NCBI GenBank assembly: GCA_945874545.1
Contig: CAMCHD010000004.1
Span: 1-34,896 of the forward strand
Source of the DNA: Akkermansia muciniphila
GTDB taxonomy: Bacteria > Verrucomicrobiota > Verrucomicrobiia > Opitutales > Opitutaceae
Length of the DNA: 34,896 bases
Direction of reading: 5' to 3'
Shown: piece after piece, positions 1 through 34,896 of the stretch
Layout of the letters: every line of letters starts with the position of its first letter
How positions within the stretch are numbered: position 1 is the stretch's first letter
Notes under the pieces: generated by a model
Databases searched by the model: none
Seen by the model: only the letters and a program-made list of their open reading frames with translations
Told to the model about the DNA's origin: nothing
Program-made: the position numbers and the translations under genes

Positions 1-1823
1 GCGTAGCGGAAGTCGAGGTGCACCCAGGCGGCGGCGGCGAGGTTGAGGTTCCAGGTGACGGCGACGTTGGTGCCGGTGCCGCCCGGGAAGTCGGCCATAC
101 CGGTGCCGGTGTAGCCGGGGTTGGAGGAGCTGAAGGCGACGCCACCGGAGAGCACGGCGCTTTCGGCCTCGAACTTATCCACCCGCGGGCCGGTGGGCAC
201 GACATCGAGCCGCACGGAGTAGCGTCCGAGCGAGGTGTAGGTGTAGTGGACCAACGGGCCGGTGGCGGAGTTGCCGTCGCCAAAGTTCCACCGGTAGGTG
301 GTCGCCCCCGCCGGGTCGGCCGCGAGCGAGAAGGTGGTGGACTGGCCGAGCTCGGTGGGCGGCACGGCGGCGATGGCGTCGTTGCCCGGGAAGCCCGACA
401 CGCCTCCCAGTCCGGTGCGGAAGGTCGAGCGAAACTCGGTCGCGATCGGGTTGCCCACAAAATCGCGCACGCCGCCGGCGGGCAGCACGATCTCGTAAAG
501 CGTGAAGGGCAGGAGCGGCGCTGCGGGACCAAAGCTCAATAGGGTCGTGGTGGTGGACCAGCTGCCGGGGATGGCCGCGCCGCCGACCGGGCGCACGATG
601 AAGCTGGTGGCGTCCACCGTGGCGAGCTCCGGCCACTCGCTGAGGGACACGGTCGGCGTGGTGGTCAGCGGCTGCCCGATGCTGCCGTCGGCGGGGAAAA
701 CTTTTAACACGCTCGGTCCGGTGGTGTCGGGCTGGGTGTCGTGCACCACGATGAGCCCGCCGACGTAGTGGCCGTCCACCTGCTGGTCGTCGGCTACGGC
801 GATGAGGTTGCCGATGGGGCAGGTGAACTGGTCGTCCCAACGCGTGTCGCGCCCGACAAAGCGGCCCTCGAGCACGGGGGCGGCGGGGTTGGTGACGTCG
901 TATTTGTAGACGCCGTGCGTGCCGCCGCGGATGCCGCCGAAGAACATCTTGTTGTTCGCGAAGCTGGTGTATTCGCCGTAGGGCGTGTTGGTGCTGCCGA
1001 GCAGGGTGATATTGGCCGGATCGGTGGTGACGTCGTAGACACGGAAGGGGGTGATGAGCGTGGCGTAGCCGTCGTAGAAGCCACCGATGTAGGAGTCGCC
1101 GCCGCTCGGGATGACGGAGTCGAGCAGGCGGGGTTGGAGGGGGTTGGAGATGTCGACCGTGGCGATGCCGGCGAAGGTCTTCGGCGTCGTGACCACGAGG
1201 GTGTTGCCCATGGCGAAGAGCGGTCCGGCGGGGACGTTGCCCAGTGCGACGCGTGAGAGGGTGGCGACGTGCGCGGGCGCGGCGGGGTCGCTCACGTCGA
1301 TGATGTAGAGGCCGTGGGTGGTCGCGCCGGCGTAGAGGTAATTGCCATGCCACGATACACCCCAGATGCCGCCGGTCACGTCGCCGTAGTTGATGTTGGG
1401 CAACTGGAGCTGGCTGACGAGGGTCGGCGCGGTGGTGACGGTGACGTCCCAGATGTCCACGCCGCGCCCGGAGATGGTCGCCATGTAGGCGGTGCCATCG
1501 GCCCGGCGCGAATAGGTGACCTGGTGCGACTCGGCCTCGCCGGAGCGGAAGTTGCTCTGGAAGGTCGAGCGCAGCACCGGCGCGTAGGGATCGGCGATGT
1601 CCCACACTTCATGGACGGCGTTGCCCGCGAGGATGAGGTAGCCGTTGTAGACCGAGGGCTGGTTGAGATGCAGCGAACTGAGCTGCGGGCTGATCGCGGT
1701 GAACTGCTCGGCCGGGGCGTAGGTGCGGTTGGGGATGACGCCATCCACCGCCCATGCGACCGCGCTCGAAAAAATCAGGCCGAGGGTTACGCAGACGGCA
1801 CGAAAAAGGACAGGCGGGAACAC
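1..1823 (-). CDS. Secreted LVIVP-repeat protein with Ig-like (Big_5-like), PKD and CBM35/6-like modules; C-terminus truncated by window edge
   Basis: Own translation of the minus strand from GTG at 1823: MFPPVLFRAVCVTLGLIFSSAVAWAVDGVIPNRTYAPAEQF... (signal peptide), then LVIVP-type repeats (IIDVSDPAAPAHVATL, VDISNPLQPRLLDS, YDVTNPAAPVLEGRF), PKD motif (YRWNFGDGNSATGPLVHYTYTSLGRYSVRLDV), and FEAESAVLSGGVAFSSSNPGYTGTGMADFPGG (CBM6/35-like). Frame checked at positions 1019 and 59 and is continuous; the ORF track does not list this frame. Confidence 0.8.
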   Translation of the reverse strand, partial: MFPPVLFRAVCVTLGLIFSSAVAWAVDGVIPNRTYAPAEQFTAISPQLSSLHLNQPSVYNGYLILAGNAVHEVWDIADPYAPVLRSTFQSNFRSGEAESHQVTYSRRADGTAYMATISGRGVDIWDVTVTTAPTLVSQLQLPNINYGDVTGGIWGVSWHGNYLYAGATTHGLYIIDVSDPAAPAHVATLSRVALGNVPAGPLFAMGNTLVVTTPKTFAGIATVDISNPLQPRLLDSVIPSGGDSYIGGFYDGYATLITPFRVYDVTTDPANITLLGSTNTPYGEYTSFANNKMFFGGIRGGTHGVYKYDVTNPAAPVLEGRFVGRDTRWDDQFTCPIGNLIAVADDQQVDGHYVGGLIVVHDTQPDTTGPSVLKVFPADGSIGQPLTTTPTVSLSEWPELATVDATSFIVRPVGGAAIPGSWSTTTTLLSFGPAAPLLPFTLYEIVLPAGGVRDFVGNPIATEFRSTFRTGLGGVSGFPGNDAIAAVPPTELGQSTTFSLAADPAGATTYRWNFGDGNSATGPLVHYTYTSLGRYSVRLDVVPTGPRVDKFEAESAVLSGGVAFSSSNPGYTGTGMADFPGGTGTNVAVTWNLNLAAAAWVHLDFRY

Positions 1824-1992
1824 TGTGGGGTAAGGAGGTGGGGCGAGGCGGGGCTTCTGACCGGAAACAAGTTGTTTGTCGCAAGGGCGAAGTCCAGATC
1901 GCGACGTGCTCGTCGGGAGTCATCCCTTTTCATGACAAGCCCCGATCTTGCGGTCACTATGCGCCGCTCCTGATTAAAACCCGCCCCGCCCC

Positions 1993-3975
1993 GTGATGTC
2001 GCTCCGTCCCCTCGCCACGATCACATCACTTCTCCTCAGAGCAGGCTGTCCATGCGTTCGAGCGTGTGGTGCGCTACGCTCTGTTCTTATTGGGCTCGTC
2101 TTCGCACTTACCGTTGCGGCCGAGCCGCTTCCGCCCTTCCCACGGGTTTTCAGCGACACCCCCGTCCACCCCACCGCAAGCCCTGAAGCCCGCGTTCTCC
2201 TCCACACCCTCGCCTCCGCCTGCGGCCGCGCGATGCTCTCCGGCCAGCAGGAGATCACCCCTTGGAGCGGCACCGCCAGCGAGGAGGATTTCGACTACAT
2301 CAAAGCCCAGACCGGCAAAGTCCCAGCCGTGCGCGGCTTCGATTTTATGTTCTACACCCAGGGCGCGCGCGACGGTCGCGTCGCCGAGCGCGCCATCGAG
2401 TGGCATCGCGCCGGCGGCATCGTCCACATCTGCCTGCACTGGAAAACCGGCTCAACCGCGGACAATCAGGCTTTCTCCACCGGAAAAACCGACTTCGACC
2501 TCGGCGAAGCGCTCACCCCCGGCACCCGCGATCACGAGGAATTCGTCACCGAGATGGATATGGTCGCAGGCGAACTAAAAAAACTCCAAAAAGCCAAGGT
2601 CCCCGTCATCTGGCGCCCCTTCCACGAGGTCAGCGGGGGCTGGTTCTGGTGGGGCGCCAAGGGCCCGGAGAACTTCATCCGCGCCTGGCGCTTCATGTAT
2701 GAGCGCTACACCGAAAAACACGGCATCGACAACCTCCTCTGGACTTACAACCCCACCGCCCACCACGGCGGCGTCGAGGTCTGGCACCCCGGCCACGCCT
2801 ACGTGGACATCGTCGGCTACGACGTTTACCCGGACAAAGGCACCCACCCCGTCCACGCCGAGATGTATCGGCGTTTCCACGACTTCTACCTCGGCCGCAA
2901 GCCCTTCGCCCTCACCGAAAATGGCGGCCTGCCCGACCCCGACGAGATGTTCCGCCAAAACGCCGGCTGGGCCTTCTTCAGCACCTGGACCAAAAACTTC
3001 GTCACCGACCCGGCCGTAAACCATCCCGATTTCCTCCGACGCGTTTACCAGCACTCGCGCGTGGTCAACCGCGAGCGCGTGGCCCCCACCCTCGCCACCC
3101 TCGCTCCGCCCTCGGCCGGGAAACCCCGTCGCCTCCTTTTCCTCAGCCCGCCCGCGCCGCTCTCCCGCCAGCCCAGCGGACCTCAGCGGATCGAAGTCGC
3201 CCTCCTCGACGAAAACTCTCGCACCGTCCGCGACGTCTCCGGGGAGATCGCGCTCACCCTCGACCCCGCTCCTCCCGGAACCCCGCCGCTTGGCCGGGTA
3301 AAGCTCGTGCGTGGCATCGCCCTCTTCGAAGACCTCCGCCCCGCCATCGTCGGCGACGCTTTCAAACTCGTCGCTTGGCCCGACCCCGCTCTCCGTTCCC
3401 GCGGCGTCGATCCCCAAACCGGTGCCACCATCCCCATCTACGAAAAACTAGGCGCCGAGTTCGTCTCCTGGCCCTCCGCCAGCGTCCCCGCCGAGTCCAC
3501 GAACGCGCCCCCCGCGCCCGCCGCTGAGGTCGATCTCGCCGACTACGCCACCGGCCGGGTCAAAAACCCACCCGCCCGCGTCACCGCCCGCACCGTCGAT
3601 TTTTCCGCGCCCGGCTCCAAGGACACCGAGTTTGTCGCCCGCCTTACCACCGAGCTCCTCGCCCCCGCCGACGGCAACTACACCTTCTTCGTGACCGCCG
3701 ACGATTCCGGCGAGCTCTACCTCACCGAGCCTGGCCAGCCCCCCACCGCCTCGGCCCGCCCCCTTGCCCGCTGCCCCGGTTACTCCGGCGACAAGAAGTG
3801 GGACACCTTTCCCGAGCAAACATCCCGCCCCGTCGCCCTCCGCGCCGGTCAACGCATTCGCCTTACCGGCGTATATCGCCAGCGTAGCGGCGGCCACCAC
3901 CTCGTCATCGGCTGGCGCCTGCCCGACGGCACCGAGGAGAAACCCATCCCCGGCCGCCGCCTCATTCACCCCTGA
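1993..3975 (+). CDS. GH26 family beta-mannanase-like glycoside hydrolase with C-terminal PA14-like module
   Basis: VPVIWRPFHEVSGGWFWWG (GH26 acid/base region), LLWTYNPTAHHG, YVDIVGYDVYPD, KPFALTENGG (nucleophile region); C-terminal ADGNYTFFVTADDSGELYLTEPG is PA14-like. Start codon uncertain (GTG/ATG near 1993). Confidence 0.85.
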   Translation: MMSLRPLATITSLLLRAGCPCVRACGALRSVLIGLVFALTVAAEPLPPFPRVFSDTPVHPTASPEARVLLHTLASACGRAMLSGQQEITPWSGTASEEDFDYIKAQTGKVPAVRGFDFMFYTQGARDGRVAERAIEWHRAGGIVHICLHWKTGSTADNQAFSTGKTDFDLGEALTPGTRDHEEFVTEMDMVAGELKKLQKAKVPVIWRPFHEVSGGWFWWGAKGPENFIRAWRFMYERYTEKHGIDNLLWTYNPTAHHGGVEVWHPGHAYVDIVGYDVYPDKGTHPVHAEMYRRFHDFYLGRKPFALTENGGLPDPDEMFRQNAGWAFFSTWTKNFVTDPAVNHPDFLRRVYQHSRVVNRERVAPTLATLAPPSAGKPRRLLFLSPPAPLSRQPSGPQRIEVALLDENSRTVRDVSGEIALTLDPAPPGTPPLGRVKLVRGIALFEDLRPAIVGDAFKLVAWPDPALRSRGVDPQTGATIPIYEKLGAEFVSWPSASVPAESTNAPPAPAAEVDLADYATGRVKNPPARVTARTVDFSAPGSKDTEFVARLTTELLAPADGNYTFFVTADDSGELYLTEPGQPPTASARPLARCPGYSGDKKWDTFPEQTSRPVALRAGQRIRLTGVYRQRSGGHHLVIGWRLPDGTEEKPIPGRRLIHP

Positions 3976-4020
3976 GGCCCGCCTTAACCTTCAACTCAAC
4001 CGTAACCCCGACCATCCTCC

Positions 4021-6363
4021 ATGCGCCTCCTCACCCTCCTGCCCGCCCTCGCCGCCATGCTCCTCCCTCCCGCCCCGGCCTCAGCCCAACCCACCCCCGC
4101 CCCGCCCGCCGCCGCCGACACCGTCCTATGGTATCCAACTCCCGGTTACGAGGTCATCACCGAGGGCCTCCCGCTGGGCAACGGCCGCCTCGGCGCCCTC
4201 GTGCTCGGCGACCCCGCCGCCGAGCGCATCGCCCTGAACGAGGATACCCTCTGGTCCGGCCGCCCCTACGATCCCGTCAACCCCGACGCCCTCCGCGACC
4301 TGCCCGAGATCCGCCGCCTCGTCTTCGCCGGCGACTACAAAAAAGCCGCCGACCTCGCCGACCGCTCCCTCGTCGGCAAACCCAACCGCTGGCAGGCCTC
4401 CTACCAGCCCCTCGGCGACCTCCTCCTTGACCTCCCCGGCCACGCCCGCGCCACCGACTACCGCCGCGAACTCGACCTCGACACCGCCATCGCCCGCGTC
4501 TCCTACACCGTGGACGGCGTCCGCTACACCCGCGAACACTTCGTCAGCGCCCCCGCCCAGGCCCTCGTCGTCCGCCTCACCGCCGACCGCCCCGGCATGA
4601 TCAACGTCGCCGCCCGCCTCGCCTCCCAACAGGAAAAAACCCGCGTCCAGATCGACCCGCGCGGCCTCACCCTCACCGGTCGCAACCGCGGCGATTCCTC
4701 CGGCGAGGGCGCCCTCGCCTTCCACACCCGCCTCGAAATCCGTCCCGAAGGCGGCCGCGCCATGCCCGGCGACGCCCGCATCACTGTCCGCGACGCCGAC
4801 GCCGTCACCTTCCTGCTCGTCGCCGCCACCAGCCACGTCTCCTGGAACGACACCTCCGCCGACCCGCAGAAACGCACCGACGCCCACCTCGACCTCTCCC
4901 GTGGCCGCTCCTACGCCGACCTCCGCACCGCCCACCTCGCCGACTACCAACCCCTCTTCCGCCGCATGACCTTCGCCCTCGGCGAAGACACCCCCGCCAC
5001 CCGCGCCGCCACCGCCCTCCCCACCGACGCCCGCGTCGCCGCCTACGCCTCCGGCCGCGATCCGTCCCTCGCCGCCCTCTACGCCCAGTTTGGCCGTTAC
5101 CTGCTCCTCGCCTCCTCCCGCCCCGGCACCCAGGCCGCCAATCTCCAGGGCATCTGGAACGAAAAAGCCTCCCCGCCCTGGGGCTCGAAATACACCATCA
5201 ACATCAACCTCCAGATGAACTACTGGCCGGCCCTCGCCGGCAACCTCGCCGAGTGCGCCGAGCCCCTCCACCGCCTCGTCGCCGAGGCCGCCCAGAGCGG
5301 CGCCCGCACCGCCGAAAAAATGTATGGTGCCCCCGGCTGGGTTGCCCACCACAACCTCGACCTCTGGCGCGGCACCGCCCCCGTCGATGGCGTTTTCTGG
5401 GGCATGTGGCCCATGGGCGGCGCCTGGCTCGCCATCCAGGACTACGACACCACCCGCTTCACGGGCGACCGCGACCACCTCGCCCGCTCCTACGCCCTGC
5501 TCAAGGGCTCCGCCGAGTTCTACCTCGCCACCCTCCAGGAGCACCCGACCAAGGGCTGGCTCGTCACCAACCCCTCCAACTCCCCCGAAAACGGCCACCC
5601 CTTCGGCAGCTCCATCACCGCCGGCCCCGCGATGGACAACCAGATCCTGCGCGACCTCTTCACCGCCTGTATCGAGGCGTCCACTACGCTCGGCCTCGAC
5701 CCCGATTTCCGCACCCGCGTCGCCGCCGCCCGCGACCGCCTGCCCCCCCACCAGATCGGCAAGGCCGGGCAACTCCAGGAATGGCTCGACGACTGGGACA
5801 TGGAGGCCCCCGAGCGCCACCACCGCCACATCTCGCACCTCTACGCCCTGCACCCCTCCGCCCAGATCACCCCGCTGCACAGCCCCGAGCTCGCCGCCGC
5901 CGCCCGCCGCACCCTCGAGATCCGCGGCGACGCCGCCACCGGCTGGAGCCTCGGCTGGAAGATCAACTGCTCGGCCCGCCTGCTCGACGGCAAACGCGCC
6001 CACGAACTGCTCACCCAGCTCCTCTGCACCGAGCGCACGTATCCCAATCTCTTCGACGCCCACCCGCCCTTCCAGATCGACGGCAACTTCGGCGGTGCGA
6101 ACGGCATCATGGAGATGCTCCTGCAAAGCCACGCCGGCGAGCTCCACCTCCTCCCCGCGTTGCCCCCCGCCTGGCCCACCGGCCGCGTCACCGGCCTGCG
6201 CGCCCGCCCCGGCGTCACCGTTGACCTCGCCTGGGAAAACGGCCGCCTCACCGAAGCCCGCCTCACCGCCGACCGAGACCTCACCATCCCCGTCCGCCTC
6301 GCCACCGGGCAACCCGCCTCGACCAAGCTCCGCGCCGGCCAGCCCCGTCTTCTCCAACCCTGA
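4021..6363 (+). CDS. GH95 family alpha-L-fucosidase (or alpha-L-galactosidase), secreted
   Basis: Signal peptide; [93 protein letters not shown] and [21 protein letters not shown] are GH95 hallmarks. Confidence 0.92.
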
Positions 6364-6407
6364 ACCGGCCCCGCCTCCTCCCTTCCCCCTCCCGCCTTCC
6401 CGCTCCC

Positions 6408-7799
6408 ATGCACCTCCCCCGCCTCGCCTCCTTCGCACTGCTGGCCCTCGCCCCCGCCGCTCTCTTCGCCGGCAATCCGCTCATCAACACCGTCCAATCC
6501 GCCGACCCCTCCGCCCACGTCTGGCCGGGCGACGAGCGTCTCTGGGTCTACGCCTCGCACGACGAGCCCGGCACCAACACCCACGACACGATGCGCAGCT
6601 ACCACGTGTTTTCCTCCACCGATCTGGTCAACTGGACCGACTACGGCATCGTTTTCCACCAAAACGGAGCCCCCTGGGCCGCCGGTAACATGTGGGCCAT
6701 CGACTGCGTGAAACGCGGCGACACCTACTACATCGTTTACTGCGCCATCGACCGCCAGGACGGCAATTTTCACACCGCCCTTGCCACCTCCAAACTCCCC
6801 CAAGGCCCCTTCCGCGACCTCGGCAAGATCGAAGGCACCGCCGGGGGCCAGGACCCCTCCGTCTTTATCGACCACGACGACCAGCCCTACCTCTACTGGG
6901 GCGGCGGCAACAAGATCTTCGCCGCCAAACTCACCCCCGACCTCCGCGCCGTCGTGCCTGACTCCAAGGTCGAGCTCACCAGCCAGCTCAAATGGTGCTA
7001 CGAGGGCCCCTGGGTCCACACCTACAACGGCAAGTATTACCTCACCTACCCCGGCCTCTTCGAAAAGAAATGGCCCGAGCGCATGTATTACGCCACCGCC
7101 GATGGCCCCCTCGGCCCCTACACCTACCGCGGCGAATACATCCCGCTCTTTAAACACAGCGCCGGCACCAACCACGGCTCCGTCGTGGAATACAAGGGCC
7201 GCTGGATCGCCTTCCACCACGGCGACGAACTCTCCGGCGGCAACGGCGTCTCGCGCAACCTCATGGCCGACTGGCTCCACTACGAGGCCGACGGCTCCAT
7301 CCGCCCCATCGTGCCCACCGCCGAGGGTGTGGCCGTCGGCGTCCCTCCCGGCCCGTCCCGCGTCACGCTCCACCTCGAAGCCGAAAACGGCCCCGCCTCC
7401 CTCGGCACCCTCGTCGGCACCGGCGTCGCCACCGAGAAGCCCGGCTTCACCGGCGAGGGCTACGTCACGCCCTTCCGCGGCCCCTTCTCCGGCGTCACCG
7501 TCATCGCCCAATCCGCCATGGCCCGGCGGGCTCGCCTCTTCATCCGCTACTCCGCCGAGGCCGACCAAAGGAACAAACTCATGGTCAACTACACCACCTA
7601 CGACGACCCGCAGAGCCCCGAGCCCGGCCGTTTTGAAAGGTTTCTCAGCTTCCCGTCGACCGGCGGCGCCTGGGCCGAAAAGGACGTCGGCGTGATCCAA
7701 CTCCAGCCCGGCGACAACCCCATCCGCCTCTACCGCAGCCCGAGCACCGGCACCGGCGGCCTCCTCGTCGATCACTTCCGCCTCGCCCCCGTCGAGTAA
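6408..7799 (+). CDS. GH43 family glycoside hydrolase with C-terminal CBM6/35-like module (tandem paralog 1)
   Basis: Signal peptide then NPLINTVQSADPSAHVWPGDERLWVYASHDEPGTN; GQDPSVFIDHDDQPYLYWG; CYEGPWVH; C-terminal LHLEAENG. Three GH43 catalytic regions retained. Confidence 0.88.
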   Translation: MHLPRLASFALLALAPAALFAGNPLINTVQSADPSAHVWPGDERLWVYASHDEPGTNTHDTMRSYHVFSSTDLVNWTDYGIVFHQNGAPWAAGNMWAIDCVKRGDTYYIVYCAIDRQDGNFHTALATSKLPQGPFRDLGKIEGTAGGQDPSVFIDHDDQPYLYWGGGNKIFAAKLTPDLRAVVPDSKVELTSQLKWCYEGPWVHTYNGKYYLTYPGLFEKKWPERMYYATADGPLGPYTYRGEYIPLFKHSAGTNHGSVVEYKGRWIAFHHGDELSGGNGVSRNLMADWLHYEADGSIRPIVPTAEGVAVGVPPGPSRVTLHLEAENGPASLGTLVGTGVATEKPGFTGEGYVTPFRGPFSGVTVIAQSAMARRARLFIRYSAEADQRNKLMVNYTTYDDPQSPEPGRFERFLSFPSTGGAWAEKDVGVIQLQPGDNPIRLYRSPSTGTGGLLVDHFRLAPVE

Positions 7800-7803
7800 G
7801 GCC

Positions 7804-7832
7804 AGGTGGCACGCGTTGTCCCCAACGCGTTT
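7804..7832 (+). repeat. Copy of dispersed intergenic repeat AGGTGGMACGCGTTGTCCCCAA
   Basis: AGGTGGCACGCGTTGTCCCCAACGCGTTT directly after the GH43 stop; 21/22 match to the copy at 10823-10844. Confidence 0.7.
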
Positions 7833-7893
7833 CTGCCTCCCGTCGCCGCCGCCCGTCCGCCTCCCGTCCCTTCCACACGACTCGCCCCACCCG

Positions 7894-7923
7894 AAAAACA
7901 CTCCCCCGCGTGGAGTGTTTTTT
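7894..7923 (+). terminator. Rho-independent terminator-like hairpin between GH43 paralogs 1 and 2
   Basis: AAAAACACTCC-cccgcgt-GGAGTGTTTTT followed by T: perfect 11-bp stem with A-rich 5' flank and U-tract. Confidence 0.75.
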
Positions 7924-7994
7924 CATTTCGCGCCCGGCCCCAGCCCAGCTCGCGTCTCCCGCGCCCGTGGGAACACGATCGCCCGTTTCACCCC

Positions 7995-9368
7995 ATGCGC
8001 CTCCCCCGCCTCGCCTCCCCCGCCCTGCTTGCCACCGCAATCGCCATGGCCTCGGCCGCCCCCGTCTTCGCCCAGACGCCGCCCGCCGCCGGCAACCCGC
8101 TCTTCACCCACGTCTTCGCCGCCGATCCCTCCGCCCACGTCTGGCCCGGCGACGACCGCCTCTGGCTCTACACCTCGAACGACGTCCCCGGCACCAACAC
8201 CCACGCGACGATGGATGGCTACCACGTCTTCTCCACCCGCGACCTCGTCAACTGGACCGACCACGGCCGCGTGCTCCATCTCGACCAAGTGCCCTGGGCC
8301 ATCAGCCACATGTGGGCCATCGACGCCATCCTCTGGAAAGGCACCTACTACCTCGTTTACTGCGCCAAGGAACGCGAGACCGGCATGTTCCGCACCGGCC
8401 TCGCCACCAGCGACCGCCCCGAAGGCCCCTTCACCGACATCGGCTTCATCCAGGGCGTAAACTGGGGCCAGGATCCCTCCGTCATCGTCGGCGACGACGG
8501 CCACCCCTACCTTTTCTGGGGCGCCGGCGGCGGCTGCGAAGCCGTCCGCCTCACCGACGATCTCCGCTCCGCCGTCCCCGAAACCAGGGTCAAACTCACC
8601 GACCAACTGCCCGAGTTTTTCGAGGGCCCATGGGTCCACCGCTACAAGGGCAAATACGTGCTCAGCTACCCCGGCCTGCCCGAGGGCAAGTGGCCCCAGC
8701 ACATGTATTACGCTTTCGCCGACCAGCCCCTCGGCCCCTACACCTACCAAGGAAAATACATGGCCGGCTTTCCCGGCATGTCCGGCACCAACCACGGCTC
8801 GATCATCCAATACAAGGACCACTGGATCTTCTTCTACCACGGCGCCCGCGGCCCCGGTGCCGCCGGCCAGAGCCGCACCGTCATGGCCGACTTTATCCAA
8901 CCCGACGCCGACGGCAAACTCCCCCTCATCGCCCCGAGCGACGCCGGCATCACCGGCGGCCGCCCCGCCCGCATCACCTTCCTGCTCGAAGCCGAAAACG
9001 GCGCCGCCGCCGGCGGCCGCCTCGACTCCGCCGCCGTAGCCTCCACCTTGCCCGGCTACTCCGGCCGCGGCTACGTCACCGGCTTCGACCGCAAGCACGG
9101 CTTCGTCGAAGTCCTCGCCCTCACCGGCAACCCCGGCACCTACCGCCTCTCCGTCCGCTACCAATCCCCGACCGACGCCAAAGCCAACCTCCGCGTCAAC
9201 GCCCACGAGCGCAAGGACGTCGCCTTCCCCCGCACCGAGTCCTTCACCACCCTCGACCTCGGCACCGTCAAACTCCACGCCGGCGAAAACCGCGTCCGCG
9301 TGATCAACGAGGCCGCCCGCCTGCCCGACCTCGCCATCGACGCCTTCCTCCTCGAGCTCCAGCCCTGA
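7995..9368 (+). CDS. GH43 family glycoside hydrolase with C-terminal CBM6/35-like module (tandem paralog 2)
   Basis: Start at ATG 7995 preferred over the ORF-track start at 7806 because it opens a signal peptide (MRLPRLASPALLATAIAMASAAPVFAQ) and a terminator-like hairpin lies at 7894-7923. AADPSAHVWPGDDRLWLYTSNDVPGTN; GQDPSVIVGDDGHPYLFWG; FFEGPWVHR. Confidence 0.88.
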   Translation: MRLPRLASPALLATAIAMASAAPVFAQTPPAAGNPLFTHVFAADPSAHVWPGDDRLWLYTSNDVPGTNTHATMDGYHVFSTRDLVNWTDHGRVLHLDQVPWAISHMWAIDAILWKGTYYLVYCAKERETGMFRTGLATSDRPEGPFTDIGFIQGVNWGQDPSVIVGDDGHPYLFWGAGGGCEAVRLTDDLRSAVPETRVKLTDQLPEFFEGPWVHRYKGKYVLSYPGLPEGKWPQHMYYAFADQPLGPYTYQGKYMAGFPGMSGTNHGSIIQYKDHWIFFYHGARGPGAAGQSRTVMADFIQPDADGKLPLIAPSDAGITGGRPARITFLLEAENGAAAGGRLDSAAVASTLPGYSGRGYVTGFDRKHGFVEVLALTGNPGTYRLSVRYQSPTDAKANLRVNAHERKDVAFPRTESFTTLDLGTVKLHAGENRVRVINEAARLPDLAIDAFLLELQP

Positions 9369-9431
9369 ACCGCCCGCCGTCGTCTCAACACCCTTTCGCC
9401 CACCCGCCCCCGCTTGTCTCCCACCCTTCTC

Positions 9432-10802
9432 ATGCACCTCCCCCGCCTCGCCTCCACCACCCTGCTCGCCGCCTTCGCCCTCCTCGCCGCGCCCGCCGCC
9501 CGCGCCGGCAACCCCCTCCTGCCCCACGTCTTCGCCGCCGACCCCTCCGCCCACGTCTGGCCCGGCGACGACCGCCTCTGGCTCTACACCTCGCACGACA
9601 CCCCCGGGACCAACGGCCACTCTACGATGGTCAGCTACCACGTCTTCTCCACCAAGGACTGCGTCAACTGGACCGACCACGGCCGCGTCTTCGACCTCTC
9701 CGACGCCAAGTGGGCCGCCTCCCACATGTGGGCCATCGACGCCACGTATCGGCACGGCAAATACTACCTCGTCTACTGCGCCGTCGCCGCCGCCGACGGC
9801 GTTTTCCGCACCGGCATCGCCGTCAGCGAACGCCCCGAAGGCCCCTTCACCGACCTCGGCCCCGTCAAGGGCGTGGACTGGGGCCAGGACCCCGCCCTCT
9901 ACGTGGACGACAACGACGTCCCCTGGCTCTTCTGGGGCTCCGGCGGCAAGGGCCACGTCGTCCAGCTCGCCGACGACCTCATGTCCGCCGTGCCCGGCAC
10001 CTACCGCGACCTCTCCAAGGAACTCACCCACATTTTCGAGGGCCCGTGGGTGAACAAGATCAAGGACCGCTACTACCTCACCTACCCCGGCCTGGTGAAC
10101 AACCAGTGGCCCGAGAAAATGTTCTGGGCCACCGCCGACAAGGTCGCCGGCCCCTACACCTACGGCGGCATGTTCATGGACTCGCACGAAAAGTTCGCCG
10201 GCACCAACCACGGCTCCGTCGTCAACTACGGCGGCAAGTGGATCTTCTTTTATCACAGCTCCTGGCTCTCCGGCGGCATGAGCGAGGTGCGCAACCTCAT
10301 GGCCGATTACCTCGAATTCGACGCCGACGGCCGCATCAAAACTATCCTCCCCACCAAGGACGGTGTCGCGGTCAACGGCGCCCGGCCCGGCCCCTCCCGC
10401 GTCCGCCTGCTGCTCGAAGCCGAGACCGCCCCGCAGCAGGGCGGCGCGCACGCCCGCGTAGAGTTTGCCAACGCCCGCCCCGGCTACTCCGGCCGCGGCT
10501 ACATGCGCGGCTTCGATGGCTCGCACAACACCGTGCGTTTCCTCGCCCAGGTGGCGAAAGACGGCGAGTGGATCGTCAAGGCCCGCTACGCCGCTCCCGC
10601 CGGCGGCAAGTTCACCCTGCACGTCTGGCCCCTGGAGAAACAGTGCGAGTTCCCCGCCACCGAGTCCTTTCAGGAAATCGAGCTCGGCAAGTTCCCGCTC
10701 AAGGCCGGCGACAATATGCTCATGGTTTCCCGCTTCCCCCAACGCGACGGCAAGGGTCTCGAACTCGACGCCCTCATCCTCGAACCGGCCGCCCAGCCCT
10801 GA
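9432..10802 (+). CDS. GH43 family glycoside hydrolase with C-terminal CBM6/35-like module (tandem paralog 3)
   Basis: ATG 9432 gives MHLPRLASTTLLAAFALLAAPAARAGNPL; AADPSAHVWPGDDRLWLYTSHDTPGTN; GQDPALYVDDNDVPWLFWG; IFEGPWVNK. Confidence 0.88.
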   Translation: MHLPRLASTTLLAAFALLAAPAARAGNPLLPHVFAADPSAHVWPGDDRLWLYTSHDTPGTNGHSTMVSYHVFSTKDCVNWTDHGRVFDLSDAKWAASHMWAIDATYRHGKYYLVYCAVAAADGVFRTGIAVSERPEGPFTDLGPVKGVDWGQDPALYVDDNDVPWLFWGSGGKGHVVQLADDLMSAVPGTYRDLSKELTHIFEGPWVNKIKDRYYLTYPGLVNNQWPEKMFWATADKVAGPYTYGGMFMDSHEKFAGTNHGSVVNYGGKWIFFYHSSWLSGGMSEVRNLMADYLEFDADGRIKTILPTKDGVAVNGARPGPSRVRLLLEAETAPQQGGAHARVEFANARPGYSGRGYMRGFDGSHNTVRFLAQVAKDGEWIVKARYAAPAGGKFTLHVWPLEKQCEFPATESFQEIELGKFPLKAGDNMLMVSRFPQRDGKGLELDALILEPAAQP

Positions 10803-10822
10803 GGCCCTCCGCGATGCAGCGA

Positions 10823-11005
10823 AGGTGGAACGCGTTGTCCCCAAGGCGTTTTCCGCCGCTTTAGGTAGGGCGAGACCGCCGGGACCGCCGCGAGCAGCAA
10901 TTGGGTGATTGCAACCGGGCCGGCGCGCCCAGCGGTCACGCCCTACCTTCGACCCAAAGTCCGGAAGCGAGGGGGATTTCGTTTTGGGGACAACGCGCTT
11001 CACCT
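10823..11005. repeat. Nested inverted-repeat element between GH43 and convergent transporter
   Basis: Outer arms AGGTGGAACGCGTTGTCCCCAA (10823-10844) and TTGGGGACAACGCGCTTCACCT (10984-11005), 2 mismatches in 22; inner arms AGGTAGGGCGAGACCGC (10863-10879) and GCGGTCACGCCCTACCT (10932-10948), 1 mismatch in 17; innermost GCAAT-tgggtg-ATTGC. Confidence 0.8.
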
Positions 11006-11122
11006 GCGAGCCGCCGCTTCCGTCGAGGTGCACGAGCGCGTCCCTGCGCCCGTGCTTGTGCCCCGTCGTTAATGCCCGGATACGCGAGCGACGCTTCGCG
11101 CGCACTGCGGCGGCGGCGGTAG

Positions 11123-11254
11123 TTCTACTTTGTAAGAATCAGAACTTGGCCGCAAAAAGGCGCAGAAGTCGCAAAAAAGAAGGCTTGGTTTTGCGCTTTT
11201 TGTGACTTCTTGCGGCCATCTTTAGCGTGATTGGTTTGGGTTAACAAAGTAGAA
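11123..11254. repeat. Palindromic element with perfect 11-bp ends, between convergent genes (possible bidirectional terminator)
   Basis: TTCTACTTTGT (11123-11133) and ACAAAGTAGAA (11244-11254) are exact inverted repeats; inner TGGCCGCAA (11147-11155)/TTGCGGCCA (11210-11218) with additional complementarity (GAAGTCGCAAAAA/TTTTTGTGACTTC). Confidence 0.75.
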
Positions 11255-11269
11255 GCAGGGATCTGGCGC

Positions 11270-12901
11270 CTACACCGCGCCGCGGCGGGCTTCGAGCTGG
11301 CGGCGTATGTCGGCGATTTTTTCCTGGTTCAGGCCGTAGCGGGCTAGGCAGATCATGGCGAAAATGAGGCCGGTGATGGGGATGGCGGCGAGCAGGAAGC
11401 GTATCCAGAAAATGGCCTGCGGGGTCTGGTTGCCGCCGAGGGCCTGGTCGAAGCCGGTGAAGTTGAGCAACTCGCCCGCCGCCCACGCGCCGACCGCCAT
11501 GCCGACCTTCATGATCCAAGAACCGCAGGCGGAGAACGCGCCTTCGCGGCGTTTGCCGGTCTCGACCTCGTCGCAGTCGATGATGTCGGCGCCGATGGAG
11601 CCGTAGAGCATCCAGAAGCCGCCCGCGACAAACGCGATCATGCCCGAGGCGAGCACTTGCAGCCACGGAATCGCCGGGGTGTAGAGCCACCAGGTGGAGA
11701 CGAAGACGGCCACGCCGGAGACCTGCACGCAGCCCATGGCGAAGCGTTTGCCCTTGCGGCGCGCGATGGCGGCGTAGACCGGGATGCCGAAGACACCGAG
11801 CACCATGCCGGCGAGGCCCATCCAAAAATTCCACACGCTGCCCACCGCGACGTCGCCGGCGCAGACGAAGTAGAACGTGGCGTAGTAGCCCAGGGTGCCG
11901 ACCATGCTCGTGCCGATGCCGTAGGAGAGCGCCATGCCGAGGTTGGCGCGGAAGGGGCGGCACTGGAGGGTTTGCCAAAGGGTCTCCTTGATCGAGATCT
12001 GGCCCTGTTTGCGGTCCACCACGAGCGACTGGTAGTAACGCTCCTTGATGGTGAAAAACATCAACACCGCCGTCCCGATCATCACCAGCCCGAGCAGGAT
12101 GCAGAAGACCTGCGCGCCCAGCACGGTGTTGGTGGCCTGGCCCTCGGGGGCGGCGACCCAGCCGAAGATGGGGTTGATGACATCGGCGAAGCGCACGAAG
12201 TCGAAGGTGAGCAGCGAGCCCAGCACGTCGCCGAACCAGCCGAGGGTCTGGCCGCCCAGCGTGAGCACGCGGGAGAGGGCGTTGTCCCAGGTCGCGCCGA
12301 CCCACACGCCGGCGGTGGCGAAGGCACCGGCGGCGAACATCGCCACCTCGGGCACCTTCTGGATGGCGCTCTTGTAGGAGAACACGCTGGTGCGCTCGTG
12401 GTAGTCCGGCGTGAGCTCGGCCCCGAGGCTTTGGAAGGGCATGTTGAAGCAGCTGATGACGGGCACGTAGAGCGCGAGCGTGCTGATCATGAACCAGAAG
12501 TAGTTGGGCACGACCATGCCGGCGATCGTGCTGTCGCCCCAGCCGGGCGAGACGGCGAAGACCAGCGGCAGGCCGATGCCGGAGAGGATGCCTCCGATGA
12601 GGATGTAGGGCCGCCGCCGCCCGTAGCGCGTGCGGGTGTTGTCCGAGCGCCAGCCGAAATAGGAGTCCCAGACCGCCTCGAAGATGAGTTTGAACAACAT
12701 CGCCCGCCCGATCCACTGCGGGGGCACGCCGAGGGTGATGTTGAACACCAGGTAGGCCAGACTCGGATACAACCAGTGGCCCCACATGTCGATGACGGTG
12801 CCGAGACCGTAGCCGACTTTTTGGATGACGGGCACCTTGTCGGAGGTGGGCGCCGAGGGGGAACGAGTTGAAGCCGGTGAACCGGAGGAGGATGAGGACA
12901 T
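11270..12901 (-). CDS. GPH-family (glycoside-pentoside-hexuronide:cation symporter) MFS sugar transporter
   Basis: From Met46 of the listed ORF: MSSSSSGSPASTRSPSAPTSDKVPVIQKVGYGLGTVIDMWGHWLYPSLAYLVFN; FGWRSDNTRTRYGRRRPYILIGGI is the typical GPH/MelB loop; many hydrophobic helices. Confidence 0.87.
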   Translation of the reverse strand: MSSSSSGSPASTRSPSAPTSDKVPVIQKVGYGLGTVIDMWGHWLYPSLAYLVFNITLGVPPQWIGRAMLFKLIFEAVWDSYFGWRSDNTRTRYGRRRPYILIGGILSGIGLPLVFAVSPGWGDSTIAGMVVPNYFWFMISTLALYVPVISCFNMPFQSLGAELTPDYHERTSVFSYKSAIQKVPEVAMFAAGAFATAGVWVGATWDNALSRVLTLGGQTLGWFGDVLGSLLTFDFVRFADVINPIFGWVAAPEGQATNTVLGAQVFCILLGLVMIGTAVLMFFTIKERYYQSLVVDRKQGQISIKETLWQTLQCRPFRANLGMALSYGIGTSMVGTLGYYATFYFVCAGDVAVGSVWNFWMGLAGMVLGVFGIPVYAAIARRKGKRFAMGCVQVSGVAVFVSTWWLYTPAIPWLQVLASGMIAFVAGGFWMLYGSIGADIIDCDEVETGKRREGAFSACGSWIMKVGMAVGAWAAGELLNFTGFDQALGGNQTPQAIFWIRFLLAAIPITGLIFAMICLARYGLNQEKIADIRRQLEARRGAV

Positions 12902-13101
12902 ATCGCGAAACGGGGTGGGGCGGACGGAACAGCCAAGCAAACGCCGCCCCGGGCGACGAGGGGGCATCGTTTCCGTGAGGTCGTTAGAATAGACGACAGC
13001 GGCGCACCCTTCGCCCCTCGACCCGACCTTGCCCAAACTCTGCGCTTACCGGCGCCCCCCGGTCGGCGAATCCATGTCGGCCTCCGCATCGCGTCTTCTC
13101 C

Positions 13102-15093
13102 ATGAAAACCCTGCTTCGTCTGTTCTCCGCCTCGTTCACCCTGGCCTTTGCCGTCGCGCTCCAGGCCTCGCCCGCCCTCCCGGCCGCTTCCGAGCTCACG
13201 CTTGAAAACGAGGCCGGCACCCTGCGCTTCGCCCTCAAGCTCGACCAGGGCGCGCTCAGCTATCAGGTGCACCACCTCGCCGCCGGCGGCGTCACCACGC
13301 CCCTTCTCGGCGACTCGCCGCTCGGGCTGGTGCGCACCGAGGCCGATTTCACGAAGGATCTCGCCTTCGTCTCCGCCGGTGCGCCGGTCGTGGTGAAGGA
13401 CGACTACCGGCTCGTCGCCGACAAGGTCAGCCGAGTGCGCGCCGCCGGCCGTGAGCGCACCTTCACCTTCCGCAACCCCACCGGCCTGCTATTCGAAGTC
13501 ACCGCCCGCGCCTATGCCGACGGTGTCGCCTTCCGCTACGGTCTGCCCGGTCGCGGCAGCCAGACCTTGTTCATCAAAGACGAGGCGACAGGCTTCCGTC
13601 TGCCGGCCGGTTCCCGCGTCTGGGCCCAGCCCTACTCCAAGGTCGATATCTGGGCACCCGGCTACGAGGCCAACTACGTCAACGGCGTGCCCGCCGGCAC
13701 CCCCGCCCCCGCCGCCGAAGGCTGGGCGCTGCCGCTGCTTTTCAACACCGGTCAACTCTGGGCCCTCGTCACCGAGTCCGGCCTGGGCTCCGACTACTTC
13801 GCCATCCACCTCGAACAAAACGCCCCGGGCGGCCTCTACCGCGCCCGCTTGCCCGAGGAACCCGAGACCTACGGGGTCGCCCCGCAGGCCGCCGCCATCC
13901 AGCTGCCCTGGACCTCCCCGTGGCGCCTGGTCGTCGTCGGCGAGCGCGCCGGCGCCATCTCCGAGTCCACCCTCGTCACCACCCTCGCCGCGCCCTCCGT
14001 CCTGAAGGACACCTCCTGGATCAAACCCGGCGTCGCCTCCTGGAGCTGGTGGAGCGACATGAGCAGCCCGTCGGACTACACCAAACTCATCGCCTACGTG
14101 GACATGTCCGCCCGCCTCGGCTGGCCCTACACCCTGATCGACCTCGGCTGGCACCAGATGAAGAACGGCGGCGACGTGAAACAATTGATCGATTACGCCG
14201 CCACCAAGGATGTGGGCGTGCTCATCTGGTATAACTCCGCCGGACAACACAACAAGGTGCCCGACGCCGGCCCCTACGACGTCATGGCCGACCCCCTGCT
14301 GCGCGACGCCGAGTTCGCCCGCATCGCCGCCATGGGCGTGAAGGGCATCAAGGTGGACTTCATGCAGAGCGACAAACAGTTCGTCATCGCGCTCTACCAC
14401 GACATCCTGCGCGACGCGGCCCGGCACAAGTTGCTGGTCAACTTCCACGGTTGCACCATCCCGCGCGGCTGGGAGCGCACCTACCCGCACCTGCTCACCA
14501 TGGAGGCCGTGCGCGGTGGCGAGCAGTATTGGGACAAGACCTTCGCCGAGGACGCCCAGATGTATAACACCATCTTCGCCTTCACTCGCAACGCGGTCGG
14601 CCCGATGGATTACACGCCGACCGTCTTCACCCCGCCCGGCGCGACCAACCCCGGCATCCAGCCCAACACAACCACCAGCGCCCACGAGCTCGCCCTGCTG
14701 GTCGTTTTCCAAAGCGGCATCCAGCACGTGATCGACTCCGCCGCCAGCCTGGCCAAGCAACCCGCCTACGTGCTCGATTACCTCACCGACCTGCCCACCG
14801 CGTGGGACGAAACCCGCTACCTCGACGGTGCCCCCGGCCAGCTCGCCATCGTCGCCCGTCGCTCGGGCAAGACGTGGTATCTCGCCGGCATCAACGGCAC
14901 CAAGGCCACCCTCGCCCTCGACGTGGACCTCTCGTTCCTCGGCAAGGGCTCCTACAAAGCCAGCGTGATCACCGACGGCGCGAGCCAGCGCGAGTTTGCC
15001 CACGCCGAGAAAACTCTCCGCGCCGGTGAAAAACTCCCCGTCGCCCTCGCCGGTCGCGGCGGCTTCGCCGTCCGCCTCGTTCCCGGACGCTGA
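13102..15093 (+). CDS. GH97 family glycoside hydrolase (alpha-galactosidase/alpha-glucosidase type)
   Basis: Signal peptide; SWSWWSDMSSPSDYTKLIAYVDMSARLGWPYTLIDLGWH; GIKVDFMQSDKQF; LLVNFHGCTIPRGWERTYPHLLTMEAVRGGEQY. The KVDF Asp plus MEAVRG Glu resemble the retaining GH97 subgroup. Confidence 0.9.
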   Translation: MKTLLRLFSASFTLAFAVALQASPALPAASELTLENEAGTLRFALKLDQGALSYQVHHLAAGGVTTPLLGDSPLGLVRTEADFTKDLAFVSAGAPVVVKDDYRLVADKVSRVRAAGRERTFTFRNPTGLLFEVTARAYADGVAFRYGLPGRGSQTLFIKDEATGFRLPAGSRVWAQPYSKVDIWAPGYEANYVNGVPAGTPAPAAEGWALPLLFNTGQLWALVTESGLGSDYFAIHLEQNAPGGLYRARLPEEPETYGVAPQAAAIQLPWTSPWRLVVVGERAGAISESTLVTTLAAPSVLKDTSWIKPGVASWSWWSDMSSPSDYTKLIAYVDMSARLGWPYTLIDLGWHQMKNGGDVKQLIDYAATKDVGVLIWYNSAGQHNKVPDAGPYDVMADPLLRDAEFARIAAMGVKGIKVDFMQSDKQFVIALYHDILRDAARHKLLVNFHGCTIPRGWERTYPHLLTMEAVRGGEQYWDKTFAEDAQMYNTIFAFTRNAVGPMDYTPTVFTPPGATNPGIQPNTTTSAHELALLVVFQSGIQHVIDSAASLAKQPAYVLDYLTDLPTAWDETRYLDGAPGQLAIVARRSGKTWYLAGINGTKATLALDVDLSFLGKGSYKASVITDGASQREFAHAEKTLRAGEKLPVALAGRGGFAVRLVPGR

Positions 15094-15183
15094 GTCGCCC
15101 CCGCCACTGCCACCCCTGTCAGTCCCCCAACTCAACTCGCTTTCGGTCGTTTCCCGCCGCCGTCAACTGCAGTTTACCGCCCC

Positions 15184-16599
15184 ATGACCACTCCCTTGGC
15201 CCACCGCCTCTCGCTGCGCGAAAAGCTCTCCTACGGCTGCGCCGACTTCGCCTCCGTCCTCTTCTGGCACACCTTCATGGTGTATCTGACGTTCTTTTAC
15301 ACCGACGTCTACGGCCTCTCCGCCGCCGCCGTCGGCACCATGCTGCTCTTCAGCCGCATCCTCGACGGCGCGAGCGATATCCTTGTCGGCATCTGGGCCG
15401 ACCGCACCCAGACCCGCTGGGGAAAGTTCCGCCCATTCATCCTCTTCGGCTGCGTGCCTTTCGCCGTCTTCGGCGTGCTCACCTTCACCACGCCCAATTT
15501 CGACGATGCCGGTAAACTCATCTGGGCCTACATAACCTACAATGGCCTCATGACGCTCTACACCATCGTCAACATTCCCTACACCGCCATGCTCGGCGTC
15601 GCCACGCCCGATTCCGCCGAGCGCACCAAGCTCTCCTCCATCAAGTTCATCTTCGCCTTCAGCGCCGGCATCGTCGTCTCCGCCACCCTGCTGCCGCTCG
15701 CCAAGGCCCTCGGCGGCGACAACGCCCAACTCGGCTGGCAACTCGCCTTCATCGTTTACGGCCTCGTGGCGGTGATCTTTTTCCTCATCACCTTCTTCGG
15801 CACCCGCGAACGCGTCACCGCTCCCATCCCCGAGGGCACTTCCCTCGGCCGCGACCTGAAGCAGCTCTTCACCAACCAGCCCTGGCTCATCCTCGTCTCG
15901 GTCACGCTGACCTTCATCCTCTTCGTCGCCCTGCGCAGCTCCGTCTCCACCCACTACATCAAATACTTCATCTACGACGGCCAACCCGAACGCGCCCTCA
16001 CCTTCCTCGGTCAGGAGTTCACCTTCGTCGGCCTCACCTCCGCCTTCCAGACCCTCGGCCAGGCCGCCTCCGTAGCCGGCGTGCTTTTCCTCGGTCTCGG
16101 CTCCGTCCGCATGGGCAAAAAGGCCGCCTTCTTCCTCGCCTACGGCATCGCCCTCGCCACCACCGCCGGCTATTTCTTCCTCAGCCCCGGCCAGGTCGGC
16201 GCCATCTTTATCCTCCAGGCCCTCGGCTCCTTCGCCAGCGCCCCGCTCCCCGTCCTGCTCTGGGCCATGTATGCCGACACCGCCGACTACGGCGAGTGGA
16301 AGTATCGCCGCCGCACCACCGGCCTCGTGTTCTCCGCCTCCACCATGAGCCAGAAAATCGGCTGGGCCTTCGGCGCCTTCTTCGCCCTCCAGCTTCTCGA
16401 TTCCGTTGGCTTCGTCGCCAACGCCGAACCCTCCGACCAGGTCAAAAACGGCCTCGTCTGGCTCACCAGCCTCCTCCCCGTGGCCTTCGGTATCATCTCG
16501 GTCGTGCTCATGATCTTCTACCCGCTGAGCGAAGCCCGCATGAAGACCATCGCCACCGACCTCGAAAAACGCCGCGCCGACGCCACCCCTGCCGCTTAA
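15184..16599 (+). CDS. GPH-family MFS sugar:cation symporter
   Basis: LREKLSYGCADFASVLFWHTFMVYLTFFYTDVYGLSAAAVGTMLLFSRILDGASDILVGIWADRTQTRWGKFRPFIL is a canonical GPH N-terminus; YADTADYGEWKYRRRTTGLVFSASTMSQKIGWAFG. Confidence 0.92.
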   Translation: MTTPLAHRLSLREKLSYGCADFASVLFWHTFMVYLTFFYTDVYGLSAAAVGTMLLFSRILDGASDILVGIWADRTQTRWGKFRPFILFGCVPFAVFGVLTFTTPNFDDAGKLIWAYITYNGLMTLYTIVNIPYTAMLGVATPDSAERTKLSSIKFIFAFSAGIVVSATLLPLAKALGGDNAQLGWQLAFIVYGLVAVIFFLITFFGTRERVTAPIPEGTSLGRDLKQLFTNQPWLILVSVTLTFILFVALRSSVSTHYIKYFIYDGQPERALTFLGQEFTFVGLTSAFQTLGQAASVAGVLFLGLGSVRMGKKAAFFLAYGIALATTAGYFFLSPGQVGAIFILQALGSFASAPLPVLLWAMYADTADYGEWKYRRRTTGLVFSASTMSQKIGWAFGAFFALQLLDSVGFVANAEPSDQVKNGLVWLTSLLPVAFGIISVVLMIFYPLSEARMKTIATDLEKRRADATPAA

Positions 16600-16606
16600 C
16601 GTCACC

Positions 16607-18340
16607 ATGCGCACCCTCTGCCTGGCCTTGGCCACCGCCTTGGCCTTATTCAGCCCGCTCGCCCACGCCGACACCTCCGTCCCGACCGCCCCCGCCGCAT
16701 TAGGCACCGCAACCGCCGAGCCCGCCGTGGACGAGTCCGCCATGCCCTGGCTCAAAGCCCGCCCCGAGGCACTCCAGCGCTGGGACGACCTCACCTTCGG
16801 CCTCTTCATGCACTGGGACCCCTCCAGTCTGCTCGGCGTCGAAATCAGCTGGCACAAACAATCCCGCGTGGACGTCGCCGGCGAGGGCGACATCCCCGAC
16901 GCGGTTTACAACAACCTCTACCGCTCCTTCAACCCCGCCCAGTTCGACGCCCGCGCCTTTGTGCAAGTCGCCAAGGACGCCGGCATGCGCTACATCGTGC
17001 TCACCTCGAAGCACCACGGCGGCTTCTGCATGTTCGATTCGGCCCTCACCGACTTCGATATCATGAACACCGCCTTCAAACGCGACATCGTCAAAGAACT
17101 CGCCGAGGCCACCCGCGAAGCCGGCCTCGCCTTCGGTTTTTATTACTCCCAGCCCGACTGGCACCACCCCGACTTCATCCGCAAAGACTTCGACGCCTAC
17201 CGCCCCTACCTCTACGGCCAGCTCCGCGAACTCCTCACCAACTACGGCCGCATCGACATGATCTTTTTCGACGGCCTCTTTTACGGCGAAAAAGAGTATA
17301 AATCCCGCGAGCTCTTCAAAATGATCCGCGAGCTCCAGCCCGACGTCGTCATCAACAACCGCTGCGGCCTGCCCGCCGACTACGACACCCCCGAACAGGT
17401 CGTCGGCGCGTTCCAAAACACCCGCCCCTGGGAATCCTGCATGACCCTCGGCACCTCCTGGTCCTGGAAAACCTACGACACCTTCAAATCCCCCGCCGAC
17501 TGCATCCGCATCCTCGTCCAGACCGTCGGCGGCGACGGCAACCTCCTCCTCAACGTCGGCCCCATGCCCACCGGCATCATCGAGCCCCGCCAGGCCGCCA
17601 TCCTCAAACAAATCGGCGACTGGCTGCGCGTGAACGGCGAGTCCATCTACGCCCTCGAAGGCGGCCCCTACAAACCCTCCGCCTGGGGCGCCTGCACCTC
17701 CAAGGACCGCACCCTCTACGTCCACGTCCTCTCCTGGTTCGACGCCCCCGAGTTTTTCCCCGCCCTCCCCACCCGCATCGCCAGCGTCACCCGCCTCGAC
17801 GGCCGCCCCGTCGCCTTCACCCAGGACGAGCGCGGCGTGCGTTTCGAAGTCCCCGAAACCGAACGCGACCCGCTCAACACCATCCTCAAGGTAACCCTCG
17901 CCCCCGACGGCCCCGCTGCCGCCGCCATCGCGCCCATCCTCGTCCCGACCCGCTCCCTCGCCCGCTTCCAGAAAGTCACCGCCTCGCACCACCCCGATAC
18001 CGCCGCCCTCGTGGTGGACGACGACCCCGCCACCGAGTGGACCTCCCCCTCCCGCCAATGCTGGATCGAGGTGGACCTCGGTGCCGACCGCCGCTTCGAC
18101 CGGGTGGACATCCGCGAAGAAGGCCACGAGTGGGAACCCCGCACCTCCGATTTCGAACTCCTCATCCGCGCCGAAGGCACCGCCCCCGACGCCTGGACCA
18201 CCCTCGATAAGGGCAACAAAATCGGCCACACCTACAGCAAGAGTTTCGCCCCCGCCACCGCCCGCTACATCCGCCTAAAAATCAACGACGCCGGCAAACT
18301 CCCCCACTTCTCCGAGATCCAAGTTTACACTCATCCTTAA
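16607..18340 (+). CDS. GH29 alpha-L-fucosidase with C-terminal F5/8 type C (CBM32-like) module
   Basis: WDDLTFGLFMHWDPSS, YIVLTSKHHGGFCMFDSALTDFDIMN, YGRIDMIFFDGLFYG (nucleophile Asp region); C-terminal DDDPATEWTSPSRQCWIEVDLGADRRFDRVDIRE...ARYIRLKINDAGKLPHFSEIQVY. Confidence 0.93.
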   Translation: MRTLCLALATALALFSPLAHADTSVPTAPAALGTATAEPAVDESAMPWLKARPEALQRWDDLTFGLFMHWDPSSLLGVEISWHKQSRVDVAGEGDIPDAVYNNLYRSFNPAQFDARAFVQVAKDAGMRYIVLTSKHHGGFCMFDSALTDFDIMNTAFKRDIVKELAEATREAGLAFGFYYSQPDWHHPDFIRKDFDAYRPYLYGQLRELLTNYGRIDMIFFDGLFYGEKEYKSRELFKMIRELQPDVVINNRCGLPADYDTPEQVVGAFQNTRPWESCMTLGTSWSWKTYDTFKSPADCIRILVQTVGGDGNLLLNVGPMPTGIIEPRQAAILKQIGDWLRVNGESIYALEGGPYKPSAWGACTSKDRTLYVHVLSWFDAPEFFPALPTRIASVTRLDGRPVAFTQDERGVRFEVPETERDPLNTILKVTLAPDGPAAAAIAPILVPTRSLARFQKVTASHHPDTAALVVDDDPATEWTSPSRQCWIEVDLGADRRFDRVDIREEGHEWEPRTSDFELLIRAEGTAPDAWTTLDKGNKIGHTYSKSFAPATARYIRLKINDAGKLPHFSEIQVYTHP

Positions 18341-18358
18341 AAGTCGCGCCGCCCAACG

Positions 18359-18400
18359 CCCATCTCCCATCTCCCATCGCCCATCTTCCATCATCCATGA
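18359..18400 (+). repeat. Heptanucleotide tandem array (CCCATCT)x~6 merging into the GH43 start codon
   Basis: CCCATCT CCCATCT CCCATCG CCCATCT TCCATCA TCCATGA; the sixth unit contains ATG 18397. Confidence 0.85.
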
Positions 18401-19812
18401 CCCCTCCCCTCCGTCTCTGCTCCGCCGCCCTGCTCGCCCTCCTCGCCGCGCTGCCCGTCGCGCGCGCCTACAACCCCTTCCTCCCCGGCTGGGAATACAT
18501 CCCCGACGGCGAACCCCGCGTCTTCGGCGACCGTATCTACCTCTACGGCTCGCACGACCGCGCCAGCGGCGACGCGTATTGTGATTACCAATACCGTGTC
18601 TGGTCCGCACCCCTCTCCGACCCCACCACCTGGACCGACCACGGCGTCAGTTTTTCCACCCGCGACCAGGAAGGCCACAAGGACGATGTCGACTACTCCA
18701 ACAACCGCCTATACGCCCCCGACCTGATCGAAAACCACGGCCAATACTGGCTCTACGCCTACGTGGTCGGCGCCCCCTGCGCCGTCGCCGTCAGCGACCA
18801 CCCGGCCGGTCCCTTCAAGTTTGTTTCCAAGATCAAGGCCCCCGCCGGCTCCAACAACGAGTTCGGCGGCTGGGGCCAATACATCGACCCCGGCGTGCTG
18901 GTCGATGACGACGGCCGCGTTTACATCTACTGGGGCTACAAACGCTCCGCCATGGCCGAGCTCGATCCCAAGACCATGGTGGACATCCTCCCCGGCACCC
19001 TGATCAACGACATCATCCCGGTCGAGGAACCCTTCAAATTCTTCGAGGGCTTCTCCCCGCGCAAAATCAACGGCGTTTACTACCTGGTCTACGCCGCCGG
19101 CGATTCCCTCGTCTACGCCACCGCCGCCAAGCCCACCGGCCCCTTCACCTATCGCGGCGCCATCATCCGCAACCGCGGCGACAACCCCGGCGGCAACATC
19201 CACGGCGGCCTCGCCCAGGTGAACGGCCAGTGGTATATCACCTACCACCGCCAGAGCCACAACGCCGAGTTCTCCCGCCGCGCCTGCGCGGAACGCGTCA
19301 CCATCGAGGCCGACGGCACGATCAAGGAGGTCGAGCAAACCTCCCTCGGCTTTAAGCAAAGCCTCGACCCCTCGGTCAAAGTCCCCGCCGACGTCACCTG
19401 TGTGCTTCGCGGCGGCCCTTACGTAATGGAGTTCGACTACAACACCCGCGCCGTCATCAACACCAAGAACGGCGCCGTGGTGGGCTACAAATACTTCGAG
19501 TTCGGCCCCAAGTCCCGCCCGCTGACCCTGCACACCGAACTGCGCGACCACGGCCTCGCCGGCACGATCGAGGTCTGGCTGGACGCCCCCAACGCCGAAA
19601 AAGGCCGCCGCATCGGCACCGTCACTATCGAGCCGACCAAGAAGGACGCCCGTTCCTACGCCCCCGGCGACGGCTGGCGCACGATCTCGGTCCCGGTGGA
19701 AAAAGTGGAGGGCCGCCACGCCCTCTTTTTCCGTTTTGTGTCGGCCTCCGGCGTGCCGACCAACGCCGCCCTCGCCGACCTCCGCAGCTTCGGCTTCACC
19801 AAGAAGAAGTAG
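18397..19812 (+). CDS. GH43 family glycoside hydrolase (xylosidase/arabinofuranosidase type) with CBM6-like C-terminus
   Basis: Signal peptide; NPFLPGWEYIPDGEPRVFGDRIYLYGSHDRASGDAYCDYQYRVWSA; QYIDPGVLVDDDGRVYIYWG; FKFFEGFSPRKINGVYYLVYA. Distinct subfamily from the three tandem GH43 proteins. Confidence 0.9.
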   Translation: MTPPLRLCSAALLALLAALPVARAYNPFLPGWEYIPDGEPRVFGDRIYLYGSHDRASGDAYCDYQYRVWSAPLSDPTTWTDHGVSFSTRDQEGHKDDVDYSNNRLYAPDLIENHGQYWLYAYVVGAPCAVAVSDHPAGPFKFVSKIKAPAGSNNEFGGWGQYIDPGVLVDDDGRVYIYWGYKRSAMAELDPKTMVDILPGTLINDIIPVEEPFKFFEGFSPRKINGVYYLVYAAGDSLVYATAAKPTGPFTYRGAIIRNRGDNPGGNIHGGLAQVNGQWYITYHRQSHNAEFSRRACAERVTIEADGTIKEVEQTSLGFKQSLDPSVKVPADVTCVLRGGPYVMEFDYNTRAVINTKNGAVVGYKYFEFGPKSRPLTLHTELRDHGLAGTIEVWLDAPNAEKGRRIGTVTIEPTKKDARSYAPGDGWRTISVPVEKVEGRHALFFRFVSASGVPTNAALADLRSFGFTKKK

Positions 19813-19969
19813 CCCGTGGCCCAAATCGGGCGAATTTATGTCGGGCTCTGGTGGCGTTGAAACTTGTCTCGTCATTTTGCCGTAAGCACATCACTCGCAA
19901 CGATTTTAGATCAACGCTAGACGACCCTGTCCGCTCTGCGGCTTTCGCCGTGCCGGGCCCGATTTTGTA

Positions 19970-19997
19970 TCAATTCTCACAAACTCATGAGAATTGA
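19970..19997. promoter_or_regulatory. Operator-like dyad upstream of the giant gene
   Basis: TCAATTCTCA-caaactca-TGAGAATTGA, perfect 10-bp arms in a comparatively AT-rich leader. Confidence 0.5.
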
Positions 19998-20103
19998 GGA
20001 CACTCCTTTGCCCATTCACAGGCTGCGTTTTCGCAATTCATCAACCTTTGTAATAATCGCTATGGTTTTTGCCCCCAGTTTCCCCGCTTGGACAGCTCTT
20101 GGT

Positions 20104-23100
20104 ATGTCATTTCGGCAGAGTGTCCTCCCCTTGCTCTTTGTCGTGTTGGCGAGCCTTTCCGCCGGATTTGTCACCGCCCCCTCCGCCCACGCCCAGACCG
20201 CCCACGACGGCTTCGCCTACACCAATGGAGCCAATCTCGTCGGACAGTCCGGCGGCTCCGGCTGGTTGGGCAACTGGCTAGCCATCGGCAGCCCCACCCC
20301 CGCCACCTCGCCCCTCATCACCTCGACCGGCCTCGACTTCCCCGGCTACACCAGCACCGGCGGAGCCCTCCGGGACACCGGCGGTGCCTTCGCCGCCACC
20401 CGCCAATGGTTCACCCCCGCCACCGGCTTCGCCAACGGCACCACCATCTGGTTCTCCTGCCTCGTCCGCGCCACCAATACCTCCACCAGCGACACCCTCG
20501 TCCTCCCCTTCGGCGACAAAGGCAGCACCACCTCCGGCCACGGCATCGCCTTCGCCACCAAGGCCACCGCCAACGGCTCCACCAGCTCGTCCGATACCTA
20601 CGTTTACCTCCGCCACGGCTCCTCCCTTCACGGCACCGACGGCACCACCTCCGGCCCCGGCCTGCTCGCCGCCCTCGGCACCTCCAAGACCATCCTCGTC
20701 GTCGGCCGCTTCACCCTCTCCACCTCTTCGAACTCCGACGTCCTCGATGTCTGGGTAAACCAAACCACCGCCCCCACCGGCGACGCCCCCCTCCGCCGCA
20801 CCGGTTTCACCGCCTCCCGCTCTTCCACCGCCAGCGATGGCCGCGCCCTCCTCTACTTCGGCAGCGCCGCCCAAAGCACGGTGGACGAGTTCCGCATCGG
20901 CACCTCCTACGCCGCCGTCACCACCGGCCTTACCCCCGCCACGCCCCCCGCCATCACCCTCGACACCCCTTCGCAGGATCAGCTTTTCGCCTCACCCGCC
21001 ACCATCTCGCTCACCGCCACCGTCACCCCCGGCGCCGCCACCATTAAAAAAGTCCTTTTCTACAACGGCGCCACCCTGCTCGGCGAAGACACCACCGCCC
21101 CGTATTCCTTCAACTTTACCAACGTCCCCGCCTCCCAGCCCAAGCTCTCCGCCCGCGTCGTTTACGATCTCACCGCCGGCCAAAATGCCGACTACGTCCA
21201 GCAATCCGCCACCCGCTCGGTCTACGTCCTCGACAACTCCCCCGTCACCTTCGCCGTCAACACCCAGGCCTCCCGCCGTGCCATCAGCCCCTACATTTAC
21301 GGCACCAACAACATCTCCAACTCCGCCCAGCTCCGAGAGTTGAACTTTACCCTCAACCGCCGCGGCGGCGAGGTCGAGTCCCGCTACGACTACCAGACCA
21401 ACTCCAATAACATCGCCAAAAACTGGTATTTCACGACCGACAGCGCCTCCGGCACCCCTGCCTCCGAGGTAGGCGGCTACATTAAAGCCACCTTCGACGC
21501 CCAAGCCGAGGTCATGGTCACCGTGCCCACCATCGGCTGGATGCCCAAACCCGGCACCCACTCCTTCTCTCAAACCAAATACGGACTCCAAACCTCTAAC
21601 GTCCCCTTTGGCTCCGGCGACGCCGGCATCGGCATCCTCCAACTCGATGCTTCCGGCAACATCATCCCTTACAACCCCGCCACCGCCGTCGCCGACCGCG
21701 CCGCCAACGCCGGCAACCCCACCGTCGAGCTCACCCCCAACCACCCCGACCCCCGCTTCCGCTCCGACCGCAACGACGCCAACTACCTGCCCGCCAACCC
21801 CCTGGCCTACCAAAGCGGCTTCATCGACACCCTCATCTCGCAATGGGGCACCGTCGCCAACGGCGGGGTTCGCTTCTACACCCTCGATAACGAACCAGGC
21901 CTCTGGGATTACGTCCACCGCGACCTCTGGGGCGGCTCCAACGTCACCAAGGAAGAGATCCGCGACTACACCATCGCCTACGGCAACATGATCCGCGACC
22001 GCGATCCCGCCGCCCAGATCCTCGGCCCCAGCGAGTGGGGCTGGGCCGAGGCCGACGACTACTATCCTTGGCTGCTCGCCCAGCTTCAAGCCAGTGAGAC
22101 CGCCACCGGCCGCCGCTCCCTCGATATCCTCACCGTGCACTACTACGCCGGCTACCCCGGCGCTGAAGGCACCCTCGACCGCCTCTTCGGCCTCAACCGC
22201 AGCACCCGCTCCCTCTGGGATCCCAACCACACCGACGAGAGCTGGATCAACTCCAAGATCAACCTCATCCCCACCATGCGCTCCTGGGTCGCCGCCAACT
22301 ACCCAGGCACCAAAATCGGCATCACCGAATACAACTGGTCCTTTAACGACTTTGATAACTCCATGGCCGGGGCCGTCATCCAGGCCGAGGTCCTCGGCAT
22401 CTTCGGCCGCGAAGGCCTCGACCTCGCCACTCGCTGGGGCTCCTCCGCCAACAATCCGTCAAATCTCATCTTCAAGGGCATGAAGATGTTCCGCAACTAC
22501 GACGGCCGCCGCTCCTCCTTCGGCGACACCTCCGTCGCCGCCACCACCTCCGCTAACCCCGACGAGATCAACGCTTTCGCCGCCGAGCGCTCCACCGATG
22601 GAGCCCTCACCCTCATGGCGGTCAACAAGCAGCCCTCCGGCGATCGCTCCACCACCTTCTCCCTCGCCAACTTCGCCCACCGCGGCACCGCCCAAGCCTG
22701 GCGCCTCGATTCCTCCGGCGTCATCGCCCGCCTGCCCGACCTCACCGTCACCGGCAACGCCCTCGCCACCACCCTGCCGCCCCAGACCATCACGATCTAC
22801 GTCCTCCCCACCGCCGCCAACCTCATCGCCCCCCAGGTCACCGCCCCCGTGCCCGCCAATGGCGCGCTCAACGTCCCCACCAGCCTCACCGCCGCCTGGA
22901 CCCCCTCCGCCAACACGTCCCTCTACCACGTCTACCTCGGCACCAGCCAATCCGCCGTCGCCGCCGCCACCCCCGCGACCTCCGGCATCTACCGCGGTGC
23001 CAGCGCCACCCCCGACTTCGACCTTACCAGCCTGACCGGTAACACCACCTACTACTGGCGCGTGGACGCCGAGGCCACCGGCGGCACCACCACCGGTGCC

Positions 23101-26100
23101 GTCTGGAGCTTCACCACCGCCCTACCTCCCCGCGGTGTCGTCACCCTCAACTCCGGAGACGGCTTCGGCTCCAGCTCCTACAACGCCGCCGGCAACTGGA
23201 GCAACTCCGCCGCCCCCTCCCTCGCCAACGACTACTTCACCTCCAACAAGGAACTCCGCAGCCCCGCCGGCGCCTCCGGCACCACCCCCTTCGGCGGTTA
23301 CTCGCTCTCCCTCGACTCCAACGGCACCCTGACGACCAAGGGCGCCAACAACAACACCCTCGCCATCGAGCGTCTGTTCCTGAACGGCGGCCGCATCCGC
23401 GTCGGCGACCAGAACAATCTGGTTACCATCTCCGGCTCCCTCGCTCAGGTCACCGCCGCCTCCACCCTCGACGCCGACCAGGCCTCCCGCACCCTCGTCA
23501 TCGCCTCTCCCCTCACCGGCTCCGGCCGCCTCACCATCGCCTCCGGCACCGGCACCGGCGGCGTCGTCCGCCTCTCCGGCGTCAACGACGCCTTCACCGG
23601 CCCCTGGATCATCAACTCCGGCGCCACTCTCCAGGTCGGCAACGGCGGCGCCACCGGCTCCCTCGGCTCCGGCGACCTCACCCACAACGGTGCCCTCACC
23701 TTTAACCGCACCGGCCTGCTCACCGTCCCCGGCGACATCTCCGGCTCCGGCACCCTCACCCTCAACTCCGCCCTCGCCCTCACCCTCGACGGCGCCAGCA
23801 CCTACACCGGAGCCACCACCGTCTCCACCGGTTCGCTCTTCGTCACCGGCTCCTTGGGCAATACCACGGTCTCCGTCGCCTCCGCCGCCACCCTCGGCGG
23901 CGACGGCGCCTTCGCCGGTCCCGTCACCGTCCAGGGCACCTTCGCCCCCGGTGCCACCGGCCAGAACTCCACCGGCCACCTCACCTTCGGTGGCTCCCTG
24001 ACCCTCGCCACCACCACCACCACCCGCCTAGAGCTCAACCGCACCGCCGCCGTCACCCACGACGCCGTGGCCGTCACCGGCGCCTTCACCGCCGCCGGCT
24101 CGCTCGTGATCACCAACCTCGGCGACGCCCTCGTCGCCGGCGATAGCTTTGCCCTTTTCAACAAGGCCCCCACCTCCGGCGCCTTCGCCAACGTCACCCT
24201 GCCCGCGCTCCCCGCCGGCCTCACCTGGCAAAACAACCTCGCGGTCAACGGCACCGTCTCCGTCCTCGGCGCCAATCCCCCCGGAGAACCCGCCGATCCC
24301 GCCCCCGCCGACGACGCCACCGGCCTCTCGCCCCGGCCCGACCTCTCTTGGACGCCCGGCGACGCAGCCGTCACCCACCGCGTTTACCTCGGCACCAACG
24401 AGGCCGCCGTCGCCGCCGCCACCCCCGCCACCGCCGGCATCTACCAGGGCGAACAAACCGCCACCACCTTCACCCCGCCCGCCGACCTCCTGCCCGCCAC
24501 CACCTACTACTGGCGCATCGACCAAGTCGGCCCCGGCGGCGTGACCGCCGGCCCCGTCTGGTCCTTCACCACCGCCGCCTACTACGTCTCCACCAGAGAG
24601 CCCTTTAACTACACCCTCGCCGCCAACCTCACCGCCCAGAACGGCGGCACCGGTTGGCGCGGCCCCTGGCTGGCCGCCACCCACTCCTCGGTCATCGACC
24701 CCCTTATCGTCGGTGCCGGCCTCACCCACCCGAACCTCGTCACCACCGGCAACGCCGTGCGCGACACCAGCGGCACCCGCTTCACCAACGCCCGCAAGTG
24801 GTTCGAGCCCGCCACCCCCATTCCGAATGGCACCACCGTGTGGTTCTCCGCCCTCGTGTCGTATAACATTAATCACAACAGCGACCTGCTCATCCTGCCC
24901 TTCGGCAACTCCACCGAGAGCCAGAACACCAACGGTCTGGGCATCGCGATCAACTCCCGCCTCACCGCCTCCGGTGCCACCGATGCCAACGCCCGCGTCT
25001 ATCTGCGCAACGCCTACACCAACTACGGTATTGGCGGCTCCACTACGGGCGCGGGCTTGAGCGCCGCCCCCATCGGCACGCCCTTCCTCGTCGTCGGCCG
25101 CTTCACCCTCTCCACCACGGCCAACGCCGACACCCTCGACGTCTGGGTAAACCCCTCCGCCGCCCCCGCCGCCAACAGCACCCTGCGCCTCACCGGCTTC
25201 ACCGCCCCCCGCACCCCCGCCACCAGCGCCGGCAACTTCGTGCTCTACTCCGGCTACAGCGCGCAAAGCGCCATAGACGAACTCGCCCTCGGCACCTCCT
25301 ACGCCGACGTCACCCGCAACATCACCGGCTCCGTCCAGCTCACCGCCACCGTCAACGGCCCTTCCCAGATCGACCTCTCCTGGACCGACCAGACCTTCAA
25401 CACCACCGGCTTCCGCCTCGAACGCGCGCCCACCCCCACCGGCACCTACACCCTGCTCGCCGAGGTCGGCCCGGGCGACGGCACCTACACCGACACCGGC
25501 CTGCCCGCCGCCTCCACCTACTGCTACCGCCTCACCGCCGACCACGCCTCCGGCGGCGTCATTTCGAGCAACATCGCCATCGAGAGCACGCCCCTCGCCA
25601 ACCACGTCCCGGTCATCCCGACCTTCGAGTTCCAAAAACGGAAACACGGCCTCTTCGTTCACTACGTGTTTGGCGGCTTCATGGGCGACTACACCGCCCT
25701 CGGTTACCAGCAAGGCTACCCCACCACCATCGACCAGCTGGTCAACGCCTTTAACGTCAACACCTTCGCCGACCAGGTCGCCAGCATGGGGGTCGAATAC
25801 CTCATCTTTACCGCCTACCACGCCAACATGAACGTGCTCTACCCGAGCACCAAGATGGCCGCCTGGCGCGGCCCCGGCCACGCCACCACTTCCCGCGACC
25901 TCCTCGGCGAGATCTGCGACGCCATGGCCCTCAAAGGCATCAAGGTCCACTTTTACATGCACATCGACATCGGCCAGGACTTCAGTCCTGCCGACCGTGT
26001 CGCCACCGGCTACGACCTCGCCGACCGCACCACTTGGAACTCGTTTATGAACGAGATCGTCGGTGAGATCGGCACCCGCTACGGCAGCCGCCTCGAAGGG

Positions 26101-28182
26101 TTCTGGCTCGACGGTGCCTACATCAACAGCACCGCACTCAACGGCCTCAAGACCGCCATGCGCAGCGTCAATCCCGACCTCATCATCGTCGGCAACAACG
26201 CCCAGTCCTTCGGCGAATACGACCTCGGTTGCAAAGAGGCCGGCAGCATCGACCAAGGCACCTACAGCATGACCCCGGACGCCCCCGCCGGCTTCCCCGT
26301 CACCCAGGCCAAGGTCAGCTCCTGGCTGGCCTATGATCGCCAGATCGCCCTCATCGCCGGCGGCGGCTGGTGGTCGTCCAACAACGAGATCAACTCCGGC
26401 CGCTACTCGGTGGACGACCTCGTGAAATACACCGCGCTCCAGGCCGGCGCCAACACCCACGGCGGCGGCGTCGCCTGGGCCGCCGGCTGCTTCGGCAACG
26501 GCTCCTTCGACCCCGACTTCCTCGCCAAGATGCAGGCCGCCTGGGGCCATCTGGAGCCCGTCTCCGAGGCCATCCACGACACCGTCCCCAGCACGTCCTT
26601 CCCTACGCCCGTCCTGGCCAGCATCGAGCGCCTCTCCGGCGGCTTCACCGCCACCATGTCGCCCGACGGCCACTTCGACTACATCCACGTCCTCCGCCCC
26701 CCCACCGGCCGCAGCCTCCGCCTGCCCCCGCCCCTCGACCTGCGCGAATTCGTCAGCGCCCACCTCCTGCCCGGCAACCAGCCCGTCACCCTCGCCGCCC
26801 AAGGCGACGGTTACCAAGTCACCCTGCCCGAAGGCGCCAACTGGGACCCGCGCAACACCGTCATCCGCCTCACCGCCCAGCTCCCGCTGCCGGTGACCAG
26901 CGCCCTCTCCGTCGCGGCCGACGTGCGTATGCTCAACATCGGCGGTGCCGGCCAGGCCGGGGCCGACACCCAGCTAGGGGTTTACCAAGGCCGCGACCGC
27001 ACCTTGCTGCGCTTTGACCTCTCCTCCGTGCCCGCCGGCAGCACCCTCCACTCCGCCAACCTCACCCTCTACGCGACCAGCAGCTACCATGACAACACCA
27101 TGGGCAACCCCGTGCAGGTCTTCCGCGCCACCAAACCGTGGACCGAGTTCGGCGCGCTCTGGGCCAGATACGACGCCACCACCAACTGGACCAACCCCGG
27201 CGGCGACGCCGTCGGCATCACCGGCCTCCAGCTCTCCGCGCCCTACGCCGTCAACACCAGCGACCCCGCCGCCAACGGCCCGTTGACCTGGGACATCACG
27301 ACCCTCGCCCAGGAATGGCTTGCAGGCACCTACCCGAACCAAGGCATGTTGATCACCCTGGGCGGCAACCAGAGCAACCTGCACTTCCATTCCCGTGAAA
27401 GCACGTCCACCGGTCTTCGCCCGAGCCTGCTGCTGACCTTCACCCCGCCCCCCGCCCCCGAGCCCGCCACCACGCCCGTCCCGGCCGATGCCGCCACCAA
27501 CGTAGCCATCAACCCCTCCCTCGGCTGGACCCCCGGCCTCCGCGCCACCGCGCACCGCGTCTTCCTCGGCACCGACTCCGCCGCCGTCGCCGCCGCCACG
27601 CCCTCCACCACCGGCATCTACCGGGGCGAACAAGCCACCACCACCTTCACCCCGAGCGCCGCACTCACCAACTCCACCACCTACTACTGGCGCATCGACG
27701 AGGTCGGCACCGGCGGCGTAACCCCCGGCACCGTCTGGAGCTTCACCACCATCGCGCCCGTCCTGCCCTACGTCCAGTGGGCGACCGAGCAAGGCCTGAC
27801 GCCCGGTCCCGACACCGCCATCACCGCAGACCCCGAAGCCGACGGCCGCTCCAACCTGCTCGAATACGTCCTCGGCGGCTCCGCGCTCACCGCCGACCCG
27901 GCCTTTAATCCCACCATCACGAACTCCGCCGCCAACCTGGTTTACACCTTCTCCCGCACCGATCGTTCCGAAGCCGACACCACCCTCGTGGTGCAATACG
28001 GCAGCTCTCTCCTCACCGTCGGCACCTGGACGAACGTTCCCGTCGGAGCGACCAGCAGCACAACCGGCGACGTGACCGTGACCGTCGCCGAAAACGCCAC
28101 CGCCCCCGACACCGTGACCGTCACGATCCCCCGCGGCGCCGCCTCCACCCTCTTCGTCCGCCTCCGCGCCACCCGCCCCTAG
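20104..28182 (+). CDS. Giant secreted multidomain protein: LamG-like / GH44-like / Fn3-like / PATR beta-strand module / Fn3-like / LamG-like / Fn3 / divergent GH29-like / DNRLRE-like / Fn3-like / conserved C-terminal module
   Basis: The listed ORF starts at 19987. ATG 20104 (MSFRQSVLPLLFVVLASLSAGFVTAPSAHAQ) is the better start: it gives a signal peptide, and 19987 lies inside a 10-bp-arm dyad. GH44 motifs FYTLDNEPGLWDYVHRDL and IGITEYNWS; GH29-like HGLFVHYVFGG and LEGFWLDGAYI; DNRLRE-like GRDRTLLRFDLSSVPAGSTLHSANLTLY. Confidence 0.82.
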   Translation: MSFRQSVLPLLFVVLASLSAGFVTAPSAHAQTAHDGFAYTNGANLVGQSGGSGWLGNWLAIGSPTPATSPLITSTGLDFPGYTSTGGALRDTGGAFAATRQWFTPATGFANGTTIWFSCLVRATNTSTSDTLVLPFGDKGSTTSGHGIAFATKATANGSTSSSDTYVYLRHGSSLHGTDGTTSGPGLLAALGTSKTILVVGRFTLSTSSNSDVLDVWVNQTTAPTGDAPLRRTGFTASRSSTASDGRALLYFGSAAQSTVDEFRIGTSYAAVTTGLTPATPPAITLDTPSQDQLFASPATISLTATVTPGAATIKKVLFYNGATLLGEDTTAPYSFNFTNVPASQPKLSARVVYDLTAGQNADYVQQSATRSVYVLDNSPVTFAVNTQASRRAISPYIYGTNNISNSAQLRELNFTLNRRGGEVESRYDYQTNSNNIAKNWYFTTDSASGTPASEVGGYIKATFDAQAEVMVTVPTIGWMPKPGTHSFSQTKYGLQTSNVPFGSGDAGIGILQLDASGNIIPYNPATAVADRAANAGNPTVELTPNHPDPRFRSDRNDANYLPANPLAYQSGFIDTLISQWGTVANGGVRFYTLDNEPGLWDYVHRDLWGGSNVTKEEIRDYTIAYGNMIRDRDPAAQILGPSEWGWAEADDYYPWLLAQLQASETATGRRSLDILTVHYYAGYPGAEGTLDRLFGLNRSTRSLWDPNHTDESWINSKINLIPTMRSWVAANYPGTKIGITEYNWSFNDFDNSMAGAVIQAEVLGIFGREGLDLATRWGSSANNPSNLIFKGMKMFRNYDGRRSSFGDTSVAATTSANPDEINAFAAERSTDGALTLMAVNKQPSGDRSTTFSLANFAHRGTAQAWRLDSSGVIARLPDLTVTGNALATTLPPQTITIYVLPTAANLIAPQVTAPVPANGALNVPTSLTAAWTPSANTSLYHVYLGTSQSAVAAATPATSGIYRGASATPDFDLTSLTGNTTYYWRVDAEATGGTTTGAVWSFTTALPPRGVVTLNSGDGFGSSSYNAAGNWSNSAAPSLANDYFTSNKELRSPAGASGTTPFGGYSLSLDSNGTLTTKGANNNTLAIERLFLNGGRIRVGDQNNLVTISGSLAQVTAASTLDADQASRTLVIASPLTGSGRLTIASGTGTGGVVRLSGVNDAFTGPWIINSGATLQVGNGGATGSLGSGDLTHNGALTFNRTGLLTVPGDISGSGTLTLNSALALTLDGASTYTGATTVSTGSLFVTGSLGNTTVSVASAATLGGDGAFAGPVTVQGTFAPGATGQNSTGHLTFGGSLTLATTTTTRLELNRTAAVTHDAVAVTGAFTAAGSLVITNLGDALVAGDSFALFNKAPTSGAFANVTLPALPAGLTWQNNLAVNGTVSVLGANPPGEPADPAPADDATGLSPRPDLSWTPGDAAVTHRVYLGTNEAAVAAATPATAGIYQGEQTATTFTPPADLLPATTYYWRIDQVGPGGVTAGPVWSFTTAAYYVSTREPFNYTLAANLTAQNGGTGWRGPWLAATHSSVIDPLIVGAGLTHPNLVTTGNAVRDTSGTRFTNARKWFEPATPIPNGTTVWFSALVSYNINHNSDLLILPFGNSTESQNTNGLGIAINSRLTASGATDANARVYLRNAYTNYGIGGSTTGAGLSAAPIGTPFLVVGRFTLSTTANADTLDVWVNPSAAPAANSTLRLTGFTAPRTPATSAGNFVLYSGYSAQSAIDELALGTSYADVTRNITGSVQLTATVNGPSQIDLSWTDQTFNTTGFRLERAPTPTGTYTLLAEVGPGDGTYTDTGLPAASTYCYRLTADHASGGVISSNIAIESTPLANHVPVIPTFEFQKRKHGLFVHYVFGGFMGDYTALGYQQGYPTTIDQLVNAFNVNTFADQVASMGVEYLIFTAYHANMNVLYPSTKMAAWRGPGHATTSRDLLGEICDAMALKGIKVHFYMHIDIGQDFSPADRVATGYDLADRTTWNSFMNEIVGEIGTRYGSRLEGFWLDGAYINSTALNGLKTAMRSVNPDLIIVGNNAQSFGEYDLGCKEAGSIDQGTYSMTPDAPAGFPVTQAKVSSWLAYDRQIALIAGGGWWSSNNEINSGRYSVDDLVKYTALQAGANTHGGGVAWAAGCFGNGSFDPDFLAKMQAAWGHLEPVSEAIHDTVPSTSFPTPVLASIERLSGGFTATMSPDGHFDYIHVLRPPTGRSLRLPPPLDLREFVSAHLLPGNQPVTLAAQGDGYQVTLPEGANWDPRNTVIRLTAQLPLPVTSALSVAADVRMLNIGGAGQAGADTQLGVYQGRDRTLLRFDLSSVPAGSTLHSANLTLYATSSYHDNTMGNPVQVFRATKPWTEFGALWARYDATTNWTNPGGDAVGITGLQLSAPYAVNTSDPAANGPLTWDITTLAQEWLAGTYPNQGMLITLGGNQSNLHFHSRESTSTGLRPSLLLTFTPPPAPEPATTPVPADAATNVAINPSLGWTPGLRATAHRVFLGTDSAAVAAATPSTTGIYRGEQATTTFTPSAALTNSTTYYWRIDEVGTGGVTPGTVWSFTTIAPVLPYVQWATEQGLTPGPDTAITADPEADGRSNLLEYVLGGSALTADPAFNPTITNSAANLVYTFSRTDRSEADTTLVVQYGSSLLTVGTWTNVPVGATSSTTGDVTVTVAENATAPDTVTVTIPRGAASTLFVRLRATRP
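21241..22815 (+). other. GH44-like catalytic domain within the giant protein
   Basis: FAVNTQASRRAISPYIYGTNN...LRELNFTLNRRGGEVESRYDYQTNSNNIAKNWYF; putative acid/base Glu in LDNEPGLW (codon 21892-21894) and nucleophile Glu in GITEYNW (codon 22327-22329). Confidence 0.75.
23130..24280 (+). other. Autotransporter-associated beta strand (PATR)-like module within the giant protein
   Basis: GSGRLTIASGTGTGGVVRLSGVNDAFTGPWIINSGATLQVGNGGATGSLGSGDLTHNGALTFNRTG...LTLDGASTYTGATTVSTGSLFVTGSLGNTTVSVASAATLGGDGAFAGPVTVQGTFAPG; homologous to the module in the GH31 protein. Confidence 0.8.
25615..26880 (+). other. Divergent GH29-like (alpha-L-fucosidase superfamily) domain within the giant protein
   Basis: FEFQKRKHGLFVHYVFGGFMGDY, YLIFTAYHANMNVLYPSTKMAAWRGPGHATTSRDLLGEICDAMALKGIKVHFYMHIDIGQDFS, GSRLEGFWLDGAYINSTALNGLKTAMRSVNPDLIIVGNN. 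Lacks the canonical KHHDGF/WDS motif. Confidence 0.6.
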
Positions 28183-28354
28183 TATTCTGTATCTCGGATT
28201 TTTTCGGATTAGCCAAAGAGCCGAGCCGGAGCTCGGACACAGAGGTCATGGAGGAGAAAACATCTCGGTCGTTGAAAATCAGTATTACTAACTACTAGAG
28301 CATCTTAAGAAAAAATGTAGCCGCAAAGAACGCAAAGACCACAAAGAACAAAAC

Positions 28355-28503
28355 GGTTCTTCGACATTTTCGGTGGGTGAGGGTGCGCTCAGAGCCCGCT
28401 TTGACGTAGCGGAAGCGCTCCGCGCTTTCGTCCGAGAGGCGCCCCAAACACGAAATGGCCCTGCCATTCCGCTACACCTACCCACTGGAAACGTCGAAGA
28501 ACC
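28355..28503. mobile_element. MITE-like non-autonomous insertion (149 bp) with imperfect terminal inverted repeats and 8-bp target-site duplication
   Basis: Left end GGTTCTTCGACATTTTCGGTGGGTGAGG; right end reverse complement GGTTCTTCGACGTTTCCAGTGGGTAGG. Flanked exactly by AACAAAAC at 28347-28354 and 28504-28511. No transposase ORF. Confidence 0.8.
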
Positions 28504-28620
28504 AACAAAACCACGCTATCCTCCTCTCTTTGTGATCTCTGTGTTCTTTGTGGCTAAAACTCTGATCACTTGGTCCCCTAGAAATCTGGCCACGCTCCAA
28601 CTAGAACCGCCCCTAGCCCG

Positions 28621-28649
28621 AGTTGGAACGCGTCGTCCCCAACGCGTTG
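28621..28649 (+). repeat. Copy of dispersed intergenic repeat upstream of GH31
   Basis: AGTTGGAACGCGTCGTCCCCAACGCGTTG; 20/22 match to the 10823 copy. Confidence 0.65.
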
Positions 28650-28836
28650 ACGCGCCCCCTCCGCGCCAAAGCCGCTGCCCGCCCCTATAGCCCCGACCTC
28701 CGGTCGGGGTCCTCAAGACCGCGCCCGCGAAAAACCCGTGGCCTGCGTTTTCATGACAACGCCCGCCACCTCCCGGCTGTCGTCATCCGCCAATCCTCGC
28801 CAAACTACCTGCGCGTGTCGTCTGCCGCCGCCCCCC

Positions 28837-31800
28837 ATGAAACGTTCCCCTCTCCCCCTGCCCGCCCTCCTGCGCCGCGTCTTCGCCTTCCTGTTTGCCG
28901 CCCTATCCGCGGCCCTGCTCGCCCCCGTCGCCGCCCTCGCCGCCCCCCTCGGCAACTACCAGTCCCACGTCGTCTCCACCAACCCGGCCCGGATCGAAAT
29001 CACCGATACCCTTGGCAACCGCCTCCGCCTCCGCGCCTACGGTGACAACATGGTCCGCGTGCAGGCGGTCGGTGCCTCCGCCGCCTTCTCGCCCGACAAC
29101 CGCTACCTCATGATCGAGAACCACGCCCTCGGCGGCGCCCTCTCCATCCTTTCCGACACCGCTTCCTCCCTGCTCATCGCCAACGGCGACATCCGCCTCA
29201 CCGTATCCAAAAACCCCCTGCGCCTCTCCTACGCCGACGCCGCCGGGGTGCCCCTGCTCGCCGACTCCACCGGCATCGACCTCGACCCCGTCACCCTGCG
29301 CTACGTCTTCACCCCCGACTCCACCGAAGACTTCATCGGCTACGGCCAAAAACGCCTCTCCCTCCAGGACACCTTCCAACTCGCTGGCCGCACCGAGCGC
29401 CGCAACTACGGCGAGGACGGCTACCCCGGCCGCGGCGCCCAGGGTGTGCTCATCGTGCCGTTCTACATGTCCAGCAAGGGCTACGGTTTCTTCGCCCACA
29501 CCACCTACACCCACGAGGGGCGCTTCAACAACGCCGGCGACTACAGCTTCCGCGTCGAGCTGAAGAACTTCTCCCCACCCGAGGCCGACTACTTCTTCAT
29601 CTACGGCCCCCAGCCCGCCGCCATCCTCGACCACTACACCCGGCTCACCGGCCGCCCTCGTATGCCGCGCAAGGCCATCTTCGGCATCCACCTCTCCGAC
29701 AACGAGCCGTCCCAGCCCACCATCAACCAGTCCTGGTGGCAGACCAAGGTCCAGGCCCACCACGACGCCGGCTTCCCGCTCGACCACCTCGTCTACGACA
29801 ACGACTGGCGCGCCGCCAGCCCGCTCACCGGCGGGGCCATCGGCCAGTGGGGCGGCTCCCAGTTCGCCTTCGAGCTCACCCGCTACCCCGACCCCGCCTC
29901 CTTCCGCACCTGGTATGACGCCCGCGGCCTCATGCTCACCCTCGATCTCAACCTCAACAACTGCAACGACTCCGCCGGCTGGCTCCCGTCCTACAACATC
30001 CCCCCTTACAACGCCACCAACACCAAAACCACCGACACCTCCGACCCCGATTACAGCAACCCCGCCACCCGCGCCTGGCTCTGGCAGCTCTTCTGGGACA
30101 AGGCCTTTAACCCCGCCCTCGGCTACCCCGGCGACGCCATCTGGCTCGACGAGTCCGACGGCATCTACCGCGCCGACGGCCAGCTCCTCGCCAACGGCCG
30201 CCCCTGGCACGAGATGAAGAACTACTACTTCTTCCTCACCGCCCAAGCCGCCGTCGCCGAAGGCTGGGACAACGCCGAGGGCGGCGCCACCCCCGGCATC
30301 GGCGAGGCCAAGCGCCCCTGGGTCTGGATTCGCGGCGGTAGCCCCGGCATGCAGCGCTACGCCACCCACTGGACCGGCGACATCGATTTCACCGAGCCCT
30401 TCTACCACGGCAGCATCGTCGGCATGCAGGCCTCGGGCCTCGCCGGGTATCCGTTCTACAACCACGACGCCGGCGGCTTCGGCACCAACAGCAGCAGCTC
30501 CGACCCCCTCGCGAAAATCCCCGGCCCCAACGACGTTTACTACGCCGAGTGGGGCATGGGCCTCGGCAGCTTCAGCCCCATCTGGCGCCCCCACGGCTAC
30601 AACAACCCCCGCTGGCCCCTCCACCGCAACGCCGCCAGCCAGGACGCCTTCCGCCGCTACGGCACCCTGCGCTACGAGATGATGCCCTACATCTACACCC
30701 TCGCCCATCGCGCCCACGAAAGCGGCCTGCCCATGTCCCGCCCCATGGCGCTGGTGTATCCGGATCACCCCGACGCCTGGCTGCCCGCCCAGGAACTCCA
30801 ATACCACTGGGGCGACGCCTTCCTCGTCGTTCCCCCGCTCCATCTCGACGGCGTCAGCGAATCCCGCACCGCCTGGATCCCCCCCGCCCCCAAGTGGTAT
30901 GACTTCTGGACCGATCTCCCCGTCTTCGCGCCCACCTCCGGCGGCTTTCACACGTTTAACACCACCCCCGGTCACCTCCCGCTCTTCGTCAAAGCCGGCT
31001 CCATCATCCCGCGCCAGGATTTCGCCGTCACCACCGCCGCCCTCTCCGACGCCAAGCTCCACCTCGACGTCTACGCCGGCGCGTCCGGCGCCTACGAACT
31101 GATCGAGGACGACGGCGTCACCGAGCGCTTCCGCACTCGCGGCGAGCAACGCCGCACCGCCTTCACCTACACCGAGGCCGCCCTCACCCCCGCGCCCGCC
31201 ACCGGCACGCTCCAGATCGGCGCCGCCACCGGCACCTACACCGGCGCCTCCGCCAGCCGCACCTACCTCGTGCGCCTGCACGGCCTCACCGCCGCGCCCA
31301 CCCAGGTCACGGTCAACGGCACCCCGCTCCCCGTCCAGGCCGCCCCCCTGCCCGCCGGCGACACCACCGCCGCCGTCTGGGACGCCGCCGCCCGCCACGC
31401 CGTCGTGCGCCTCTCCTCCCGCGCCGTCACCGCCGCCGCCACCGTCGCGCTTACCTTCCCCGACACGCCCGCCGCCCCCACCGCCCTCTCCGCCACCACG
31501 GTATCCAGCAGCCAGATACAACTGGCCTGGACCGACAACTCCGACAACGAGACCGGCTTCACCCTCTTCCGCAAGACCGGTGCCAACGGTATCTACGCCC
31601 AGCTCGCCACCGTCGCCGCCGGCGTCACCACCTACGCCGACACCGGCCTCGAGGACGAAACCGAGTATTTCTACCGCGTCGCCGCCACCAACGCCGACGG
31701 CAACTCCGCCTACGCGCCCGAGGCCTCCGCCACCACACTGCCCATCGCGCCCGTGGCCCCCGCCGCCCTCGTCACCACCACCCTCGCCCTCGACACCGTC

Positions 31801-33870
31801 CGCCTCACCTGGACCGACACCGCCGATAACGAAACCGGCTTCCGCATCGAGCGCGCCCTCGCCCCCGGCGGCCCCTTCGTCGTCATCGCCAACCTCGGTG
31901 CCGGCCTCACCACTTACGACAATACCGGCCTGCCCGCCAGCAGCACCTACTACTACCGCGTCGCCGCCTTCAACACCGCCGGCGACTCTCCCTTCTCCGG
32001 CGTCGTCTCCGGCACCACCGTGCCCCCGTCGCCCCCTGCCGCGCCCACCGGGCTCGCCGCCACCACCGGCACCGGCACCCAGATCAACCTTTCCTGGATC
32101 GATGCCTCCACCAACGAGCTCGGCTTCATCCTTCAGCGCAAAACCGGCTCCGGCGGCACCTACGCCCAGATCGCCTCCCTCGCCGCCGGCACCACCAGCT
32201 ACTCCGACATCGGCCTCGCCGGCAACACCACCTACTTCTACCGCGTCGCCGCCACCAACCTCGGCGGCGAATCCACCTTCAGCAACCAGTCCAGCGCCAC
32301 CACCCCCGTCATCGGCACCGTGACCCTGACCAGCGGCGACGGCTTCGAGACCACGTCCTTCAACGTCGCCGGCAAGTGGAGCAACGGCCAGGCCCCCAGC
32401 GCCGCCAACGACTACGTCACCAACGGCAACATGCTGCGCACCCCAAACAACTCCACCGGCAACCTGACCTTCGCCGGCAACTCCCTCACCGTCAGCGCCA
32501 ACGGCACCATCCTGCTCAAAGGCGCCGGCGATAGTTCCATCACCGTCAACGCCCTCAAACTCAACGGCGGCCGCCTCCGCATGGGCTGGGACAACACCCA
32601 GACCGTCTTCGGCAACCTCCAGGTCGTCGCCAACTCGATCCTTGACCCCAACAAAGCCAACCGCGTGCTCGTGCTCGCCGCCCCGCTCTCCGGCTCCGGC
32701 GGCCTCACCCTCGATTCCTCCGAGGGCAACGGCGGCTTGCTCCGCCTCGCGGTGGACAACCCCGCCTACACCGGCAACTGGACCATCCCCAACGTCGCCG
32801 GCAAACAGGCCACCGTCCAGGTCGGCGTCGGCGGCACCGCCGGTTCGCTCGGCTCCGGCAGCGTGACCAACGACGTCGCCCTCATCTTTAACCGCTCCGA
32901 CGCCTACACCGTGGCCAACCCCATCAGCGGCATCGGCACGGTCAGTATCACCGGCGGCGGCACCCTCACCCTGCTCGGCACCCACAGCTACACCGGTGCC
33001 ACGTCCCTCTCTGGCGCAAATCTGTTCGTGAACGGCACCCTCGGCAACACCACCGTCACGGTCAACTTCGGCTCCGTGCTCGGCGGCACCGGCACGCTCG
33101 GCGGCCCCGTCTCGATCTTCGGCGACTTCGCCCCCGGCGCGAACGGCATCGGCACGCTCACGGTCAACAACGCCATCAACCTCGGCGGCGGCAGCATCTT
33201 CGAACTCAATACCGCCTCCAGCCACACCCACGACCGCCTCGTCGCCAGCGGCGGGCTCACCGTCTCCGGCCCCCTTCTCGTGGTGAACACCGGCCCCGCC
33301 CTCGTCACGGGCAACACCTTCGCCCTCTTTAACAAGGCTCCCGGTGGCAACTTTGCCACGGTCACCTTGCCCGCCCTCGGCCCCGGCCTGCTCTGGCAAA
33401 ACGACCTCGCCGTCGACGGCACCCTCCGCGTCGTCGCCGCCCCCGTGCCGCCCTACGTCCAGTGGGCGACCGACCAGGGACTGACCTTGGGCGGCAACGA
33501 TGCCGTGAATATCGACCCGGAGGCCGACGGCCGCGTCAACCTCCTGGAATACGTGCTCGGCGGCTCCGCGCTGGACGCCGACGCCGCGTTCTCCCCCGTG
33601 CTGACGGTCTCGGGCTCCGACGCGGTCTTCACCTTCACCCGCGCCGACCGCTCCGAAGCCGATGCCACGCTCGCGGTGGAATACTCCGACTCGCTGGCCA
33701 CCGGCGCGACGTGGACCGTCGTGCCGGTCGGCGCGACGAGCTCCGTGTCGGGTGCCGTCACGGTCGGCATCGCCGAAAACGGCATCGCGGCCGACTCCGT
33801 CGTGGTGACGATCCCGCGAGGTGCCTCGCCCACGTTTTTCGTCCGCCTGCGCGCCAGCCGCGTGCCCTAA
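28837..33870 (+). CDS. Secreted GH31 family alpha-glucosidase/alpha-xylosidase with three Fn3 modules, PATR-like beta-strand module and conserved C-terminal module
   Basis: ATG 28837 gives signal peptide MKRSPLPLPALLRRVFAFLFAALSAALLAPVAALA. GH31 motifs: FIGYGQKRLSLQ, FGIHLSDNEPSQPTINQSWWQTKVQAHHDAGFPLDHLVYDNDW, AIWLDESDGIY, HWTGDIDFTEPFYHGSIVGMQASGLAGYPFYNHDAGGF. Then Fn3 repeats (TGFTLFRKTG..YFYRVAATN) and PATR strands. Confidence 0.9.
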   Translation: MKRSPLPLPALLRRVFAFLFAALSAALLAPVAALAAPLGNYQSHVVSTNPARIEITDTLGNRLRLRAYGDNMVRVQAVGASAAFSPDNRYLMIENHALGGALSILSDTASSLLIANGDIRLTVSKNPLRLSYADAAGVPLLADSTGIDLDPVTLRYVFTPDSTEDFIGYGQKRLSLQDTFQLAGRTERRNYGEDGYPGRGAQGVLIVPFYMSSKGYGFFAHTTYTHEGRFNNAGDYSFRVELKNFSPPEADYFFIYGPQPAAILDHYTRLTGRPRMPRKAIFGIHLSDNEPSQPTINQSWWQTKVQAHHDAGFPLDHLVYDNDWRAASPLTGGAIGQWGGSQFAFELTRYPDPASFRTWYDARGLMLTLDLNLNNCNDSAGWLPSYNIPPYNATNTKTTDTSDPDYSNPATRAWLWQLFWDKAFNPALGYPGDAIWLDESDGIYRADGQLLANGRPWHEMKNYYFFLTAQAAVAEGWDNAEGGATPGIGEAKRPWVWIRGGSPGMQRYATHWTGDIDFTEPFYHGSIVGMQASGLAGYPFYNHDAGGFGTNSSSSDPLAKIPGPNDVYYAEWGMGLGSFSPIWRPHGYNNPRWPLHRNAASQDAFRRYGTLRYEMMPYIYTLAHRAHESGLPMSRPMALVYPDHPDAWLPAQELQYHWGDAFLVVPPLHLDGVSESRTAWIPPAPKWYDFWTDLPVFAPTSGGFHTFNTTPGHLPLFVKAGSIIPRQDFAVTTAALSDAKLHLDVYAGASGAYELIEDDGVTERFRTRGEQRRTAFTYTEAALTPAPATGTLQIGAATGTYTGASASRTYLVRLHGLTAAPTQVTVNGTPLPVQAAPLPAGDTTAAVWDAAARHAVVRLSSRAVTAAATVALTFPDTPAAPTALSATTVSSSQIQLAWTDNSDNETGFTLFRKTGANGIYAQLATVAAGVTTYADTGLEDETEYFYRVAATNADGNSAYAPEASATTLPIAPVAPAALVTTTLALDTVRLTWTDTADNETGFRIERALAPGGPFVVIANLGAGLTTYDNTGLPASSTYYYRVAAFNTAGDSPFSGVVSGTTVPPSPPAAPTGLAATTGTGTQINLSWIDASTNELGFILQRKTGSGGTYAQIASLAAGTTSYSDIGLAGNTTYFYRVAATNLGGESTFSNQSSATTPVIGTVTLTSGDGFETTSFNVAGKWSNGQAPSAANDYVTNGNMLRTPNNSTGNLTFAGNSLTVSANGTILLKGAGDSSITVNALKLNGGRLRMGWDNTQTVFGNLQVVANSILDPNKANRVLVLAAPLSGSGGLTLDSSEGNGGLLRLAVDNPAYTGNWTIPNVAGKQATVQVGVGGTAGSLGSGSVTNDVALIFNRSDAYTVANPISGIGTVSITGGGTLTLLGTHSYTGATSLSGANLFVNGTLGNTTVTVNFGSVLGGTGTLGGPVSIFGDFAPGANGIGTLTVNNAINLGGGSIFELNTASSHTHDRLVASGGLTVSGPLLVVNTGPALVTGNTFALFNKAPGGNFATVTLPALGPGLLWQNDLAVDGTLRVVAAPVPPYVQWATDQGLTLGGNDAVNIDPEADGRVNLLEYVLGGSALDADAAFSPVLTVSGSDAVFTFTRADRSEADATLAVEYSDSLATGATWTVVPVGATSSVSGAVTVGIAENGIAADSVVVTIPRGASPTFFVRLRASRVP

Positions 33871-33918
33871 GGCCAGTTCGAACATTTCAAATAGAGTCGT
33901 AGCGGAGTCGTAGCCGCA

Positions 33919-34566
33919 TTGGACGCGGCCTCGTTCACCCTCGACGGCCGGTCCTGGTTGCTGGTGGCGGACACGGGCGACAACGGGTCGCGGCGGGGCG
34001 ACTGCGCGTTGCTCATCGTGCCCGAACCGGAGCCGGCGGACATGGGGCCCGACCGCGAAACGCGGGTCGGCGTGGCCTGGCGGATTCCGGTGACTTTTCC
34101 GGACGGTCCCCGCGACTGCGAGGCCGTCGCGGTCGCCGCCGAGGAGGGCAAGGTCTACCTCCTGGCGAAACGGGCAAATCCGCACGGCATCTACACCCTG
34201 CCGTTGCGGCCGGCGGCGGGGGCGTCGAGCCCGATGGCGGAACGCGTGGGCCAGCTGGCGCCTCTGCCGGCGGCGCCGGAGTTGCTGCAGCTGCTGCCGG
34301 TCCCGGCGGGGGCGTTCCGGGCCCAGCCCACGGGCCTGGACTTCGCGGCGGACGGCTCGGCGGCGGTGATCCTGACCTATGGCGAGGTGCTGGTGTATCC
34401 GAAAACGTGGGACGAAACCTGGGCGACCGCGCTGGCCCGGCCCGGACGCGTCCTCGGCTCGCACGGGCTGGACCAGGGCGAGGCGGTTGCCTTTGGCGCG
34501 GAGGGCCGCGAGATCCATGCGACGGGGGAGGGGACGGGCGCGCCGCTGCTGCGGTGGCGGCGGTGA
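33919..34566 (+). pseudogene. Probable N-terminally truncated beta-propeller/phytase-like hypothetical protein
   Basis: Begins at TTG directly in conserved-looking sequence (AASFTLDGRSWLLVADTGDNGSRRGDCALLIVPEPE) with no signal peptide or upstream propeller blade; the frame is closed by a stop at 33892. The GH31 stop is ~50 bp upstream. Confidence 0.45.
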
Positions 34567-34687
34567 GCACGGCCGGCTAGCGAGGGCTTATGCTTCGATG
34601 TGTGTTCAATTGTTTGGCGCATAGACGCGTTGACGAGGATTTACCGGATTTAGGGAGCTCCTAAAATCTCCGGCGGGGTCTGCGCGG

Positions 34688-34782
34688 CCGGGAAATGCGG
34701 CTCGGCCAAGGCGGGGGCGGCGGAGGCCTACCTGGAAGGGTGGTGCCGCCGCGCCCAACGCCGGCCCAGCCGTATTTCCCGG
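34688..34782. repeat. Imperfect palindromic/REP-like element
   Basis: CCGGGAAATGCGGCTCGGCC (34688-34707) pairs with GGCCCAGCCGTATTTCCCGG (34763-34782), 2 mismatches in 20, plus GC-rich partial pairing inside. Confidence 0.65.
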
Positions 34783-34794
34783 TCGCCCTGCGGG

Positions 34795-34896
34795 TTGAGG
34801 GCCATTCCGGCATCCGCTACGTTGGGGAGGCGGGGGATAGCCTCTTCGAGGATACCCCCCGCCTCCCCGCCTTGCGGCCTGCCGTTTGGCCCTCAA
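34795..34896. repeat. Compound palindrome: outer 10-bp inverted repeat enclosing a 45-nt near-perfect hairpin
   Basis: TTGAGGGCCA (34795-34804)/TGGCCCTCAA (34887-34896) exact; inner GGGGAGGCGGGGGATAGCCTC-ttc-GAGGATACCCCCCGCCTCCCC (34824-34868), 2 mismatches in 21-bp arms. Confidence 0.75.

Follow-up and report, generated by a model that had tools for sequence, protein, structure and literature searches.

The stretch of DNA that we analysed (the window, 34,896 nt) is an entire contig of a draft genome that is fragmented into 398 contigs and 83% complete, and the gene cluster that it carries may extend past it. Genes for GH26, GH95, GH97, GH31, four GH43 proteins, a canonical GH29 alpha-L-fucosidase and two MFS_2 sugar transporters lie in the window together with one giant open frame (Table 1). 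This frame runs uninterrupted through 2,731 codons. When the stretch was simulated 200 times with a first-order Markov model, the longest frame had a mean of 475 codons and never exceeded 965, so the single giant frame noticed in an earlier, sequence-only reading of this DNA stands. Because a typical signal peptide results when translation begins at position 20104, we took this as the probable start, which gives a protein of 2692 aa. With this signal peptide the protein is probably exported and would be a secreted protein, possibly held at the surface.

The single frame encodes both a full GH44 domain (residues 376-904) and a complete GH29-like barrel (residues 1841-2254), which are linked and flanked by beta-strand modules. 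The linker between the two domains spans ~930 residues, and ~1,250 residues separate the first motif of the GH44 domain from the first motif of the GH29-like domain, a small correction to the ~1300 aa estimated previously.

Table 1. Genes, domains and presumed catalytic residues in the window
Feature	Position	Strand	Basis or remark
Big_5, PKD, LVIVD-repeat protein	3-1823	-	runs off contig end
GH26 (mannanase-like) with PA14	1993..3975	+	
GH95	4021..6363	+	closest solved relative 7kmq, the Xanthomonas xyloglucan alpha-1,2-L-fucosidase XacAfc95
GH43	6408..7799	+	
GH43 with CBM35	7806..9368	+	
GH43 with CBM35	9414..10802	+	
MFS_2 sugar transporter	11270..13036	-	codon usage fits genome
GH97 (alpha-glucosidase/alpha-galactosidase type)	13102..15093	+	
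MFS_2 sugar transporter, second	15184..16599	+	
Canonical GH29 alpha-L-fucosidase with F5/8 type C domain	16607..18340	+	
GH43 with CBM6	18397..19812	+	
Whole open frame, 2731 codons	19987..28182	+	probable start 20104, 2692 aa
Predicted signal peptide	20104..20196	+	read from translation
Beta-rich module, unassigned family, copy 1	20197..20943	+	49% identical to copy 2
Big_7 Ig-like domain	20947..21126	+	Pfam E 3e-10
GH44 catalytic domain, residues 376-904	21229..22815	+	Pfam E 6.5e-35; 3ii1/3fw6 E 1e-113
Glu597 in LDNEP, presumed GH44 acid/base	21892..21894	+	in register with 3ii1 motif
Glu742 in ITEYNW, presumed GH44 nucleophile	22327..22329	+	in register with 3ii1 motif
Ig-like/Big_5 module copy 1	22843..23130	+	Pfam Big_5 (3 stretches); DNA repeats D6, D9
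PATR-like repetitive beta-strand region	23131..24282	+	PATR 2.7e-4, below curated cut-off
Big_5 module copy 2	24337..24578	+	DNA repeat D7, 81% to 27514-27755
Beta-rich module, unassigned family, copy 2	24574..25350	+	49% identical to copy 1
Fn3-like module	25339..25617	+	38-45% identity to Fn3 repeats of neighbouring GH31 protein
GH29-like catalytic barrel and C-terminal beta-domain, residues 1841-2254	25624..26865	+	profile, alignment, model, tree
Asp2003 (domain D171) in GFWLDG, presumed nucleophile, end of beta4	26110..26112	+	conservation; model
Glu2045 (domain E213) in CKEAGS, presumed acid/base, end of beta6	26236..26238	+	conservation; model
DNRLRE / Disaggr_repeat domain	26974..27438	+	NF033679 E 1.7e-24; PF06848 E 3.9e-12
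Big_5 module copy 3	27478..27750	+	Pfam E 9.9e-7
C-terminal module	27751..28179	+	67-75% to GH31 protein and contig C11 protein
GH31 with Fn3 repeats, PATR-like region and same C-terminal module as fusion	28738..33870	+	

The GH44 domain and the accessory modules

The N-terminal catalytic domain matched PF12891 over residues 435-682 (E 6.5e-35; 121.5 bits compared with a curated cut-off of 25.1), and NCBIfam likewise identified it as GH44. Residues 376-904 could be aligned over their full length with GH44 enzymes of known structure, with 3ii1 as the best match (E 1e-113) and the GH44 xyloglucanase 2ykk among the others, and the motifs that carry the two presumed catalytic glutamates, LDNEPGLW and GITEYNW, were located at residues 594 and 739. 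On these sequence matches the membership of the domain in GH44 is secure, as the sequence-only reading had proposed. Most characterised GH44 enzymes have been described as cellulases, and high xyloglucanase activity is documented for GH44 enzymes (PMC4780118).

Of 273 genomes from the order, 8 carried GH44, as did 11 of 390 from the phylum (at a stricter cut-off than in the order scan) and only one of 15 from the genus, the source genome itself, with all 14 genus mates lacking it. Since GH44 is this rare at all three levels, the domain may have been acquired. The other GH44 matches in the order and phylum fell in frames of 427-1,033 aa, and no GH29-like domain was found at any of these loci.

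The accessory modules named in the sequence-only reading fared unevenly. The DNRLRE domain was clearly recovered, and Pfam confirmed Big_5 in three stretches in addition to it, while the PATR match stayed below the curated cut-off and the Fn3-like module was recognised by its similarity to the Fn3 repeats of the GH31 protein. The PATR-like region shares 48% identity with its counterpart in that protein, which the next gene encodes. The module previously called LamG-like, of ~250 aa and present in one N-terminal and one central copy, had no Pfam match. Its model (pLDDT 46) is too low in confidence to judge but leans to a beta-sandwich, and the matches of this low-confidence model to galectins, CBM40 and a GH43-CE enzyme provide a lead only; the duplicated module is a possible carbohydrate-binding module. 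The C-terminal module, which recurs more weakly in many proteins of the source genome, may be a sorting domain. It is ~130 residues long and occupies 33436-33861 in the GH31 protein, whose copy is 67% identical; within it, DPEADGRSNLLEY resembles a calcium-binding loop.

The GH29-like domain and its clade

The second catalytic domain scored above the Pfam cut-off (25.2 bits) for Alpha_L_fucos (PF01120), with 39.1 bits in the whole protein and 44.0 bits as an excised domain, in an alignment that covers part of the profile only; PF01120 also matched 26 of 26 aligned clade members at E up to 0.01. A profile built from the 26-sequence alignment of the domain and its relatives aligned end to end with solved GH29A structures (E 2e-29). 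When the AlphaFold2 model of the domain (pLDDT 89.8, pTM 0.92) was compared with the PDB, all of the top 50 fold matches were GH29 fucosidases (TM ~0.64-0.70), with ~18% identity to GH29 in the fold alignments. The profiles and the model support membership of the fucosidase superfamily (GH29 type), consistent with the barrel that had been recognised from motifs, and the domain and fold searches confirmed GH44 and a GH29-type domain, placing neither region in another fold. GH139 was rejected as an identity because the strand-helix alternation of the model is that of a TIM barrel; GH139 enzymes are (alpha/alpha)6 toroids with an inverting mechanism (PMC12282258).

In GH29 enzymes, the nucleophile Asp lies at the end of beta4 and the acid/base at the end of beta6, and helix alpha5 is absent (PMC10154630). 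The model has the same arrangement: strand 167-171 (beta4) ends in D171, strand 209-214 (beta6) has E213 at its end, and strands 195-199 (beta5) and 209-214 are not separated by a helix. The Asp was kept in 41 of 41 relatives as well as in 31 of 31 canonical GH29 sequences, while the Glu was invariant in the 26-sequence alignment and present in 39 of 41 sequences of the wider set, with gaps in the other two. The 26-sequence alignment contains 13 invariant residues, among them H21, H74, Y119, H121, D171 and E213. Retention of the catalytic pair supports the view that the domain is an active retaining enzyme.

Relatives were collected by scanning one genome per species across 85,462 species. A single-sequence scan of the genome contigs gave no relatives; an alignment-based scan then gave 25 loci, distributed among Verrucomicrobiota, Calditrichota, Bacteroidota, Actinomycetota and Bacillota. 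The viral contig collection contained no relative of the GH29-like domain. We know of no characterised member of this clade.

In a 78-sequence tree, the 41 GH29-like sequences formed one group (support 98/99) apart from 31 canonical GH29s, which were taken from related genomes rather than from a broad GH29 reference set. At least 37 of the 41 have Ala, Ser or Tyr in place of the second His of the HH motif (Ala in the source protein), the Arg/Lys that follows the motif is Asn in 37 of 41, the source protein included, and the GNLLLN stretch of canonical GH29s is GGGxxWA-like. In contrast, essentially all of the canonical GH29s compared keep the second His and the Arg/Lys, two positions that we took as pocket residues and not as a definition of the family. 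Because the clade stands apart from the GH29s that were sampled and these conserved pocket residues are altered, we consider fucose a likely specificity and no firmer than that.

Genes of the clade adjoin GH95, GH78 and GH106 alpha-L-rhamnosidases, GH98 or further GH29-like copies, with few families recurring in the neighbour tally across the clade. The GH95, GH78, GH106 and GH98 neighbours tie the clade to deoxy-L-sugar glycans in general, suggesting a wider role in these glycans. The loci with GH78 or GH106 alpha-L-rhamnosidases near the GH29-like gene are L034, L033, L040, L050 and L052. In Cohnella ginsengisoli (L039), two tandem GH29-like genes adjoin a GH98 gene, and one of the two encodes a 1,506-aa protein with SLH (S-layer) domains. 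Another genome of the source genus (G603) encodes two stand-alone GH29-like proteins that are ~32% identical to the source domain. The source genome itself has 17 PF01120 matches at E up to 1e-20, compared with 1 to 24 in the genus mates searched; its predicted fucosidase repertoire is large.

The alternative that survives best is that the domain is an active retaining exo-glycosidase for another sugar (alpha-L-galactose, another L-sugar or a modified fucose), acting on the same or another hemicellulose. The replacements at the second His and the Arg/Lys in nearly the whole clade, its separation from the sampled GH29s and the alpha-L-rhamnosidases beside several relatives all favour this reading, and GH29 already includes galactosidases and alpha-glucosidases (PMC10154630). 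However, H21, H74, Y119, D171, E213 and W242 are kept in the clade comparison and the locus is rich in fucosidases, and we regard a non-fucosidase as a serious but minority possibility.

The clade is possibly a new subfamily. Our broader proposal, which we put forward tentatively, is that it constitutes an undescribed family or subfamily whose specificity is not canonical alpha-L-fucose, fused here to GH44 to give a backbone cutter and a side-chain trimmer in one chain. We consider the clade a more interesting part of the finding than the pairing, since it points to a coherent group within the GH29 superfamily in which the catalytic residues are kept and the pocket is changed.

Proposed substrate and function

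Among solved GH95 enzymes, 7kmq is by far the nearest to the GH95 protein (E 4e-253), ahead of 4ufc (E 2e-183); 7kmq is XacAfc95, the alpha-1,2-L-fucosidase encoded in the xyloglucan locus of Xanthomonas citri (PMC8245568). An endo-glucanase-type gene, a GH95 fucosidase and a GH31 gene, the combination by which we recognised a xyloglucan locus, occur together in the cluster; relatives of the GH31 protein include both alpha-xylosidases and glucosyltransferases, and its role may be either. No GH35, beta-galactosidase, esterase or TonB/outer-membrane transporter was identified among the window genes scanned. Elsewhere in the source genome, a GH35 beta-galactosidase-type gene is found on contig C213, and fucose-isomerase-type proteins gave weak matches that lie over the cut-off. 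Based on the closeness of the GH95 protein to XacAfc95, the cluster genes, the GH35 gene of the genome and the fucose-isomerase-type proteins, we favour fucosylated xyloglucan as the target of the cluster.

A lesser alternative is that the cluster, with the fusion, acts on mannan, glucomannan or arabinoxylan rather than on xyloglucan. The GH26 protein, which is nearest to endo-mannanases, and the four GH43 proteins, one of which is close to an arabinofuranosidase/xylosidase, speak for it, as does the description of characterised GH44 enzymes mostly as cellulases (PMC4780118). The much closer match of the GH95 protein to 7kmq than to 4ufc argues against this alternative, as does the combination of GH31, GH29, GH95 and an endo-glucanase, which fits fucosylated xyloglucan best, and we consider a non-xyloglucan target rather unlikely. 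Loss of catalysis, with the GH29-like domain kept for binding or as a structural part, would fit the altered pocket residues. It is very improbable, however, since the family alignment, the source copy included, shows no variation at the positions of the nucleophile and the acid/base. Least likely, and in our judgement unlikely altogether, is an assembly chimera in which two genes were joined via repeated beta modules: the contig comes from a fragmented draft, the gene carries repeated modules (Big_5 copies are 81% identical over 242 nt) and a search for the same fusion found no second genome among the 273 order, 390 phylum and 15 genus genomes (overlapping samples), but the linker has no near-identical copy in the source genome (long matches reach at most 78%, with higher values in short stretches only), internal repeats of 76 nt or more do not exceed 83% identity (88% is reached by very short ones alone), the codon usage of the gene does not vary along its length and matches that of its neighbours (r 0.91-0.98), modules from both halves recur in the source genome, and the gene is placed in a coherent cluster.

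The reading that we prefer, and to which we give about an even chance, sees the protein as a secreted glycoside hydrolase with two catalytic domains that belongs to a cluster for xyloglucan degradation, combining endo-cleavage by GH44 with side-chain trimming by the GH29-like domain, for which fucose is the best guess. Outside the cell, the GH44 domain would cut xyloglucan or related glucans at internal sites of their beta-1,4-glucan backbone. On the same polymer, the GH29-like domain would remove the sugar at the end of a side chain, with alpha-L-fucose as the most likely one. From the conserved residues we infer a retaining two-Glu mechanism for GH44, and a retaining exo-glycosidase with Asp2003 as the nucleophile and Glu2045 as the acid/base for the GH29-like domain. 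The long beta-strand modules may hold the two active sites apart, the linkage of both domains may raise their local concentration, and the GH95, GH29, GH31, GH43 and MFS proteins of the cluster would finish and import the resulting oligosaccharides. Endo-cleavage coupled to side-chain removal, as suggested by the sequence-only reading, is supported by sequence, fold and gene context, while fucose, xyloglucan and the cooperation of the two domains remain putative. The pocket changes in the clade, its rhamnosidase neighbours, the mannanase-like GH26, the lack of an identified GH35 or TonB gene in the window, and the single genome with the fusion count against this reading.

Both halves of the fusion are domain types from known superfamilies, and what is new is that they are paired. 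We found no description of a GH44-GH29 enzyme in the literature, in agreement with the earlier statement that no such pairing was known. If confirmed, the protein would be, as far as the searches made can tell, the first single-chain enzyme to combine an endo-glucanase with an exo-enzyme of the fucosidase type for a fucosylated hemicellulose.

Comparison with known systems

The GH44 domain resembles the GH44 endoglucanases and xyloglucanases (the 3ii1/3fw6 cellulase, 2e0p, 2ykk and 2yih) from end to end and in both Glu motifs. Known GH44 enzymes are accompanied by CBMs or GH9 partners (PMC4780118), and none was found with a GH29-type domain, in contrast with the source protein. The GH29-like domain shares with GH29 alpha-L-fucosidases (9eu1/9eu4 of GH29A, Bacteroides 2wvv, and SpGH29 of GH29B) the barrel, the C-terminal beta-domain and the Asp/Glu positions, and its Asp-Glu spacing of 42 residues is close to that of SpGH29 (D171/E215; PMC10154630). 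It differs from these enzymes in forming part of a separate clade, in its ~18% identity and in its altered HH and Arg/Lys positions.

Like the xyloglucan loci of Xanthomonas (PMC8245568) and Cellvibrio japonicus, the cluster contains both a GH95 and a GH31 gene, and it further resembles the Xanthomonas locus in having an endo-enzyme in the cluster and an MFS transporter adjacent. It differs from the known loci in that a GH44 with a GH29-like domain attached takes the place of GH74 as the endo-enzyme, the cluster adds GH26, GH97 and four GH43 genes, and the window is without an identified GH35, esterase or TonB transporter. GH44 also occurs in bifunctional proteins with other partners, among them the GH9-GH44 enzyme CelJ from Ruminiclostridium thermocellum (PMC4780118). 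CelJ pairs two backbone-cutting enzymes, whereas the source protein would pair an endo-enzyme with an exo-type enzyme. An engineered mimic of CelJ, in which Cel9X was joined to Cel44O, improved xyloglucan depolymerisation (PMC4780118).
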